Shown piece by piece: positions 1 to 64,000 of a stretch of DNA of 64,000 nucleotides. The first letter of the stretch is position 1; each line of letters opens with the position of its first letter. Below the pieces are notes generated by a model, which was not told the DNA's origin, did not search any database, and worked only from the letters and a program-made list of their open reading frames with translations. Source of the stretch: Owenweeksia hongkongensis DSM 17368 (lineage in GTDB: Bacteria > Bacteroidota > Bacteroidia > Flavobacteriales > Schleiferiaceae). The stretch is from NCBI RefSeq assembly GCF_000236705.1, contig NC_016599.1, forward strand, positions 3,844,001 to 3,908,000. Direction: 5' to 3'. The position numbers and the translations under genes were made by a program.

Positions 1-1863
1 TATCAGGGTACAGCCACGGTAGGAGGAACCAAGATTTTAAGTCCTAATGACACTCTTACTTTGAGTGGGCTGAGTGTACAAACTTGTTATGAATATGTGG
101 TACGCGCACTATGTTCTGTTGGAGATACTAGTGACTGGGCGGGACCCGTTTCTTTTTGCACCAAAATCTCCTGTCCTGCGCCTACTAATTTTGCGGTTAC
201 ATCTACCAGTGGAAATACAGCGACTCTTGGATGGAATGCATCTGGCGGAAGTCAAGGATACGTATTGGAATATGGACAAGGTAACTTTACCAGAGGTACG
301 GGAACTGTAGTTTCCGTTACCGGAACCTCGTATACTATTACCAACCTTCCGCAGAATAACACGGCTTACCAAGCGTATGTTAGATCTGACTGTGGCACTG
401 GCGATTCAAGTGTATGGGTAGGACCTTTGCTAATTGTGATTGATCCAAATCTTTGTACAGAGGATTTTGAAGTATATAATACAGGTCTAATCGATGGCCA
501 ATCCACGTTCTTTATAGGATGGGCTGGAGCACCAGGAGATGCTGAAATAACTACTACTCGAGCATCCAGTGGTACCAAATCCCTCCATATTTATACTACG
601 GGTCCTAGTGCGGCATCCGATGTAGTTGCCAACATGGATTCAAGCTTCACTTCTGGAATTTATAGTCTTAAGTTCAATATGTTTATTCCTACCAGTTATG
701 GTGGGTATTACAATATTTTACATGACTACACCGGAGCAACCAATGTATGGGCAATTGAAGTATATATTGACGCCAATGGAACCGCCACAGTAAATGGAGG
801 GACGAACAGTACAGCTGTTATAGGTACCTATAATACCACCCCAAATTCGTGGAATACGATAGAGCACATTATTGATTTAGACAATGATACTGCTTGGGTG
901 ATGGTAAATGGTGTGAACACCAGCTTAGGTTGGCAGTTCTCATTGGGAAGTACCAATATGGGGGATAGGTTTAATGCGGTTAACTTTTACTCTGCGGCCA
1001 ACCCTGGGCAAACACCAAAATACTACGTAGATGACTTTTGTGTGAAGCCTTATGTGCCTGTTTCTTGTGCATCGCCTACTACGCTTAATGTGTCTAGCAC
1101 AAATGTGGGATGCGATAGTGCAGAAGTAAGTTGGGTTTCTCCTTCCCCTTCCAATAATTCTATTTTAGAATATGGGCCAACGGGATATACACCAGGAACG
1201 GGAACACTAGTGCCATACGTAATGAGTCCTTACACTATCACTGGTTTGACTCAAGGAACATCCTATGATTTCTATGTAGCTGATACTTGTGCAAACGATA
1301 CTAGTGATCAGGCCGGGCCATTTACGTTTAGTACAACTTCAGTAGCTGCTCATGCCTCATTTACATGGAGCTCTACCTACACGGCAACCACTCAAGATGT
1401 AACTTTCGATGCAGCGGGTTCGTCTAATGCCGATACCTACACCTGGGATTTTGGTAATAGCAACATCGGGACAGGAGTTAATGTAACGGAGAGTTATGGC
1501 CTGCCAAATGGATCATTTACAGTAAAACTGACAGTGACTAACGCTTGTGGTAGCACTGATGATACTACGGTGGTAATTAATACCAATATTGGCTTGAGTG
1601 ACCTAGCCATTGGACAAAACTTAAGAGTTTATCCAAACCCAAATAATGGTGAATTTACTGTAGAGGTAAAATTAGTTTCATCTCAAAATAATCAGCTAGT
1701 GATAACTGATATGAGTGGAAAAGAAGTGTATAGGAAGGAAATTAAAGATGCTAATGGAGCCTATGCAGAGACACTAAGCTTAAAGTATTTACCAAAAGGG
1801 GTATATATGTTGAACTTAGAAACCAGAGATGGTAAACTGGTGCGAAGACTTGTAATTGAATAG
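1..1863 (+). CDS. Large T9SS-secreted surface protein, 3' part only
   Basis: The reading frame is open from the first base and ends at a TAG, so the true start lies left of the window. The visible 620 residues hold two fibronectin-III-like repeats (conserved LEYG...GTGT and YVRSDC segments), a LamG-like region opening CTEDFEVYNTG (about residues 150-350), a third FN3 repeat, a PKD domain (YTWDFGN, about 470-535) and a C-terminal T9SS type A sorting domain (VYPNPNNGEF ... VRRLVIE). Such proteins pass the outer membrane by the Bacteroidota Por system and are attached to the surface or released. The sorting domain closely resembles that of the giant protein at 45986-53314, so the two are likely related. 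The ligand is unknown. Confidence 0.9.
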   Translation, partial: YQGTATVGGTKILSPNDTLTLSGLSVQTCYEYVVRALCSVGDTSDWAGPVSFCTKISCPAPTNFAVTSTSGNTATLGWNASGGSQGYVLEYGQGNFTRGTGTVVSVTGTSYTITNLPQNNTAYQAYVRSDCGTGDSSVWVGPLLIVIDPNLCTEDFEVYNTGLIDGQSTFFIGWAGAPGDAEITTTRASSGTKSLHIYTTGPSAASDVVANMDSSFTSGIYSLKFNMFIPTSYGGYYNILHDYTGATNVWAIEVYIDANGTATVNGGTNSTAVIGTYNTTPNSWNTIEHIIDLDNDTAWVMVNGVNTSLGWQFSLGSTNMGDRFNAVNFYSAANPGQTPKYYVDDFCVKPYVPVSCASPTTLNVSSTNVGCDSAEVSWVSPSPSNNSILEYGPTGYTPGTGTLVPYVMSPYTITGLTQGTSYDFYVADTCANDTSDQAGPFTFSTTSVAAHASFTWSSTYTATTQDVTFDAAGSSNADTYTWDFGNSNIGTGVNVTESYGLPNGSFTVKLTVTNACGSTDDTTVVINTNIGLSDLAIGQNLRVYPNPNNGEFTVEVKLVSSQNNQLVITDMSGKEVYRKEIKDANGAYAETLSLKYLPKGVYMLNLETRDGKLVRRLVIE

Positions 1864-1887
1864 ATTGCTAGTTGAATATATGTTAGA

Positions 1888-1919
1888 GCCGCTCCAAAGC
1901 AATTTGGAGCGGCTTTTTT
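1888..1919 (+). terminator. Intrinsic terminator after the T9SS protein gene
   Basis: A perfect 11-bp stem (GCCGCTCCAAA pairing with TTTGGAGCGGC, loop GCAA) is followed directly by six T residues. It lies 25 bases after the stop codon and before the Smr-domain gene. Confidence 0.9.
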
Positions 1920-1956
1920 GTTTAGAATTATAGGACATAAAGTAATTTGAGACTTT

Positions 1957-1964
1957 TATTTTTG
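1957..1964 (+). promoter_or_regulatory. Bacteroidota -7 box for the Smr-domain gene
   Basis: TATTTTTG matches the TAnnTTTG consensus of Bacteroidota primary sigma factor promoters. It ends four bases before the ATG at 1969, so the mRNA would be leaderless or nearly so. No clear -33 TTG is visible. Confidence 0.4.
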
Positions 1965-1968
1965 CCAC

Positions 1969-2469
1969 ATGAAATTTAAACTTGGAGATACAGTGTCGTT
2001 CCTTAATCAAATAGGGGAAGGGGTAATTACAAAATGCGAACAGAGGCGATACCTTGTGGAAGATGAGCATGGCTTTGATGACTGGTACGAAGAACGAGAG
2101 CTTGTGGCCAAAAACAAGCTGAAAATAGACGGTGTTCAGTTTAAAGATACTTCAGCTGGCGCTGCCCCTCGAAAAGACAATGGAGCGTCCAGTTTGCTCG
2201 AAAAAGACCTTCACTTTAATAAATTAGTAGAATTTCCAAAGAACTTCTCCAATCATCAGATGTTAGAAATACAACTTAGAGAGGCGCGTAATTTTTTGGA
2301 TAGGTCCAAAAAAGGAGGAAATAAAAGAGTAGTGTTGATACATGGAGTAGGGGAAGGAAGGCTAAAAGAAGAAATTCATACCATGCTTGAGCGTATGGAT
2401 AATCTAAGGTTTTATGATGCCAGCTATGCAGAATATGGCAGGGGCGCTACTGAAATCGAATTTTATTAA
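1969..2469 (+). CDS. Smr-domain protein
   Basis: The 166-residue protein has an N-terminal small beta-barrel-like segment (about 1-55; KFKLGDTVSFL...GEGVITK...YLVEDEHGFDDWY) like those preceding Smr domains in Bacteroidota MutS2-derived proteins. After a Lys/Ser-rich linker comes a C-terminal Smr domain (about 95-166) with the diagnostic HGVGEGRL motif (family consensus HGxGxGxL). Smr domains are DNA- or RNA-processing nucleases, seen at the end of MutS2 and alone. The MutS ATPase part is absent here, so this is a stand-alone Smr protein. The ATG follows a -7 promoter box almost immediately. Its substrate cannot be inferred. Confidence 0.8.
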   Translation: MKFKLGDTVSFLNQIGEGVITKCEQRRYLVEDEHGFDDWYEERELVAKNKLKIDGVQFKDTSAGAAPRKDNGASSLLEKDLHFNKLVEFPKNFSNHQMLEIQLREARNFLDRSKKGGNKRVVLIHGVGEGRLKEEIHTMLERMDNLRFYDASYAEYGRGATEIEFY

Positions 2470-2471
2470 AG

Positions 2472-2479
2472 TACTTTTG
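2472..2479 (+). promoter_or_regulatory. -7 box of the rnpB promoter
   Basis: TACTTTTG fits TAnnTTTG and would set transcription start near 2485-2486, exactly where the RNase P RNA P1 strand begins. The box starts three bases after the stop codon of the upstream gene. Confidence 0.55.
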
Positions 2480-2509
2480 CACCTGAAACAGGCCGCCTTA
2501 TCGCTTCGG

Positions 2510-2525
2510 CCCGATAGCTATCGGG
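2510..2525. repeat. Palindrome copy 1 in rnpB (P3 region)
   Basis: CCCGATAGCTATCGGG is a perfect 16-bp palindrome, followed by ATCGG. It sits between P1/P2 and the conserved GAGGAAAGTCCGG segment, where type A RNase P RNAs have helix P3. Confidence 0.95.
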
Positions 2526-2632
2526 ATCGGAGAGGAAAGTCCGGACAACATAGGGTGCCATGCTTCTCAAAAGGAAGGGCTGCAGTTTTAAAGCTGTAGG
2601 ACAGAGAGTGCCGCAGAGATATACCGCCACGT

Positions 2633-2648
2633 CCCGATAGCTATCGGG
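2633..2648. repeat. Palindrome copy 2 in rnpB (P8/P9 region)
   Basis: An identical CCCGATAGCTATCGGG lies between ATATACCGCC and GGTAAGGGTGAAA, where a short hairpin occurs in the E. coli RNA. It is preceded by GT and followed by ATCGG, as in copy 1. Confidence 0.95.
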
Positions 2649-2760
2649 ATCGGGGTAAGGGTGAAAAGGTGGAGTAAGAGCCCACCGTGCTGGTGGTGAC
2701 ATCAGTAGCTAGGTAAACCTCGTGGGTTGAAATGTCATGTATACCAGGGCTGTCCCGAAT

Positions 2761-2776
2761 CCCGATAGCTATCGGG
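2761..2776. repeat. Palindrome copy 3 in rnpB (P15-P17 region)
   Basis: The third identical CCCGATAGCTATCGGG is flanked by TCCCGAAT and ATGGGA, which extend the stem. It lies between the ATACCAGGGCTG and GAAAGGGCTACCC segments, in the distal helices of the specificity domain side. Confidence 0.95.
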
Positions 2777-2899
2777 ATGGGATGAAAGGGCTACCCGCTC
2801 GATCCTGGAGGGTAGGCAGAATAGATAAATGATAAGGCTTCTCACTTTTGTGAGTTGACAGAATCCGGCTTATAGGCCTGTTTTTTTTATTGAAAATAA

Positions 2900-3061
2900 A
2901 TGCTCAAAAAATATAGAACCATACTAAAGGAAGAAGGCTGGAAAGGCCTCATAAAAAGGGAAGGCTGGAAAGTAGGCGCTTTACTCTTTACTTTCTTCCT
3001 GGCCAAAGGCTTGGTGTGGTTGGCTATCTTCTACGGTTTATTTGAAGTAATTGCTGATTAG
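2900..3061 (+). CDS. 53-residue single-span membrane protein
   Basis: An ATG at 2900 opens a 53-codon frame ending TAG at 3059-3061. The product is basic at the N-terminus (MLKKYRTILKEEGWKGLIKR) with a near-repeat of EGWKxGxxKR/EGWKVGA, followed by one hydrophobic helix (about residues 27-50, ALLFTFFLAKG...LAIFYGLF). That is a typical N-in single-span small protein. It starts 17 bases after the P1 strand of rnpB, and its stop overlaps the stop of the convergent exporter gene by four bases. I do not recognise a family. Confidence 0.6.
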   Translation: MLKKYRTILKEEGWKGLIKREGWKVGALLFTFFLAKGLVWLAIFYGLFEVIAD

Positions 3062-3387
3062 TGAGCCGAAACCATCTTTAGGCCAACGATAGACAAGACC
3101 AAGGTGGAGATAAAGAACAATCGCCAAAAGTCGGCAGGCTCATTAAAAAACAAAATTCCTACAATAACGGTTCCTACAGCACCAACGCCAGTCCATACGG
3201 CATAAGCAGTTCCAATAGGTAGTGTTTGCACCACTTTGTAAAGTAATCCCATGCTGATGGTGAGAGCTACCAGAAACCCAGCCATCCACATCCAAAACTC
3301 TGTTCCTGTGGTTCCCTTGGCTTTTCCCAAGCAACTTGCAAAGGCAACTTCAAAAAGTCCTGCGATAATTAGTAAAATCCAGTTCAT
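3058..3387 (-). CDS. sugE: SMR-family exporter, SugE/Gdx type
   Basis: A 109-residue protein with four transmembrane helices and the small multidrug resistance (PF00893) pattern: the conserved membrane Glu in helix 1 (LLIIAGLFEVAFA), the loop motif PIGTAYAVWTGVGAVGT, and a closing helix IVGLKM. The W-I-L start and the GTAYAVWTG sequence favour the SugE/Gdx branch, which exports guanidinium in exchange for protons, over EmrE-type drug exporters. I assign that specificity from branch-like motifs only. The gene is monocistronic or leads no obvious operon. I did not recognise a guanidine riboswitch upstream, only a short AGCCC/GGGCT hairpin at 3415-3433. Confidence 0.85.
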   Translation of the reverse strand: MNWILLIIAGLFEVAFASCLGKAKGTTGTEFWMWMAGFLVALTISMGLLYKVVQTLPIGTAYAVWTGVGAVGTVIVGILFFNEPADFWRLFFISTLVLSIVGLKMVSAH

Positions 3388-3441
3388 AGGTATTGCTAAA
3401 AAAGGTTTGAGAGAAGCCCGAGTATCATGGGCTAAATTTAT

Positions 3442-3657
3442 TTAGGAATTCTTTTCCCGAGACTTCGAAATATATTCGCTGAGCATAGAAGCTAGTAGAC
3501 CCCCCATTAAGGCTCCCCACAGGCTCATCCGCCACCAAACAGATTTTATAGTGCAGCCATCCAGACATCCCCAAAAATACCAGTAGATATAGCCGCCAAT
3601 GGCACCAAATACAGCGCCTAAAATTGTGAGTTTATGTTTTTGAAAGAAGCTATCCAT
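3442..3657 (-). CDS. Small membrane protein, DUF6132-like
   Basis: The 71-residue protein has two predicted membrane helices separated by a Cys-containing loop (YWYFWGCLDGCTIKS) and a second helix with the small-residue pattern GALMGGLLAS. This layout matches the DUF6132 family often encoded beside rhodanese genes in Bacteroidota. It is the last gene of a three-gene minus-strand operon after the rhodanese and the 80-residue membrane protein, two bases after the latter. The paired Cys and the rhodanese context suggest a role in sulfur or thiol chemistry, but that is inference. Confidence 0.65.
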   Translation of the reverse strand: MDSFFQKHKLTILGAVFGAIGGYIYWYFWGCLDGCTIKSVWWRMSLWGALMGGLLASMLSEYISKSREKNS

Positions 3658-3659
3658 AA

Positions 3660-3902
3660 CTATTTTACTTCTTCGTATTCAATATCCTGTATCGAGGATT
3701 CTTTATTTACCTGAGCTGGTGGAGTGGGGCATGTAGAGCATCCAGCATTTGCTAGGGACTGATAAGCAAAATACATCGCTGGAATTATCAGCCACCAAGT
3801 TTGTGAGTGCCAGGCTTCCATGATTATTATGATTGCCAGCCCTAATCGCAATAAGCGCATTAGGCCCCAAGGCTGCTTTATTTTAAGAAGTAAGTCCTCC
3901 AA
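3660..3902 (-). CDS. Small membrane protein with Cys motif near the C-terminus
   Basis: The 80-residue product has a hydrophobic stretch (about residues 14-50), a short NAGCSTCPTPP motif with two Cys, and an acidic C-terminal tail. It resembles the YgaP-type/DUF2892-like membrane modules that accompany rhodaneses. The longest frame begins at a TTG (3902), three bases after the rhodanese stop; an internal ATG at 3860 would give a 66-residue protein starting just before the membrane helices. I kept the TTG because translation coupling is likely, but the start is uncertain. Confidence 0.6.
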   Translation of the reverse strand: MEDLLLKIKQPWGLMRLLRLGLAIIIIMEAWHSQTWWLIIPAMYFAYQSLANAGCSTCPTPPAQVNKESSIQDIEYEEVK

Positions 3903-3905
3903 GTT

Positions 3906-4220
3906 TTATGAATTTACTAACGCATTTACTAACGCATTTACTTGCATCCATCCGCCACCATTTTCACAAAGTACACCTTCTTGCTTTAAAAAAGACGTTG
4001 CTTGCCCACTACGCCCGCCTGAAGCACAGCATAAAACTATAGGACTGCTTATGGCCTTGATTTCATCTAACCTATCACGAAGTGTATTCAAAGGGATGTT
4101 TACAGAATCTACCACATGACCACCCATAAATTCGGCTGGGGTGCGTACATCAATAACTATGGCATCATGATCCAGCATTTGTTTTAGGGTAGAGTGAGGA
4201 TTGTTTTCAAATAAGCTCAT
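3906..4220 (-). CDS. Rhodanese-like sulfurtransferase
   Basis: This is a single rhodanese domain of 104 residues, with IDVRTPAEFMGGHVVDSVNIPLN (an uninterrupted family signature) and the active loop CCASGGRSGQA containing the catalytic Cys. Single-domain rhodaneses shuttle sulfane sulfur or act as thiol sensors; no signal peptide is present, so it is cytoplasmic. It leads an operon with two small Cys-containing membrane proteins. Its C-terminus VNALVNALVNS is encoded by a 12-bp tandem repeat (3912-3945), which may extend the protein beyond the usual end. A good -7 box lies upstream. Confidence 0.85.
   Translation of the reverse strand: MSLFENNPHSTLKQMLDHDAIVIDVRTPAEFMGGHVVDSVNIPLNTLRDRLDEIKAISSPIVLCCASGGRSGQATSFLKQEGVLCENGGGWMQVNALVNALVNS
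3912..3945. repeat. 12-bp tandem repeat in the rhodanese 3' end
   Basis: The unit ATTTACTAACGC occurs twice in tandem, followed by a partial third copy (ATTTACTTGC). It encodes the VNAL repeat at the protein C-terminus and is a likely slippage site. Confidence 0.8.
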
Positions 4221-4249
4221 AATAGGTTTTGTTTACTTTTATGATTGAG

Positions 4250-4257
4250 CAAAGATA
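4250..4257 (-). promoter_or_regulatory. -7 box of the rhodanese operon
   Basis: On the minus strand this reads TATCTTTG, a full TAnnTTTG match, 29 bases before the ATG. Confidence 0.5.
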
Positions 4258-4305
4258 AGAGTTCGATTTTATGCGAATGTAACAGAGGTAACTCAGGAGT
4301 TATGT

Positions 4306-4347
4306 AAAAAAAAAAGAAGGCTGCCCCAATCTCACTCAAAGGCAGCC
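4306..4347 (-). terminator. Intrinsic terminator after the pnt/Rnk-like operon
   Basis: On the minus strand a GGCTGCC/GGCAGCC stem with a 15-base loop runs into TTC and a ten-T tract. It lies 87 bases downstream of the GreA-like gene. Confidence 0.75.
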
Positions 4348-4433
4348 TCCACTCATTAAACTAGTGAAACAAAGAAAAACTAATGCAGATTGGCCGGGAG
4401 CTATGCCTTCGGCAAAAGGTTGCAAACTTATAT

Positions 4434-4850
4434 TTAGCCTTGGTTGGCTTCCTCTGCACTAGTTATATTTTGAAATACATTTTTGATCATAATCTCCTTA
4501 TCACCACCTGGGAAACTCCACATTACCCTGTCACCTTCAGCGTAGCCGATAAGGGCAGACCCCATTGGTGTAAGTATGGATAGTTTTTTTTGTTGCACAT
4601 TACCATCTTTAGGTAATACTACTTTGTAACCTCCAAAGTAACCGGAAGGTGTTTCTATATCTACCATGCTGTTTAGTCGAACCACATCTTTTGGAATTTC
4701 AGCGTCCTCCAGCACTTTTGCATTTACCAGTTCACCACGCAGTTTGTTGTAGCAAGCAATGTGTACTGCATCTTTTGATCCTACTTTGCTCAGTAGATCT
4801 TTAATGATATCGTACTCGCTTTTAGCAAGAATTAATGTTTTGTATTTCAT
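4434..4850 (-). CDS. GreA/GreB-type C-terminal domain protein (Rnk-like)
   Basis: The 138-residue protein has a short helical N-terminus and a C-terminal GreA/GreB FKBP-like domain (about 45-125), with VDIETPSGYFGGYKVVLP and ILTPMGSALIGYAEGDRVMW matching the family's LxPxGxALxGxxxGD pattern. The long coiled-coil finger of GreA is missing, as in Rnk. Rnk binds the RNA polymerase secondary channel region without cleavage activity. The start ATG lies one base from the pntB stop, so it is probably translated with the transhydrogenase genes and is the last gene before a terminator. Confidence 0.75.
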   Translation of the reverse strand: MKYKTLILAKSEYDIIKDLLSKVGSKDAVHIACYNKLRGELVNAKVLEDAEIPKDVVRLNSMVDIETPSGYFGGYKVVLPKDGNVQQKKLSILTPMGSALIGYAEGDRVMWSFPGGDKEIMIKNVFQNITSAEEANQG

Positions 4851-4851
4851 A

Positions 4852-6243
4852 TTATATAAGTTTTAATTGCCCAACTAAATCTTGTAGGGTAGCCTTGGCG
4901 TCACCAAACAGAAGGTTGCAATTATCGGCTCCAAAAAGTGTGTTTTCCACTCCTGCATAGCCGGTACTCATTCCACGTTTTATTACTACCACTTGCTTAC
5001 TTTGGTAAGCTCGGATAATAGGCATTCCGTATACGGGACTGTTTTCATCATTCTCTGCAGAAGGATTTACCACATCGTTGGCTCCAACTATTACCACCAA
5101 ATCATACTGATCCATCTCATCGTTTACCTCGTCCATTTCTTTCAAGAAATCATAGTTGATGTTGGCTTCTGCCAAAAGGACGTTCATGTGGCCGGGCATA
5201 CGACCAGCTACCGGGTGGATGATGTAATGCAGTTCTACACCGCGTTCCTCCAATATTTTTTGCAATTGTCCACAAGCGTGCTGAGCCTGCGCCACGGCTA
5301 AACCATAGCCGGGAATAATGGCAACTTTTTGCGCAAAAGCGAGCTGCATGGCAGTTTCCGCACTGGACGTTTCTTTTATGTGAATTTCTTCAGCTACACC
5401 GGCCGCACCCTTTCCCTTGGCAAAGGTGCCCGCCAATACTTTTAGTAAAGAACGGTTCATGGCTTTGCACATAAGCAGGGTAAGAAGTAATCCTGCGGCA
5501 CCTACAAATATTCCTCCCGCTATCATTATTTTATTGGCATACACCAATCCTGCCAAGGCAGTTGCCACCCCGGTAAGTGAGTTGAGCAAGGAAATTACCA
5601 CAGGCATATCTGCACCGCCAATAGGCCACACAAACAGCACTCCGTATAGCAATGAAAGGAAAGCTAGAATGTAAATAAGATTCACAAAACTCATAGGAAG
5701 CAATCCAAAACTGAAGGCGATCAATAGCCCCAGTATAAGCACTAGTGAGGTGCGTGCCATGTAAATCAAGGCTCGGTTGCGATTGTCTTTCAGTTTTCCG
5801 GCAAGCTTAAAGTAAGCGACCATACTTCCTGTAAGAGAAGCTGCTCCAATTACCAATCCACCGGCAAGAAGCAGTTGCACATTTAGCGGAAGCGAAGAAA
5901 CACCTACTTGCTGTCCCTCAATTATTCCCAAAAGCATGGCGCAACCGCCACCCATGGCATTGAAGAGTGAAACCAGTTGTGGCATTCCTGTCATTTCTAC
6001 CCGAGAAGACATTAATTTTCCGACTACCGTTCCGATGCCAATCGCACCCAAAATAATCATCATATTGATGGCTGGAAGTGCATTGGTAAGAGCTGAATAA
6101 AACGTGAGCCCTACAGCCAAAGTCATTCCTATAGCCGCTAGTATATTCCCCGATTTGGCTTTAGCCGGAGAGCTCAAAAATTTTAACCCACCTACAAAGG
6201 TGAGGGTGGCTACAAAATAGCCTGCGTCAATAAATGCTGCCAT
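4852..6243 (-). CDS. pntB: NAD(P) transhydrogenase subunit beta
   Basis: At 463 residues it is close to the usual PntB length. The N-terminal 280 residues are a multi-span membrane domain, and the C-terminus (about 300-463) is the NADP(H)-binding dIII domain, with GYGLAVAQAQH, HPVAGRMPGHMNVLLAEA and VVIVGANDVVNP. PntB forms the inner-membrane proton-translocating complex that reduces NADP+ with NADH using the proton gradient. It is the third gene of the pntAA-pntAB-pntB set, three bases after pntAB. Confidence 0.96.
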   Translation of the reverse strand: MAAFIDAGYFVATLTFVGGLKFLSSPAKAKSGNILAAIGMTLAVGLTFYSALTNALPAINMMIILGAIGIGTVVGKLMSSRVEMTGMPQLVSLFNAMGGGCAMLLGIIEGQQVGVSSLPLNVQLLLAGGLVIGAASLTGSMVAYFKLAGKLKDNRNRALIYMARTSLVLILGLLIAFSFGLLPMSFVNLIYILAFLSLLYGVLFVWPIGGADMPVVISLLNSLTGVATALAGLVYANKIMIAGGIFVGAAGLLLTLLMCKAMNRSLLKVLAGTFAKGKGAAGVAEEIHIKETSSAETAMQLAFAQKVAIIPGYGLAVAQAQHACGQLQKILEERGVELHYIIHPVAGRMPGHMNVLLAEANINYDFLKEMDEVNDEMDQYDLVVIVGANDVVNPSAENDENSPVYGMPIIRAYQSKQVVVIKRGMSTGYAGVENTLFGADNCNLLFGDAKATLQDLVGQLKLI

Positions 6244-6246
6244 GGT

Positions 6247-6546
6247 CTATTTCTTTTTGGTTGAAAACATGGCCAACATTCGGCCGGTTACAAAAAATCC
6301 ACCTGCTATATTTAAGGTTCCAAGCAGAACAGCTAGCCCTCCTAAGGTGAGACTGAGATAATCCGTAGGCTCTACTTTTAACATAATAATAATGGCACCA
6401 ATGAGAATAACTCCACTGATGGCATTGGCACCACTCATAAGTGGCGTATGCAAAATAGCGGGTACGTTAGCGATTACTTCAATCCCTAGAAAAAGACAAA
6501 GGGCGATGAAGTAAAAAGTATCGAGATTTTGGTTTATAAATTCCAT
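6247..6546 (-). CDS. pntAB: NAD(P) transhydrogenase alpha subunit, membrane part
   Basis: A 99-residue protein with three membrane helices matching the C-terminal membrane segment of PntA (HTPLMSGANAISGVILIGA, a near-universal motif). The alpha subunit is split into two polypeptides, as in many bacteria outside the enterics. It lies between pntAA (five-base gap) and pntB (three-base gap). Confidence 0.95.
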   Translation of the reverse strand: MEFINQNLDTFYFIALCLFLGIEVIANVPAILHTPLMSGANAISGVILIGAIIIMLKVEPTDYLSLTLGGLAVLLGTLNIAGGFFVTGRMLAMFSTKKK

Positions 6547-6551
6547 TTAGT

Positions 6552-7673
6552 TTAGGCTGAGGTGAGGTTTTTAATAAAAGCAGGATGAATCAATTCTCCA
6601 TTTTCAATCACCTTACACCCTTGAAGAATGGGGTCATTGGCAGCATTTCCATTTTGCTGTTTCAGGTGTTTTATAAAGGAGAAATAATTGGCCGATAGCA
6701 TTTGCGAGCTAGCCATTGGCATTTCCTTCGCCAAGTATGAACTGCCTATAATTTTCACACCATTGTGTTCAATCATGCGTTCATCTTGGGTAAGAGCGCA
6801 GTTTCCACCTTGCTCACTTGCCAAATCCACTATTACCGAACCTGGTTGCATACATTCCACGGATGCTTGCTCTATTAGTAATGGTGCTTTTCTACCAGGA
6901 ATATTGGCGGTGCTGATTACTATTGAAGCATTGGAAATATGCTCATGAATCAGTTCTTTTTGTTTCTTTAAATATTCAGGACTCTGCTCTACAGCATATC
7001 CTCCGGCACTTGTATTTTCGGTATAACCGGGTACTTCTATAAATTTTGCACCAAGGCTACGCACTTCTTCGCCAGCAGCTCTTCGTACGTCAAAAGCTTC
7101 TACTATGGCGCCCAGTCTTTTTGCGGTAGCAATGGCTTGCAAACCAGCAACACCAGCACCAAGTACTAAAACTTTGGCAGGCTTTAATGTGCCTGCTGCA
7201 GTGGTAAACATGGGCAATACAGAACCATATAGTTCTGCGGACTTTATCACCGCTTTATATCCAGAAAGGGAGGCCATCGATGAAAGTACATCCATCGATT
7301 GTGCTTTGGTGGTACGAGGCACCATATCCAAACTAAATACCGAAAGATTACTTTTTTGGTAGGTAGAAATACGCTGGCGGTGATACATCAAATTGTAAAT
7401 ACCGATAAAGCTTTTACCATCTTCTACCTCCTCACCACGATATAGGTGATTGATAGAAAGTAGGCCTTCAGAGTTTTTAAAAATGTTGCTGTTGCTTACT
7501 ATTTTAGCTCCAGCTTCTTCATAGGCTTTGTTTGTAAAACCAGCACGTACCCCAGCGCCTTCTTCCACCCACACTTCCATGTTTAGGTTTTGAGTAATTC
7601 GCTTTACCGTATCAGGAATCACACTTACGCGCGATTCGTTGGCTGGTTCCTTAAATATTCCTAGTGACTGCAT
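6552..7673 (-). CDS. pntAA: NAD(P) transhydrogenase alpha subunit, NAD-binding part
   Basis: The 373-residue soluble dI domain is related to alanine dehydrogenase. The N-terminus shows the ESRVSVIPDTV signature, and the NAD fold is at about 170-200 (VLGAGVAGLQAIATAKRLGA) with EAFDVR closing strand 2. It binds NAD(H) on the cytoplasmic face and passes hydride to PntB. It is first of the pnt operon; the 196-base region upstream holds a REP-like palindrome and the gdh terminator but no clear promoter box. Confidence 0.95.
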   Translation of the reverse strand: MQSLGIFKEPANESRVSVIPDTVKRITQNLNMEVWVEEGAGVRAGFTNKAYEEAGAKIVSNSNIFKNSEGLLSINHLYRGEEVEDGKSFIGIYNLMYHRQRISTYQKSNLSVFSLDMVPRTTKAQSMDVLSSMASLSGYKAVIKSAELYGSVLPMFTTAAGTLKPAKVLVLGAGVAGLQAIATAKRLGAIVEAFDVRRAAGEEVRSLGAKFIEVPGYTENTSAGGYAVEQSPEYLKKQKELIHEHISNASIVISTANIPGRKAPLLIEQASVECMQPGSVIVDLASEQGGNCALTQDERMIEHNGVKIIGSSYLAKEMPMASSQMLSANYFSFIKHLKQQNGNAANDPILQGCKVIENGELIHPAFIKNLTSA

Positions 7674-7692
7674 TTAGTGTAATTAAAGTGGT

Positions 7693-7759
7693 GGTTCGCG
7701 ACTCCGCTCTTCAAACTACCTAGATAGTAATAGGCGTGTGGCTGAGCGAAGTCGAAACC
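7693..7759. repeat. REP-like imperfect palindrome between gdh and pntAA
   Basis: GGTTCGCGACTCCGCTC (7693-7709) is an imperfect inverted copy of GAGCGAAGTCGAAACC (7744-7759), giving a hairpin with a 34-base loop. The arm containing CTGAGCGAAGTCGAAA resembles a repeat type I know from many Bacteroidota genomes. Only this one copy is in the window. Confidence 0.5.
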
Positions 7760-7796
7760 TTCAATAAAACCTCTTCCACACTCAAACCAGTTCTTT

Positions 7797-7832
7797 CAAA
7801 AACCGCTGAGTTTTTCTGGCTTGAGCGCGGTT
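7797..7832 (-). terminator. Probable terminator after glutamate dehydrogenase
   Basis: On the minus strand an AACCGC/GCGGTT stem with a 20-base loop is followed by TTTTG. The stem is short, so the call is tentative. Confidence 0.35.
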
Positions 7833-7869
7833 GAGTTGTCCTCATTTTTATGTTTTAAGTTTCTTTTCC

Positions 7870-9147
7870 TTATGGGAAAATTCCTCTTTGGATATAAGCT
7901 TGTTCTATTCTTCGGATAGCTTCTATATAAGCCGAGGTACGCCAGTCTGTATGAAATTCGTTGGCCGTGTTCAATAGCTTTTTAAAACTTTGCCCCATCT
8001 TAGACTCCAGCTTGGTAAGCACTTCATCCATTTGCCATAGCTCACCATTTCTGTTTTGAAGCCATTCAAAATAACTTCCAATTACACCGCCTGAGTTGCA
8101 GTATATATCCGGAATCACGTCAATGTTTCTTTCAAAAAGTATGCTGTCAGCTTCCACATCTACAGGGCCATTGGCTCCCTCGGCAATCATCATTGCTTTG
8201 ATGGTTTCAGCATTTTCACCAGTAATCTGGTTACCCATTGCGGCTGGAATAATAATGTCACAATCCAGTGCAAAAAAGTCGGATGTAGGATATTCACTGG
8301 CCTGTGGGAAACCGCTGATATGGTGATTATTTCCTTGAGCATACACAATCAATTGGTCCGGATCGATTCCATCAGCATTGTAAATAGTACCGCTGGCATC
8401 TTGCACACCTACTAAAATAGCTCCGTGCTGCTTCATAAAATGTGATGCCCAAAAGCCCACATTTCCAAAACCTTGAACGATGTAGCGCATACCTCGTAAG
8501 TCATAACTTTTTAGCTTTGCCCATTCTTTGATACTTACTACTACACCAAATCCTGTTGCACGGTCACGTCCTTCCAACCCTCCGGCACCTACAGGTTTTC
8601 CGGTTACAACGTGAGCATTTTTAGTACGCTCATTGGTAGATTTGGTACTCATGTAGGTATCCGCAATCCACGCCATCATTTGTGGAGTAGTGTTTACATC
8701 TGGTGCAGGAATGTCATGCTCGGGCCCTATGTTATCGCCAAGGGCATAGGTAAATCTACGCGTGATGCGCTCCAATTCCGAGATAGAATATTTGGATGGA
8801 TCTAACTGGATTCCACCTTTTCCACCACCATAAGGCAAACCTGCCAAAGATGTTTTCCAGGTCATCCAGGTAGCTAGCGCGCGAGCCGCATCAATATCTA
8901 CAGTTGGGTGGTAGCGTAAACCGCCTTTGTACGGTCCTAGGGCGTTGTTGTGTTGTACACGGTAGCCCGTAAATACTTCCACGCTTCCATCATCCATTTT
9001 TACTGGAAAGTGAACTACGATTTCATTGTTGGTGATGGCTAAAATTTTGCGCACAGCCGGGGTGAGATTCATCAGATCAGCAGCTTTTTCGTACTGATGT
9101 TTCACGTTTTCATACATGCCCATTCTAGGCTTTTCTTTTGTAATCAT
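7870..9147 (-). CDS. gdhA: Glutamate dehydrogenase (Glu/Leu/Phe/Val family)
   Basis: The 425 residues match the hexameric class of about 420. The N-terminal substrate domain carries PYGGGKGGIQLDP with the catalytic Lys and GPEHDIPAPDVNT with the catalytic Asp. The C-terminal Rossmann domain has VQGFGNVGFWAS (about 220). It interconverts glutamate and 2-oxoglutarate plus ammonia; cofactor choice (NAD or NADP) cannot be read with confidence. It follows the Cys-rich gene by 15 bases and is co-transcribed with it. Confidence 0.93.
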   Translation of the reverse strand: MITKEKPRMGMYENVKHQYEKAADLMNLTPAVRKILAITNNEIVVHFPVKMDDGSVEVFTGYRVQHNNALGPYKGGLRYHPTVDIDAARALATWMTWKTSLAGLPYGGGKGGIQLDPSKYSISELERITRRFTYALGDNIGPEHDIPAPDVNTTPQMMAWIADTYMSTKSTNERTKNAHVVTGKPVGAGGLEGRDRATGFGVVVSIKEWAKLKSYDLRGMRYIVQGFGNVGFWASHFMKQHGAILVGVQDASGTIYNADGIDPDQLIVYAQGNNHHISGFPQASEYPTSDFFALDCDIIIPAAMGNQITGENAETIKAMMIAEGANGPVDVEADSILFERNIDVIPDIYCNSGGVIGSYFEWLQNRNGELWQMDEVLTKLESKMGQSFKKLLNTANEFHTDWRTSAYIEAIRRIEQAYIQRGIFP

Positions 9148-9162
9148 GTGATCGTTTAATGG

Positions 9163-9432
9163 TTATAAATAGTGTTCGCAATGAAATGTGATGATGTCAT
9201 CATTTCTCCAGTGGCAATCATCTTTCAGTTCACAGTTTCCGCATAGCCCCGTAAAATGCTTAAGCTCCGGTTCGTGAAATGTTTTGATTTGAGATTCTAC
9301 CGTGCTTGCAAAGTGTTCATCGCAAGTATGCACCGCATGCCCATTGCGAAGAGTGCATTGGGTGTTGTAATCACAATTGGTACATAGGCTTAATGTCAAT
9401 TCCATAGGGGCAATGTTTTGTTGCCACTCCAT
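9163..9432 (-). CDS. Cys-rich small protein with duplicated metal-binding motif
   Basis: The 89-residue protein (from the ATG at 9432; an in-frame TTG lies two codons upstream) contains two copies of one motif. Near residue 17 it reads LCTNCDYNTQC...HTCDEHF and near residue 64 LCGNCELKDDC...FHCEHY, i.e. CxxCx5Cx(10)CxxH twice. That spacing suggests zinc or an iron-sulfur centre bound per repeat. It is the first gene of an operon with glutamate dehydrogenase, so a regulatory or stabilising role in nitrogen metabolism is possible. I do not recognise a named family. Confidence 0.75.
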   Translation of the reverse strand: MEWQQNIAPMELTLSLCTNCDYNTQCTLRNGHAVHTCDEHFASTVESQIKTFHEPELKHFTGLCGNCELKDDCHWRNDDIITFHCEHYL

Positions 9433-9548
9433 AGTCAATAGGTGTGCCCTTAAAGAAAGCTAAAGGTTGAAAAAGTTATAAGTTAAAGGTTGCTAGTGGT
9501 TTAGGTTTTTAGGCTTTCGCCAAATGTGTTTGCGTATCGGGGAGAAAT

Positions 9549-9562
9549 TACCCGGCCGGGTA
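9549..9562. promoter_or_regulatory. 14-bp perfect palindrome upstream of the Cys-rich/gdh operon
   Basis: TACCCGGCCGGGTA is a perfect palindrome 117 bases before the operon's ATG (minus strand) and 105 bases past the antiporter stop. It is GC-rich against an AT-rich background. An operator is the simplest explanation. Confidence 0.4.
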
Positions 9563-9666
9563 GAAATGTATCGGACCTTATTCTTAAGGACGAAACAGGA
9601 AATAATCGAAATTTCTATGAAGCAAGAAACGAATGAAAATTAAAGTTGGTTGGATAAAATTTGTCC

Positions 9667-11142
9667 TTATGATTTTTGAAGAGCCATACTTACTTCTTCC
9701 AAGTTTTCGCCAGAATCGGCCAGTATCACCAATTTGTCATCAGCATGAATTACGCTAGTGTCGTTGGGCATAATGTATTTGCCATCTCTCTCAATGAGCG
9801 CAATAATGGAGTTTTTTGGAAACTTTAAATCCACAATTTTTTTACCCACAGAAGGGCATGCCTCTGAAATTAGCATTTCTTTCATAGCAGCCTTAGGGTG
9901 ATTGGCTTTTAATACATCGGTGGGGTGGCTAAGTTTTTTTTCCTCCGGAAGCCCTACACCAAGCCAGCTAGCTACTTTGCCTAGCGTGGTGCCTTGCAAT
10001 AGCACCGAGCTCACCGAGATAAAGAAAACAATGTTGAATATAATATTGGCTTTGTCAATTCCTGCCAAAAGCGGGTATGTGGCAAATACAATAGGTACGG
10101 CACCTCGCAGTCCAACCCAGGAGATATAAAAACGTCTCTGAAGTTTCATTTTAAAAGGAAGCAGAGAAACGAAAACGGCCAGGGGGCGAGCCACAAAAAT
10201 TAGGAAAATCGAAATCAAAAGACCGATGCCTATATAGGGTATGATTTGACTTGGGAAAACCAATAGCCCGAGGGTAAGGAAAAGTACAATTTGCATGAGC
10301 CAAGCAAGCCCGTCAAACATACCAAGTATTGTTTTTTTATGAATGAGGTTTTGATTACCCAAATAAACCGAGCACAGATAAATAGCTAAAAAACCATTTC
10401 CCCCGATGGCATCAGTGGTAGAGTAGGTGATAAACATAAGAGCAATGACCAACACGGGGTACAGCCCTTCAAAATCTAAGCGGATATTGTTGATGACCCA
10501 TTTGCTTATTTTACCGAAAAGGAAACCAGCACCAGCACCGATGGCCATTTGCATAAAAAACAGAGGAAGGAGCGACCATAAACTTTTTTCGGGCTCCACT
10601 ACCATCCCCAAAAAGGCAATGGTCAACACATAGGCCATTGGGTCATTACTACCACTTTCAAGCTCAAGGGTAGGTCTAAGGTTTTTCTTTAGAGCAAGAT
10701 TTTTACCCCTTAAAATTGAAAAGACTGCTGCCGCATCTGTGGAGGATACTATGGCTCCCAGAAGGAGACTTTCATAAATGGTGAAGTCGGTGACTAAAAA
10801 AACAAAGTACCCGAGACCAAGAGCTGTAAGTAAAACACCAAAGGTGGATAGAGCTAATCCTACTCGTAGAACCGGCTTTACGGTAGACCAACTGGTGTCT
10901 AAACCTCCCGAAAAAAGGATGAAGTTTAATGATACAATTCCTATAAACTGGGCAATCTGTGGATTGTCAAAATAAATCCCTCCCAAACCTTCTGAACCGG
11001 CCAACATCCCTATAGTCAAAAACAAAAGTAGGGTAGGGATACCGAACTTAAAGCTGGTTTTTCCAACCAAGATGCTTATCAAAAGCAGCAAGGAACCAAT
11101 CAGGACTATATTTTCTATGGTGATGTTCACGGTTGCAAACAT
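9667..11142 (-). CDS. Potassium/proton antiporter (NhaP2/CvrA type)
   Basis: This 491-residue CPA1/CPA2-type antiporter has about 12 membrane helices (residues 10-385), with the conserved SSTDAAAVFSILRG motif near 135-150, LELESGSNDPMAY near 160, and WVGLRGAVPIVFATYPL near 345. A cytoplasmic TrkA-C-like domain follows (about 415-490). The S-N-D-P motif and C-terminal RCK-type domain are typical of NhaP2 K+/H+ exchangers, which remove potassium and protect against cytoplasmic alkalinity or osmotic shifts. The gene stands alone. Confidence 0.9.
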   Translation of the reverse strand: MFATVNITIENIVLIGSLLLLISILVGKTSFKFGIPTLLLFLTIGMLAGSEGLGGIYFDNPQIAQFIGIVSLNFILFSGGLDTSWSTVKPVLRVGLALSTFGVLLTALGLGYFVFLVTDFTIYESLLLGAIVSSTDAAAVFSILRGKNLALKKNLRPTLELESGSNDPMAYVLTIAFLGMVVEPEKSLWSLLPLFFMQMAIGAGAGFLFGKISKWVINNIRLDFEGLYPVLVIALMFITYSTTDAIGGNGFLAIYLCSVYLGNQNLIHKKTILGMFDGLAWLMQIVLFLTLGLLVFPSQIIPYIGIGLLISIFLIFVARPLAVFVSLLPFKMKLQRRFYISWVGLRGAVPIVFATYPLLAGIDKANIIFNIVFFISVSSVLLQGTTLGKVASWLGVGLPEEKKLSHPTDVLKANHPKAAMKEMLISEACPSVGKKIVDLKFPKNSIIALIERDGKYIMPNDTSVIHADDKLVILADSGENLEEVSMALQKS

Positions 11143-11261
11143 CGGGATAGTTACTTAAACATAAGATAGCTGCGCAGAGAAAGTAAAATTTCAATGATAT
11201 GCAGGCGAATAATGGTTCCGTTATTGTGGGAGTTTATTATTTTAAGGAGGGGAGGGAGATT

Positions 11262-11300
11262 AAAATGCCCAAACTCTTCTTTGGAAAGAGGAGTTTGGGC
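11262..11300 (-). terminator. Probable terminator after the small anchored protein gene
   Basis: A 10-bp perfect stem (GCCCAAACTC/GAGTTTGGGC, 11267-11276 with 11291-11300) is followed on the minus strand by ATTTTAA. The T tract is weak. It separates the 152-residue unknown from the antiporter gene. Confidence 0.5.
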
Positions 11301-11318
11301 GGTAAGTTATTAGCTTAC

Positions 11319-11777
11319 TTACTTCACTTTTTCAATACTTCGTACCCACTTTTCAGCAAGTATATACTCTTCAGAAACTGAGGGTAAAATGTCAGAATCA
11401 TAAAACTCTAACTTTTGTTGTGGTGCATTTTTAAGCTGAATGGCCAAGTGGATTTTTTCCAGGTTGGGGCCGTCCATTTCCTTTGCTATTGTACAGCTTT
11501 TCATGTTGCGCAAATCTATTTGTGTAGTCTCCAAGCCATGACCGTTTAACTTGGTATAAAACAGCTTTTTTGAAGTTTCATCGATTCCTATACTGTATAT
11601 TTTGTTCCATGTATCGGATTGTGAAATGTTGACTCCGGCCTGTGTAGCCGCTTCTTTAAACTGTGTTTGTAATTTTTTATTTGCTTGATTTGAAGTGTAG
11701 TGTAGCCACAAAATAGGTATTAGGCAAACTACTAAAATACCCAGCCCTACCAGGGCTGTTGTTATATTAAAATCCAT
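11319..11777 (-). CDS. Membrane-anchored protein of unknown function
   Basis: From the ATG at 11777 the product has 152 residues: an N-terminal membrane helix (about 6-26, ALVGLGILVVCLIPILWL) followed by a soluble domain with alternating beta strands (IYSIGIDETSKKLFYTK, TTQIDLRNMKSCTIAKE, KIHLAIQLKN). A longer frame begins 13 codons upstream, but the A-rich stretch directly before 11777 fits a Bacteroidota translation start. The soluble part resembles proteins that compare a stored value with a field of a partner, but I recognise no family. Confidence 0.65.
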   Translation of the reverse strand: MDFNITTALVGLGILVVCLIPILWLHYTSNQANKKLQTQFKEAATQAGVNISQSDTWNKIYSIGIDETSKKLFYTKLNGHGLETTQIDLRNMKSCTIAKEMDGPNLEKIHLAIQLKNAPQQKLEFYDSDILPSVSEEYILAEKWVRSIEKVK

Positions 11778-11880
11778 TGTTTTTTTATTTTGATAAATAC
11801 TGGAGATGCCTGCCATAACAGATAGTATGGCGGGTGTGATTGATTTTACATAAGCTAATGTGAAAGCTTAAATCAAATAT

Positions 11881-12279
11881 TTACCAATGCGAATGGAAGG
11901 GGTAGATGATTTCGCTGAGTAATAAGCCAGGTTGTATAAGTTGGCTTTTGCTCAGGTAGTTTTTCTTTAGTTGAGAAAAATACTGTTGACTTGTTTTTTC
12001 ATTTTTCGAAAATAATGTCAGGCTGCCAAGTATAGGTTCTAGCCCGCCAATTGATCTGATCCAAGTATCACTGGAAGATGTGTTTTCCAGAAGTACAAAG
12101 TCGGGTTGATCTGCAAAGAAAATTTGCATAACATCACCACGGTCAGGAGTATCTGCAACAGTATGAGTGCTTCCAAACCTAAGAGCTAAAAAGCTGCTGA
12201 GAAAGACCAGACCAATTAATAAATAGGCTGAAATCCATCTGAGGAAAGTGTTGCTATGTAATACCGAGCTTTTGATCAC
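11881..12279 (-). CDS. Small membrane-anchored protein of unknown function
   Basis: A 132-residue frame starting at GTG (12279), with no usable Met before residue 51. One membrane helix (about 15-34, ISAYLLIGLVFLSSFLALRF) is followed by a soluble region, ending FHSHW. The sequence TPDRGDVMQIFFADQPDFVLLEN suggests a small periplasmic domain. No family is recognised and the non-ATG start lowers confidence. It lies divergent from the DUF302 gene. Confidence 0.5.
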   Translation of the reverse strand: MIKSSVLHSNTFLRWISAYLLIGLVFLSSFLALRFGSTHTVADTPDRGDVMQIFFADQPDFVLLENTSSSDTWIRSIGGLEPILGSLTLFSKNEKTSQQYFSQLKKNYLSKSQLIQPGLLLSEIIYPFHSHW

Positions 12280-12382
12280 TTTGTAATAATGCGAAAATCA
12301 AATCTGAAGGATTTCCGCTGTGCAATATTACTGCCAAAGACTCCAAAAAATGAAATTATTTTAAAGGGTAAAAAGAAGTGAT

Positions 12383-12404
12383 GTACTTTAGTACTTTAAG
12401 TACT
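12383..12404. promoter_or_regulatory. Overlapping palindromes before the DUF302 gene
   Basis: GTACTTTAGTAC (12383-12394) overlaps the perfect 15-bp inverted repeat AGTACTTTAAGTACT (12390-12404), giving three GTACT-type half sites. They end 27 bases before the ATG at 12432, a position suited to a repressor. Confidence 0.4.
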
Positions 12405-12431
12405 GACAACAACCCACAAAATCCCGCGAAG

Positions 12432-12875
12432 ATGATAAGAGTAATTTTTACGACCATAGTTTTTATGATAGTGAGCCTTTCGGCAAATGCACAATTAGAA
12501 GTAAAGCAAAGTCCGCATTCTCCAGAAGAAACCATGGCCATGTTGAAGGAAATAATAACCGAAAAGGGCTTGACTATTTTTAGCGAGGTGGATCACGCGG
12601 AACAAGCACAGCAAGTGGGTATGGAACTACATTCCGTAGGTATACTTTCATTTGGCGATCCAAAAGTGGGCACCATACTTATGCAAGCCGATCCGCATGT
12701 GGCGATAGAGCTTCCTTTAAAAATAATGGTTTTTGAAAGGAATGGCAGAACCATGATGGGCTATACAGATCCTGAGACTTATAGTGAAAAATACAATTTA
12801 GAAGGTCAGGAAGAAATTTTAAAGAAGATGCACAATCTGCTCGAGGAAATGGTGGAGACTGTTGTGAATAATTAG
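12432..12875 (+). CDS. Exported DUF302 protein
   Basis: The start at 12432 gives a Sec signal peptide (MIRVIFTTIVFMIVSLSANA, cleavage before QLEV) and a mature DUF302 domain. The core shows GLTIFSEVDHAEQA...VGILSFGDPKVGTILMQADP (as two family segments), IELPLKIMVFE and YTDPETYSEKYNL, all matching this small alpha/beta fold. The molecular role of DUF302 is not established. The total is 147 residues, and a longer frame from 12378 has an unsuitable N-terminus. Overlapping palindromes lie just upstream. Confidence 0.85.
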   Translation: MIRVIFTTIVFMIVSLSANAQLEVKQSPHSPEETMAMLKEIITEKGLTIFSEVDHAEQAQQVGMELHSVGILSFGDPKVGTILMQADPHVAIELPLKIMVFERNGRTMMGYTDPETYSEKYNLEGQEEILKKMHNLLEEMVETVVNN

Positions 12876-12885
12876 GATAGCTTTA

Positions 12886-14223
12886 TCACAGCTTCCCTCT
12901 CAAAGTTTTCCTATCAATCCCCAATATTTCGGCAGCTTTGGTTTTATTACCACCAACCGAAAGGAGCACTTTTTCAATATGCTTTTTCTCTACTTCCGCC
13001 AAAGTAGCCCATTGATTATCTTCAATATCAGAAGAAGGAGCTGCCATTTTTAGATGGTCAGGCAGTTGGTCAATTCCTATTTCATCATCGGCCATTATAA
13101 TGCATCGCTGTATAGTATTTTCTAGTTCACGGATGTTTCCGGGCCAGTGATAGCGAAGTAACACTTCCATAGCCTTTGCTGTAATGTGGAGCTTTGGTTT
13201 ATTAAATTCTCTAATAAACTTCCCCACAAAGTAACTTGCCAAAATGGGGATATCATCTTTACGCTTTCGTAAAGGTGGAATTTCCAAATTCACCACATTG
13301 AGACGGTAGTACAAGTCTTCGCGAAAGGTTCCCGTTTTAGACATTTCCAGCAAATCACTGTTGGTGGCGGCTACCACACGAACGTCAATTTTTTGAGCTT
13401 TGGTAGAACCAATCATCATCACTTCTTTTTCCTGAAGGACCCGTAAAAGTCTTTGCTGTACCTGGAGAGATGCGTTTCCAATTTCATCTAAAAATATAGT
13501 GCCACCATCAGCGGCCTGAAAGAAACCTGCTCTGGTAGAATCAGCTCCTGTAAATGCACCTTTGGTATAACCAAAAAGTTCGCTTTCTAATAGGTTTTCG
13601 GGAATGCCACCACAGTTTACCGCTACAAATGGAGACTTGGCAAAACGCCCGCTGTAATGAATAGCACGAGCCACTAGCTCTTTTCCAGTTCCGCTTTCAC
13701 CGTTTATGAGTGTGGTTACTTTATTGTCTTTGATGCGCTCAATCACATCTTTTGTTTTCTCTAGAGCTTCTGATTGACCAATGATTCCGTGGTAAGAGAG
13801 GGCGGCCTTATTTTTATCCGCTCCCGAAGTAAGCACCTCGGCTTGTTTTGCTCCACGGGTGTTCAGCAAAGATTTGTTTACGGCAGACTCCAGTTCAGCC
13901 TTAGTAAATGGTTTTACCAAATAATCAATCGCACCAGACTTTACAGCGTCAATGGCATTTTCTACCGAAGGATAGCCAGTAATAACCAGCACTGGCAATT
14001 GCGGAAAATTTTCGGAGGCATATTTTACCAACTGCATTCCATTAACCCCTGGCATTTGAAGGTCGGTGATTAATAAGTCCGGCTTACTTCCCTTGAGGAT
14101 ATCTACAGCATCCATCACATTGCTGGCCTGAAATGTGGTGTGCCCCAAGTCGCCCAGCTGGCGCCTCAGCACCTCAAGCATATCATGTGAATCATCTACT
14201 ATAAGTATGTGCTCTATGCTCAT
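12886..14223 (-). CDS. Sigma-54-dependent response regulator, NtrC family
   Basis: The 445-residue protein has three classic parts. The receiver domain (1-120) has the phospho-acceptor in LLITDLQMPGVNG. The AAA+ domain (about 150-385) has Walker A NGESGTGKE, the sigma-54-contacting GAFTGA loop and Walker B GGTIFLDEIGN. A Fis-type helix-turn-helix lies at the end (NKTKAAEILGIDRKTLRGKL). It activates RNA polymerase holding sigma-54. Its ATG overlaps the kinase stop by four bases, so the pair is translationally coupled. No sigma-54 promoter was recognised nearby, so targets are unknown. Confidence 0.95.
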   Translation of the reverse strand: MSIEHILIVDDSHDMLEVLRRQLGDLGHTTFQASNVMDAVDILKGSKPDLLITDLQMPGVNGMQLVKYASENFPQLPVLVITGYPSVENAIDAVKSGAIDYLVKPFTKAELESAVNKSLLNTRGAKQAEVLTSGADKNKAALSYHGIIGQSEALEKTKDVIERIKDNKVTTLINGESGTGKELVARAIHYSGRFAKSPFVAVNCGGIPENLLESELFGYTKGAFTGADSTRAGFFQAADGGTIFLDEIGNASLQVQQRLLRVLQEKEVMMIGSTKAQKIDVRVVAATNSDLLEMSKTGTFREDLYYRLNVVNLEIPPLRKRKDDIPILASYFVGKFIREFNKPKLHITAKAMEVLLRYHWPGNIRELENTIQRCIIMADDEIGIDQLPDHLKMAAPSSDIEDNQWATLAEVEKKHIEKVLLSVGGNKTKAAEILGIDRKTLRGKL

Positions 14224-15314
14224 GGGTGTAGTGGTAATGTTACATTAAAAGTAGTGCCCTTTCCTATTTCTGTACTAAAATGGATGTTGCCTTTGTGACT
14301 CCGCACAATGCCATGCACCACACTTAAGCCAAGTCCAGAGCCTTCGCCAATAGGCTTTGTTGTAAAAAAAGGTTCAAATATTTTATCCCTTACATTCTCA
14401 GGAATTCCGCTGCCTTCATCAGCAATAATGATGCTGAGGTTTTTGTTGGCAGTGAGTAGCTTTACGCGAATAGTGCTTTCGGGCGGAGAAGCGTAAATAG
14501 CATTTATAAGAAGGTTAAAAATCACCTGTGTAATCTGAATAGGATCGAGGCGGCCGAAAGTGTTTTTAGGATCTTTTTCCAATTCAATGTTTATCTGTGC
14601 ATTTTGTAAAGAAGGTTTTAAAAGCTTTAAAGCATCTTCTACCAAGGGGTTGATGGCAATGGATTCCATCTGCTGTGGCATTTCGCAGCTAAAAAACATA
14701 AGCTTCTTTACAACCTCTCGGGCATAGATGGCAGAGTCGGTTATTTTTTGAGCATCATGGGCCACTTGCTGTTCCTTTGTTTCTTCAGCTATAAGCTGTG
14801 AAAACCCCAGAATATTGCCCAATGGAGTGTTCAATTCATGCGCAATGCCAGCGGTGATTTCACCAAGTATGGAGAGGCGATCATTTCTTTCTACCGAACG
14901 TTTTAGCTTTTCCTCATGCTCAATATGCTGATGACGATCTACAATATTTGCTATTTCGTGAGCTACTTTTTTTAAAAGCTGAGTTTCCTCATGAAGAAAA
15001 GACTCGCTCGAATATTTTGAGGCGGGGTAATGAACAGAAACTTTTCCCACCTGTACATGATCTATCAAAATAGGGGTAGAAATAGAGACCGTTTGTTGAG
15101 GTAATTCAGTAGAGAAGTATTGACGGTTAGGAAGGTTTATTTCGGCAACAGCCGCATCACTGTGCAACCATGCTTGAGCTACCCTTTCGGTAATTGCTTG
15201 AAGCAAATCTTCAATGGAGTCTGAATGTTCAGAGGCAAGAGTGGAGATATCATAAAGACATGTAAGCTCCTTTATCCTTTCATTTAGTGTTTCTACAAGC
15301 TCCTGATTTCCCAT
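14220..15314 (-). CDS. Cytoplasmic sensor histidine kinase, partner of the NtrC-type regulator
   Basis: From the ATG at 15314 (an in-frame TTG lies two codons earlier) the protein has 364 residues and no membrane helix. A GAF-like N-terminal sensor (about 15-130) precedes a HisKA domain with GEITAGIAHELNTPLGN, the H being the phosphorylated residue, and a HATPase domain with NLLINAIYAS (N box), DEGSGIP (G1) and GSGLGLSVV (G2). A soluble GAF sensor implies an internal signal such as redox state or a gas, but the ligand is not readable. Confidence 0.93.
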   Translation of the reverse strand: MGNQELVETLNERIKELTCLYDISTLASEHSDSIEDLLQAITERVAQAWLHSDAAVAEINLPNRQYFSTELPQQTVSISTPILIDHVQVGKVSVHYPASKYSSESFLHEETQLLKKVAHEIANIVDRHQHIEHEEKLKRSVERNDRLSILGEITAGIAHELNTPLGNILGFSQLIAEETKEQQVAHDAQKITDSAIYAREVVKKLMFFSCEMPQQMESIAINPLVEDALKLLKPSLQNAQINIELEKDPKNTFGRLDPIQITQVIFNLLINAIYASPPESTIRVKLLTANKNLSIIIADEGSGIPENVRDKIFEPFFTTKPIGEGSGLGLSVVHGIVRSHKGNIHFSTEIGKGTTFNVTLPLHP

Positions 15315-15575
15315 GCGCAAATTTTAGACGAAGGTACTCACTTAGTCGAAAAGCCAAATAGTAATAACTAATCGACTGTTGCTATGTGGGAACTAATAAA
15401 GGAGGTTATCTAGAGGAAAAATAATTTATGGCAAGGGAATATTTATCAGTTTTTAATTTGGGTGGCAAACCCTGAAAATAAGTAAAACACGAGTTTTATA
15501 AGTACTGGCTAAAGTGACGAAAGTCATAGAATAGACCTTGGGCTTTGCACACCTTGCAAACCTGATTTTATATGT

Positions 15576-17357
15576 ATGATGCACAATTTTCACATTCCCG
15601 TTTTAGGTCTTTCATTTAGCATAGATACTCCCCTTAAGGTGGCGCACTATGGCATTTCTTCGGTAATGTCGCTCAGTAGTGATGCCTTGGTAGAAGATAT
15701 GCGAGCCCATTATTGCAGGGAAAATAATTTAGCCTACAAGCCTATTTCTGAAAAAGAAGAAGACTACCGAGCCAAGCGAATAACGGCATATCTAAATATG
15801 GTAAACTTACTGGTACTCCAAAACTTGGACAATCTTAAAAAACAATCACTGGATACAGAAAGTGAACTTACTAAGTATCTGGATTTGTTACCGGATGATT
15901 GCCAAATGAAACATTGGTATTTGGGTTATTGCCGAACATCTGACATGGCCATACGGGATGTTTTGGAGCATTTGATACGTAGCAGCATTGTAGCCGGTTC
16001 GGCTGATGTAAATATTATGACCAAGGTGAACAAAGCCAATTTTGATAGCAATGGCCAAGTTTTGCCTCCTGAATATAATGATGCTCTGGCAGCTTTGCGC
16101 GGATTTGCCAATAGTGAATTGAACAGTGCTATGGTTTTTTCAGCGGGCTTCAACCCCAGGCTTTACAGTTACTTGGAAGAGTTTTCTTGTTTTTACCCCA
16201 ATGAAAAAGGGGAGATTAAAAAGAAGATAATCCTCAAAGTGAGTGATTACCGTTCAGCAGTAATTCAAGGGAAATTTTTAGCGAAAAAAGGAATTTGGAT
16301 TTCTGAGTTTAGGATTGAGTCTGGTTTAAATTGTGGAGGCCATGCCTTTGCTACCGAGGGTTTACTGATGGGGCCAATCTTGAAGGAATTTAAAGAAAAC
16401 AGGGAAAGCCTGTGCCAAGAGCTTTTTGATTTGTGTAAAACGGTATGGTGCAAAAAGGAAATATCCTTTGGGGAAATAGCCCCTACATTAAATATTACCG
16501 TACAGGGTGGCATAGGCACGGCTGCTGAACAGGAGTTTTTGATAAATCATTACAAGGTTCAAAGCACAGGCTGGGGTACTCCATTTTTGCTGGTGCCAGA
16601 AGCAACTACCGTAGATGCAGCTACATTAGAAAAGTTGATAGCTGCAAAAAGCGAAGACCTTTATTTAAGTAAAACTTCGCCTCTGGGCGTCCCTTTCAAT
16701 AATTTGAAGGACAGCGATAGTGAAAAGGTGCTCCAGCAAAGGATGAAGAAAGACAGGCCTGGCAGCCCATGCCTTAAAAAATATTTGGTGTCAAACACTG
16801 AGTTTACAAAAGAGCCCATTTGTACGGCCTCACGCCAATACCAGCATCTAAAAATACAGGAGCTTGAGGCAAAAAAACTGGATGAAGAAGCTCACCAAAA
16901 AGCTTATGAAGATATTGTGGTTAAAGCTTGCTTATGCGAAGATTTGGCTGCATCAGCTTATACAAAATACGAAGTAAAACCAAAGGTAAAACCGGCTACG
17001 GCCATTTGCCCTGGGCCTAATCTGGCTTTCTTCTCAAGGAAGTATTCGCTCAAGGAAATGGTGGGAAACATATATGGAAGGGAATCTTTGCTGAGCAGCG
17101 ACTCACGCCCTCACATGTTTATCAATGAACTAAAAATGTATGTGGATTATTTGGAAAAAGAATGGGCAGAAGTAGGTGAAATGTTGAATGCCAAGCAGGA
17201 AAAATATCTGGCTTCATTTAAAGCAAATCTGGAGACCGGCATTAGCTATTACCAAGCTTTGAGCAAGGATATAAAGATGCCAACTTTTAGTTGTGACTTG
17301 TCAAATATAGCAGCGAAGCTTAATCTTTTGGGGCTAGGAAAACCTATAACATCTTAA
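15576..17357 (+). CDS. Large uncharacterised protein, possibly TIM-barrel FMN-like
   Basis: The 593-residue protein begins HIPVLGLSFSIDTPLKVAHYG, which resembles the first strand of nitronate monooxygenase/IMP-dehydrogenase-type barrels. Later it shows SGLNCGGHAFATEG (about 245-258) and TVQGGIGTAAEQEFL (about 308-322), the latter like an FMN or phosphate-binding GG-IGTA loop, then GWGTPFLLVPE. The C-terminal 200 residues are Lys/Glu-rich and Cys-bearing (TASRQYQ, KACLCEDLA, ICPGPNL). There is no signal peptide. I have seen similar proteins in Bacteroidota but know no assigned function. Two consecutive ATGs (15576 and 15579) make the exact start ambiguous. It is transcribed away from the sigma-54 kinase/regulator pair. 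Confidence 0.8.
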   Translation: MMHNFHIPVLGLSFSIDTPLKVAHYGISSVMSLSSDALVEDMRAHYCRENNLAYKPISEKEEDYRAKRITAYLNMVNLLVLQNLDNLKKQSLDTESELTKYLDLLPDDCQMKHWYLGYCRTSDMAIRDVLEHLIRSSIVAGSADVNIMTKVNKANFDSNGQVLPPEYNDALAALRGFANSELNSAMVFSAGFNPRLYSYLEEFSCFYPNEKGEIKKKIILKVSDYRSAVIQGKFLAKKGIWISEFRIESGLNCGGHAFATEGLLMGPILKEFKENRESLCQELFDLCKTVWCKKEISFGEIAPTLNITVQGGIGTAAEQEFLINHYKVQSTGWGTPFLLVPEATTVDAATLEKLIAAKSEDLYLSKTSPLGVPFNNLKDSDSEKVLQQRMKKDRPGSPCLKKYLVSNTEFTKEPICTASRQYQHLKIQELEAKKLDEEAHQKAYEDIVVKACLCEDLAASAYTKYEVKPKVKPATAICPGPNLAFFSRKYSLKEMVGNIYGRESLLSSDSRPHMFINELKMYVDYLEKEWAEVGEMLNAKQEKYLASFKANLETGISYYQALSKDIKMPTFSCDLSNIAAKLNLLGLGKPITS

Positions 17358-17381
17358 TTTATACTTAGCCATAGGTATGTG

Positions 17382-17426
17382 AATACCCTGTCTTTGCGCT
17401 AAGCAAACTCAGGGTATTTTATTTTT
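17382..17426 (+). terminator. Terminator after the 593-residue unknown
   Basis: A perfect 9-bp stem AATACCCTG/CAGGGTATT with a 19-base loop is followed by TTATTTTT. It touches the stop codon of the convergent queD gene. Confidence 0.7.
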
Positions 17427-17877
17427 AAGCATACCACTCTGCATAAGAAGTTTCGGTTTCAAAAAGCCTAAGTCTATTCAGGCGAATATCTGCTGGTAGC
17501 TTTGGTACTAATAGTTTGGCAAAATGAAGAATGAGGTTTTCGCAGGTAGGTTGAAAAGGAACGAGTTTTATTCTTTCAAAAGGTAAATCATTCAATACCT
17601 GGGCATAGGGTGCATTTTGGTTGATCACCAGGGCATGGTCAAAAGTGTTCATGATTTGTTCGTTCACGAGTTTTTTAAGTTCACTAAAATCCATCAACAT
17701 GCCATCATCACTAGCGCCAGGACTGTTTTTGGTTTCACCGGTAAGGGTAACATAAAGCTTGTAGGAGTGACCATGAATATTTTTACATAATCCATCATGG
17801 CTGGTTAGTACGTGAGCCATCTCAAAACGAAATATTTTGGTAACGGTTAGGTAATTGGACAGGGCAAAGTGCTCCAT
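17425..17877 (-). CDS. queD: 6-carboxytetrahydropterin synthase
   Basis: The 150-residue PTPS-family enzyme has FEMAHVL and NIHGHSYKLYVTL supplying the zinc-binding His residues, MLMDFSELK, the DHALVIN segment, and PTCENLILHFA near the end. It converts dihydroneopterin triphosphate to 6-carboxytetrahydropterin in the queuosine/7-deazapurine pathway. It follows the diheme cytochrome gene by two bases, an unexpected operon partner. Confidence 0.92.
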   Translation of the reverse strand: MEHFALSNYLTVTKIFRFEMAHVLTSHDGLCKNIHGHSYKLYVTLTGETKNSPGASDDGMLMDFSELKKLVNEQIMNTFDHALVINQNAPYAQVLNDLPFERIKLVPFQPTCENLILHFAKLLVPKLPADIRLNRLRLFETETSYAEWYA

Positions 17878-17879
17878 TT

Positions 17880-18926
17880 CTAATTTGGGTTTGATAGGGA
17901 TTTATTAGTAATAAATGTTGAGTCGGTAAGTGTTTTTAGGAAAGCCACCAACTGTTCTGTTTCTTCTGGGGTAAGCCCAAGCCTGAGCTCTCCGTTACTT
18001 TTTACCATTACGGGGTCTAATGAAGGGCTGTGGTTTACCCCTTTATTGTAAAAGTCCACCACCTCTTCAATGGAGGCATAGCGGCCATCGTGCATAAAGC
18101 GGTTTCTTAGACTGAGGTTACGCAAAGTGGGGGTGCGCATGTGGCTCAATTGGCCAGAGTCGCGGCTGGTAGAAAAGTAGCCCCAATTTTCAGGGTTTTC
18201 AAAAGTGCTGTCTACACCATTATTATGCAATTGGCTATCGGTAAACAGTGGTGGCATATGGCAGTGATAGCAGCTGCTTTTTTCACTGCTGAATATGCGA
18301 TAACCTTTGAGTTCTTTATCCGAAAAACTTTCGGTGCCGGCCATCACGCGGTCATATTTGCTATCTGCTGAAATCAGGATCCTGAAAAATTGGGCCAAAG
18401 CTTTGGCTACATCATGTGAGGTGATAGTATTGGAGTTATAAGCTTCGGCAAAGAGCTCGGGATATTCAGGGTGTTTATTGAGTTTCGAAATATCGGTGCC
18501 AAAGAATTCTTCTACTTCAAAAAGCATCACGTCCTCTAGGTTTCCTTGCTCGCGGCCATCCCACATATAAATGTCTTTCCAAGCCATGTTTACATGTGGT
18601 AATACGGGCATTCCTTGAGTGGTAGGTATGGTAAACCCTTTTTTTTGCCAATGGCATGATGAGCAAGAGAGCCCATTATTACTGAGTATTGGGTCATAAT
18701 ACAACCTTCTGCCAAGAGCTACCCGCTCTTCGTAAGGTTGATTATTATCTGGTATTTCCATTTTGGGGAAACCCTTGGGAATGCTTATAGAGTAAGGTGT
18801 GAGGCCTTCGGGTTCTGGCTTATCATTTTTGCAGCTTATAATTAAAGTGAGTAGCGCCAGTATAATTAGCACACTTATGCCAAAGGCTGGGTTTTGTATT
18901 CTTTTCGATTTATTGATTTTTCTCAT
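17880..18926 (-). CDS. Diheme cytochrome c peroxidase/MauG-family lipoprotein, MbnH-like
   Basis: The 348 residues carry two c-type heme motifs, SCSSCHWQ (about residue 88) and SCYHCHMPP (about 218). The MauG/cytochrome c peroxidase signatures GRRLYYDPILS and RFMHDGRYASIEEVV are present. The N-terminus is a lipoprotein signal ending in LIISC, placing it in the periplasm. Its upstream neighbour, 11 bases away, is an MbnP-like protein, and MbnP/MbnH pairs are known in which MbnH oxidises a Trp of MbnP to make a copper site. I infer the same pairing here; a simple peroxidase role is the alternative. Confidence 0.85.
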   Translation of the reverse strand: MRKINKSKRIQNPAFGISVLIILALLTLIISCKNDKPEPEGLTPYSISIPKGFPKMEIPDNNQPYEERVALGRRLYYDPILSNNGLSCSSCHWQKKGFTIPTTQGMPVLPHVNMAWKDIYMWDGREQGNLEDVMLFEVEEFFGTDISKLNKHPEYPELFAEAYNSNTITSHDVAKALAQFFRILISADSKYDRVMAGTESFSDKELKGYRIFSSEKSSCYHCHMPPLFTDSQLHNNGVDSTFENPENWGYFSTSRDSGQLSHMRTPTLRNLSLRNRFMHDGRYASIEEVVDFYNKGVNHSPSLDPVMVKSNGELRLGLTPEETEQLVAFLKTLTDSTFITNKSLSNPN

Positions 18927-18937
18927 TTTTCGAAGTG

Positions 18938-19666
18938 TTAATGAAGAATACTAAACACGTTGCGACCATTATTTACCAGAATTTGCATCTGGGATCCATT
19001 GCCCATGGTGTAGCCATCTTCTTTGGTAAGATCATATAGGTAAGGGTTGTCAAACCATTCGTTTACATCCATTACTATAGTTATGTGGTTGGTGATATTG
19101 TCTTTAATTTGTTGTGTGTAAGGAAAACCTACGGTCAATAGGTTGTCATTGTTTCCAAGGTGAAATGCAAAGGTTCCAAAGTCGTCCCCGTCTTTCCAGT
19201 GTCCTTCAAATTTCATAAAATGATACCCGCCACCAAGATCGATGGGCCAGTACATGCCTAGGTCATTGTAGTTTAGCTCAAAGGCATCGTGCCAGTTGTA
19301 TTCAGGCACTATTCCCATCGAAAAACTGATCGAATCATATTTCCCAACAGGTATATTTTGTTCCAGTTTGTTGTTGTACTTCAGGTACTTACCATTTATA
19401 GAAGTGGGTCTGGCTTTGGATTTGTGAATCAAGGCTCCATTTTGATATAGGCAAACACCGCTTATAAAATACTTAAGGTAGCTTACCCTATACTCATTGC
19501 CGGCTGCGTTAGTATAAAACGTGTTATCAAAATTAAGTGAGTCTCCACCAGCTTGATGCCTGAATTCAAAATGTATCGCCCCGAGTTGTTTGGTTTCTTG
19601 ATTAGAGTCTTTGCTACAACTGCTAAGCATTAGTGATAATAAGACAGGGATATATAAGGTTTTCAT
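18938..19666 (-). CDS. MbnP-like copper-associated lipoprotein
   Basis: The ATG at 19666 gives 242 residues with a lipoprotein signal (MKTLYIPVLLSLMLSSC). The mature part matches the MbnP-like pattern: IHFEFRHQAGGDSL...FDNTFYTNAAGNEYRV (split over two strands), YLKYFISGV, ISFSMGIV, LNYNDLGMYWPIDLGGGYHF, KFEGHW, and FAFHLGN. Family members are periplasmic proteins whose copper site depends on a modified Trp. The candidate Trp residues are in MYWPIDLG and FEGHWK. It is the first gene of a three-gene operon with the diheme protein and queD. Confidence 0.8.
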   Translation of the reverse strand: MKTLYIPVLLSLMLSSCSKDSNQETKQLGAIHFEFRHQAGGDSLNFDNTFYTNAAGNEYRVSYLKYFISGVCLYQNGALIHKSKARPTSINGKYLKYNNKLEQNIPVGKYDSISFSMGIVPEYNWHDAFELNYNDLGMYWPIDLGGGYHFMKFEGHWKDGDDFGTFAFHLGNNDNLLTVGFPYTQQIKDNITNHITIVMDVNEWFDNPYLYDLTKEDGYTMGNGSQMQILVNNGRNVFSILH

Positions 19667-19866
19667 CTGGGAGGCATTACACATAATATTTTCTTATGTG
19701 AAAGTAAGCCTGCTCATTTTCGTTTTCAATGATAACTGTCAGGTTAGATCAGTTGTTATAATTGAAAAAACAGTCAAGATTAGGTAAGTGCAAACCTGAT
19801 ATTTATCAGTGCTTATGGCAGGTTCAAACCTTAGTTTTGGTCTTTAAAATAGGCCATTACAAAAGG

Positions 19867-20835
19867 ATGACTACAGAAGAATTAAAGCAGGAAATCTCGC
19901 GTTTGCGCAAAGAGCAAAACGTAGTGATTTTGGCTCATTACTATCAAGTGCCGGAAATACAAGATGTAGCAGATTTTGTTGGTGATAGTTTGGCTTTGGC
20001 GCAGGAAGCCGCAAAAACCGATGCTGAAATAATTGTATTTGCAGGGGTTCACTTTATGGCAGAAACGGCAAAAATTTTAAACCCAAATAAGAAGGTGTTA
20101 TTGCCGGATTTGGAAGCAGGTTGCTCGCTGGCTGAGTCTTGCCCACCCGAAAGTTTTGCGGTGTATAGCGCAAAGTATCCGGACCATATTGTGGTGAGCT
20201 ACATCAATTGTACGGCTGAGGTAAAAACCATGACGGACATTGTGTGCACCAGTTCAAATGCGGTAAAGATTATAAACTCTATTCCGGCTGAAAGGCCCAT
20301 CATTTTTGCACCTGATGTGAACCTTGGAAAATACCTTATAAAAACAACCGGACGGAATATGAAACTGTGGGACGGGGCCTGCATAGTGCATGAGGCTTTT
20401 GATTTGGAAAAAATAGTGAAGCTTAAAACCGATCACCCTGAAGCCAAAATAATTGCCCATCCAGAATCAGAAGCTCATATTTTGAAAGTGGCCAATTTTG
20501 TTGGGTCTACAGCAGCACTGTTAAAATTTGCCCAAGAGGATGATGCCCAAACCTATATTGTAGCAACGGAGCATGGCATTTTACATAAAATGGCTCAAAA
20601 CCTTCCACAAAAAAAACTGATACCCGCACCAAGTGTAGAAGACAACACCTGTGCTTGTAGTGAATGCGCCTTTATGAAAGTGAATACTTTACAAAAGTTG
20701 CATGATTGCCTAAAGTATGGTTATCCAGAAATTACTTTAGATAAAGAGATTATCCGAAAAGCTCGACTCCCCATTGAGCGCATGTTTGAAGTAACAAACC
20801 AATCTAGCCCTTGCGAAGCGAAAGCCACGATATAA
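19867..20835 (+). CDS. nadA: Quinolinate synthase A
   Basis: Starting at the ATG at 19867 the enzyme has 322 residues, the usual bacterial length. It makes quinolinate from iminoaspartate and dihydroxyacetone phosphate for NAD synthesis. The substrate-binding AHYYQVPEIQDVADFVGDS (two blocks) and the three [4Fe-4S]-ligating Cys regions are present: GCSLAESCPP, VCTSSNA and ACSECAFM. A longer frame from 19762 adds 35 residues unlike any NadA and is rejected. It overlaps nadB by 25 bases. Confidence 0.95.
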   Translation: MTTEELKQEISRLRKEQNVVILAHYYQVPEIQDVADFVGDSLALAQEAAKTDAEIIVFAGVHFMAETAKILNPNKKVLLPDLEAGCSLAESCPPESFAVYSAKYPDHIVVSYINCTAEVKTMTDIVCTSSNAVKIINSIPAERPIIFAPDVNLGKYLIKTTGRNMKLWDGACIVHEAFDLEKIVKLKTDHPEAKIIAHPESEAHILKVANFVGSTAALLKFAQEDDAQTYIVATEHGILHKMAQNLPQKKLIPAPSVEDNTCACSECAFMKVNTLQKLHDCLKYGYPEITLDKEIIRKARLPIERMFEVTNQSSPCEAKATI

Positions 20836-22349
20836 TAGTGATAGGATCAGGTATTGCGGGGCTCAGTTTTGCTTTACATTGTTCTGCTTTTTTTCCTTTA
20901 CGGAAGATAGTCGTGCTGAGCAAAGCCTTAATCAATGAGTCAAATACAAGCTGTGCACAAGGTGGTATAGCGGCCGTGATGAACCATTTGGAAGATTCAT
21001 ACGAGCAACACATAAAGGATACACTGCAAGCGGGTGATGGACTTTGTGATAAGCGAATAGTAGAAATGGTAGTGCAAAAGGCACCAGAGGAAATGAGGCA
21101 GCTGATGCAATGGGGAGTAAACTTTGATGGGAATGGAAATCAACCTGACCTGGGCAAGGAAGGAGGGCATAGCACAAACCGAATTTTACATTGTAGAGAC
21201 CACACGGGGGCAAGTATTATAGAAGTACTCCTAAGGCGATGCGAAGAGGCGGCCAACATTGAGTTGCGCAAAAATCATTTTGTGCTGGAACTTTTAAAAA
21301 ATAATGATTTGGGTATGGCCTGTACTGGAGCTATGGTATGTAGCGATGATGGCGTATATGCCATTAATGGGCATTACACCATGCTGGCCACTGGTGGTTC
21401 CGGACAAGTATATTCCTATACTTCCAATCCAGAAATAGCTACGGGCGATGGTTTTTCTTTAGCTATGGAAATCGGAACGCAGCTCAAAAATATGGCCTTT
21501 GTTCAATTTCATCCTACAGTGTTTTATAGTCCCAATGAGCCAAATCCTTTTTTGATTTCCGAGGCAGTACGCGGCTATGGAGCGGTATTACGAAATCATA
21601 GGGGTGAAGAGTTTGTGTACAAGTACGACAGCCGAGGCTCATTGGCCACACGTGATGTAGTGGCCAGAGCCATTTATAATGAAATTCAGGAAAGTGGTGA
21701 AGAACATGTGTGGTTAGATTTCAGGCACTTTGATACCAATGATTTTGCTTTGAAATTCCCGACCATTGCGGCCTATTTGATTAATAAGAACGTAGATGTA
21801 CGTACTGAAATGGTGCCCGTAAAGCCAGCCGCTCATTATTTTTGTGGTGGGGTGATTACCAATAAGTTTGGTAAGACTACGGTGCCCCATCTTTTGGCTG
21901 CGGGAGAGTGCACTTGTACGGGCCTTCATGGAGCAAATCGACTAGCCTCCAACTCTCTACTTGAGGCACTGGTATTTGCTAAAAATGCTGCTGAAAATCT
22001 CAAAACCAACTTTGAAGAATTACAATTTAACCATGGCGGCATTCCTGAGATAAATTGTAGCTGCAGCGAAATGAAGTACAATGGACTCAAAAAAAATGTT
22101 CAGGATATAATGGACAAGTCTGTAGGGGTAATACGCACAAAGCCCCGCTTGATAAGTGCCAGGGCCAAGCTTATGAATTTAAAACATTTGCTACCAAAAA
22201 GTGACTACTCCGTAAAAGCTTGTGAGCTGCGAATTATGGTGAATGTATCACTTGCCGTGGTGGAAGATTCATTGCAGCAAACCAGTAACAGAGGTGGTTT
22301 TTATAGAGATGATTTAAATGAAAAATCAGAAGTAAAAGAAACCTTATAA
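20811..22349 (+). CDS. nadB: L-aspartate oxidase
   Basis: The 512-residue flavoprotein oxidises aspartate to iminoaspartate, the substrate of NadA. The FAD-binding fold opens at once (IIVIGSGIAGLSFAL), followed by SNTSCAQGGIAAV, FVQFHPTVFY, EAVRGYGAVL and LHGANRLASNSLLEAL. No ATG precedes the FAD motif, so the TTG at 20811, inside the end of nadA, is the most likely start. That arrangement implies translational coupling to nadA. Confidence 0.95.
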   Translation: MRSESHDIIVIGSGIAGLSFALHCSAFFPLRKIVVLSKALINESNTSCAQGGIAAVMNHLEDSYEQHIKDTLQAGDGLCDKRIVEMVVQKAPEEMRQLMQWGVNFDGNGNQPDLGKEGGHSTNRILHCRDHTGASIIEVLLRRCEEAANIELRKNHFVLELLKNNDLGMACTGAMVCSDDGVYAINGHYTMLATGGSGQVYSYTSNPEIATGDGFSLAMEIGTQLKNMAFVQFHPTVFYSPNEPNPFLISEAVRGYGAVLRNHRGEEFVYKYDSRGSLATRDVVARAIYNEIQESGEEHVWLDFRHFDTNDFALKFPTIAAYLINKNVDVRTEMVPVKPAAHYFCGGVITNKFGKTTVPHLLAAGECTCTGLHGANRLASNSLLEALVFAKNAAENLKTNFEELQFNHGGIPEINCSCSEMKYNGLKKNVQDIMDKSVGVIRTKPRLISARAKLMNLKHLLPKSDYSVKACELRIMVNVSLAVVEDSLQQTSNRGGFYRDDLNEKSEVKETL

Positions 22350-22352
22350 GTC

Positions 22353-22799
22353 ATGAAAAAAGTAATGATAGTGGCAAGTGTAGCCCTAATGGTAGCTTGC
22401 CAGCCAAATGCAGGGGAGTCGGAAGAAAAAGGCCATCAGCACGAGCACGGAACACAGTCTAAAAGTGAGCCTCACATACACGAGTCCAGTGGAGATTCTA
22501 ATGTAAAGTTAAACAATGGCAAACGCTGGGAAGGCAATGCCGAAACCACAGAAGGCATCAACAACATGCTTGTTCTGGGAAACAATTTTGATGAAGAAAC
22601 GCAGGCCTATGATCAGCTACAGGTGGACTTGCAAAATGAGTTTCGGACTATATTTAAAAAATGTACCATGACTGGTGAGGCGCATGATCAGTTGCATAAT
22701 TACCTTATTCCCCTTAAAGCCAAAATAGAGAAGGTTACTGGTGATAACCTGACTGAAATACGAGATTATTTAAAGACATATAAAAACTATTTTCAATGA
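22353..22799 (+). CDS. His-rich lipoprotein of unknown function
   Basis: The 148-residue protein has a lipoprotein signal (MKKVMIVASVALMVAC) and then a His-rich linker (GHQHEHG...PHIHE) that could bind metal. A helical domain follows (about 55-148) with KRWEGNAETTEGI and a single further Cys. The helical part resembles small periplasmic metal or haem handling proteins, but I recognise no family. It follows nadB by three bases and overlaps the cupin gene by four, so it belongs to the nad transcript. Confidence 0.7.
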   Translation: MKKVMIVASVALMVACQPNAGESEEKGHQHEHGTQSKSEPHIHESSGDSNVKLNNGKRWEGNAETTEGINNMLVLGNNFDEETQAYDQLQVDLQNEFRTIFKKCTMTGEAHDQLHNYLIPLKAKIEKVTGDNLTEIRDYLKTYKNYFQ

Positions 22800-23080
22800 T
22801 GCTAAAAGAACTCCACAGTTCAGCGAGTAAAGTTTCTGCGTTTCCATTGTTCAGGGGTACAGGTATGATAGCTGCAATACAGATACCTGCAAGAGAACAG
22901 CTAAAGGAGCACGTTACAAAAATGGAAGCCATATTGCTCTGTGTAGAAGGTGAAGCCTTGTATGAAACAGAAACCGAAGAAAGAGTATATCTAGTACCTG
23001 GGAAGTACGTAAATATATTGCCCAACGTGAAGCACTGGGTAAATAGCATAAAGGATAGCCAATTGATACTGATGAAATAA
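22796..23080 (+). CDS. Small cupin-domain protein
   Basis: The 94-residue protein is a single conserved beta-barrel: LFRGTGMIAAIQIPAREQLKEHVTK, then ILLCVEGEALYETETEERVYLVPGKYVNILPNVKHWVNS (given as two strands sets), consistent with a small cupin. The metal-binding His set is incomplete (one His in the KHWV motif and one in KEHV), so catalysis is uncertain and a ligand-binding or sensor role is possible. It overlaps the His-rich lipoprotein gene by four bases. Confidence 0.75.
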   Translation: MMLKELHSSASKVSAFPLFRGTGMIAAIQIPAREQLKEHVTKMEAILLCVEGEALYETETEERVYLVPGKYVNILPNVKHWVNSIKDSQLILMK

Positions 23081-23227
23081 GTATTATCCCTGGCTTGGAC
23101 TGTTACACGGAGTTGGTTGATGTGATTTTCTGATCATCAGATTTCATCTTGCTATAAACCCAAGCAAATATTTTGATTATTGATCCCGAAACGGTTCGTC
23201 AACGTTTAAAGTCTTTTTATATAAGTT

Positions 23228-24349
23228 ATGAGCAGTTATAAATTAGTGTTTTCAATATTGCTTTTCCTTCATGGAAGTATTCATGGCATAGGTTTTCTGC
23301 GTGCCTTTAATTTGATAAATACCTCCATCTTACCTGAGGATATTTCAAGATCTGTAGGCCTACTTTGGCTTTTTGCTGGTGTTTTGTTTTTAGTATCGAT
23401 GGGAGGCCATGCTTATGGTTTTTATTGGTGGTTCCAACTTGCTGTTTTGGCCGTTATCCTTTCTCAAGTACTGATAATAATGATGTGGAAAGATTCTAAG
23501 TTTGGAACAATTCCCAATTGTATCATTTTGGTAGTTGCCTTTATAACTTGGGGAGCCAACCGCTTTAACGCACAAGTGCATCAGGAGCAAAGAATATTTT
23601 TGCAAAAGGTACCCAGCAATTTATCTGCAACTATTTCCGCTGGTTCTATTCAAAATTTGCCACCAATCGTGCGCAAGTGGTTGGATTTCTCTAAAGTGAT
23701 AGATAAGCCTAAAGCATCATTTGTACGGTTGAAACAGACAGGGGCGATGAAAACTAAACCCGATGGTGATTGGATGTCATTTGAAGCAGTTCAATATATA
23801 AATACTTCCAACCCGGAATTTATTTGGACTGTAAATGTGACCATGAATCCTTTAGTGCATCTATATGGAAGGGATCGCCTCACGGCTAACGAGGGAGAGA
23901 TGTTGATAAAGCTTTTGGGCTGGTTTAACGTAGTAAATGAAGGCCCTTCGGTACAAATGAATACTGGCGCAAAAATTCGCTACTTGGGGGAAATGTGCTG
24001 GTATCCCTCAATGGCCACTAGCGAATACATCAGTTGGCAGGAGCTGACCCCGCTGCGGGTCAAGGCTACTTTAGAAGATGGCGATTCAGAAGTATCGGGC
24101 ATTTTTAATTTTGACGAAAGTGGCCAAATCCTCAGTTTTGAAGCGGATAGATATTATGGGGGAAATGCTAATGCTGAGCGCGAAAGGTGGGTGGTAAATA
24201 TTCTTGAATATAAGGAGCTGGACGGTAAAATATTGCCTTCTACATGCGAGGTTACCTGGAAATTCAAAACCGGGGATTTCACTTGGCTACAGTTAGAAAT
24301 AGAAGAATTGAATTCAAACGTTTTTAAGCTTTACGAGCCTGTGGACTAA
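23228..24349 (+). CDS. Membrane protein with DUF6544-like domain
   Basis: The 373 residues begin with four membrane helices (about 1-110), after which a soluble domain (about 140-373) resembles DUF6544. Recognisable pieces are LPPIVRKWLDFS, VRLKQTGAMKTKPDGDWMSFEAVQY (two strands), NPLVHLYGRD, WYPSMATSEYISWQEL and FEADRYYG. The domain is a lipid-binding-like barrel of unknown role. It follows the cupin gene by 147 bases, and its stop overlaps the convergent acetyltransferase gene by four bases. Confidence 0.75.
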   Translation: MSSYKLVFSILLFLHGSIHGIGFLRAFNLINTSILPEDISRSVGLLWLFAGVLFLVSMGGHAYGFYWWFQLAVLAVILSQVLIIMMWKDSKFGTIPNCIILVVAFITWGANRFNAQVHQEQRIFLQKVPSNLSATISAGSIQNLPPIVRKWLDFSKVIDKPKASFVRLKQTGAMKTKPDGDWMSFEAVQYINTSNPEFIWTVNVTMNPLVHLYGRDRLTANEGEMLIKLLGWFNVVNEGPSVQMNTGAKIRYLGEMCWYPSMATSEYISWQELTPLRVKATLEDGDSEVSGIFNFDESGQILSFEADRYYGGNANAERERWVVNILEYKELDGKILPSTCEVTWKFKTGDFTWLQLEIEELNSNVFKLYEPVD

Positions 24350-24615
24350 GTAGAAGAGATTTTGTCTAATTGATGCGAAAAGTAACTGCATTCAGACTTT
24401 AAGTTTAGCTTGTTTTCATCCGTGTAAGATTTTACTTTTTCCACGATGGTACGTCCGGCAGGGGTGCCTCTAAAGTCAGGCATTACTTCGGTATGTTCCA
24501 CTGTCAATGTACTTTCATCTTTCCTATACTTTACCACAGCAGCGGTTTTGTTTCCTTGTTTTAGTTCAAATTTATCAAGCCCATTTTCATGGGAATCATT
24601 TAGCGTAAATTCCAT
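24346..24615 (-). CDS. Small GCN5-related acetyltransferase (YjdJ type)
   Basis: An 89-residue single-domain protein with the short GNAT fold: AAVVKYRKDESTLTVEHTEVMPDFRGTPAGRTIVEKV (read as successive strands) ending CSYFSHQL. The V-P-x-x-R-G-x-G-like motif is V-M-P-D-F-R-G-T-P-A-G, matching the acetyl-CoA loop. It is the last gene of the nos operon, three bases after the DUF488 gene, and probably a passenger. Confidence 0.8.
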   Translation of the reverse strand: MEFTLNDSHENGLDKFELKQGNKTAAVVKYRKDESTLTVEHTEVMPDFRGTPAGRTIVEKVKSYTDENKLNLKSECSYFSHQLDKISST

Positions 24616-24618
24616 TTT

Positions 24619-24972
24619 TTATTGTTTTTCTATAAACTGTTTTAGCACCAGTGCATGATTGTGCTTTTCATCTTTGGCGCCATACAGAAGGGTAACGCGC
24701 TTGCGCTGATCAATGTTCTTTAAAAAATCTTCAATCTCGTTAGTGTAATTTTTGAGCTCTTGAGTATAACTTTTACTAAAGTTATCCCACTTTTCAGGGT
24801 CATGGTCAAACCATTTTCGAAGTTCTGTGGAGGGAGCTATTTCCTTCCACCATTTGTCTAGTTTGGCATCTGTCTTACTTACACCTCTTGGCCACAGTTT
24901 GTCTACAAGTACGCGGTAACCATCATCTTCAGAGGACTCTTCGTAGATCCGCTTGATTTCTATATTCGTCAT
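24619..24972 (-). CDS. DUF488 family protein (YeaO type)
   Basis: The 117 residues match DUF488: RVLVDKLWPRGVSK, KWWKEIAPSTELRKWFDHDPEKW (two blocks), and VTLLYGAKDEKHNHALVLKQ. The role of DUF488 is not established. Its ATG overlaps the stop of the upstream membrane gene by four bases, so it is translated as part of the nos operon. Confidence 0.85.
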   Translation of the reverse strand: MTNIEIKRIYEESSEDDGYRVLVDKLWPRGVSKTDAKLDKWWKEIAPSTELRKWFDHDPEKWDNFSKSYTQELKNYTNEIEDFLKNIDQRKRVTLLYGAKDEKHNHALVLKQFIEKQ

Positions 24973-26123
24973 AAAGTCTTAGGCGTTTCGGCTTTTGACA
25001 CAAGGTATTTAAAACCAAAAACACACCAGATTACCACGAAGCCCAGATAAAGTATAAAGGTGATTTGTGGCCATAGAGTAAACCCTGCAATAAGATTGAG
25101 CGAAGGCAAGACGAGAGCAAGCTCAGTAAGCAAAAATAGGATGCAATAGGTGCTCATTAGTTTGTTAAATCCTGAAATCTGTTTTCGCAAGGCATACCAT
25201 ATAAGTGGAGTAAATATTCCCAAAAAAATGAAGTGTAGGTAAGCAATGAGTACAAAGCGATTGTTGACCGCCTGGCTTGCCACCATGGGGAAAGATCCCA
25301 AGATTTGAAAAATCCACTTGAGCAATAGCACCCATAAGATTACACGAAAGTGTATGGAAGGTTTTGCAACAAATATTGGGTGCAAGAGCATGACTCCTGC
25401 CAGTATTTGAAAAATGGAACCCATGCCGGCAAGCACATTTATCCACCAAAAATCAAAGGAATAATCCAGCTTATGAAACCAGGTGAGGAGGGTGCCAAAT
25501 AACATGAATACATAGAAAGCTTTCTGGTTTTTAATCATGTTGGCAACTTTGAATTTCTCAACGATAAAAGCCAGTATAAAAAAGAAGAAAGCTCCGTTGT
25601 ACAAAAAGTGCAGGTAGAAAAAGATGGCCTGATCGTACCATGGTGAACTTTGTAAATAATTGGCCATAAGCGGCCCCAGGCTGTACGGTCCAATGCTGGA
25701 AATAAAGAAAAACACAACTCCAGTTTGAACCAACTTACCCGCTAGTCCACGGTTCCGGCTCAGCCTGGCAACCTTGAAAAGTAATATATAACTAAGCCAC
25801 AAATGAAGAGTAGTAAAAGTAATGGAAACAGCCGCATACCCTTGAAAGGGAAAGGAAAGGAGCATTCCCAATACACAGATGACCATGAGGTAAAATATAC
25901 GCTTATGCGATGTGGGTATTTCAATATTCCACATTTTATAACTGAGAAGCACCAAAGCCCCCAGAAGCCAGCCTAAAAGCATGGCATGTGAATGCGCGTG
26001 GAGCAGATATTTGAAATTGAGAGAAAACGGCCATGCAAAATAAAAGCGCAGGACAAGCCCTATGATGGCGGCTATCATTCCCATCAAAATGGTGAGGAGC
26101 CAAGGGAGGGAAACATTCCTCAT
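24969..26123 (-). CDS. His-rich multi-span membrane protein at the end of the nos operon
   Basis: The 384 residues form about 11-12 membrane helices with His clusters inside or beside helices: LLHAHSHAMLLGW (about 41-53), FYLHFLYNGAFFF (about 168), TWFHKLDYSF and LIAYLHFIFLG. HAHSHAMLLGW recalls heme-binding helices of heme-copper oxidase subunit I and of NnrS-type proteins. However, the HH and HxxxY copper-B patterns are not present. It follows an NnrS-like gene with a four-base overlap. I infer a heme- or copper-binding role in NO or N2O metabolism; no family is certain. Confidence 0.65.
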   Translation of the reverse strand: MRNVSLPWLLTILMGMIAAIIGLVLRFYFAWPFSLNFKYLLHAHSHAMLLGWLLGALVLLSYKMWNIEIPTSHKRIFYLMVICVLGMLLSFPFQGYAAVSITFTTLHLWLSYILLFKVARLSRNRGLAGKLVQTGVVFFFISSIGPYSLGPLMANYLQSSPWYDQAIFFYLHFLYNGAFFFFILAFIVEKFKVANMIKNQKAFYVFMLFGTLLTWFHKLDYSFDFWWINVLAGMGSIFQILAGVMLLHPIFVAKPSIHFRVILWVLLLKWIFQILGSFPMVASQAVNNRFVLIAYLHFIFLGIFTPLIWYALRKQISGFNKLMSTYCILFLLTELALVLPSLNLIAGFTLWPQITFILYLGFVVIWCVFGFKYLVSKAETPKTL

Positions 26124-27163
26124 GTTGCTTTCTTTTTTCTAAACATAAGAACCGCAAAAGAAGTAAAAAAGAGGAGCATGACTAAAACCTGAAGCAGTCC
26201 CGTCCACTTTCGTAAAGTCCAATCTCCGGAGTAATCAGCATAAAGACGCAGCAGGAGCAAAACATGAATGAGCCATACGGGTATGTAAAGTATTTTATGG
26301 AAGGGCGTATGGTGTTTTTTTAGCAAAGCCGGAAAGATGATTGGCGCATGTGCGTATATCATTGAAAACGCAAAACCAATAAAGAAACTGTGTAACACGG
26401 CATCATAATGATAGAAGGTTTGGAGCGGCAGCGCCATAAGTACACCACTAATCATCAGCCATACAAAACCGGTATATAGCGTGCTTCCTGTATAAAAGAA
26501 AAAACCTGATTTGTTGAGGTTTTTGGTAGCCATATCAAATTGTAATAGCCAAAAACCTGTAGCGGCAATCAAGATTCCGGAAGGGTAATTAGTGCCCCAG
26601 TGAAACGGTATGGCTTGGACGGCAAAGAGCAAAATAAATAGAATGAGCAACGCAGGTTTAGCCCATTTTGGTGTAGCCACAAACTTGCTAAGCTCTAATC
26701 TTTCGGCTACAATGGTGTAAAGCAAAAAGAGAATCAACCAAATGCTGGCTGCGGCAAAACCTTTACCCGTCATCAGCACCAAGCCAGAGGTCATCCAGGC
26801 CAAGCCGCTAAGTGTTAAAATAAGCAGATAGACTTCTTTATGCCTTCGCCATTGAATGAAGTATAAAAAAGATAGCAGAATGGCAGCTACAGCTTGCGCT
26901 AAAAACCCCCACAATGGAAACTCCGTTATGACTAGGATTACGGAGGCAAAGCTTACTAATGGGACGGCCAGCCAAAGTTTGTTTTTGAGTATAAAGGTGC
27001 GCTCAAGGCTGATGAGGGTTCCAAACAAACCAGACACCATATAAAAGCCGTGCTTGGCGGCAATATCTGGTATAGGCATGTCCCAGCCCACCCGGCCAAA
27101 TGCCGAATAAAAAGCCAGCAATAGCAATATCGGGACAATAAGAAGCAAATGCTGCTTTCTCAT
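26120..27163 (-). CDS. NnrS-like multi-span membrane protein
   Basis: The 347-residue protein has about 12 membrane helices. AKHGFYMVSGLFGTLISLERT resembles the first helices of NnrS, and the segment LHSFFIGFAFSMIYAHAPIIFPAL plus KKHHTPF resembles the NnrS His-rich helix pair. NnrS proteins contain heme and copper and protect against nitrosative stress in denitrifiers. Sequence agreement is partial, so this is a family-like call supported by its place after nosY in the operon. It overlaps the following membrane gene by four bases. Confidence 0.65.
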   Translation of the reverse strand: MRKQHLLLIVPILLLLAFYSAFGRVGWDMPIPDIAAKHGFYMVSGLFGTLISLERTFILKNKLWLAVPLVSFASVILVITEFPLWGFLAQAVAAILLSFLYFIQWRRHKEVYLLILTLSGLAWMTSGLVLMTGKGFAAASIWLILFLLYTIVAERLELSKFVATPKWAKPALLILFILLFAVQAIPFHWGTNYPSGILIAATGFWLLQFDMATKNLNKSGFFFYTGSTLYTGFVWLMISGVLMALPLQTFYHYDAVLHSFFIGFAFSMIYAHAPIIFPALLKKHHTPFHKILYIPVWLIHVLLLLRLYADYSGDWTLRKWTGLLQVLVMLLFFTSFAVLMFRKKKAT

Positions 27164-27198
27164 TTTTCGTGGGTTTTACTCAGAAGTATACTTTAAAA

Positions 27199-27978
27199 TC
27201 AAAAATCTTTGACCCGTGCTTTGCGAAGCAAAAACACTAGTGGGACAATAATCCAAGATAGAAAGGCTACTCCAATAAGCAAGCTGCCGCTAGTGGTACC
27301 AAAGAATTTTTCGAAAATAGCTCCAGTATAACCCATAAGTGCACTGTAGTCTAATTGAAAAATCAAGAGTACTCTGCCCATATCCACGGGGTTTAAAAGG
27401 GTGAGCCCCAAAGCAAGATTTTCTAATGGGAAACCTTCAAAAGCAACTAAGACTACCAGAAAGATTCCATCGTAAATAACGGCCAACAATAGCCACATAA
27501 ATAAGCCTAGGCCAAACCCTTTCAACCTATTTTCATTTGCCAAAACCAACCAAGCAGCAATCACACAGAATATTACAGTAAGTACTATGGCAATTACAGT
27601 GAGCATAAGCCACTGCGCAGTAAATATTTGTTGAAAATCATGAAAGGCCAAGGGAATTAAAATACCCAAACCTACACTTACGCTAAGGGCGGCACTAAGT
27701 CCGAGCACGTATCCTCCAAAAATACTTTTGCGAGAGATGGGCTGCGCCAGCAATATTTCTACATAATCGCGCACCTGATACATGTACATCATTCCATAAA
27801 TCATGCTGATGAGTGGTACTAGTAGAATGATAATGTTCATCAGGCTTACCACCACTTTTGCGCTGTCACCACTTAGGTAAAGCAGGCCGCCACAGGTAAT
27901 GATGAAGAAGAGCAAGTAGACCATCGTCCAGCGGCTGCGGATAAGATCTAGAAAGCAATACTTAAAAACTTTTGACAT
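27199..27978 (-). CDS. nosY: Nos ABC transporter permease
   Basis: A 259-residue integral membrane protein with six to seven helices, of the ABC-2 type. The LLAQPISRKSIFGGYVLGLS loop is typical of NosY/ABC-2 permeases. With NosF it forms the transporter believed to supply a sulfur species for NosZ CuZ assembly through NosD. It lies two bases after nosF and 35 before the NnrS-like gene. Confidence 0.88.
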   Translation of the reverse strand: MSKVFKYCFLDLIRSRWTMVYLLFFIITCGGLLYLSGDSAKVVVSLMNIIILLVPLISMIYGMMYMYQVRDYVEILLAQPISRKSIFGGYVLGLSAALSVSVGLGILIPLAFHDFQQIFTAQWLMLTVIAIVLTVIFCVIAAWLVLANENRLKGFGLGLFMWLLLAVIYDGIFLVVLVAFEGFPLENLALGLTLLNPVDMGRVLLIFQLDYSALMGYTGAIFEKFFGTTSGSLLIGVAFLSWIIVPLVFLLRKARVKDF

Positions 27979-27980
27979 GG

Positions 27981-28688
27981 CTATGCGGCTTTTTTGAGGG
28001 TGAGTAATTGGGCTATGGCATGCTCTGTATTTGGTGCGCCAGTTTTGGTAAGTAACTCTTGTTGTGTGCCGCGGTAGTACACTTTGCCATCCAGTAGAAA
28101 TACAATTTCATCGGCTAGCTCTTGCACAATGTCCATAATGTGTGTGGTGAGCAAAATGGTTTTTCCAGCGGCTTGCTCCATGCGCAACCAATCCTTGAGC
28201 GCTATCAGAGCCACAGGGTCAAGCCCAATGGTGGGTTCATCCAAAACGATGGTTTGCGTGTCATACATCAGGGCGCTTACTAAGTTTACTTTTTGGCGCA
28301 TACCGCCAGATAAAGTGCGGAGTTTCTTTTTATAAAAAACTTCCACGCCAAAGCATTCCATTAGCTGGAATTTACGCTCGGCTTTGCCTCTTATATTTTC
28401 AATAAAATCAAGAAACTCTTCCACGGTAAGGTTTTCCGGGAAGCGGGCAATTTGAGGGAGATAAGCAATGTTTTTGCGGTAATCGTTGCCTTTCTTTACT
28501 TTTCCATCAATCAATATTTCGCCAGCGGTAGGATGTACCATGCCCATTAGCGATTTTATCAATGTGGTTTTTCCAGAACCATTTGGCCCCAGTATGGCAA
28601 ATATTCCGGCTTGGTCAAACTTTAGGTCTATACCATGAAGTACCTGCTGTTTGCCAAATTTTTTATGGATGTCTTTAAATTCAATCAT
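27981..28688 (-). CDS. nosF: Nos ABC transporter ATPase
   Basis: The 235 residues show GPNGSGKTTLIKS (Walker A), LSGGMRQKV (signature), TIVLDEPTIGLDPVA (Walker B) and LTTHIM (switch His). It energises NosY. The nosD gene ends 18 bases before it and nosY starts two bases after it, the order seen in other nos clusters. Confidence 0.92.
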   Translation of the reverse strand: MIEFKDIHKKFGKQQVLHGIDLKFDQAGIFAILGPNGSGKTTLIKSLMGMVHPTAGEILIDGKVKKGNDYRKNIAYLPQIARFPENLTVEEFLDFIENIRGKAERKFQLMECFGVEVFYKKKLRTLSGGMRQKVNLVSALMYDTQTIVLDEPTIGLDPVALIALKDWLRMEQAAGKTILLTTHIMDIVQELADEIVFLLDGKVYYRGTQQELLTKTGAPNTEHAIAQLLTLKKAA

Positions 28689-28706
28689 GGCTGTTGTCGG
28701 TTTTAT

Positions 28707-29948
28707 TTATATAGGGTAGGGTTTCATCAGTGGCTCCTCGTCAATCAGATTGGTGGGGGTAACGGCAGGAGCCATTTTTTCAGTAAAGTTTAAAACCTCT
28801 ATAAATGAGCTTCTCAGTAGTATGATGCTTTCATCAATACGAGAAACCAGGTAGCTAAATAGGTTTACCGGACGGTGTGGTACATCGCCAATTCCATCTT
28901 TGTCCAAATCGTAACCATCATAGTCATCCCAAAAATTATTGCTGTAGGTGTTATGATCTGTTTTGGCATCGGTAGCTACATTAAAGCTATTGGCAATAAA
29001 ATTATTTTGCTTCAGCATATTGTCCATGGAGCTACCACGCATTTTTAGTGCCCAGCCATTTGCATTAAACTCATTTGCCGTAAAGGCCACCCTGCTGCTG
29101 CCTTCGCTATATATGCCGATGGTATTTTTCTTAAACGTATTTCTCTCTATGCGGCTGTCATAAATTTCTTTGAGCAACAGCCCATAGGAAGCACGACCCC
29201 AGTTTTCAAGAAAATTGTTTTCTACCATGGTAATGTGGTCGCTAAACATGACCGCCACACCAGCACCATTATCCGTAAAGGTGTTGCCATTATAAACATC
29301 ATCATTACTAAACATAAAGTGCAAACCGTAGCGCAGATTGTGGCGGCTCATGTTGTGAGAAATACTGGAATTATCGGTAAACTCAAGGTAGATGCCATCA
29401 CGGTGGTGTTCTACCAGGTTGTTTTCAATTTTCATGCTATCACAATACCAAAGATGAATGGCATTGGCAGATGAATGCTCCTGCTCGGCATTTCCAGTAA
29501 TGTTGTTGCCTTCGATAAAACCATTTTTTGACTTGGTGCAAAAGATGGCAAAAAAGCAGTCCTGGATGGTATTTTCGCTAAGGGTAAAATGCTGAGAGTA
29601 ATCTACCCAAATAGCGGCCAAATCTTTAATGTAACTCTTGTGCACATCCCTTAAGGTAAAGCCAGAAATGGTAACGGAATCGGAGCGAACTTCAAATATG
29701 CCGCTCTTTTCTGGGGCTTTTATGCTTACTTCGCCACAGGCCAAAATAGTTAATGGCTTATCGATTATTATGGCGGCAGTGGGCCTATACTCACCAGCGT
29801 TTACACAGATGGTGTCAAAAGGGGCAGCCCTTTGTATGGCCGGTGAAATGGAGGCAACCGCCTGAGAGGAACCCACTTCCCACTCTTTTGAGAAGGCGGT
29901 CACACTCCAACCCACAACTGTGATTATAACAACCAAATATCTGTTCAT
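28707..29948 (-). CDS. nosD: Periplasmic NosD, copper-site maturation protein
   Basis: The 413 residues have a signal peptide (MNRYLVVIITVVGWSVTAFS) and then a right-handed beta-helix of the periplasmic copper-binding NosD type. Repeated turns are visible, such as GFTLRDVHKS, ENTIQDCFFAIFC, NLVEHHRDGIYLEF, MSRHNLRYGLHFMFSNDD and NNFLENWGRASYGLLLKE, ending with DYDGYDLDKDGIGD. NosD works with NosF/Y in CuZ assembly. Its ATG overlaps the nosL stop by four bases. Confidence 0.93.
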   Translation of the reverse strand: MNRYLVVIITVVGWSVTAFSKEWEVGSSQAVASISPAIQRAAPFDTICVNAGEYRPTAAIIIDKPLTILACGEVSIKAPEKSGIFEVRSDSVTISGFTLRDVHKSYIKDLAAIWVDYSQHFTLSENTIQDCFFAIFCTKSKNGFIEGNNITGNAEQEHSSANAIHLWYCDSMKIENNLVEHHRDGIYLEFTDNSSISHNMSRHNLRYGLHFMFSNDDVYNGNTFTDNGAGVAVMFSDHITMVENNFLENWGRASYGLLLKEIYDSRIERNTFKKNTIGIYSEGSSRVAFTANEFNANGWALKMRGSSMDNMLKQNNFIANSFNVATDAKTDHNTYSNNFWDDYDGYDLDKDGIGDVPHRPVNLFSYLVSRIDESIILLRSSFIEVLNFTEKMAPAVTPTNLIDEEPLMKPYPI

Positions 29949-30391
29949 AGCTCTGGTAAATTTTCCAGGCCTTCCGCTACTTGCGGATAGGTAAATATTT
30001 GCCCACCATTGGTTTCTACCAGTTTTTCGGCCTCACTTTTTGTGGGTACAGCGGTGAGATAGGCACCCATGGGGCTAGGCAGTTTTTTGCTGCGTACTAT
30101 GTATGCTCCTTCGGCAGGAATCAGCTTTTTGGGTGTATTGTAGTCGGTCACCAATTCTTGCTGGTAGGCCGTTTCTTCATTTTCATGTTTATAATTAATA
30201 AGGCATTCCAAAGCATCAAAGCTGTAGGTTTTGCCTTTGCTGGTTTGCAGCTGTGCGGCATAGCGTTCGTCTACTATGCTCATCCGACAGTAGTCGCAGG
30301 CCTGATGGCCATACTCTATCGGTTTTACTTTTGGCTTACAGCCGATAAGTGTGAATAGGGCTACGGTAAAAAATCCAAAATACTTAATCAT
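29945..30391 (-). CDS. nosL: NosL copper chaperone lipoprotein
   Basis: From the ATG at 30391 the protein has 148 residues with a lipoprotein signal (MIKYFGFFTVALFTLIGC). The NosL Cu(I)-binding motif ACDYCRMSIVDERYAAQL follows, then SFDALECLINY and the second-half pattern AEGAYIVRSKKLPSPMGAYL. It delivers Cu(I) to NosZ in the periplasm. A longer frame from 30418 would block the signal peptide and is less likely. Unusually, a terminator-like hairpin separates it from the upstream genes. Confidence 0.93.
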   Translation of the reverse strand: MIKYFGFFTVALFTLIGCKPKVKPIEYGHQACDYCRMSIVDERYAAQLQTSKGKTYSFDALECLINYKHENEETAYQQELVTDYNTPKKLIPAEGAYIVRSKKLPSPMGAYLTAVPTKSEAEKLVETNGGQIFTYPQVAEGLENLPEL

Positions 30392-30446
30392 GATGTTGTG
30401 GGTTTTAGGCTCGCTCATCAGGCGAGATTGGGCTTCTCATGTGGAT

Positions 30447-30487
30447 AAAAAATGCGGTAGGTGGGAAGCTTAACTGCCGCATTTTTT
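30447..30487 (-). terminator. Terminator-like hairpin inside the nos operon, before nosL
   Basis: On the minus strand AAAAAATGCGG pairs perfectly with CCGCATTTTTT over a 19-base loop, ending in six T. It lies directly after the membrane-protein gene stop and 56 bases before nosL. It would lower transcription into the maturation genes. Confidence 0.75.
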
Positions 30488-30489
30488 GA

Positions 30490-31089
30490 TTATTTAAATG
30501 TTGAGCGAACTGAAGTTTTAGTGAATCTCATTTTTAGCCAAAAGGCAACAAAGGATAGAAAAAGGGCAACTCCGGTAAAAATGCCTCCAATACCCGGGTA
30601 TGATTTAGCATTGAAGTTTAGCAGCATTTTAGTACCAAATAGTGGTGGCTGATAACTTTGCCCGGGCACTTTAATCGGAGCCAATGGACTTAAGTTGTGG
30701 CCGTAATCATATTCCCATAGGTAAAAGTCATAAATGCCTAATGTGCCCAATACTAGAAATACAAGAGCCCAAGTGAGGTACACCCAAGACTTGTTTACAA
30801 TGGCCGTAATAATGCCAAAAACACCAAGCGCGCCTACTACCCAAGGGAAGTAAGTAAGCTCTGGAATACTATCCGGCTCTATCATTTTCATGCCTACATA
30901 GTGATTCAAAATGTTGATATTTTGAAGCGTACCTGGAGAGTCTCCGGTAATTTGATTTATCCAGATGTACATAGTGATGCCATCAGGATATTGAGGAGCT
31001 ATCAGTGTTATTTCCCATAAGGGAAAGAAGAAAAGCATAAGCAGACAAGCAACAGCTATTATGGCTAATACTCTTGGAATAGATTTCAT
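30490..31089 (-). CDS. Membrane protein of the nos operon
   Basis: From the ATG at 31089 the product has 199 residues: an N-terminal helix (LAIIAVACLLMLFFFPLW), a periplasmic loop with YPDGITMYIWINQITGDSPGTLQNINILNHYVGMK (two pieces), then three more helices and a basic tail. INILNHYVGMKMI is a motif I associate with small proteins between nosZ and nosL in Bacteroidota clusters. Clade II nos operons often have NosB here, and I infer an equivalent role in electron transfer or assembly. A longer frame from 31194 reads through a hairpin and is rejected. Confidence 0.7.
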   Translation of the reverse strand: MKSIPRVLAIIAVACLLMLFFFPLWEITLIAPQYPDGITMYIWINQITGDSPGTLQNINILNHYVGMKMIEPDSIPELTYFPWVVGALGVFGIITAIVNKSWVYLTWALVFLVLGTLGIYDFYLWEYDYGHNLSPLAPIKVPGQSYQPPLFGTKMLLNFNAKSYPGIGGIFTGVALFLSFVAFWLKMRFTKTSVRSTFK

Positions 31090-31115
31090 GTGAGGGTGTT
31101 TTGGGTTTGTGAGTA

Positions 31116-31178
31116 AAAGGGGCTGTCTTTTATTAATGAAAGCACTTTCAATAATTCTAAACATCAGGCAGCCCCTTT
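31116..31178. other. Nested stem-loops just after nosZ
   Basis: AAAGGGGCTG (31116-31125) pairs perfectly with CAGCCCCTTT (31169-31178). Inside the 43-base loop, TGAAAG/CTTTCA with flanking ATTA/TAAT forms a second hairpin (31132-31155). On the minus strand the outer stem is followed by TTTTA, so it can act as a partial terminator and as a 3' mRNA stabiliser for nosZ. Confidence 0.7.
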
Positions 31179-31197
31179 GTACATACACGGTCATCTA

Positions 31198-33165
31198 TTA
31201 CTCACCAGTGGTAGCAGTTACTTCAGGAGCTTGCCCTTTGGCAGAAACTCTTAAGTATCCTTGCATTTCCTGGTGCAGTGCAGAGCAAAAGTCAGTACAG
31301 TAGAATGGAATTACCCCTGGCTTTTTAGGCTCCCACAGTAAGGTTTCGGTTTGTCCGGGCATTATCAGTAGTTCGGCAGTTTGTGCGCCCATTACTGAAA
31401 ATCCGTGTGGTACATCCCAGTCTTGCTCAAGGTTAGTTACATGAAAATATACTTTGTCACCAACCTCAATACCTTCTACATTATCAGGAGCAAAGTGGCT
31501 ACGTATAGTGGTCATATAAATGTGTACTTCATTGCCCTTTTTCTCCACACGAGTGTCTTTTTCACTCTTGGTGGCATATGGGTGCGCATTTTCTTCTAAG
31601 CTGTAAATTTTCTTACTGTTTGGTGCTACCAGGTCGGCTGGTATGGCCTGTGCATAGTGAGGCTCACCAATGGTAGGGAAGTCAAGAATGAGCTCCATTT
31701 TGTCTCCACTAATGTCATACAATTGAGCAGAGTGTGCTAACTCAGGACCGGTAGGCAGGTAGCGGTCTTTGGTGATTTTGTTAAGCGCCACCATGTATTT
31801 GCCCCAAGGCTCTTTACTATCTCCACCAGGTATCATTAGGTGACCAACAGAGTAATACGTAGGAATACGATCAAGTACTTCCCAAGTATCCAATTTCCAT
31901 TTTACAACTTCACTACTGATAAAGAATGTGGTGTAGGCATTTCCTTTTCCATCAAACTCGGTGTGCAATGGTCCGAGGCCGCCACTTTCTACAGTTCCGG
32001 CTACCACATCTTCAAAGTTTAGCACAGGAATTCCATAAGCGTCTCCGGCAAAAGATTCATTTTCGATGGCCTGAATCATTTTGTCAAAGCTGTGCACAGT
32101 AAGGTTTGCATTAAGCTTACCGTTACCAATAATGTAAGAACCTGTAGGGTCTACGTCCACTCCGTGTGGAGATTTTGGTGTAGGCAAGAAGTAAACTACT
32201 CCCGGGTACTCGCTTGCATCAAGTACACGCACTTTGTTCCTTTTAATAGTTTCCGCCATGTGCTTGTTTTCGTCATAACGGTTTATCAAATATTCTGTAT
32301 CCATTTCCTTAAACTTACCATCCTTGATATACTCCTGGGCTTTTTTCCAGTTGATGGCGGCTATGTAATCCTTATCGTTTTGAGAAGCGTTTACTTCTTT
32401 CAGCGTATGGCTTTGCTCAGTGTTGTATGTGGTAAAAAACATCCAGCCATGAGATTTTCCTTTTCCGGCATGTGCCAAATCATAATCATACCCAGGCATC
32501 AGTACTTGAAAGTCAATATCCATATGACCATGCTCCGGGTCTACAGAAATAAAAGACAAGGCTCCCTTAAAGTTTTCCTTGTAGGTAGCAATCGGCACAT
32601 CTTTTTGAGGCACAGGTACACTAAAACGTGTTCCGGCCACTACATACTCACTGTTTTCGGTGGTAAAAGGAGAACTGTGATTTCCACCGGCATTTGGAAG
32701 TTCAATGATTTCAGCAGTTTCAAAAGTAGTAAGATCTACTCGGGCTACTCGTGGTGTGTTGTTACCATTAATGAAAATATACTTTCCGTCAGGTACTCCA
32801 TTTGTTTGAGAAAGCTCAGGGTGGTGAGCATCATCCCAAGGGATAAAACCATGAGTGGTTTCAAGCAAAGGTTTGGTTTCTTCATTAAAACCATAACCTT
32901 TTTCACCATCTACAGAAAATACTGGGATAACCTTGAGAAGACGGCCAGATGGAAGCCCATACACACTTATTTGTCCACTAAAACCACCAGACATAAAAGA
33001 GTAAAACTCATCGTATTCGCCAGGGGCTACATATACTTTTTCTGCAGCGCTTGATCTGTTTATGGCACCACTTTTTTCGGTGCCTGCCTCACTGTTGTTG
33101 TTACAGCCTTGTGGCAGGGTCATCGCAAGAGCCACCACGGCCATTATTTTGGTTAAACGATTCAT
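31198..33165 (-). CDS. nosZ: Nitrous oxide reductase, Sec-exported (clade II-like)
   Basis: The 655-residue enzyme reduces N2O to N2 in the periplasm. The N-terminal beta-propeller (about 60-520) holds the CuZ ligand regions, for example HVIP-like segments THGFIPWDDAHHPEL, GGNHSSPF, SPHGVDVDPTG and LGPLHTEFD. The C-terminal cupredoxin holds CuA, with FYCTDFCSALHQEMQGYLRV giving the CxxxCxxxHxxM set. The signal peptide MNRLTKIMAVVALAMTLPQGC is Sec-type with no twin-arginine motif, which is the clade II character. It lies 23 bases after the cytochrome c gene. Confidence 0.97.
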   Translation of the reverse strand: MNRLTKIMAVVALAMTLPQGCNNNSEAGTEKSGAINRSSAAEKVYVAPGEYDEFYSFMSGGFSGQISVYGLPSGRLLKVIPVFSVDGEKGYGFNEETKPLLETTHGFIPWDDAHHPELSQTNGVPDGKYIFINGNNTPRVARVDLTTFETAEIIELPNAGGNHSSPFTTENSEYVVAGTRFSVPVPQKDVPIATYKENFKGALSFISVDPEHGHMDIDFQVLMPGYDYDLAHAGKGKSHGWMFFTTYNTEQSHTLKEVNASQNDKDYIAAINWKKAQEYIKDGKFKEMDTEYLINRYDENKHMAETIKRNKVRVLDASEYPGVVYFLPTPKSPHGVDVDPTGSYIIGNGKLNANLTVHSFDKMIQAIENESFAGDAYGIPVLNFEDVVAGTVESGGLGPLHTEFDGKGNAYTTFFISSEVVKWKLDTWEVLDRIPTYYSVGHLMIPGGDSKEPWGKYMVALNKITKDRYLPTGPELAHSAQLYDISGDKMELILDFPTIGEPHYAQAIPADLVAPNSKKIYSLEENAHPYATKSEKDTRVEKKGNEVHIYMTTIRSHFAPDNVEGIEVGDKVYFHVTNLEQDWDVPHGFSVMGAQTAELLIMPGQTETLLWEPKKPGVIPFYCTDFCSALHQEMQGYLRVSAKGQAPEVTATTGE

Positions 33166-33188
33166 TGTTTATTTGTTTTAGGTTGTTA

Positions 33189-33677
33189 CTAAAGTGTTCG
33201 GAAATACTCGAGAATCTTACGAGCATCTACTTCACTGATGTTTTGATCAGCCATGATGGCTCCATTTGCCTCAGCTAGTACTTGCTTGGCGATAGGGTCT
33301 TTTTGCACCATTTCTGTTGGGTTCATAATCATGTTCATCACCCATTCAGGAGTTCTTCTGTCAAGAATATCTTTAGGTGCAGGCCCTATATATTTCTTAT
33401 CCGTTTTGTGGCAGGCAGCGCAGTTTTTTTCAAAAAGGGCTTGTCCTTCAGCTACCATTCCCTGGTCTATGGTTTCACCAAGTGTAACTTCAGATACAGG
33501 GCCAATTCCTTTGCTAGTCATCGGATCAATTGCCGGAGCTTTTTCTTCCTTCATAGCTTTTTCGTGGGCTACTACATCAGGAGTTTTTACCGTTTTTCTT
33601 TCTTCGGTTCCACCTCCGCCACATGCGGCCATCACCATCAAAATGGCAAAAACGGCTATGGTTGTTAACTTCTTCAT
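33189..33677 (-). CDS. Class I cytochrome c lipoprotein, likely NosZ electron donor
   Basis: The 162-residue protein has a lipoprotein signal (MKKLTTIAVFAILMVMAACGG) and one c-type heme motif, CAACHK (about residue 93), with a following distal Met region (YIGPAPKDILDR ... MIMNPTEMV). It is first in the nos operon, and many nos clusters encode such a cytochrome. It is therefore the probable electron donor to CuA of NosZ at the membrane surface. Upstream lie an Fnr-like box, a -7 box and the shared AGGA element. Confidence 0.93.
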   Translation of the reverse strand: MKKLTTIAVFAILMVMAACGGGGTEERKTVKTPDVVAHEKAMKEEKAPAIDPMTSKGIGPVSEVTLGETIDQGMVAEGQALFEKNCAACHKTDKKYIGPAPKDILDRRTPEWVMNMIMNPTEMVQKDPIAKQVLAEANGAIMADQNISEVDARKILEYFRTL

Positions 33678-33704
33678 GGGTTCTTTGATTTTTTAATTAT
33701 ACCA

Positions 33705-33712
33705 CGAAGGTA
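33705..33712 (-). promoter_or_regulatory. Probable -7 box of the nos operon
   Basis: On the minus strand this reads TACCTTCG, one base away from TAnnTTTG. The implied start near 33699 puts the Fnr-like box at about -41.5, the classical class II activator position. Confidence 0.4.
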
Positions 33713-33734
33713 GAAGGGGAAGAGGGGCTAAAAA

Positions 33735-33748
33735 ATGACAATTATCAT
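33735..33748. promoter_or_regulatory. Fnr-like box before the nos operon
   Basis: ATGACAATTATCAT has the form ATGAY-N4-ATCAT, with TGA/TCA half sites spaced as in the Fnr consensus TTGAT-N4-ATCAA. A near-identical box lies at the crp/fnr gene (40823). Confidence 0.5.
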
Positions 33749-33753
33749 ATAAA

Positions 33754-33769
33754 AGGACTTTTTAGTCTT
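33754..33769. promoter_or_regulatory. AGGA/TCCT element, nos operon copy
   Basis: On the minus strand AAGACTAAAAAGTCCT matches the AGGATAAAAAAGTCCT element before the RIC gene at 13 of 16 positions. It lies directly upstream of the Fnr-like box. Confidence 0.4.
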
Positions 33770-33874
33770 TTATTAAGATGTGCTAAATTAAGTGCCTTAA
33801 ATCCGGTGAAAAATCACGGTAAGTTACCGATCTTCGAAGGGGAACGGAATGCTAAAATTTGAAAGTCTATTGGG

Positions 33875-35881
33875 CTAGATTTCCAGTTTTAGTTTTAGCA
33901 CAATATTTCGTCCCATGCTGGGTATACCACCCCAGTTGAGGTGATCACGGTAGTAGGTGTCTAGCAGGTTGTTGGCAGCTATTTCTACTTGTGTGTTCAA
34001 TTTTTTGAATGGAAGGGTGTACCCGATTGCCGCATCTAGTAGAACATAGCCAGGAGTGTAGCGGTCGCCATATTCCGTATTGTAATGTTTTTGCTCTGCT
34101 GCCATTCGGCTTTGTGCCAAAAAGGAGAAACGTTTTAGACTATAATTTACTCCAATGGTACCTTGCAAAGGTGGTATAAGCGGTAGGTCTGCCTCAGGCC
34201 TAAAGCCACGTAAGTATTCCCCTTTAGCGGAAGTTACAAAAGATTTACTGAAAGCATACTCAGCACCAATCTCTACTCCCCAAAAGGTGGCTCCGCTTCT
34301 ATTTTCATATTCGCGTACTCCGTTGGCGCCATAAGTCATTGCGCTATAGTTGGTGGTGAGCCCAAAGATGTAATCATAATATTGTTGTAAAAATAGAGTA
34401 GAAGAGAAGTTGAATTTTTTCTTGGTGTAGGTATAACCAACTTCTGCACTTAGTAGTTGCTCAGGCTTAAGGTCTGGATTGCCCAAATAGTCAAAACCAT
34501 CGTGGGCATTATATAGATAAAAGCCATACAGCTCTGAAGTGGTAGGGCCTCTCATTCCGTAACCAATTGCGGCCGTTAGGGCATGTGTGTTAGAAAGGTG
34601 ATGGGTGATGGAGCTTTTTATTTGAGGTAAAATAAATTGTCTATTTGTGCTCATGTCATAGCCCATGCCTTCCCATTGTTTATTGCCAAAATCATCCACT
34701 AACGCTGAGGTTTCATAATCCATTCTGATAGTAGTGTTCACATGGTTTTTACCAAACTTCCAGTTATCCGTAAGGCCTAACGCCATCCCATGAATGCGAG
34801 CATCGGGCCAGGTGAGCATAAACATGGGAGGCTCTGAATCATCATGGGGGTACATAGTCATTTCGGCTCTGCGGAAATTGGTGTAATACTCAGCAGCACC
34901 ACTGATGGTGTGTTTTCCTACAGTCCAATCAAAAGCATTGAAAGTAAGTCCTGCCGTTTGGCTCCAGCCAGGCATATCCATGTGCATAAATACATTTTCG
35001 CGCTTAGTGTCATCCATTTCATGGTAAATGTCATTGTAGTACACTTTTAGGTCAAACCGGGTGAATGGACCAACGGAATGATAACTACTGTAGGTAAGCC
35101 CGCCAATCACAGCACGAGCTTTGCTTACATCCATGGTAAGGGCAGGGTAACCTACATCTGTAGCTAAATCGTAGATAAAGTCAAGCTTCAAAAAGCGTTT
35201 TGGCGAAAGCCTGTATACCGAGTTTAGCGCCCAGTTTTGCTTCTGGTTTTGAGAATATTGAATCTCTTGTCCATTGCCATCATAGTAGTTTCCATTTTGC
35301 AACCAACTTCCATTTAGCCGCCAGGCTAGTTTTTTGGTGTTGCTTTCTACATGCATGGCAGTATTAAAGCCATTGGTATTGGTTTGGTACTGTTGAATTA
35401 GGCCAAATCGCCAAGGTTTGGTTTGGCTAAATGTAGGTTCTTTGGTTTCCAGATTTAAGCTTCCGGCCAATCCGTTATTGGCACAGTGGCTTTCGCAGGC
35501 TGAGGCTACTTCGGCAGTGCTAAGGTTATTGGCCACAATGTAGGATGTGGATGGATCCATCCTATCCGTGCAGGCACTGTACACCCGCATTCCGTTTAGT
35601 TTCACCTGTATACGTCCATCTGCCTGACCGCGGTATACCACCTCTTGTGCAAAGCTCCCTCTTGAAATAAGGTTAACCCCTTTTAGCTGTTTAAGCTGAA
35701 GCTCCAATTGATGATTGTCCACAGAGTTTTTTAGGGTGTGTTCATTTTCCCAATTATCAATTACCACCACATCGCTAAGTTCAATGTGATCAAAGTTGAT
35801 ATGGGTAGTGTCTTGTGAATGATTTTGACCCCAAACAGCATAACCAGTGGCCAATAATAGGCTTAGAAATACACTTTTCAT
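33875..35881 (-). CDS. TonB-dependent outer-membrane receptor, copper type (OprC/NosA-like)
   Basis: The 668-residue protein has a signal peptide (MKSVFLSLLLATGYAVWGQ), a plug domain (about 35-165) and a 22-strand barrel ending in the aromatic-terminated strand VLKLKLEI. In the plug, VYSACTDRMDPSTSYI contains the CxxxM pattern followed by DPSxSYI, like the copper-binding loop of OprC/NosA. A loop with FMHMDMPGW could provide further His/Met ligands. It should import copper for NosZ. It is the last gene of an operon with a Met-rich lipoprotein and a Cys-rich small protein, and ends near the nos promoter. Confidence 0.82.
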   Translation of the reverse strand: MKSVFLSLLLATGYAVWGQNHSQDTTHINFDHIELSDVVVIDNWENEHTLKNSVDNHQLELQLKQLKGVNLISRGSFAQEVVYRGQADGRIQVKLNGMRVYSACTDRMDPSTSYIVANNLSTAEVASACESHCANNGLAGSLNLETKEPTFSQTKPWRFGLIQQYQTNTNGFNTAMHVESNTKKLAWRLNGSWLQNGNYYDGNGQEIQYSQNQKQNWALNSVYRLSPKRFLKLDFIYDLATDVGYPALTMDVSKARAVIGGLTYSSYHSVGPFTRFDLKVYYNDIYHEMDDTKRENVFMHMDMPGWSQTAGLTFNAFDWTVGKHTISGAAEYYTNFRRAEMTMYPHDDSEPPMFMLTWPDARIHGMALGLTDNWKFGKNHVNTTIRMDYETSALVDDFGNKQWEGMGYDMSTNRQFILPQIKSSITHHLSNTHALTAAIGYGMRGPTTSELYGFYLYNAHDGFDYLGNPDLKPEQLLSAEVGYTYTKKKFNFSSTLFLQQYYDYIFGLTTNYSAMTYGANGVREYENRSGATFWGVEIGAEYAFSKSFVTSAKGEYLRGFRPEADLPLIPPLQGTIGVNYSLKRFSFLAQSRMAAEQKHYNTEYGDRYTPGYVLLDAAIGYTLPFKKLNTQVEIAANNLLDTYYRDHLNWGGIPSMGRNIVLKLKLEI

Positions 35882-35952
35882 GGTAGGAAGAATTGAAGTG
35901 GGAACTCTAGGGAAGTTACAGAGCTACCCTGCCGGAAAATCAATTTGCCGAC

Positions 35953-35968
35953 AGGATAGTACTGTTCT
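35953..35968. promoter_or_regulatory. AGGA/TCCT element, copper receptor copy
   Basis: AGGATAGTACTGTTCT keeps AGGATA and GT-CT at the same spacing as the RIC and crp copies. It lies 72 bases before the receptor ATG on the minus strand. Confidence 0.35.
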
Positions 35969-36005
35969 TTTGTTTATTAATATGGTAGGCGCTTAGGGTA
36001 GTATC

Positions 36006-36839
36006 TTACTGAAAAGTAATGTCAAAGAATCCATCAGCTTTGATTACACTGTCCTGAGCATCCATTATTTTCATATTCACCTTCCAATAGCCAGTCATGG
36101 TAAAGTTTACCTTACCACTATATAGACCATCACCCACGTGTGTCGGGTTCTCATTGTTGGGAGAGCCATGCCCCATACTAGGCATTTCGGGTTCTATTTC
36201 TATTTTGAGATCAGTAGCTGGCGGAAAACTCATCATGGTTTCGCGTTTGTACACCATTACTTCAAAGTCATTTAATCCCACTTCAGGGGCCATTGGTTCT
36301 TTGAGTGCCACAAAGTAGGTGTCATCATTTAGAGCAGACTTAAAGTTGTACAGCTTAGCTTCTTGCTTAGCTTCCACTTCTATAGTAAAAGTAGCAGTGT
36401 CCATTGATCCTCCATTCACTTCCACAAGCACTGAAAAGGTCCAGCTACCCATGGTGCCACTTGGCATTATAAAGGTAGAAGAGCCCATGTAGGCATCCAT
36501 GTCCACATCAAAAGTAGGATTAGAAAATGGCGCACTGTGCATCATGGTTCCCATATCCATCATAGGTAAAAAACTCACCGTGGCATTTTCTATCATATTA
36601 TCCGTTCCAGATTCCGTTAGGCGCACCGCAACATGATTGTAGCCAACAAAAGCATCTTCTCCAAAGTAGAGTTTTACATCTGCTGATGAGGTAGATTGTT
36701 CACCGGCTAGTACATAGCTGCTTAGGGCGTCATTGTTTTTTGGGGGAGTGGTGCTGTCGTCATCTTTATCACACGCACTGAATTGAAATGACAGACCAAT
36801 GGTAAGTGCCATTGTGGCCCATTTATTTAGGGTTTTCAT
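36006..36839 (-). CDS. Met-rich lipoprotein, possible copper-binding periplasmic protein
   Basis: The 277 residues have a lipoprotein signal (MATMALTIGLSFQFSAC) and two beta-sandwich-like halves of the YtkA/FixH type. The first carries PMMDMGTMMHSAPF and the second MPSMGHGSP, motifs seen where Cu(I) is bound by Met and His. It precedes the copper-type TonB receptor gene. I infer it helps take copper from the receptor in the periplasm. Confidence 0.65.
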   Translation of the reverse strand: MKTLNKWATMALTIGLSFQFSACDKDDDSTTPPKNNDALSSYVLAGEQSTSSADVKLYFGEDAFVGYNHVAVRLTESGTDNMIENATVSFLPMMDMGTMMHSAPFSNPTFDVDMDAYMGSSTFIMPSGTMGSWTFSVLVEVNGGSMDTATFTIEVEAKQEAKLYNFKSALNDDTYFVALKEPMAPEVGLNDFEVMVYKRETMMSFPPATDLKIEIEPEMPSMGHGSPNNENPTHVGDGLYSGKVNFTMTGYWKVNMKIMDAQDSVIKADGFFDITFQ

Positions 36840-36898
36840 TATTTGAAAAAATTAGATTTAAAAAACGATTTTGAAAAATAGAATAGAGCTTTCGTTTT

Positions 36899-37273
36899 TT
36901 AAACCTGCGGAGGATGATCAATGGCCGCTAAATAAGGAATGCTGAGGTGTAGGCTCAAATTGTCATAAAATACTGGGGCACTTTCATTTTCCACGAAAGT
37001 GGCAACCCAACTATAGGTAGTAGGGGAGAAAAGCCTTAGGCTAGGAATCAAAACGGGAGGCTCAGTTTCGTTGTGCTTGTTTTCAGAAAGTGACAGCTGC
37101 TTGGCAAAAAAACATTTACCATCACAATGTAGCTCTGGGGTACTCTTGTTTTCACAAAGCTCTTGAACATAGTAGTCATAGCTCATCTGGTAGATGGCCG
37201 TCACCATGCTATTATATAGCTGTGAGCTGATCACTACCAAGATTAAGATGCTATTTGAAATTAACTTTCCCAT
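36899..37273 (-). CDS. Small HCxGKC protein, first gene of the copper-receptor operon
   Basis: The 124-residue protein has one N-terminal hydrophobic helix (SNSILILVVISSQLYNSMVTA) followed by YYVQELCENKSTPELHCDGKCFFAKQL, shown here as two motifs: ELCENK and LHCDGKCFFAKQL. The third Cys and the His suggest metal or thiol chemistry. Similar small proteins accompany TonB receptor genes in Bacteroidota but have no assigned function. The promoter box at 37282 lies nine bases before the ATG. Confidence 0.65.
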   Translation of the reverse strand: MGKLISNSILILVVISSQLYNSMVTAIYQMSYDYYVQELCENKSTPELHCDGKCFFAKQLSLSENKHNETEPPVLIPSLRLFSPTTYSWVATFVENESAPVFYDNLSLHLSIPYLAAIDHPPQV

Positions 37274-37281
37274 TGATGGGT

Positions 37282-37289
37282 CAAAGATA
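37282..37289 (-). promoter_or_regulatory. -7 box of the copper-receptor operon
   Basis: On the minus strand this reads TATCTTTG, a full match to TAnnTTTG. Transcription would start within a few bases of the ATG at 37273. Confidence 0.5.
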
Positions 37290-37338
37290 CAATAGAGCCT
37301 TAGGCTTATTTATGAGATTTATCAGTAAATTAAAATAA

Positions 37339-37354
37339 AAGATATTTTTATCCG
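37339..37354. promoter_or_regulatory. AGGA/TCCT-like element between divergent promoters
   Basis: AAGATATTTTTATCCG is a degenerate form of AGGAT-N6-RTCCT. It sits midway between the -7 boxes of the copper-receptor operon and the Rrf2 gene, so one factor could act on both. Confidence 0.3.
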
Positions 37355-37370
37355 AAATTGTAAAATACAT

Positions 37371-37378
37371 TATATTTG
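37371..37378 (+). promoter_or_regulatory. -7 box of the Rrf2 gene
   Basis: TATATTTG matches TAnnTTTG. It lies 18 bases before the ATG at 37397. Confidence 0.5.
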
Positions 37379-37396
37379 TCGGGTAAAATTATTTCA

Positions 37397-37828
37397 ATGT
37401 TTTCGAAGGCTTGTGAATACGGCATAAAGGCAATGATCTACATCGCTCAAAAAAGTGGTGAAGCGGGTAAGGTGAGCCTTAAAGAGATTGCTGCCGGCAC
37501 AGACTCGCCTGTAGCTTTTACAGCAAAAATTTTACAAACACTATCAAGAGAAGGTTTGCTAATTTCCACCAAAGGGCCCACCGGAGGATTTATTTTGGCG
37601 GAGGCGCCAAGCAAAATGAATCTTGCACAAATTGTAAGCGCAATAGATGGTGACAGCGTTTTTGTGGGTTGTGGCTTAGGCTTAGAAACTTGCGATAGTG
37701 AAAGACCATGCCCTGTTCATCATAAATTTGAAATAGTACGTGATGAGCTTACGCTAATGCTAAACTCCACCACACTGCAAGAACTGGCATTGGGGCTTAA
37801 AAATGGTGCTAGCTTTTTAACCCGCTGA
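37397..37828 (+). CDS. Rrf2-family regulator with three-Cys cluster (NsrR/IscR-like)
   Basis: From the ATG at 37397 it has 143 residues. A winged helix-turn-helix (about 1-75) contains VSLKEIAAGTDSPVAFTAKIL and GLLISTKGPTGGFIL. A C-terminal cluster loop follows, with VGCGLGLETC and ERPCPVHH giving Cx6Cx5C, the pattern that holds an iron-sulfur cluster in NsrR and IscR. Such regulators sense NO or Fe-S status. The following gene encodes an Fe-S repair protein, so NO sensing is the best guess. A TTG-started longer frame from 37376 overlaps the promoter and is rejected. Confidence 0.85.
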   Translation: MFSKACEYGIKAMIYIAQKSGEAGKVSLKEIAAGTDSPVAFTAKILQTLSREGLLISTKGPTGGFILAEAPSKMNLAQIVSAIDGDSVFVGCGLGLETCDSERPCPVHHKFEIVRDELTLMLNSTTLQELALGLKNGASFLTR

Positions 37829-37846
37829 TTTTTTTTGAATGTATTT

Positions 37847-37862
37847 AGGATAAAAAAGTCCT
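37847..37862. promoter_or_regulatory. AGGA/TCCT element, RIC copy
   Basis: AGGATAAAAAAGTCCT has AGGA/TCCT half sites with eight bases between. It lies 27 bases before the RIC ATG and 18 after the Rrf2 stop. Confidence 0.5.
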
Positions 37863-37888
37863 TTTTTAATAAATTAAATTTTTCAAAT

Positions 37889-38635
37889 ATGGAAGGTCTA
37901 GAACAAAGACAAATAGGAGAGTTGGTAGCTGAGAATTACAAACTGGCTACCGTATTTAAGAAACACAAAATTGACTTTTGCTGTCAAGGTGGTCGCACCA
38001 TTAGCGATGCTTGTCAAAAGAAAGACATCAGCATTTGGGAAGTGATACGTGACCTGGAAGCAGTGATAAATGCCAAAGAGGATGACAGTACCGATTACAA
38101 AAGCTGGCCTTTGGATCTGTTGGCAGATTATATTGGGAAGAAGCATCACCGATATGTAGAAGCACGTTCACAAGAAATCAAACCGTTTTTGGATAAGCTT
38201 TGCAAAGTGCATGGCGATCGCCATCCGGAATTGTTTGAAATCAATGAACTCTTCACTGGTTCTGTGGGCGAACTGGCACAGCACATGAAAAAGGAAGAGC
38301 TGGTTTTATTTCCCTTTATCAGGAAAATGGTAGTGGCGAAAACCACAGGCGAGGCCATGTTTACTCCACATTTTGGTGCCGTAGAAAACCCTATTGCCAT
38401 GATGATGCACGAACATGATGCGGAAGGGGAACGCTTTCGCAAAATTGCCGCACTGAGCAATGACTACAATCCGCCTGTTGATGCTTGCAATACTTACAGA
38501 GTAACTTTTGCCTTGCTACAGGAATTTGAAGATGACCTACACAAGCATATTCACTTGGAAAATAATATTCTTTTTCCGGGTGCAAAAGCTATGGAGGAAA
38601 ACATGAAAGGCAGAGAATTGGAAAATACGCTGTAA
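37889..38635 (+). CDS. ric: Iron-sulfur cluster repair di-iron protein (RIC/ScdA/YtfE)
   Basis: The ATG at 37889 gives 248 residues. The N-terminal ScdA domain has KHKIDFCCQGGRTISDAC, and the hemerythrin-like domain has IGKKHHRYVE, HMKKEELVLFPFI, MMHEHDAEGERF and HKHIHLENNILFPGA, supplying the His/Glu ligands of a di-iron site. RIC proteins restore Fe-S clusters damaged by NO or oxidants. The gene lies after an Rrf2 regulator and before a truncated hemoglobin, and a shared operator-like element precedes it. Confidence 0.95.
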   Translation: MEGLEQRQIGELVAENYKLATVFKKHKIDFCCQGGRTISDACQKKDISIWEVIRDLEAVINAKEDDSTDYKSWPLDLLADYIGKKHHRYVEARSQEIKPFLDKLCKVHGDRHPELFEINELFTGSVGELAQHMKKEELVLFPFIRKMVVAKTTGEAMFTPHFGAVENPIAMMMHEHDAEGERFRKIAALSNDYNPPVDACNTYRVTFALLQEFEDDLHKHIHLENNILFPGAKAMEENMKGRELENTL

Positions 38636-38650
38636 CACTTCGGGAGCTTG

Positions 38651-38658
38651 TATCTTTG
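38651..38658 (+). promoter_or_regulatory. -7 box before the truncated hemoglobin gene
   Basis: TATCTTTG, a full TAnnTTTG match, lies between the RIC stop and the globin ATG at 38692. It suggests a separate promoter for the globin-TDO-hemerythrin genes. Confidence 0.45.
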
Positions 38659-38691
38659 TGCAAGATGTTAAGCGGAGAAAATATTGTGAAT

Positions 38692-39081
38692 ATGAAGAAA
38701 GATATCTCTCAATCGGAGGATATAAAGTTGATGGTAGACGAGTTTTACGGCAAAGTGCAAAGGAATCCATTGATCGGTCCCATATTTATTGGGGTGATAA
38801 AGGATAGATGGCCGGAGCATTTGGAAAAGATGTACAAATTTTGGGGAAGCATTCTGTTAGCGGAGAACACTTATAACGGAAGGCCATTTCCTCCTCATGC
38901 TCAAATGCCGCTCCAGCAAGAGCATTTCGAGGCATGGCTTGGCTTATTTTTACAGACGGTAGATGACCATTTTGAAGGGGCCATAGCCGATGAGGCTAAG
39001 ATGCGAGCTCAAAATATGGCATCTATGTTTTTTCATAAAATAGAATATATTCACCAGCACCCAAATCAAAGAACCATATAA
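38692..39081 (+). CDS. Group III truncated hemoglobin
   Basis: The ATG at 38692 gives 129 residues. The family's N-terminus and B helix (IKLMVDEFYGKVQ) are present, and the heme pocket contains HLEKMYKFWGSILL with the CD-region Tyr/Trp and PFPPHAQMPLQQEHFEAWLGLF, whose H in QEHFEAW is the proximal ligand. Truncated hemoglobins bind O2 and NO and often oxidise NO to nitrate. The neighbourhood of RIC, hemerythrin and Fnr-like genes supports NO detoxification. The longer frame from a TTG at 38656 starts inside the promoter box. Confidence 0.92.
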   Translation: MKKDISQSEDIKLMVDEFYGKVQRNPLIGPIFIGVIKDRWPEHLEKMYKFWGSILLAENTYNGRPFPPHAQMPLQQEHFEAWLGLFLQTVDDHFEGAIADEAKMRAQNMASMFFHKIEYIHQHPNQRTI

Positions 39082-39092
39082 GCAGCCCTACT

Positions 39093-40007
39093 ATGAGTGA
39101 TGTGAATGACAGAATAGACGAGAAATATCGTAACCTGGGAGAGAATCCTGAAACCTATAAAGAAGGACTATTTCTATCTAAACCACTTACATATTGGGAT
39201 TATATACAGGTAGATACTTTACTGTCATTACAAAAGCCGAGAACTGATTATGAAGATGAAAAGATATTCGTCATCTATCATCAGGTAACTGAGTTAATGC
39301 AAGAATTGGTGCTGCATGAGCTTAGGCAAATCACTGGCCCAATGCCTGTAACAGGTGAAAAGCTGGCAGAAAAAGTAAAGCGCATGATTCGCTACACGCG
39401 TATGCTCATTACTTCTTTTGACGTGATGCGCGAAGGGATGGATTATGATGATTACAATACATTTCACAAAGCTTTAGCCCCAGCCAGTGGTTTTCAAAGT
39501 GCAAATTTTAGATACATAGAACTTCGCTGCACATCACTGCCTAATTTGGTTAATTCAAGAGGTAAAAAGCGTTTGCCGCTCCGTCCTACTATAGATGACT
39601 TTTTTGACAACCTATATTGGAAAGATGCAGGTTTGAATCGTGAAACTTATGAAGCGAGCCTTACTTACACACTTTTTATGGAGAAGTATGGTGAGAACTT
39701 GAAAAAACTGGCTCGCGAAATGCAAGGCAACACCTTAGAAGATAAGGTAAATGCCCGCCTTGAAACTTGCTCACAGGAGACTCGTGAGTTGCTGCGCGAA
39801 TTTGATAAACTATATAATATAGAATGGCCTTTGGTACACTTGCGTACCGCAGCACATTATTTGGATGCAAAAGGCGAAACTAAGGCTGCAACTGGTGGCA
39901 GCGAGTGGAAAAAGTATCTACACCCTATGTATCAGCAACGCAAGTTTTTTCCTAGCCTGTATAGTGAGGAGGAGCTAGAAAACTGGGGGAAAGATTATAA
40001 AATCTAG
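39093..40007 (+). CDS. Tryptophan 2,3-dioxygenase homolog
   Basis: The 304-residue heme protein matches TDO. LTYWDYIQVDTLLSLQ is the N-terminal substrate-binding helix, VIYHQVTELMQELVLHEL holds the distal His, APASGFQSANFRYIELRC is the family signature, and ATGGSEWKKYL contains the substrate-carboxylate loop. It would convert tryptophan to N-formylkynurenine. It sits 12 bases after a truncated hemoglobin and three before a hemerythrin, among NO-response genes, with no other kynurenine genes in view. That context suggests a heme or gas-linked role, but the TDO reaction is not excluded. Confidence 0.88.
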   Translation: MSDVNDRIDEKYRNLGENPETYKEGLFLSKPLTYWDYIQVDTLLSLQKPRTDYEDEKIFVIYHQVTELMQELVLHELRQITGPMPVTGEKLAEKVKRMIRYTRMLITSFDVMREGMDYDDYNTFHKALAPASGFQSANFRYIELRCTSLPNLVNSRGKKRLPLRPTIDDFFDNLYWKDAGLNRETYEASLTYTLFMEKYGENLKKLAREMQGNTLEDKVNARLETCSQETRELLREFDKLYNIEWPLVHLRTAAHYLDAKGETKAATGGSEWKKYLHPMYQQRKFFPSLYSEEELENWGKDYKI

Positions 40008-40009
40008 GA

Positions 40010-40483
40010 ATGGACAAGCCCCAGCCCATCAAACGAGATAAATATTTACAACCATTAAGCCATGACCATCATCATGGCTTAATGCTTTGTTGGAAGATCA
40101 ATAAGGGGCATAAGAAAGGTGTTTCTGCAGAACGGATTATGGCCTATGCAAAGCATTTTTTTGAAACACAACTTGAGCAGCATTTTAGGGAAGAAGAGGA
40201 ATTGCTCTTTCCTCTGATAGGAATGAAAGACGAGGGAGTGATGCATGCCATGGACGGGCACAAGCGCTTGCGTGTGTTGTTTTTTGATGAAGAAAACCTG
40301 GATAATGCCTGCCAGCTAATTGCAAAAGAACTGAAGGCCCATATTCGTTTTGAAGAGCGGACCCTCTTTAACGTAATTCAAGAAAAAGCCGGAGCGGAAG
40401 AACTGCTGAAGATGAACCAGCAGTTACATTCCCGTCCGGCAGAACAATCTCTAAATACTTGGGAAGACCCATTTTGGGCCTAA
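40010..40483 (+). CDS. Hemerythrin-domain protein
   Basis: The 157-residue four-helix bundle has PLSHDHHHGLML (helix 1 His ligands), EQHFREEEELLFPLI (His/Glu ligands), GHKRLRVLFFDEE and HIRFEERTLFNVI. These supply a di-iron site like those of RIC and bacterial hemerythrins, so it may bind O2 or NO or store iron. It starts three bases after the TDO stop, completing the globin-TDO-hemerythrin operon. Confidence 0.88.
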   Translation: MDKPQPIKRDKYLQPLSHDHHHGLMLCWKINKGHKKGVSAERIMAYAKHFFETQLEQHFREEEELLFPLIGMKDEGVMHAMDGHKRLRVLFFDEENLDNACQLIAKELKAHIRFEERTLFNVIQEKAGAEELLKMNQQLHSRPAEQSLNTWEDPFWA

Positions 40484-40487
40484 GTTC

Positions 40488-40769
40488 TTAAAACAAAGAG
40501 ATAAGGATCAAAAATAAGCTGGCGAGGATATTTGTAATAAATGACCATACTACCCAGCGCAAGGGAGCATGTGAAATTGCAGCTGCATTAGAGCCCATGG
40601 CTGTGCAGCTTATCAAAGCAATTTGCCAGGTAGGGGCGTTGTTCATCAAAATAACGATAAGAGCTACTGAGGCAACGTATGATCCGGCCATGAGAGTGAC
40701 AGACATAATGCCGTAATAGCTGAATTGCAGCTGGTCAATTTTTGAATTTATACGACTTAAAGTACTCAT
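40488..40769 (-). CDS. Small two- to three-span membrane protein
   Basis: The 93-residue protein has hydrophobic segments at about 20-45, 50-65 and 72-92 (GIMSVTLMAGSYVASVALIVIL and VVWSFITNILASLFLILISLF in pieces). It carries a NAAAISHAPLRW loop with a lone His and one Cys. It is divergent from the crp/fnr gene, sharing its 75-base control region, and converges on the hemerythrin gene with four bases between. No family is recognised. The shared control region makes it a likely target of the regulator. Confidence 0.65.
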   Translation of the reverse strand: MSTLSRINSKIDQLQFSYYGIMSVTLMAGSYVASVALIVILMNNAPTWQIALISCTAMGSNAAAISHAPLRWVVWSFITNILASLFLILISLF

Positions 40770-40804
40770 AGATAATGTTTTTAATTCTGCTACAAATGTA
40801 TTTT

Positions 40805-40820
40805 AGGATAAATTTGTCCT
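40805..40820. promoter_or_regulatory. AGGA/TCCT element at the crp/fnr promoter
   Basis: AGGATAAATTTGTCCT is nearly palindromic around AAATTT. It has the same half sites and spacing as the RIC copy. It contains TAAATTTG, the probable -7 box (40809-40816). Confidence 0.5.
40809..40816 (+). promoter_or_regulatory. -7 box of the crp/fnr gene
   Basis: TAAATTTG matches TAnnTTTG and lies 28 bases before the ATG at 40845. A factor bound to the surrounding element would block it. Confidence 0.5.
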
Positions 40821-40822
40821 TT

Positions 40823-40836
40823 ATGATTTCAATCAT
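40823..40836. promoter_or_regulatory. Fnr-like box at the crp/fnr gene
   Basis: ATGATTTCAATCAT is a perfect 5-bp inverted repeat with a 4-base spacer, matching the box before the nos operon. Its position just past the presumed transcription start would suit autorepression. Confidence 0.55.
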
Positions 40837-40844
40837 CTTTTAAA

Positions 40845-41444
40845 ATGATTATTGAAGAAAAAATATTGGTGGCCTACGGGGCTACAAGACACATTTATAA
40901 AAAGGATGCAGTAATTTTTGAACAGGGAGATCAACCTCGATTTTACTTTGAATTAATAAATGGTGAGGTAAAAATTTGTAGCCTGAGTGAGGAGGGAAAG
41001 GAGTTTATTCAAAGAATATTTTCGGCAGGTAGGTGTTTTGGGGAGCCACCACTTTTTGGTGAGTTTGGATACCCAGGTAGTGCCATTGCATTGAACGATG
41101 TGAAGGTGTGGCAATTGCCCAAAGCTGGGTTTTATCAACTTATAAATGACCACCCAAAAATTCACTTTGAGATAACTCGTCAAATTGCCAACAGGCTACA
41201 TTACAAAGCAATGATGGCTCAGGAAATTTCACATGAGGCACCTCGGCATCGAATTATGCGTTTGCTTAATTATTTGAAGCATGATATTTATGAAAAGACT
41301 GAAAAGTTTAACTATCAAGTAGAGCTTACACGACAGCAGATTGCGGATCTTACGGGCCTGCGAGTTGAGACGGCTATCAGAGCCATTAAAAAACTAGAGA
41401 AGGAAGGAGAAGTAAGAATTGATAAACGTAAGATTTGGGTTTGA
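40845..41444 (+). CDS. Crp/Fnr-family regulator without FNR-type cysteines
   Basis: The 199-residue protein has a cyclic-nucleotide-type beta-roll (about 10-115; VIFEQGDQPRFYFELINGEVKI in strands, FGEPPLFGEFGYPGSA) and a C-terminal winged helix (about 150-199) with LTRQQIADLTGLRVETAIRAIKKLEKEG. The recognition helix keeps E and R (RVETAIRAI; Fnr has ExxSR), consistent with TGA half sites. The N-terminal Cys set that holds the Fnr [4Fe-4S] cluster is absent, so it may sense NO through heme, as DNR does, or another ligand. It closes the nitrosative-stress island. Confidence 0.9.
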   Translation: MIIEEKILVAYGATRHIYKKDAVIFEQGDQPRFYFELINGEVKICSLSEEGKEFIQRIFSAGRCFGEPPLFGEFGYPGSAIALNDVKVWQLPKAGFYQLINDHPKIHFEITRQIANRLHYKAMMAQEISHEAPRHRIMRLLNYLKHDIYEKTEKFNYQVELTRQQIADLTGLRVETAIRAIKKLEKEGEVRIDKRKIWV

Positions 41445-41632
41445 AATCACTTTACAAACCCTTGTCAAAAATCGAGCACTTAGGCTTCTTAGATATTCCT
41501 TGACACAGCTGTTTTGAGAGAGAAATGTTTTTGACAGATCGGATAAGGCACATAACTACTGACTGTAAAGGACTGATGTAGTGTTGCTTTAATAGTTATA
41601 TTTATAACTCAAATCAACAAACGTAACTTCAA

Positions 41633-42970
41633 ATGCAAAAACACTATTCTTTCCTTTCAGGCTTTTTTTTGGTGATGTTTTTAATCAGCTCATTTTTGGT
41701 GAATGCCCAAAATATTCAACTGCAAAGCTCATCATTTCCATCCCTTCCTGCTACAAGTTGTACAAATACACAGTTAGATGTTTCGGTACTTAAGCTTTGT
41801 ATAAATGCGGCTCACAATGGGAATACCTTTTCTATTTCTGGAAATACCATTACTGTATCATTAGATTATAGTCTTGGTCCAATTTGCCTTGGTGCTTTAT
41901 CGATGAATACCGAGAACATAAATCTTGGAATGATTCCAGCTGGAACGTACAGCGTGGTTATTCAAGGTGTACTAAACTCATCTGTGGTATCTACAATAAA
42001 TACATCACTTACTGTAAATTCATGCTGTAGTGCTGTTCCCGGGTTCACGCCTTCCCAATCTACAATCTGCGTAGGGGATTCGATTTACTTTAACAATACC
42101 AGTACAGGAGCCAGTGGCCAACAATGGTATGAAAATAATGTGGCAACGGTAACGTCTGCAAACTATGGCAAGCGATATAATACCATTGGGGTATACACTA
42201 TAAAATTGGTAGTGTCAGGAACAGCCTGTTCTGATTCAATCACCAAAACAATTAACGTAACAGGTCCTCCTATTGTTAACTTAGGCTCTGATCGTACCAT
42301 TTGCCCAGGCGACCAAGCTGTACTTGATGCAGGGGCGGGTAGAGATAGTATTGTTTGGAGTGATCAATCTACTCTTCGAAATTTAATAGTTACAAGCCAA
42401 GGTACCTATTACGTTGAGGTATTTAAAAACGGTTGTAGTGATAAGGACACAGTGACTGTTTCGTTTTACAATGTAATTGATGTCGACTTAGGAAATGATA
42501 CCGTTATATGCGCTGGAGATACTTTAGAGCTTGACGCTACATTGACAGGAGCAACTTATAAGTGGCAAAATAACACCACTCAAAGTAGTTTCAAAGTTTA
42601 TGCTGCAGGCACCTATCATGTAGAAAGGACCGATGCAAATGGATGCATGGCCAGAGACACCATTACAGTTGCTGTTGATACCAATTGCAACACCAGTGGC
42701 TTAGGAGAAAATGGAGCCTTTAGGGAGGTGTCAGTTTATCCTAACCCTGTAAAAAACAGAATTTCAGTGAACCTACCTTTGGGATCAAGCAAGGTGTTGT
42801 TTACTCTTGAAGTTTATGATGTTCAGGGAAAGCTTATAAAAAGCAAAAACATAGAAGCTGATAGCGCTGGAAGGCTATCTACAGATGTATCAGCAATAAA
42901 CCCAGGTGTTTATACTTTGAGGTTGATGAGCAAAGATGAAAACTTCACCGCTCATTGGATAAAAGAATAG
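41633..42970 (+). CDS. T9SS-secreted surface protein with PKD domain
   Basis: The 445-residue protein has a signal peptide (SGFFLVMFLISSFLVNAQ) and a Cys-bearing N-terminal domain (about 30-132). A PKD domain follows (about 133-215; GFTPSQSTICVGDSIYF ... YTIKLVVSG), then two Ig-like repeats that open LGSDRTICPGDQAVLDAG and LGNDTVICAGDTLELDA. It ends with a T9SS type A sorting domain (VSVYPNPVKNRISVNL ... HWIKE). It is the smallest of the surface proteins here and its function is unknown. A bidirectional terminator separates it from the first LuxR-type regulator. Confidence 0.9.
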   Translation: MQKHYSFLSGFFLVMFLISSFLVNAQNIQLQSSSFPSLPATSCTNTQLDVSVLKLCINAAHNGNTFSISGNTITVSLDYSLGPICLGALSMNTENINLGMIPAGTYSVVIQGVLNSSVVSTINTSLTVNSCCSAVPGFTPSQSTICVGDSIYFNNTSTGASGQQWYENNVATVTSANYGKRYNTIGVYTIKLVVSGTACSDSITKTINVTGPPIVNLGSDRTICPGDQAVLDAGAGRDSIVWSDQSTLRNLIVTSQGTYYVEVFKNGCSDKDTVTVSFYNVIDVDLGNDTVICAGDTLELDATLTGATYKWQNNTTQSSFKVYAAGTYHVERTDANGCMARDTITVAVDTNCNTSGLGENGAFREVSVYPNPVKNRISVNLPLGSSKVLFTLEVYDVQGKLIKSKNIEADSAGRLSTDVSAINPGVYTLRLMSKDENFTAHWIKE

Positions 42971-42998
42971 AGAACTGGTAATTTGTGAGTCTGCTAAA

Positions 42999-43040
42999 AA
43001 CAAGAAGGGTCTGATAAAAAAATCAGGCCCTTCTTGTTTT
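42999..43040. terminator. Bidirectional terminator between convergent genes
   Basis: AACAAGAAGGGTCTGAT pairs with ATCAGGCCCTTCTTGTT over 17 positions with one mismatch and a six-A loop. It ends in TT on the plus strand and in AA-rich/T-rich sequence on the minus strand. It serves the surface-protein gene and the convergent response-regulator gene. Confidence 0.8.
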
Positions 43041-43053
43041 CTCAAATGATGTT

Positions 43054-43692
43054 TTATACATCATAGCCATTGGCCATGGCGTATTTTACCAAGCCGGTAA
43101 TATTACGAACACCTATTTTTTTCATAAGATTTGTACGGTGGCTATCAATCGTTTTGTGGCTAACATGAAGCTTTTCAGCAATTTCCTTGTTCGTATATCC
43201 TTGAGCAATAAGTGTAAGTATTTCTTTTTCCCTTGAGGTAAGATTGGCCATAGGAACCACAGGAGTGGAGCCAGGAATGATTTTTACTTTGCTCTGCTCT
43301 TCAAATATTGCCGGACTATAATAGCTTTTTCCATTCCTTACTAAGTCAATCGCCAAAAGAAACTCTTCACTATCCGAATGCTTTAGAATATAACCTTTGG
43401 CACCAAGCCTTACTACCTGGCGGTGTATTGATGAGTCACCAAACATACTGATGATAATCACCTTGGTGCTGAGAAAACAGTCATTTATATGTTTCATCAC
43501 ATCAAGCCCATTTACTTTGGGCATATGTAGGTCAAGAATTAAATAATCTGGACGATGCTGTTCAATAAGCTCAATAGCTTCTTCACCATCCGAAGCGGAA
43601 CCTACCACTTCCAAGTCTCCAATTTTATTAATCAGCATGAGGTATCCCTCTAAAATTAATTTGTGGTCTTCGGCTATTACGATAGTTTCCAT
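43054..43692 (-). CDS. LuxR/NarL-type response regulator, copy 1
   Basis: The 212 residues comprise a receiver domain (1-120; DYLILDLHMPKVNGLDV with the acceptor Asp) and a LuxR helix-turn-helix (about 150-212; LTSREKEILTLIAQGYTNKEIA, HKTIDSHRTNLMKKIGV). It lies 13 bases after its kinase gene. A paralogous regulator at 56029 is nearly identical in domain pattern, including the closing GLVKYAxANGYxV. The family typically binds inverted TACC-type half sites, consistent with the GGGT-N3-TACCC elements upstream of the kinase genes. Confidence 0.94.
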   Translation of the reverse strand: METIVIAEDHKLILEGYLMLINKIGDLEVVGSASDGEEAIELIEQHRPDYLILDLHMPKVNGLDVMKHINDCFLSTKVIIISMFGDSSIHRQVVRLGAKGYILKHSDSEEFLLAIDLVRNGKSYYSPAIFEEQSKVKIIPGSTPVVPMANLTSREKEILTLIAQGYTNKEIAEKLHVSHKTIDSHRTNLMKKIGVRNITGLVKYAMANGYDV

Positions 43693-43705
43693 AATACTAC
43701 TACGG

Positions 43706-45733
43706 TTAAGCTGTTTTTTTATTTGACTGATGGGAGTAAGGGATGGCTATATGCACGCATGTTCCGTTCTCTTTAGAAGACCGGATTCTCATTCGCCCGG
43801 AAAGAGCTTCCACTCTGGAATATATATTACTGATGCCTATCCCTTCAATTTTATCTTCCTGAACATACCCTATTCCATTATCCTCTACAATCAAAATCAT
43901 CGTATCATCTCTAAGCAAAAGTTGAACACCCACATTTGTGGCATTTGCATGTTTCAATATGTTGGAAATCAACTCTTGAGTAATCCGATATAAGTGAACT
44001 TCAGTTTTTTCGGATAAACGTAAATCCACATTATGGGTTACCATATCAGCTTCTATCTCGGGATTGGTAAAAGAGCTTTTTAATAACTGTTCTATGGCCG
44101 CTTTGAGTCCGTTTTCTCTGAGAACTAAGGGCATCATTTGATGGGAAAGAGTTCGCACTTCTTTACACAAGGCATTTACCCTTTCCATAGTAACTTGCTG
44201 AGCATTGGGGGCTTCATCAAATTGTAACTGTAGTTTAAGAGCTGCTAATGATTGTCCGATGCCATCATGTAGCTCACGAGCAATGCGTTGTCGCTCGGTT
44301 TCCTGTACCTCCATCAGTTGCTCCAGTTGTTTAGTTTTCAAGGCAAACTTAAGTTTTTGATTTTCTTTCAAACCCTTCATTCTTATGAAGTATGTTACCC
44401 AAACTCCAATAACTATGAGGGTAATAAAAAGGACACCCATGGTGGCTTGTGTAGAACGGCTTTCTTTTAATTCTTCGTTCTTTCGGGTAATTGTTTGATT
44501 TTTAGCTCGTTCATTAAAATACATTTTTTCCAATTCACCCAGCTGCAATCTGCTTGAATATGTTTGCAAACTGTCTTTTAATGTTCCCCATTTTTTATAA
44601 AACAAAGAAGATTTTTCTGGAAGGTTTAATTGGAAGTATAAATCGGCAACCCCTTTATAGATATCAATTTCCGAAGCATAAAAATTTGTTGAGCTATAAT
44701 TTTCTGTCAACTTCTTCAAACTATTCAATGTTGCTATGTTATCACCCCAGTAATGGTGCATTTGGGCCGAAAATAGAAGGGAGTTTGGGAATTCAGATTT
44801 TTCTACTTTGTGGAGCTCATTGATTGCAAAAAAGGCTTCTTCGGCAAGTTTGAAATTACCTTCACGAAGGTGCACCTGACCGATGGAAGTATGGATAACT
44901 TTGGCTCGATCCAGGCGACCTTTTTCAAGGCAAATTTTTAATGCTAATTGATAGTTTTCCAATGCGTGCTCAGTTTTACCATTTTCCAAAAGAATATTAG
45001 CGTATGAATGAATAACCGAGAATAGGAGAAACATTCCATCTCCATAGCTTATTGCTTTTGCAATGTAGGGTTCTGAATAGTCTGAAAATCCAAAATAGTT
45101 ATAAATTCTTCCCATCAAAAAATAAGACATTGCCATGGAAAGCGAATCACCAGAAAGTTCAGCATATTGAATATCAAGAAAGGCATTTTCAAGACTTTCT
45201 TGCCATCTTTCAGCTTGCTGAAGTGTAATGGCTTTTTCATAGTATATGAATGCAGGTGTTTTTGGATTATCTTGTAAAAGGGCATAAGTCAGTGCTGTGT
45301 CAAAGTAGGGAAGAGCCTCTTCAATGGCTTCAATTCGCACTTTCCCTTCCAGCTTTATGATTTGTGCTTTTAGACAAAATATTTCAGCTAACCTTTTATT
45401 ATTGACGTTGCTTTTATAATAATCATGTGATCTACTTAAATATTCTTTTGCCTTTTTAATGTCTTCAAAAACCCAGTAATCGGCCATTCTTAAGTTGTTA
45501 TCCGCCCGATAAGCGGATGCTAGCTTTTTATCTTTAAGCAAATCGATTTTATGGGAAGCCAAATTGAGCAGAGCCAATGTACTGTCTGGTGAATAATTCA
45601 CCATAGTTTCTGTCAAAGTGTGAATTTCTGAAATGCTAAGTGGAGAGTTCTTTTGTGCTTGTGCTGGCCTGACGGGAAGTACCAGCAGCAGTAGAATTAT
45701 GAACTTCCAAATATGTATGTTTTTTGTTTTCAT
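43706..45733 (-). CDS. TPR-type sensor histidine kinase, copy 1
   Basis: The 675-residue kinase has a signal peptide (MKTKNIHIWKFIILLLLVLP ...), a periplasmic TPR array (about 40-400; repeats such as AEEAFFAINELHKVEK), a membrane helix (about 435-458; GVLFITLIVIGVWVTYFI), a HisKA_3 domain with RQRIARELHDGIGQSLAALK and a HATPase domain with VEDNGIGYV. It presumably phosphorylates the adjacent LuxR-type regulator. It is divergent from the giant surface gene at 45986, and the 252-base region between them holds GGGT-N3-TACCC motifs. Confidence 0.93.
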   Translation of the reverse strand: MKTKNIHIWKFIILLLLVLPVRPAQAQKNSPLSISEIHTLTETMVNYSPDSTLALLNLASHKIDLLKDKKLASAYRADNNLRMADYWVFEDIKKAKEYLSRSHDYYKSNVNNKRLAEIFCLKAQIIKLEGKVRIEAIEEALPYFDTALTYALLQDNPKTPAFIYYEKAITLQQAERWQESLENAFLDIQYAELSGDSLSMAMSYFLMGRIYNYFGFSDYSEPYIAKAISYGDGMFLLFSVIHSYANILLENGKTEHALENYQLALKICLEKGRLDRAKVIHTSIGQVHLREGNFKLAEEAFFAINELHKVEKSEFPNSLLFSAQMHHYWGDNIATLNSLKKLTENYSSTNFYASEIDIYKGVADLYFQLNLPEKSSLFYKKWGTLKDSLQTYSSRLQLGELEKMYFNERAKNQTITRKNEELKESRSTQATMGVLFITLIVIGVWVTYFIRMKGLKENQKLKFALKTKQLEQLMEVQETERQRIARELHDGIGQSLAALKLQLQFDEAPNAQQVTMERVNALCKEVRTLSHQMMPLVLRENGLKAAIEQLLKSSFTNPEIEADMVTHNVDLRLSEKTEVHLYRITQELISNILKHANATNVGVQLLLRDDTMILIVEDNGIGYVQEDKIEGIGISNIYSRVEALSGRMRIRSSKENGTCVHIAIPYSHQSNKKTA

Positions 45734-45811
45734 AGATGTCTGCTTATACAGCTTGAATCAGCTACAAAGAAAAGATGTACATCTCAATAATACATGTAAT
45801 ACCTATTCTAA

Positions 45812-45844
45812 GGTGAATACCGCAATTACCTAGGGTGGGTACCC
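45812..45844. promoter_or_regulatory. GGGT-N3-TACCC element before kinase copy 1 and the giant gene
   Basis: GGGTGGGTACCC (45833-45844) is preceded by the related GGTGAATACC (45812-45821) and AATTACC (45824-45830). These are several TACC half sites in 33 bases, between divergent genes. Confidence 0.5.
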
Positions 45845-45985
45845 TAGAGGGTATGTTCTGCAAGCCTTCAATATATAATTTCACCAGTCAAAACTACTGA
45901 TTATCTGTGCTTAGTGAGGAATGAACTCATTATTTACGGTAAGCAGGAAAACTAACAAAATTTAAAATTTAAGTCCCCTTTTTTG

Positions 45986-48900
45986 ATGAAAAAGAAATTA
46001 CAGTTTATTAAGCATTTAGCGACACTTCTATTTGCGGTATGCATAGTTAATAGTGGCTATAGCCAAAATGCCCTTCATTTTGATGGAGTAGATGATTACG
46101 TGCAAACCACGTTTCCGGGGATATTAGGCGGTAGCACGCCAATTACAGTAGAAGCTTGGATAAAAAACAATAGTGGAGGTAATCCGCAGATCATAACAGA
46201 CTGGGGTGCCAATGCAATTGGAAGCCGTTTTACATTTCGACTTCAGGATGTAGGGGGTATTAGTAATGTTCTCCGAATCGAAATTTCTGGATCCGGAATG
46301 AACGGAACTATTAACGTGGGGGATAGCACCTGGCATCATGTAGCTGTAGTGTATGATCCCAATGCCACAAATAATTATACACTTTATGTTGATGGTGTAA
46401 TGGATGTACAAGGTAATATGTCTACTTCATTAAATATTCAGGGTGTATCCGATATGCGTATCGGTCAAAGAATGGCTTCTATGCAACCTCATAATTTTGA
46501 TGGAGCAATGGAAGAAGTCAGGGTTTGGAATGTGGCCAGAACCCAAGCTCAGCTCATAGCTGATTCTGCTACCGAATTTTGCCAAGCACAAGCAGGGCTG
46601 GTAGCTTACCACAGGTTCAATAGTGGTACAGCTGGTGGTATCAATACAAATGATACTATATCTTATGACGAATCTGGGTTGAGTAATAATGGACAGCTTC
46701 ATGGTTTTGCCCTTTCTGGGAATTTTTCTAATTGGGTAACAGGAAAGTTAACCCCCTGTGTTCCTCCATCATGCTTGAGCCCAGTCGGTCTTGGTGCAAC
46801 CAATATTTCGCGCGCAACAGCGGATGTTTACTGGACTCAAAACAATGCGGGATCGACCTTTAAAGTGGAATATGGAACTTCAGGATTTACCTTGGGGCAG
46901 GGAATTAAATCAGCATCAACCAATGACACCATATCTCTAAGCGGTCTAACCGATTTGACCACGTATGATGTATATGTAAAAGAAATTTGCTCGGCTACAG
47001 ATTCAAGTGCCTGGAGTTTATTTTCCTTTACTACCACATGTGCAAGCCTTTCAGGCACGTATACAGTCAATAAGAATGCTGGAGCAAGTGCTACTAATTT
47101 TACATCATTCACAGACTTAGCGAATGCGCTTTCGATATGTGGGATAAGTGGTCCACTCACCGTGAATGTAACCCCTGGTTCAGGAGTATATAATGAACAG
47201 GTAGAGTTTTTTGCTATACCCGGTGCATCTGCCACTAATACAGTTACAATTAACGGAAATGGTGAGTCTATTATAGATTCAGGTAGCACTAACTATGCAG
47301 CATTGGTACTTAACGGTACAGATCATATCATACTTGATTCATTGCATATTATGGCTGTCGGAACCTCAAACCGTATGGCACTTCAGTTTACCAATCAGGC
47401 AGACTCAAATATTGTACGCAACTGTGTTATTGAAATGGATGGAAGTGCAACAGCAACCACTACTGCTGCTTTGAGTTTTAGCGGTAGCCTTACCTCAACT
47501 ACCACTGCAGGAAATAATGGTAATTATAACCTTATTGAAGGCAATGAGATCAGTGGAGGATATTATGGCGTGCGTCATGGTGGGCTTAGTGCTAGCTCCT
47601 ATATAGAAGGTAACCAGTTTATCGATAATACCATCCGTGATTTTCAAGTGTACGGTCTGTATAGTACCTACACTACCGGCACTGTTATTCGTGGCAATGA
47701 TATTCATCGCCTTAATAGAATGAGTGTATCTACTTTCTATGGAAGTTATAATAGAAATAGCTATGATCTGGAAATCAGCAACAACTGGTTCCATCACGGT
47801 TTTGCTCAGGCTACAGGTTCAGCAAGTGCCATGTATGGTGTGTATTCTACTTCATCTGATGCTAGCGTTGGCAGTGAGTGTAAGGTGTTTAATAACGTAT
47901 TCAGTGATATGGATAATTCAGGTAGTTCATACTACATATATAACAGTGGTTCTGATAATTGGTGGTATTTTCATAATACCATATCTACTGGTGATCCAAC
48001 TATAGGAGGAACTGGGGCGACTCGTATGTTCTATCAAACTGGTTCAGCTACGGGAGTAAAGTTTAAGAATAACATAGTATATATGGATAGGGGTACCGCT
48101 GGAGCAAATTATATGCTTTATCTGAACTCATCTTCGTCTTATGAGATTGATAACAACGGATATTATATGCCTTCCGCTGGAACAGGCAATTTCAACTTTG
48201 GTTATTACGGAGGTAATATATCTGACCTTACAGCTTGGAAGGCGGTGAACAGCAGTGCATTTGATCAAAATAGCGCTGAAGGAGATCCTTTCTTTGTGGA
48301 TCCCTCTACGGGTGATTATACACCAACAGCTGCTTATTTTAATAATATAGGAGACAACCTCCAGACTGTGGTTGCCACAGATATTAATGGTGCGGCTCGC
48401 AGTACTACACCTGACCCCGGTGCTTATGAGTTTATTCCACCTCCCGGTCCTGATATGAGCATTCTTAATATTTACCCAGGAGGCGCTAGTTGTGGAACCA
48501 CCACCGATATTATTATAGCGGTAAGCAACCAAGGAACAGATACGGTCAATTCATATAATGTAAATTATTCTGTAAATGGAGTAACTCAAACTCCAATTGC
48601 AATGGTGGGTGTGTTTGCTAGTGGTGAGGTTGATTCAATTTCAATTACAGGACTTCCTATCTCAGGGTCTTCTTTTACCTCCGTGGTTGTAACGTTGACG
48701 AGTATTGCACCCGGAGTAGATACTGACCCAGCAAACAATTCAGGAACAATTGATTTGCGCGCAGGCCTTAGCGGGACATATACATTGGATCAATCTACCG
48801 CGGCAAGTGCTACTAACTTTGTGTCATTTTCCAGTCTTACTCAGTCGCTTATGAACTATGGTGTTTGTGGGCCTGTAACGGTAAATCTTGTAGGAACAAG

Positions 48901-51900
48901 TACTACCTATACGGAGCAATTCATGCTATCAGAGATTCCCGGAGTGTCAGCTTCTAATACTGTGACTATCAACGGAAATGGCAATACATTACAGTTTCTT
49001 GCAACCAGCTCTGCAGAGAGAGCTACAGTTACCCTTAATGGAACAGATTGGTTAACCATCGACAGCTTGAATATTACAGCATTAGGAAGTTCTGGCGATT
49101 ATGGTTTTGGAGTAATGCTAACCAACAATGCTGATCACAATACAATTCGTAATTGTATTATTACTTCTGCTGATGATCAAACAAGTACCAGTTTTGGAGG
49201 ACTTACTATTTCCGGGTCAGTCGCAAGTGCTACTACCTATGGTCAAAGTGGTAATTACAACACAATTGAAGGTAACACAATTCATGGTGGTTACTATGGT
49301 ATTACATGTGTTGGAGAGAGTTCAGACTCTACTAATGGAAATATCATTAGAAATAATATTATTGAAGATTTCCATTATTATGGTGCGTATATCTACTATA
49401 ACCGCGATCTTGAGTTTTCGGGTAACAACGTTTCCAGAGCGGGAAGAACCACCACAACCACCCTTTACGCTTTAAGATTTTACCATAATGGGTCAGCTAA
49501 AATTGTTGGAAATAAAATACATGACGGTTTTACAGGAAACCCAACTTCTACAAGTTCTTCGTATTACCTGTATGTCCTTTCTATGGAAGGCACTGCATCC
49601 AATCCTTCTGAAATAGCTAATAACCTGGTGTACAATACGGAAAGTGAAGGGGTAACCTTTGGTATGTATTTCAGCAACTTAACAAATACTACCATAGCCC
49701 ATAATACAATTGCATTAGAAGATCTAGCATACCAAGGAACTGCTACTTATACATATTGCCGTGGTGTATTTTTTGCATCAACAATGAATAATGTTGACTT
49801 TAGTAACAACTTAATTTACTATGATGTTAACGGCCCTAGCGGAAATGGTTCTTGTTTGGTATATGCTAGTACTTTGCCGAGTAGCATGGATAATAATGCC
49901 TATTACGTAGGAGCAAATACTCCTGACAATTTTGGCTACTCCGGTGGATTCGCTAGCACCTTTAGCGCTTGGCAATCAAGTACCAGCCAAGAGGTCAGTT
50001 CTGTATTTAGTAATCCTTACTTTACGGATTTAGCCAATGATAACTTTACTCCTCAAACCACGGTGCTTGACGGAATGGGAGCTGATCTTACCAGCATTAT
50101 TTCTGAGGACATAAATGGTGTAATTAGAACAATACCAACTGATCCGGGAGCTATTGAATTTACAGGAGCACCTTGTACAGGTCTTTTGGGTATAACGGAT
50201 ACAGTTACAGCTAATTCTGCAACGGTTATGTGGGAAGGGCCTGGCCAGAATGCAGACATCATTTGGGGACCAGTAGGTTTTATGCAAGCTTCGATTACCC
50301 CAGATACGGTATATGTGTTGGCTCCTGATACCAGTGGCACCATGCTCGGTATGAACAGCAATAGCTGTTATGAATACTATATTAAGTTAAACTGTACTAG
50401 CAGCATTCCCGGAGCTCCAGCCTTGATGGGCCCTTATACGGTTTGCACTGATTGCGCAGGAGGAGGGCTTAACGGAACCTACACTGTAGGAGGCACTCCA
50501 GGGCCTAGTAACTTTGCAACCCTTGACTCGGTGATTGATGCACTCACAGGCTGTGGTATTAATGGCCCTGTTGTATTCAATTTGCAAGGAGGTACCCACA
50601 ATGCTTTCACCCTTGGGAATGTAGATGGAAGCAGTGCTACTAACACCATTACCTTTAATGGTTCAGCTAACTATGGAGATAGTATAATTGCCACTGGGCA
50701 GACTGCAGCTATTGAACTTGATAGAACGGCTCACGTAAGTTTCAATGGAATTTACGCGGAGAACTCCGGCATGTATGTAGTGTGGATGCATAATGAGACG
50801 TACGGAGTTAGTTTTGACAATTGTCACTTAATGGGAAATCCATCTACTTCCTCTCTCAGTTCTGTACTTGCAGCTACGGCTTCTGCTACGAGCGCTACCA
50901 CTGCCGGAAATAGCGTTTCTCACCTGAATGTGAGTAACTGTAAGATTACGGGTAACTACTATGGAGTTTCCCTTTACGGTACTTCTTCGGCTTCTAAATC
51001 ATCTGTTGCGACTTTGATTAACAATGAGTTAACCAATCAGTATTACTATGGTATGAGAACCCAGCATATGGATAGTGTATCTATAGAAGGCAACTCTGTC
51101 ACCGGGCTTAGAAATGCATCAGGCTCATATGGTATGCATATCTACTATACCGACAATGTTGAAATAATTGGCAATGAAGTGTATGGTGCAGACAATCATG
51201 CCTTGTACGTGACCTATTCAAACTATTCTAATTCCACCCCTGGTAGCTATAGCATAATTGCGAATAACATGCTTCAGTCAAACAGTGGATCTGGTATATA
51301 TGTAAACTTCCCTGAAAATCTGGATATATTCCACAACTCTATTCAAGGAGGAGGATTATACGGTATGTACCTTACTGGTTCATCTTCAATCACCGCGGGT
51401 GTTGATGTTCGTAATAATATTATAGAGAATTCAGGAACAGGTACGTCTTTATATGTGTCAACTACCCCAGGTAATACCACCATCGATTACAACCTGTACA
51501 ACTCAGGTGGTAATATCGGAAATGGCGAAGCTACACTTGCTTCATGGAAAACTGCGAATACTGCGTGGAACCAGAACTCTATTCAGGCAGCTCCTGGATT
51601 TGTATCTGCTAATGATTTTCATATTGTAGGTACTGTACCCAATGATTTGGGAGACAATACAGTTGGTATTACCGTAGATTTTGATAGCGATACAAGACCA
51701 GCATCAGGTTCTACTAGTGTGGATATTGGTGCTGATGAATACACCCCATTGAGTTATGATGTGACTCCGGATATGATTATTGCTCCACTTAGTGGAAACT
51801 GTGGTGATAGCAATATGGCAGTGAGCGTAGTGCTTACTAATCTTGGTGTACAACCGGTAACAAATGTTGGCGTTACTGTGAATGTTACTGGAGCCAATAC

Positions 51901-53314
51901 AGCTACACTTTCAGGATCTTATAGTGGTCCGTTAGCATCACTAATGAGTGATACGATAACTATCTCTGGCTTTAATTCCTATATGGGAGGTAACTTCAAC
52001 TTTGAAGTAATACTTTCTTATACCGGAGATCAGAATACTAATAACGATACCCTACAAGTTAACGGTATTGAAATCATTTCGGTTCAACCTATGGTTTACC
52101 CAATTTATGGTATTTGTACCAATGACACAACTGGTGCCTTTGCTGCTGTTTCACAAAGCGGAATTGTTCATAATTGGTATCAGAATGCTACTGATGTAAC
52201 ACCATTTGCTACTGGTGATACGGTAAGTGTTTCACCTAACCAAACATTGTTTTTAGATCGTTCCAAAGAAGTGGATCAATTAGTGGTGGATGCTCCGCAC
52301 ACCAGTTCACAATTTGGAAATATGTTTAAGATATATGTTAAAAATGATTTCACTTTTACAGGTTTCTCATTTGTGCCAGCTAGCAGTGGAACCGTTGAGC
52401 CTATTGCTTTTTACAAACAAGGAAACTTTGTAGGCCACGAAACTACCCGTGGAGACTGGACAGCTATTGATTCGCTTACAATAACGGGAGCATCGGCTAA
52501 TGCTTGGTATCGTATTAACTTCACCTCTCCGGTTCAATTTACAACAGGAGACACGATTTCCTTTTACTTAGCCAACAAGCAAGGAACCAAAATCAGATGG
52601 GAGAATATTACATCATTAAATGCGGTGGGAGACTTATTCTTCAACAATGCCGATTTTGAATATTATGCAGGTGTAACCGGAGCTTATTTTGGCAACAATA
52701 TGACTTCGGGAGGTCCTAGAGCGGTAAGCTCTATTATGCATTACTCAAGTAATGATGTTTGTGGCAACAACCGTATTGCTCTAACCATGGGCGTGCGTAA
52801 TGATTCAGCTGTAGCTGATTTTACATCTATTGTAAATGCCAATGGTGCTGATGTTGACTTTGATGCTTCAGCTTCAAAAGGGCAAGTATACACCTGGGAT
52901 TTTGGAGATGGACAATCAGGATCTGGTGTAAATACTACAAATACTTATGGAGCCGCAGGTAGTTATACTGTTACCCTTACTGTTACAGATACTATTTGCG
53001 GAACTACCGATACCATTTCAAAAACGGTATTGGCTACCGTGAGCCTAACGGAGCTTTCGCTAAGCGGAAGGGTAGAAGTGTATCCAAATCCAAACAATGG
53101 TAAGTTTAATGTAAACCTTGATTTGGTAGGTGGACAAGACGTACAGTTAGCACTTGTAAACACCGTTGGACAAGTGGTTTATACCAAAGATTTAGGTCGC
53201 GTAGGTGGCCATGTAGAAACCGAATTGCACATTGAGAACCTTGCACCGGGAGTTTATTACCTACGTGTAATGGCCAATGGAAAATCAACAACTGTAAAGA
53301 TTACAGTTCTATAA
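45986..53314 (+). CDS. Giant T9SS surface protein with three beta-helix blocks
   Basis: The ATG at 45986 gives 2442 residues (a TTG lies one codon upstream). Order: signal peptide (to about 27, ending SGYSQ); LamG/concanavalin domain (about 28-225; LHFDGVDDYV, TVEAWIKN, WHHVAVVYD); FN3 (about 262-351); cap module and beta-helix 1 (about 354-815); CARDB-like domain (about 822-921); cap module and beta-helix 2 (about 928-1392); FN3 (about 1394-1489); cap module and beta-helix 3 (about 1494-1920); CARDB-like (about 1927-2025); an Ig-like and a jelly-roll-like region; PKD (about 2275-2350); and T9SS sorting domain (VYPNPNNGKFNVNL ... VKITVL). It is probably an adhesin or polysaccharide-binding protein; no catalytic residues are evident. 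Confidence 0.92.
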   Translation: MKKKLQFIKHLATLLFAVCIVNSGYSQNALHFDGVDDYVQTTFPGILGGSTPITVEAWIKNNSGGNPQIITDWGANAIGSRFTFRLQDVGGISNVLRIEISGSGMNGTINVGDSTWHHVAVVYDPNATNNYTLYVDGVMDVQGNMSTSLNIQGVSDMRIGQRMASMQPHNFDGAMEEVRVWNVARTQAQLIADSATEFCQAQAGLVAYHRFNSGTAGGINTNDTISYDESGLSNNGQLHGFALSGNFSNWVTGKLTPCVPPSCLSPVGLGATNISRATADVYWTQNNAGSTFKVEYGTSGFTLGQGIKSASTNDTISLSGLTDLTTYDVYVKEICSATDSSAWSLFSFTTTCASLSGTYTVNKNAGASATNFTSFTDLANALSICGISGPLTVNVTPGSGVYNEQVEFFAIPGASATNTVTINGNGESIIDSGSTNYAALVLNGTDHIILDSLHIMAVGTSNRMALQFTNQADSNIVRNCVIEMDGSATATTTAALSFSGSLTSTTTAGNNGNYNLIEGNEISGGYYGVRHGGLSASSYIEGNQFIDNTIRDFQVYGLYSTYTTGTVIRGNDIHRLNRMSVSTFYGSYNRNSYDLEISNNWFHHGFAQATGSASAMYGVYSTSSDASVGSECKVFNNVFSDMDNSGSSYYIYNSGSDNWWYFHNTISTGDPTIGGTGATRMFYQTGSATGVKFKNNIVYMDRGTAGANYMLYLNSSSSYEIDNNGYYMPSAGTGNFNFGYYGGNISDLTAWKAVNSSAFDQNSAEGDPFFVDPSTGDYTPTAAYFNNIGDNLQTVVATDINGAARSTTPDPGAYEFIPPPGPDMSILNIYPGGASCGTTTDIIIAVSNQGTDTVNSYNVNYSVNGVTQTPIAMVGVFASGEVDSISITGLPISGSSFTSVVVTLTSIAPGVDTDPANNSGTIDLRAGLSGTYTLDQSTAASATNFVSFSSLTQSLMNYGVCGPVTVNLVGTSTTYTEQFMLSEIPGVSASNTVTINGNGNTLQFLATSSAERATVTLNGTDWLTIDSLNITALGSSGDYGFGVMLTNNADHNTIRNCIITSADDQTSTSFGGLTISGSVASATTYGQSGNYNTIEGNTIHGGYYGITCVGESSDSTNGNIIRNNIIEDFHYYGAYIYYNRDLEFSGNNVSRAGRTTTTTLYALRFYHNGSAKIVGNKIHDGFTGNPTSTSSSYYLYVLSMEGTASNPSEIANNLVYNTESEGVTFGMYFSNLTNTTIAHNTIALEDLAYQGTATYTYCRGVFFASTMNNVDFSNNLIYYDVNGPSGNGSCLVYASTLPSSMDNNAYYVGANTPDNFGYSGGFASTFSAWQSSTSQEVSSVFSNPYFTDLANDNFTPQTTVLDGMGADLTSIISEDINGVIRTIPTDPGAIEFTGAPCTGLLGITDTVTANSATVMWEGPGQNADIIWGPVGFMQASITPDTVYVLAPDTSGTMLGMNSNSCYEYYIKLNCTSSIPGAPALMGPYTVCTDCAGGGLNGTYTVGGTPGPSNFATLDSVIDALTGCGINGPVVFNLQGGTHNAFTLGNVDGSSATNTITFNGSANYGDSIIATGQTAAIELDRTAHVSFNGIYAENSGMYVVWMHNETYGVSFDNCHLMGNPSTSSLSSVLAATASATSATTAGNSVSHLNVSNCKITGNYYGVSLYGTSSASKSSVATLINNELTNQYYYGMRTQHMDSVSIEGNSVTGLRNASGSYGMHIYYTDNVEIIGNEVYGADNHALYVTYSNYSNSTPGSYSIIANNMLQSNSGSGIYVNFPENLDIFHNSIQGGGLYGMYLTGSSSITAGVDVRNNIIENSGTGTSLYVSTTPGNTTIDYNLYNSGGNIGNGEATLASWKTANTAWNQNSIQAAPGFVSANDFHIVGTVPNDLGDNTVGITVDFDSDTRPASGSTSVDIGADEYTPLSYDVTPDMIIAPLSGNCGDSNMAVSVVLTNLGVQPVTNVGVTVNVTGANTATLSGSYSGPLASLMSDTITISGFNSYMGGNFNFEVILSYTGDQNTNNDTLQVNGIEIISVQPMVYPIYGICTNDTTGAFAAVSQSGIVHNWYQNATDVTPFATGDTVSVSPNQTLFLDRSKEVDQLVVDAPHTSSQFGNMFKIYVKNDFTFTGFSFVPASSGTVEPIAFYKQGNFVGHETTRGDWTAIDSLTITGASANAWYRINFTSPVQFTTGDTISFYLANKQGTKIRWENITSLNAVGDLFFNNADFEYYAGVTGAYFGNNMTSGGPRAVSSIMHYSSNDVCGNNRIALTMGVRNDSAVADFTSIVNANGADVDFDASASKGQVYTWDFGDGQSGSGVNTTNTYGAAGSYTVTLTVTDTICGTTDTISKTVLATVSLTELSLSGRVEVYPNPNNGKFNVNLDLVGGQDVQLALVNTVGQVVYTKDLGRVGGHVETELHIENLAPGVYYLRVMANGKSTTVKITVL
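47047..47270 (+). other. Cap module 1 before beta-helix 1
   Basis: About 75 residues begin LSGTYTVNKNAGASATNF and include CGISGPLTVNV and IPGASATNTVTINGNG. The same pattern precedes beta-helices 2 and 3 and the helix of the gene at 59864. Confidence 0.7.
48769..48990 (+). other. Cap module 2 before beta-helix 2
   Basis: LSGTYTLDQSTAASATNF, GVCGPVTVNL and IPGVSASNTVTINGNG align with module 1 over the whole length. Confidence 0.7.
50467..50670 (+). other. Cap module 3 before beta-helix 3
   Basis: LNGTYTVGGTPGPSNF, CGINGPVVFNLQGG and VDGSSATNTITFNGSA form the third, shorter copy. Confidence 0.65.
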
Positions 53315-53347
53315 ATTTGGAAATTGGGTTATTTCCTTAAATAGGAG

Positions 53348-53377
53348 AGGGCTGCTCGAAAGAGTAGCCCTTTTTTT
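53348..53377 (+). terminator. Terminator after the giant surface protein
   Basis: AGGGCTGCTC pairs with GAGTAGCCCT (one mismatch) around a GAAA tetraloop and runs into seven T. Confidence 0.88.
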
Positions 53378-53888
53378 ATTCCTCAAAAGTAGGATTGGCT
53401 AAAAATACTTGCCACACCTGTTTGCTCATTTTGCCAAAGGCCTTATTAACCTTTACAATTATCAAGTCGGCTTTAAATGTGGGCAATGTGTTGATGGTTG
53501 AAACTTGTCCTAAAACACCTTCCTTTGGTTCAAATTTTAACTCTACAGGTTTACCGGTTTGCTTCTGTACGATAGTTTGTGCCTTTTGCATTACAAGATC
53601 TATATCCACAGAATCACCTTCAGCTACAAAAAACAGCTCGGGCACTTTTTTCTCTACATACTTTTGGTTTGACACATTTGTGGAGTTTTGCAAGTACACA
53701 GTATTGTACTCAAAAAGGGTTTGAGCTTTTTGCATACCAGCTTCTATAAATGCAGCTGAATCCGCTGGCTCTAATGACTTCTTTTCAAAACGGTTTTGCA
53801 TTTTGCCATAGCTATTGTCGCTTTGGGCGCCAAGGCTAAATGTGACCAGGCAAATTGCCAAGCTAAATATGTTTTTTGCTGCTTTCAT
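53376..53888 (-). CDS. Small exported protein of unknown function
   Basis: From the ATG at 53888 the product has 170 residues with a signal peptide (MKAAKNIFSLAICLVTFSLGAQ). The mature part is helical at first (QNRFEKKSLEPADSAAFIEAGMQKAQTLFEYNTVYLQN in two segments), then contains VDIDLVMQKAQTIVQKQTGK and closing strands around VSTINTLPTFKADLIIVKV. The frame extends upstream to 53933, but that would overlap the next gene and lose the signal peptide. No family is recognised. It follows the 298-residue gene by one base. Confidence 0.7.
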   Translation of the reverse strand: MKAAKNIFSLAICLVTFSLGAQSDNSYGKMQNRFEKKSLEPADSAAFIEAGMQKAQTLFEYNTVYLQNSTNVSNQKYVEKKVPELFFVAEGDSVDIDLVMQKAQTIVQKQTGKPVELKFEPKEGVLGQVSTINTLPTFKADLIIVKVNKAFGKMSKQVWQVFLANPTFEE

Positions 53889-53889
53889 A

Positions 53890-54786
53890 TTAATTGTCTT
53901 TTTGTACAAATCGTAGATTAATAATCTGGTCATCCTCGTACACTATGTCTTGTATTTCTAAATTCTTTAAACTGTTTACGGGCAAAATCAAGCGGTCTAT
54001 AAACTCTTCCTTGTTCAATATTTCAATACCATCGTGTTTCGGATGGCTTTGAAAAATAACTGCATCATTGTGAATGGCCTTTTGCAATTGACGCTGGCGT
54101 TTTTCCCAGTTTTTATGCTCTGTTCGCGAAAAATAATTAAGCATCATAGCGTAATCATCAGGGTAGAGTTTCAATAGCAAAGTGTCTTTAGCTTCTTCTT
54201 TTCGAACAAAAGTTTCTAATTCTTTATAGTAGGCTCCATTCACTTTTAGAGTGTCGCTTTCGCGGAATTCGAAAACAGTCAAACCTCGCTTCATTCTTCC
54301 TTTATTTTTACCAAAAGCTATCCTTAGATTATTTTGTGAAACAGATTCTAGTGTGTAAGCATCGGTGAAAACAACTACCAGCTTTTGCTTTTTGGGAAAC
54401 AGTGCATACACTCCAAATCCAGCAAGTATTACCACCGCAAGAGTAAAATAGATAAGCTTTGAGCGATTTTTCTTTTCAGCTTTTGGAGTTACTTCATTTT
54501 GGTGCTTAAAGTCGTCCCAGTTTTTAAAACCACAATACTGGCTCAGTAGGTTGAGAACATCCACACGGGGTAGTTTATCACTTTTGTTTTTGAAGTGTAA
54601 GTACACCCACTTTTCGCTCACCGTGCTTTTGCATTTTTCCTCAAGGTCTACCTGAAAAGTTTGAATATCACTGCCTGACCATTCTTTAAATTCTTTGCGA
54701 ATATTCAGGCTAGTTTCAACTTCTTTTTGCAACGTGTATTTCAGTTGTTCAAAGTAGATAAGCTCTTGTTTTTTTGTGGACTCCAA
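53890..54786 (-). CDS. Single-span membrane protein of unknown function
   Basis: The 298 residues comprise a cytoplasmic helical domain (about 1-105; YCGFKNWDDFKHQNEV) resembling regulators that read cell state, one membrane helix (about 111-130; LIYFTLAVVILAGFGVYALF), and a periplasmic domain (about 135-298). The periplasmic part has SDTLKVNGAYYKELETFV and a C-terminal strand set EIQDIVYEDDQIINLRFV. The frame starts at a TTG (54786) with no nearby ATG, so the start is uncertain. It forms an operon with the exported protein at 53376-53888. Confidence 0.6.
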   Translation of the reverse strand: MESTKKQELIYFEQLKYTLQKEVETSLNIRKEFKEWSGSDIQTFQVDLEEKCKSTVSEKWVYLHFKNKSDKLPRVDVLNLLSQYCGFKNWDDFKHQNEVTPKAEKKNRSKLIYFTLAVVILAGFGVYALFPKKQKLVVVFTDAYTLESVSQNNLRIAFGKNKGRMKRGLTVFEFRESDTLKVNGAYYKELETFVRKEEAKDTLLLKLYPDDYAMMLNYFSRTEHKNWEKRQRQLQKAIHNDAVIFQSHPKHDGIEILNKEEFIDRLILPVNSLKNLEIQDIVYEDDQIINLRFVQKDN

Positions 54787-54920
54787 ATCTAGATAGCGGT
54801 GTTTGTAATGTCTTGTAAAACTCCTGTAAAATAAGATACAATCCTTATACCGAGGGCTTACAAGGTGTTTTTTGTTGTAATGCGGTGCTTTGGCTAAGTA
54901 TTAATTAAAAACACAAAATC

Positions 54921-55931
54921 ATGTTTAAATTAAAATTGATAGCTACGGCCGCATTGCTTAGCACAGCTCTTACGGTGATAGGGCAGGTAAAAGGCAATTA
55001 TGATTATAGAGCTAATAGCAGCATTGCTACCATGCGAGAGGCTTCTTCAAACCAAAACTATGGACTCATTAATATGCCAGCTCTTGGCGATTTAACTTTT
55101 AGTATAAAAGGGTTGTATAATGCTCCGGCAGATTCATACTTGGCCATATTTACCTCCACACAAGTTGGCGAAACCCAAAGGGAAGCCAACGATTTACTCC
55201 GGGCAAAAATCGACTCTATAAGAAGCGGGGTGCTTAGAAAATCCGGGGATGTGGAAATGTTTGTAGACATGATTTCATTTGTTCCGCTTTATGAAACACA
55301 GGCTGCAAAAAAGATATTTTCAAAAACCACTTACAATGAAATTCCAATTGGCTTTGAGCTAAAAAAGAATTTACACTTTAAGTATTCTGATCCCAAAGTG
55401 TTAGAATACCTAGTGACCATTTGTGCCGAAAACGAAATTTATGATTTGGTTCGTGTAGACTATTTTATTGAAGACATTGATAAGAAAAAGGATAAGATGA
55501 TAATGAAGGCCGAAGGGATGCTCAAACAGAAAATACTTAGACATGGCCAGCTCACCAATGAAGATTATAAAGATAAAGACCGCCAAATGACCGAAGGCTT
55601 CTTGATTCATTTGCCACATGAGCAATATCAGTCATACACGGTTTTTAGTTCAAACGCGATGTATGTAAAGCAGTCAGGTGCTGTAAATGTTGCTCCAAAA
55701 TCCACATCTCAATTTTATATGCCCAAATTCAATAAGAATTATGATTTTGTACTAAACCCTTCCATGCTGGAGCCTGTGGTACAAATAGAATATGAAGTAA
55801 AAATGAGATTGGTTCCAAAACCTGAAAAACCAAAAGAGAAGAAAGAACCAAAGGAAGTGGTTAAAGAGAAAATAGAGAAACAGATATTCTGGGTAACTCC
55901 AACAGGGGATATAAAGCAACTAAATTTCTAG
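54921..55931 (+). CDS. Exported protein, SIMPL/DUF541-like
   Basis: The 336-residue protein has a signal peptide (MFKLKLIATAALLSTALTVIGQ). The repeated pattern LTFSIKGLYNAPADSYLAIFTSTQ, then EANDLLRAKIDSIRSGVLRKSG and VDMISFVPLYETQ, resembles SIMPL domains (surface-associated oligomers found with secreted proteins). A Lys/Glu/Pro-rich region (about 300-325) precedes the C-terminal QIFWVTPTGDIKQLNF. It is divergent from the 53890 gene. The family call is tentative. Confidence 0.6.
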   Translation: MFKLKLIATAALLSTALTVIGQVKGNYDYRANSSIATMREASSNQNYGLINMPALGDLTFSIKGLYNAPADSYLAIFTSTQVGETQREANDLLRAKIDSIRSGVLRKSGDVEMFVDMISFVPLYETQAAKKIFSKTTYNEIPIGFELKKNLHFKYSDPKVLEYLVTICAENEIYDLVRVDYFIEDIDKKKDKMIMKAEGMLKQKILRHGQLTNEDYKDKDRQMTEGFLIHLPHEQYQSYTVFSSNAMYVKQSGAVNVAPKSTSQFYMPKFNKNYDFVLNPSMLEPVVQIEYEVKMRLVPKPEKPKEKKEPKEVVKEKIEKQIFWVTPTGDIKQLNF

Positions 55932-55945
55932 GATGAAAAAACCTT

Positions 55946-55997
55946 AAAAAAGATGAACCCCAAATATCATATAAGATCTTTAGGGTTCATCCTTTTT
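55946..55997. terminator. Bidirectional terminator between the SIMPL-like gene and regulator copy 2
   Basis: ATGAACCC (55953-55960) pairs with GGGTTCAT (55983-55990), flanked by an A run upstream and CCTTTTT downstream, so the hairpin works for both convergent genes. Confidence 0.65.
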
Positions 55998-56028
55998 AAA
56001 TAGTAATTAATTGGTGATATAAGAGTGG

Positions 56029-56667
56029 CTATACCTCGTAGCCATTTGCAATGGCATATTTTACCAAACCAGTCACGTTATGCACATTTATTTTTTTCAT
56101 GAGGTTGGAGCGATGTGAGTCAATAGTTTTATGACTTAAAATAAGCTGGCTCCCAATTTCCTTGTTGGTGTATCCTTGAGCAATTAGAATAAGTATTTCC
56201 TCTTCTCTAGCCGAAAGGCTTACCAAGGGGATTATTTGTGAAGAACCAGGCAAAGTTTGGCACTTAGTATGTTCTTCAAATATGGCGGGGCTGTAATAGC
56301 TTTTACCATTCATTACCAAGCTCATTGCAAGAAGAAATTCTTCACGATCAGAGTTCTTTAAGAGATAACCTTTTGCACCAAGGCGCACCACAGCTTGGTG
56401 CATCGAAGGGTCACCAAACATACTTATTACAATTACTTTGGTCTTTGGAAAATACTCTGAAACATGCCTTAGAACATCCAGGCCATTAACCACAGGCATG
56501 TGCAAATCCAAAATCAGATAGTTGGGCTGGTGTTTTTCTATTTCATCGATTGCCTGTTGCCCATCAAAAGCAGTTGCCACAATTTCAAGATCGTCAATAT
56601 CATCAATCAGCATGCGATATCCCTCAATGATTAGGTTGTGGTCCTCGGCAAGTATTATTGTGTTCAT
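56029..56667 (-). CDS. LuxR/NarL-type response regulator, copy 2
   Basis: This 212-residue paralog of the regulator at 43054 has the same length and order: receiver (NYLILDLHMPVVNGLDV) and LuxR helix-turn-helix (LSAREEEILILIAQGYTNKEIG, HKTIDSHRSNLMKKINV). It lies nine bases after its kinase gene. The two regulators are alike enough along their whole length to indicate duplication. Confidence 0.94.
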   Translation of the reverse strand: MNTIILAEDHNLIIEGYRMLIDDIDDLEIVATAFDGQQAIDEIEKHQPNYLILDLHMPVVNGLDVLRHVSEYFPKTKVIVISMFGDPSMHQAVVRLGAKGYLLKNSDREEFLLAMSLVMNGKSYYSPAIFEEHTKCQTLPGSSQIIPLVSLSAREEEILILIAQGYTNKEIGSQLILSHKTIDSHRSNLMKKINVHNVTGLVKYAIANGYEV

Positions 56668-56676
56668 AGTATTGTA

Positions 56677-58707
56677 TTAAGCAATTCTTTTATTTATTTC
56701 AGATGAGGTGGGGATAGCAATATGAATGTAAGTTCCTTCACATTCGGCAGACTGTATTTGCACAGTTCCGCCAAGGGCTTCAAGCCTTACATTAATGTTG
56801 CTAAGGCCTATTCCTTGCGCTTTATCATCTTTGCGAAATCCTTTCCCATTATCTTCCACAATCAGCAGCAGCGTTTTTCCGCGTTTCAATAGCTGAATTC
56901 CAGCCTTAGAAGCTTTAGAGTGTCTTATTATATTAGATATTAACTCTTGTGTAATTCGATATACGTTCACCTCAATGTTGTCGGGCAACCTTCTATTTAG
57001 ACCAAAACACACAAAATCTACCTCAATGGATGACGTAGAAAAACTATGATCTATCAATTGCTCTACAGCAGATTGAAGCCCATTTTCCTTTAAAACGATA
57101 GGCATCATTTGGTGTGATAGAGATCGAACTTCATTACATATGTCATCTACACGCTGTACGGTAGTATCCGAAGCTTGTGGGTTTTTGTCAAATTGAAGTT
57201 GCATTTTTAGTGCCGCTAAGGATTGCCCGATTCCATCGTGTAGCTCTCTGGCTAGGCGCTGTCTTTCAGTTTCTTGGGCCTCCATTAGTTGGCCTAGCTG
57301 TTTTTCCTTTAGTGCAAATTTGAGCGCTTGGTTCTCCTTCATCCCTTTCATTCTTATGAAATAAACTAAGCCTCCTCCCAATAATATAACAATAATTAAA
57401 AGACCTCCCATGGTAGCTTGTTGCTGCCTGCTTTCACTGAGCTCGTCATTTTTTTGTACAATTTCTACATTCTTTCTTCTCTCCTTCAAATACATTACTT
57501 CCAATGCATTTAATTGCTGCTTGCTGGTGTGTGAATAAAGACTGTCCTTTAAAACGCCCCATTTTTTATAGTAAAATGTGGCTAATTCTGGTTGATTAAG
57601 TGAGGTGTGTAAATCGGCCGCATCCTTAAAAACATCTATGTTTCTAGGGATAACGGAGCCGCTGCCAAATTTGGTTTTAAATAAATCTAAATCTTCTAAG
57701 GCCTGATCGTTATTGCCAAGGTGATAATGCATTTGAGCAATAAAAAGTAATGTATGATAACCGGCAGACTTGTTTGACTCTAAGATAGAATTCAACTCTG
57801 CATAACTGTTTTCAGCTCCTTTATAATCTCCTTTGTTTAGTTGAATTTGCCCAATACTTGTGTAAAGAGTTGATGCCTTTGATAGATCATTCTTTTCAAG
57901 GGCTATTTTCAAGGCCTTCTCATAATTTTTTTGAGCCAAATCTTGTTTGTCATTTTGAAGAAGCACATCGGCATAAATATGAATGATAGAGTATAGTTGA
58001 GCCATTCCATTACCATACTCTATAGATTTGGCTATATATGATTCCGAAGAGTTGAATAGGCCGAAGTGATGATAGGTTCTTCCCATTAAGAAACATGAGG
58101 TTGCAATGGTCAAAGAATCTCCGGATATCTGGGCATTTTTTAATGCTAAGACTGCATTGGCAAAGCTTTCATCCCACCTTTCCATAAGTTCAAATGAGAT
58201 CGACCTCTCATAATATATAAATGAAAGAAATGCAGGGTTATTGTATTTTTCAGCATAGGTTAAAGCACTATCAAAATAGGGCAGAGCCTCATACACAGCG
58301 CAGGTGATCTTTCCATATTTAATTCTAGTCATTTGAGCTTTTAGAATATATATTTCCGCAAGCCTTTTATCATCGATGTTTTTTTTGTAGTACTCAAATG
58401 ATTTACCAGTATAGGCTTCTGCAGAATCAAGGTCGTAAAACGTCCAATAATCAGCTCTACGAAGATTGTTTTCGGCCATTAATGCATTTGCGGAATCCTT
58501 GTCTTGAATTCGTCTAATTTTTTGGGAAGCTAAATTCAATAGAACAAGGGAGCTGTCGCGTGAGTAGTTGATATATCTTTCTACAAGTTGGTGTATCTCA
58601 GATGGACTGAGTTGCTGGGTGCTTTGACCTTTTACTGTCAATAATGTAATACAAGTAAAACCCCATATAAGTAAGTGTTGTAAGCCCCTCTGTCTTTTCA
58701 ATTTCAT
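56677..58707 (-). CDS. TPR-type sensor histidine kinase, copy 2
   Basis: This 676-residue paralog of the kinase at 43706 shares all parts: signal peptide, periplasmic TPR array (about 40-400; AENSYAELNSILESNK, KNYEKALKIALEKNDLSKA), membrane helix (about 435-455; GLLIIVILLGGGLVYFI), HisKA_3 (RQRLARELHDGIGQSLAALK) and HATPase (VEDNGKGFR). It is divergent from the giant gene at 59864 across a 1156-base region carrying three GGGT-N3-TAC elements. Confidence 0.93.
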   Translation of the reverse strand: MKLKRQRGLQHLLIWGFTCITLLTVKGQSTQQLSPSEIHQLVERYINYSRDSSLVLLNLASQKIRRIQDKDSANALMAENNLRRADYWTFYDLDSAEAYTGKSFEYYKKNIDDKRLAEIYILKAQMTRIKYGKITCAVYEALPYFDSALTYAEKYNNPAFLSFIYYERSISFELMERWDESFANAVLALKNAQISGDSLTIATSCFLMGRTYHHFGLFNSSESYIAKSIEYGNGMAQLYSIIHIYADVLLQNDKQDLAQKNYEKALKIALEKNDLSKASTLYTSIGQIQLNKGDYKGAENSYAELNSILESNKSAGYHTLLFIAQMHYHLGNNDQALEDLDLFKTKFGSGSVIPRNIDVFKDAADLHTSLNQPELATFYYKKWGVLKDSLYSHTSKQQLNALEVMYLKERRKNVEIVQKNDELSESRQQQATMGGLLIIVILLGGGLVYFIRMKGMKENQALKFALKEKQLGQLMEAQETERQRLARELHDGIGQSLAALKMQLQFDKNPQASDTTVQRVDDICNEVRSLSHQMMPIVLKENGLQSAVEQLIDHSFSTSSIEVDFVCFGLNRRLPDNIEVNVYRITQELISNIIRHSKASKAGIQLLKRGKTLLLIVEDNGKGFRKDDKAQGIGLSNINVRLEALGGTVQIQSAECEGTYIHIAIPTSSEINKRIA

Positions 58708-58769
58708 ATCTCATAAAAGCTTTGTGAGCCGAAAATTAGCATAAAATATCCTCACCGTTAACTCATTTA

Positions 58770-58794
58770 GGGTGTATACCCCATGAAATTGCCA
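58770..58794. promoter_or_regulatory. GGGT-N3-TACCC + AAATTGCC element, kinase copy 2
   Basis: GGGTGTATACCC is followed by AAATTGCCA starting 16 bases after its first G. It lies 63 bases before the kinase ATG. Confidence 0.55.
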
Positions 58795-59136
58795 CGCATA
58801 CCTGATGATGTATGGTCCTGAAAGAATGTAACATTGGATGATTCATAGAGGCGTATCAGCTCTTTTTGATACGAATTTATTCGATCACTAAGTTGACGGT
58901 TTAACATTAAGCCATAACACTATGATGTATAAAGTGAGAGAGAGGCTGATCTCTTTACTGTTTTGACTGTAACAGCTGATTTTTAAGAAAAGGGGAGTAT
59001 AATTGGTGGTGTCCAGCGAAAAGGTGAGATTCCTAATCAATTTGATGCGCTGCAATTACCTATTCGGTTGGTAAAAGGGTTGTGAGTTAAAACAAGTGTA
59101 TTATTACATATCATTAATATATAGATCCTATGACTA

Positions 59137-59160
59137 GGGTATATACACGAGTAAATTACC
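59137..59160. promoter_or_regulatory. GGGT-N3-TACAC + AAATTACC element
   Basis: GGGTATATACAC is followed by AAATTACC at the same 16-base offset; it agrees with the kinase copy at 19 of 25 positions. Confidence 0.5.
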
Positions 59161-59292
59161 TTATTTACCTTAAAGGAAAATTGATGATATGATCGTTACT
59201 TTGCCCTGTTACCACAATAGGGAAGTCCAATACTTGGATTTTCATTCTTATATTTAGTTTTCGTAGACCTATTTATTAAGAAAAATGGAAGT

Positions 59293-59326
59293 GATAGAGC
59301 TCCGGTTGTTAAATCGGAGCTCTATC
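59293..59326. other. Perfect 12-bp hairpin in the gene-free region
   Basis: GATAGAGCTCCG pairs perfectly with CGGAGCTCTATC over a 10-base loop. It is followed by CATTTTA on the plus strand and, on the minus strand, by ACTTCCATTTTTC. It could end a small RNA in either direction. Confidence 0.55.
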
Positions 59327-59637
59327 CATTTTATACCACTTGGTTTTTGAGATACCTCATAAATGAACCTGAATAATACATAATTGGCAGGATTTACAAA
59401 ATAAAATCATTACAAAAAGCAATAGTGGTATTTTTTAGTGAATAAGAGCGCAAATTTAGGATTCCGGATGTCAGCGGAGTAAAGATTGAAAGGTGTTGTA
59501 GGTGCAAAGTTTCTTTCTAAATAAGCAGGGTGCAATCTGCGTTTCATTTCGTCTGGCAAACAGAGAGCTATAAGGCTCAAGCCCCCTTTTTTTGTCCAAT
59601 CCCATCAAACATGATTAGGTGCTCTCGAATTGCGCTG

Positions 59638-59662
59638 GGGTATTTACCCTAAAAAATTGCCA
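59638..59662. promoter_or_regulatory. GGGT-N3-TACCC + AAATTGCC element, before the second giant gene
   Basis: GGGTATTTACCC is followed by AAATTGCCA at the 16-base offset. It agrees with the kinase copy at 20 of 26 positions and lies 202 bases before the ATG at 59864. Confidence 0.55.
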
Positions 59663-59863
59663 TGGGTGCCCGATTGTCTTATTCTTGAGGAAATACAAAA
59701 TTTGTGTCTTATCAAATTGTTAAATAAATAAAGGCTTGACAACAAGGAGCTGAGGTTTAGTAGAGGTGAGTTCTACAGGCGGAATTAACCAAATCTCTTT
59801 TTCAAGATGAGATCAAATAGGAAACTTCAAATTGTCATAAACAGAATTAATTAAAATTAGAGT

Positions 59864-62800
59864 ATGAAGAGATTATTACTTTCACTTACTACACTGCTTA
59901 ATGTATTTTATGCCTCCGGCATAGATGCGGAATCAGCAGGACCTCATGTTAATAACAGCACAAATGCCGTTTCCGCTAAAACGGTCGAGGAAGTTGAAGC
60001 ACCAACAAGTCTAGAAGTTTCTTCTAGTTCTGCATTTTATGCGGGATGTGGAGTTGTTAGTACTTTTCCTTACTCCGAAGGTTTTGAGGGCGTGAACTGG
60101 GTATCAGGATCAGGTTCTAATAATACTGGATTTATGATAGATTCGTGTTGGACCGGTTCGTCCAGTGCTGGTAGTACGTACTCTTGGGGTACCAGTACTG
60201 GGGCAAGTTCCACCGGTAGTTATGGTCCTTCTTACGGATTTGGTGGCTCTGGTAACTATGTGTATACCGAAGCATCGGGTGTAAGTTCCGGGGATATGGC
60301 AAATCTAGCTAGCCCATCCTTTGATTTAAGTTCTCTAAACTTTCCAGAACTAAACTTTAGGTACCACATGTATGGGTCGGGTATGGGTGATTTTATGGTG
60401 TGGGCATGGAACGGTACTTCCTACGACACCATAATGTCCGTAACTGGAGATCAAGGAAACTCATGGCTCGAAGCAACTTTAGATTTATCAGCTTATAAAA
60501 CAGCAACTACTCATTTAGTTTTTCATGCTGTTCGAAATGGTTTTAGATCTGATATGGCTATTGATAATATTATGGTTAGCAATGGCTCTCCGTGTATTGC
60601 GCCAACCAATCTTCAAAGCTCAAATGTCACAGCTTCATCTGCAACTATTTCCTGGAACTATGGTGGTACAGCCCCGAGTCTTACTCTTTATTATGTTTCT
60701 AAAGATTCAGCTATAGGTACAGGTACTAGTGTTCAGGTAACAAGCTCTCCGTATGTTATGAGCGGCTTATTTGGTAATTCAGCACACGATGTGTATATAA
60801 CTGCAAATTGCAGTGGGACTAATGGAATAAGTGATACGGTAGGCCCAGTTTCATTTACTACTTCATGCGGAGGAATCGGTATGGCAACTCCATTTACAGA
60901 AACTTTTAATACTACTTCCACAGGTTCCTCATCAAACCCGAGTGAACCTACGTGTTGGAGCTATGAAGAGACAAGCGGAGCTAAAGGTTATGCATATACA
61001 GACGGTGGAAGTGCTTATGCTGCGGGTTTTGCGCGTGGTGGTATAGGTAATTCATTTAGGTTTTATACGAGTAGTACTATTGCTGACGGTGATTCTATGG
61101 CTTTGGTATCGCCTAAAATTGCAAACATGACCACCACCCCAAAGCAAATGGAGCTTTGGATAAGAAGCCGTTCTTCCGGTTCTTCTTATGATGTGAAAGT
61201 AGTTGTAGGGACTGTTGCCGGACAAAATATGTTAAACACATTTGTTCCTTTAGATACGATTAGTATCGGTAATAATACTGCTTATCAAAATTTCACGGTT
61301 CTATTTAACACAGCAAATGGCTACAATGGAACACATGAGTATATGGCTATTTTAGATATGTCTGATGGAAATGACAGTTATAATATGGACGACATCACTA
61401 TAAGTGATGCTCCTAATTGTTTACCATCTACCAATTTGGTGATAAGTAATATTACCAATAGTGGGGCGGATCTTTCGTGGACTGCAGGGCAAGGTATCCA
61501 TCAGGAAATTGTATATGGCCCGGTAGGTTTTTCACAGGCTACGGCTACAGTTCATAAGGCTACTGGCACGAGTTACACAATTTCTGGGCTTTGGGATGAT
61601 GACTGTTTTGAAGTATATGTAAGAGATAGCTGTGCTAGTGGATATAGCCCTTGGGCGGGTCCATATTCGTTTTGTACTTTATGTAATTATTACAACACAC
61701 CTCTTGTGGAGGGTTTTGAAACCACGCCTACTGGAGGAAATACAAACCCATCTACACCTGATTGCTGGAGTTTTGTTCATACAGGGGCAGGTGATGGTTA
61801 TGGGTTTACACATGATTCTCCAGGAGATTCAAAAACCGACAGTACATATTTTTACTTGCATACCAATAACAACCCAGCTAGTAATGATTTGATGGGCTTA
61901 GTTTCTCCGGGAATTAATGGTTTAACTGCAGGCGATAAGCAAATTGAACTTTGGGCAAGAAGCCGTCATCCTTATGCCATTCATGATATAAATCTTATAG
62001 TAGGTACGGTGGTGAGTCCGCTGGACATGAGCACATTTATACCGATCGACACTTTCCATATCGGCAACAATACTACCTACCAACATTTCTCTACCGAAAT
62101 AACTACCGCTAACGGTTATAATGGTACTCACAGTTATCTTGCGGTTTTAGATAATTCTACAACAGGTTCTTACGCATTTATTGATGACATTACTATCGGA
62201 GAGATACCTACTTGTACAGCTTCCTCAAACTTAGCTGCAGCGGGTCAAGGTTATGATTCAGCTTACGTAAGTTGGACCGCAGGCCAAGGGCTGGCTTACA
62301 ACTTGGAGTTTGGTCCTGTAGGATTTACCCAAGGAAATGGAACGTTAGTAAAGGGAATTACCAATCCGTACGCAGGAATCAATGGTCTTAGTGGAGCGAC
62401 ATGTTATGATATTTATGTGAGGGATAGCTGCGCTAGTGGACTGAGCCCATGGTTTGGCCCAATTTCATTTTGTACTACTTGTTCTCCAGTAGCTATTCCA
62501 ATTACTGAAAATTTTGACACCACTGCGAGTGGTTCGACTTCCAACCCTTCACCTCCTGTTTGCTGGAGCTATTATGAAAACCAGAATGTATCGGGATATG
62601 GAAATACCTCTACTACAGGAATTCCGAATGGGGCAAAGCATTGGAGAATGTACAGCCCTACTTCCAGTGCAACGGATACTATAGCTCTAATATCTCCAGC
62701 TATTGCAGGTATTACCAATGGTGATAAAATGATTTCATTTTATTCAAAAACAGCTGGTGCTAGTTTTAGTAAAGTAGTGGTAGGAACTTCACCTAGCAAT

Positions 62801-64000
62801 ACATCGCTGAAAAACTTCACACCAATTGACACTTTAACTACGGATGGGGCTTCATACTCCACTAAGTTTGAAGTGTATTTAGATCAAGTTTCTGGATACA
62901 ATGGCAAAGATGAATACATCGTAATAATGCATGGCAATGCCACTACGCATACTTATGTATATGTAGATGACATTATCATTGATGATATTCCTCCATGTAC
63001 AGCTCCATATAATTTAGGTGTTAGCAATATTACTTCTAGTGGAGCTACCTTATCATGGTCTACAAGTGGAGGGAGTGGTTTTAGAGTAGAATATGGACCT
63101 GTTGGGTTTACTCAAGGTACGGGAACCACAGCTAATGGTACCGTGGTTAGCAATTCTACTTCGCCAACTACAATTGGAGGTTTAGCCCCAAATACTACTT
63201 ACCAGTTTTATGTAGCAGATAATTGTGATTCATCAACATTTGCAGGTCCATTTTCTTTCACAACTACATGCACGGGCCAGCTTTCTGGTATTTATAGCGT
63301 AGGTTCTCCAACGGCTGATTTTAGCGATTTAGATACAGCTTTCTCCGTATTGAGCAATTGTGGTATTACAGGGCCAGTTACCTTAAATCTACAAGGTGGA
63401 AATCACAGTGTGTTTTCTATGAGGCTAGGACATATTGATGGGGCTAGTGCTACAAATACTGTATCAATAGTAGGAGGGACTGTAAGTGCAGATACGCTTA
63501 ATTACGGATCAGGAAGTAATATTCTACTTGAGCTTGATAGTACTAACTATGTGACTTTTAAGAACATTAATATATATGCTCCTAATGCCTCTCGAATGGT
63601 TTGGATGCATAGCCAGGCAGAACATATTACTTTTGATAGTATAAACTTCTTTGGAGGTGCTACTACAAGTTCTAATCATTATCTTATCGTGGCTTCTTCA
63701 TCACCAACTTCTATTATCAGTGGTAATGGTGATAATGTGAGCAACTTTACACTAAAGAATAGCAACCTGTATGGTGGCTATTTGAGTATGATTATCTTGA
63801 GTAGGAATGCTTCTAATAAGAGTAGCAATTTTACTATTGAAAACAATAACTTTATTGACCCTTACTACTACGGTATCCGCATGTACAATGTGGATAATGT
63901 CAATATTAGTTCAAATAAAATCAACTGTACGGGGCCATCGTCTTATGCTATCTTGCTTCAAGATGCCGATTACCTAACTATTGAGGGTAACGAAACCAAG
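59864..64000 (+). CDS. Second giant surface protein, 5' part only
   Basis: From the ATG at 59864 the frame stays open to the window edge (1379 residues). A short hydrophobic N-terminus (MKRLLLSLTTLLNVFYASG) serves as the signal. It contains alternating MAM-like or jelly-roll domains (each begins near PYSEGFEG, PFTETFNTT, PLVEGFETT or PITENFDTT and includes CW followed by S) and FN3 repeats (VEYGPVGFTQG, YVRDSCASG). At about residues 1140-1215 lies a cap module (LSGIYSVGSPTADF ... CGITGPVTLNL ... HIDGASATNTVSI) followed by a beta-helix. Several domains match the giant protein at 45986, so a T9SS sorting domain beyond the edge is expected. Confidence 0.9.
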   Translation, partial: MKRLLLSLTTLLNVFYASGIDAESAGPHVNNSTNAVSAKTVEEVEAPTSLEVSSSSAFYAGCGVVSTFPYSEGFEGVNWVSGSGSNNTGFMIDSCWTGSSSAGSTYSWGTSTGASSTGSYGPSYGFGGSGNYVYTEASGVSSGDMANLASPSFDLSSLNFPELNFRYHMYGSGMGDFMVWAWNGTSYDTIMSVTGDQGNSWLEATLDLSAYKTATTHLVFHAVRNGFRSDMAIDNIMVSNGSPCIAPTNLQSSNVTASSATISWNYGGTAPSLTLYYVSKDSAIGTGTSVQVTSSPYVMSGLFGNSAHDVYITANCSGTNGISDTVGPVSFTTSCGGIGMATPFTETFNTTSTGSSSNPSEPTCWSYEETSGAKGYAYTDGGSAYAAGFARGGIGNSFRFYTSSTIADGDSMALVSPKIANMTTTPKQMELWIRSRSSGSSYDVKVVVGTVAGQNMLNTFVPLDTISIGNNTAYQNFTVLFNTANGYNGTHEYMAILDMSDGNDSYNMDDITISDAPNCLPSTNLVISNITNSGADLSWTAGQGIHQEIVYGPVGFSQATATVHKATGTSYTISGLWDDDCFEVYVRDSCASGYSPWAGPYSFCTLCNYYNTPLVEGFETTPTGGNTNPSTPDCWSFVHTGAGDGYGFTHDSPGDSKTDSTYFYLHTNNNPASNDLMGLVSPGINGLTAGDKQIELWARSRHPYAIHDINLIVGTVVSPLDMSTFIPIDTFHIGNNTTYQHFSTEITTANGYNGTHSYLAVLDNSTTGSYAFIDDITIGEIPTCTASSNLAAAGQGYDSAYVSWTAGQGLAYNLEFGPVGFTQGNGTLVKGITNPYAGINGLSGATCYDIYVRDSCASGLSPWFGPISFCTTCSPVAIPITENFDTTASGSTSNPSPPVCWSYYENQNVSGYGNTSTTGIPNGAKHWRMYSPTSSATDTIALISPAIAGITNGDKMISFYSKTAGASFSKVVVGTSPSNTSLKNFTPIDTLTTDGASYSTKFEVYLDQVSGYNGKDEYIVIMHGNATTHTYVYVDDIIIDDIPPCTAPYNLGVSNITSSGATLSWSTSGGSGFRVEYGPVGFTQGTGTTANGTVVSNSTSPTTIGGLAPNTTYQFYVADNCDSSTFAGPFSFTTTCTGQLSGIYSVGSPTADFSDLDTAFSVLSNCGITGPVTLNLQGGNHSVFSMRLGHIDGASATNTVSIVGGTVSADTLNYGSGSNILLELDSTNYVTFKNINIYAPNASRMVWMHSQAEHITFDSINFFGGATTSSNHYLIVASSSPTSIISGNGDNVSNFTLKNSNLYGGYLSMIILSRNASNKSSNFTIENNNFIDPYYYGIRMYNVDNVNISSNKINCTGPSSYAILLQDADYLTIEGNETK
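63284..63480 (+). other. Cap module 4, in the second giant gene
   Basis: LSGIYSVGSPTADFSDLD, CGITGPVTLNLQGG and HIDGASATNTVSIVGG align with cap module 3 of the first giant protein. A beta-helix follows to the window edge. Confidence 0.65.

Follow-up and report, generated by a model that had tools for sequence, protein, structure and literature searches.

The NarL-type response regulators encoded beside the giant T9SS protein genes of Owenweeksia hongkongensis probably bind a two-dimer operator and activate these cargo genes, a reading to which we give a probability of about 0.75 on sequence evidence. It draws on an operator motif, its spacing from a promoter element, its co-occurrence with the kinase/regulator pairs and its link to the regulator's recognition helix, each of which can be read in the DNA itself. 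The window analysed is a stretch of 64,000 nucleotides, record positions 3844001-3908000 of the 4,000,057-bp single contig of this genome (G000).

Kinase/regulator pairs and giant T9SS genes

The window holds two pairs of a TPR kinase and a LuxR-type regulator together with the giant genes, operators and predicted promoter elements listed here (window positions):

43054..43692, minus strand: response regulator 1 (REC and GerE/LuxR HTH), 212 aa; aligned with regulator 2 (Pfam Response_reg, GerE)
43706..45733, minus strand: TPR sensor histidine kinase 1, 675 aa; 53% identity to kinase 2, which has Pfam domains
45810..45844, minus strand: operator A; IR 45833-45844, RE3 45821-45827, RE4 45810-45816, second IR core 45811-45822
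45876..45883, plus strand: weak -7-like box TAATTTCA, 4/6, mirror offset 43, facing giant A (spacing scan)
45986..53314, plus strand: giant A, with LamG, beta-helix, PKD and C-terminal T9SS sorting domain; ATG 45986, listed ORF from TTG 45983
56029..56667, minus strand: response regulator 2, 212 aa (PF00072 and PF00196)
56677..58707, minus strand: TPR sensor histidine kinase 2, 676 aa (PF07730 and PF02518)
58731..58738, minus strand: predicted -7 box TAATTTTC, 5/6, mirror offset 43, facing kinase 2 (spacing scan)
58770..58804, plus strand: operator B1; IR 58770-58781, RE3 58787-58793, RE4 58798-58804; 34.9 bits with model R2, whose training included B1
58829..58836, plus strand: -7-like box TAACATTG, 5/6, offset 59 of B1 (spacing scan)
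59137..59171, plus strand: operator B2, IR with TACAC (motif match)
59196..59203, plus strand: -7-like box TTACTTTG, 5/6, offset 59 of B2 (spacing scan)
59208..59336, plus strand: predicted small RNA of ~125 nt with an intrinsic terminator at its end (stem 59293-59326); 59209-59336 folded
59638..59672, plus strand: operator B3 (motif match)
59673..59676, plus strand: ATTG, predicted -33 element (TTG at -35 to -33), directly 3' of RE4 (sequence)
59697..59704, plus strand: -7-like box AAAATTTG, 5/6, offset 59 of B3, facing giant B (spacing scan)
59864..64000, plus strand: giant B, 2223 aa, extending past the window; MAM, fn3, beta-helix, PKD and T9SS sorting domain (domain search)

By their domains the pairs are NarL/FixJ-type two-component systems with a HisKA_3 kinase, with phosphotransfer predicted. 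Regulator 2 has a receiver and a GerE/LuxR HTH domain (PF00072 and PF00196, above cut-off) and nothing beyond these two in Pfam at E ≤ 0.001; regulator 1 and a third regulator align with it. The gene of kinase 2, which adjoins that of regulator 2, encodes HisKA_3 and HATPase_c domains (PF07730 and PF02518, above cut-off). The three paralogous regulators are encoded at window 43054, window 56029 and record 3916113 (past the window), with an identity to the first of 68% for the second and 65% for the third. Each operon has a TPR kinase gene upstream of the regulator gene, and the three kinases are 48-63% identical. As recognition helices the regulators have SHKTIDSHRTNLMKK, SHKTIDSHRSNLMKK and SHKTIDSHRTKLMKK, the second and third each one residue off the first. 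This SH-type helix is found in 3 of the 9 LuxR-HTH regulators read in the genome, all three from these pairs (L026 and L035 were not readable by the patterns used).

The cluster goes on just past the window (record 3910792-3925291; L080, L209) with the third kinase/regulator pair and two more giant T9SS genes. Within the window, ORFs of 185, 298 and 336 aa lie between giant A and regulator 2 (53376-54786 and 54921-55931), with no Pfam match at E ≤ 0.001. Further away, an ORF with nitrous oxide reductase propeller repeats near a TonB-dependent receptor (31198-33165 and 33875-35881) marks a possible nitrous oxide reduction cluster.

The four giants of the cluster (A in the window, B beginning in it, C and D beyond it) have C-terminal T9SS sorting domains, and intergenic operator sites precede all four: A, B3, C (L080:7158-7169) and the pair D1/D2 (L080:15431 and 15534), which lie 0.65 and 0.55 kb from giant D. 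Sites B1, B2 and D1/D2 are directed into intergenic DNA. At least one T9SS gene elsewhere in the genome, and probably two, also have sites. An untrained site at record 2995784 (X; 23.7 bits with R2) precedes a 510-aa LamG protein with a T9SS domain (gene at 2995900), and another at 3294438 (Y; 17.4 bits with R2, in the chance range) precedes a 1546-aa fn3/PKD protein with a T9SS domain. Sites D2 (20.2 bits) and Y (17.2 bits) fall inside the range of chance scores and take their support from position and from the -7 box described below. Por_Secre_tail was found at the C-terminus of giants A, B, C and D, of proteins X and Y, and of the five complete giants of relatives tested; none was found in the giant on the kinase side in relative G003, whose gene is cut by the contig end.

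The full motif of the proposed operator

The first-pass annotation had reported the inverted repeat GGGT-N3-TACCC at four places, and the repeat is real. The pattern GGGTNNNTACMC occurs in the window at 45833, 58770, 59137 (the TACAC variant) and 59638 and at no other place, giving five matches (59638 matches on both strands) against 0.67 expected, and none of 100 shuffles reached five. The annotation's placement of all four between the TPR-kinase/LuxR pairs and divergent giant ORFs holds as well, as does its AAATTRCC at a common 16-base offset from the repeats at 58770, 59137 and 59638. At 45833 this asymmetric motif stands on the minus strand: read from 45844, it has AATTGCG at the corresponding offset. 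An extra element, ACC(T/C), lies 30-33 bases past the first G of the repeat. Aligning the genome's own sites with those of relatives yields a motif of ~38 bp, TAGGGT-N4-ACCCTA-N3-AATTRC-N6-TACCT, in which the arms of the inverted repeat (IR) are named RE1 and RE2, AATTRC is RE3 and TACCT is RE4. RE4 was absent from the search pattern by which the relatives' sites were found, so its presence there is independent evidence.

At up to two mismatches, GGGTNNNNACCCNNNNNAATTGCC has 9 matches in the genome versus 3 for the backward control; the best three (0, 0 and 1 mismatch) and one with 2 mismatches are the window sites. At up to one mismatch, the short pattern matched in 10 of 60 genomes including this one and the control in 2, so the short pattern alone is only moderately specific and the longer motif models are more so. 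In regions picked for containing sites, the IR core GGTN4ACC occurs 7 times in 3089 bp of the genome's own DNA (0.26 expected) and 8 times in 2570 bp of relatives' DNA (0.17 expected). At sites A and C a second IR core lies exactly 22 bp from the first, with RE4 in the place of its right half-site; RE3/RE4 may therefore be read as a further dimer site, degenerate and two helical turns from the first.

Promoter spacing

The Bacteroidota sigma-A -7 box is TAnnTTTG at -12 to -5 (PMC7366714, PMC9723704). Of 17 sites, 8 have a box matching at least 5/6 precisely 59 bp from the motif start and 6 have one at offset 43 from the mirrored IR (background 1.9%); in 5000 rotations no offset gathered more than 5 sites. 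The -7 box is outside all motif models. A first spacing run gave 7 and 6 of 16 sites; the start of Y was then shifted by one base to fit the repeat arms, and the site of the X homolog in G003 was added. The offset-59 set consists of B1, B2, B3, D2, Y and three sites of relatives (G003a, G019, G060), each 5/6 and none 6/6. In six of these eight sites ATTG lies directly 3' of RE4, giving TTG at -35 to -33. The mirror-43 set comprises C, G003b, G020a and G020b1 (6/6, each facing a giant) and B1 and G020b2 (5/6, each facing a kinase gene), so that B1 belongs to both. Below threshold, A and D1 have 4/6 at mirror 43 and X has 4/6 at mirror 42. Given a -7 box at -12 to -5, the IR spans about -71 to -60 in the motif geometry or -55 to -44 in the mirror geometry. 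Operator orientation as the only guide to the target was dropped, the sites showing two geometries, and a scan for E. coli-type sigma-70 promoters was uninformative here (5 found versus 5.4, and 5 versus 3.3).

Two of the operators directed into intergenic DNA, B2 and D2, may have small RNAs as targets: at both, TTACTTTG stands at offset 59 and is followed ~95 bp further on by a terminator-like stem. The predicted stretches, window 59208-59336 and L080:15606-15724, the latter at record 3919105-3919223, lie in the middle of long kinase-giant intergenic regions and are ~54% identical over 216 columns; both fold better than shuffles (z -6.0 and -2.9), mostly owing to the terminator. A known structured RNA at the operators was rejected as a candidate: no Rfam family reached its gathering score in the operator regions of the window or the loci, the only matches being RNase P RNA and a tRNA elsewhere. 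The former is a bacterial class A RNase P RNA at window 2485-2888.

Occurrence among related genomes

Model R1 was built from the five own sites and model R3 from 14 sites, all from five kinase-bearing genomes. Across 88 family genomes (the best 73 first-look candidates per genome scored, with strict filters), R1 at E ≤ 0.01 had matches in three, G000, G020 and G060. The two outside sites in G020 lie between two tandem giants of the cluster and between kinase and giant, and the one in G060, whose locus was fetched after the match, lies between a 2257-aa giant and the orthologous kinase/regulator pair. Outside the own genome the model thus matched only clusters with orthologous kinase/regulator pairs. 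The same genome-wide scan at E ≤ 0.01 had no match in G003 or G019; the sites of these two genomes were located by scanning their kinase loci with mismatches allowed. Run unfiltered over 75 kb in five stretches from relatives, among them one fetched for an R2 match, R1 had operator sites of this kind as its first six matches and the kinase-side site of G003 as the eighth, at 10.4 bits. G003 also has a site before a second giant on a different contig (25.7 bits with R2).

Kinase orthologs at E ≤ 1e-50 were found in 5 of 395 order genomes, namely G000, G003, G019, G020 and G060, and the kinases of the genomes that keep the motif are 34-57% identical. A kinase tree groups A with G003 and B/D with G020, leaving G019 and G060 unplaced. 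A search with kinase 2 at E ≤ 1e-45 returned 6 of 88 family genomes. The sixth, G067, was rejected as a further pair: its kinase match is weaker (31%), the regulator there shares 31% identity with P0003 but has a different helix, and no match in the genome exceeds 15.3 bits. The 14 training sites of R3 score 27.8-34.7 bits with it, against at best 21.1 among the listed scores of kinase-less genomes. In the 395 genomes (best 16 candidates per genome, strict filters) R3 at E ≤ 0.05 matched in 29, with ~20 expected by chance. Matches of 17-21 bits inside ORFs (G000:2138428, with a partial motif at 20.6 bits, and G019:C106) were taken as chance. A model-free BLAST comparison of 12 intergenic regions gave nine region pairs at E ≤ 0.001, every one aligned over the motif; the remaining matches begin at E 0.004. 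The closest X homolog in G003 (43% identical) has an upstream site (14.5 bits with R1, 18.7 with R3; X itself 14.9 with R1), and the other 11 X homologs found, in 10 genomes without the kinase ortholog, nowhere in the locus exceed 8.5 bits with R3.

Distant Bacteroidota

A kinase-alignment scan of titled genome contigs provided 551 loci, of which the best 80 were taken; one is G003 and the others are at most 42% identical in their best segment. Over these 80, R3 identified the G003 site and sites at L230 (24.3 bits), L218, L219 and L215, the last four lying immediately downstream of the regulator gene. Reading the intergenic DNA of further distant loci revealed the same layout, often with the half-site TACGGT. 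Among SH-helix regulators, 14 of 18 have a perfect -7 box 58-60 bp from the start of their best post-regulator site, versus 1 of 43 others (Fisher P 1.9e-9, a value that is too small, as the SH regulators could form a single clade and L216/L238 and L218/L219 appear to be near-duplicates). This comparison, on the plus strand, took the top-scoring site in the 400 bp that follow the regulator in 61 of 79 loci, those with a recognised helix (18 dropped), from the best 80 of 551; its weight matrix was made from family sites only and included no -7 box, the SH grouping was adopted once the data had been inspected, and ancestry was left uncorrected. Three of the 14 positives have low matrix scores (L225, L272, L275). 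The SH loci L220, L228, L229 and L261 lack a site, the gene in L220 being followed by little DNA, and one SPRT-type locus, L245, has a site.

In these distant Bacteroidota a conserved unit is observed of kinase, regulator, operator and then a gene for a lipoprotein-like protein of 154-158 aa. The next ORF has this length in 8 of the 14 positives (L216, L218, L219, L222, L225, L227, L230 and L238, lipoprotein-like in each), and all three such ORFs run against Pfam (L218, L222, L230) match DUF6252, for which the search of open-licence papers found no publication; at L248 the next gene encodes a beta-propeller protein. The record titles among the distant loci include Bacteroidales, Marinilabiliales and Prolixibacteraceae; the family of Owenweeksia is placed in Flavobacteriales (PMC7214798). 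We hold it an even chance that SH[KR]T[IV]D-helix regulators use a promoter code across at least two Bacteroidota orders, with a four-element operator 58-60 bp upstream of a sigma-A -7 box and often before a DUF6252 lipoprotein gene. The Owenweeksia family would then have recruited this code, in two mirror geometries, for a regulon with several sensors that takes in giant T9SS surface proteins, part of those sensors themselves and two small RNAs.

Proposed mechanism and alternatives

Each operator would comprise two dimer sites, a distal IR (TAGGGT-N4-ACCCTA) and a proximal degenerate one (AATTRC ... TACCT), about two helical turns apart. In the main geometry the proximal site would abut the -33 TTG, with the -7 box TAnnTTTG beginning 59 bp from the operator start, and the activated regulator could recruit sigma-A RNA polymerase from -71 to -37 through class I and class II contacts. 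In the second geometry, seen only in the Owenweeksia family, the operator appears reversed and the -7 box 43 bp off. From these arrangements we infer binding, activation rather than repression, a signal and the sharing of sites among the three regulators. The targets would be giant T9SS protein genes, probably some kinase genes and possibly two small RNAs.

The first-pass annotation had proposed an autoregulated circuit in which each duplicated pair controls its own neighbour. Autoregulation is possible, in that -7 boxes of 5/6 face kinase genes at 58770 and in G020 (at mirror 43) and in G003 (at mirror 42); the third pair reaches only 4/6, and the 45833 site and G060 have no -7 box toward the kinase at a canonical offset. 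Private control of one neighbour is not supported, with a third pair and two giants with sites past the window, near-identical helices and sites before at least one T9SS gene elsewhere. A single shared regulon fed by three parallel TPR-kinase sensors is the likelier arrangement over three private circuits, because the helices of the three regulators are nearly the same and further targets lie elsewhere. The annotation's tie between the motif, the kinase/LuxR pairs and the giant T9SS genes is strengthened, since the motif recurs at orthologous pairs in four other genomes, follows the regulator's helix in distant lineages and keeps fixed spacings to -7 boxes.

An unlinked transcription factor could bind the operator, with the kinase and regulator genes merely co-regulated targets, and sites X and Y do lie far from all three pairs in G000. 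This is unlikely, however, as the operator tracks the helix of the linked regulator (14/18 vs 1/43), and in distant loci it stands after the regulator gene and before another gene, so that the pair is not its target there. Scores above 21.1 bits were moreover confined to the five kinase-bearing among 395 order genomes, although these sites trained the model. The regulator might instead repress, the operator blocking promoters until a signal removes the block. Autoregulation by response regulators can be negative, and the mirror-type sites put the IR near the promoter, but an IR at about -71 to -60 or -55 to -44 and an RE4 ending just before the -33 TTG are typical activator positions (as in ComA), which makes repression improbable. 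That the sites are leftovers of a segmental duplication of kinase and giant, with no regulatory role, is very improbable despite the three paralogous pairs and four giants within about 38 kb: the motif is the strongest similarity among the intergenic regions, recurs at varied orientation and distance, is kept where kinases are 34-57% identical and occurs before genes away from any kinase.

Comparison with known systems

The regulator sequence matches solved structures of the NarL family over its full length (DesR 2.3e-31, NarL 3e-30, VraR 3.8e-28), whereas its recognition-helix residues differ from those of NarL in the alignment, at positions that we take to contact DNA. The assumption that LuxR-type regulators often bind inverted TACC half sites is too loose, for the NarL heptamers (TACYYMT, 7-2-7) face the opposite way to the half-sites here.

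PorX carries a PglZ domain and is not a LuxR-HTH protein; a PorX-type regulator was rejected here, regulator 2 showing only Response_reg and GerE at E ≤ 0.001. PorXY of Porphyromonas gingivalis (PMC4800418, PMC5005315) is reported in the first of these papers to regulate secretion-component genes via the sigma factor SigP. Both are two-component systems tied to the T9SS in Bacteroidota, but the LuxR-type regulator here is predicted to act directly on cargo genes. On this proposal the transcription of T9SS cargo genes would itself be under direct control, apart from the regulation of the machinery by PorXY. Open-licence papers on TPR kinases, LuxR, T9SS and Bacteroidetes (titles and beginnings of abstracts, among the matches listed) reported no such operator or regulon. 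Many of the Bacteroidota loci fetched pair a TPR-domain kinase with a LuxR-type partner, and the operator, promoter spacing and recognition helix together open the way to direct tests and to target prediction for related pairs.

ComA, like the regulators here, is a LuxR-HTH response regulator; its partner is ComP, while the kinase here is a TPR/HisKA_3 sensor and not ComP. In Bacillus subtilis, ComA uses an IR with a 4-nt spacer for class I activation and a downstream direct repeat by the -35 for class II activation (PMC4797271). The operators described here likewise have an IR with a 4-nt spacer (TAGGGT-N4-ACCCTA) and, just downstream and beside the predicted -35/-33, a degenerate second pair of elements (RE3 and RE4), which fits class I plus class II activation. 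Unlike in ComA, the half-site is TAGGGT (often TACGGT in distant loci) and not TTGCGG, the TAC cores of RE3/RE4 are 9 bp apart where ComA hexamers have a 5-nt spacer, and a second IR core at A and C takes the place of the direct repeat, with a mirrored 43-bp geometry besides. Because the half-site and the spacing of the second element differ, the operator appears to follow a ComA-like mode without being a ComA site.
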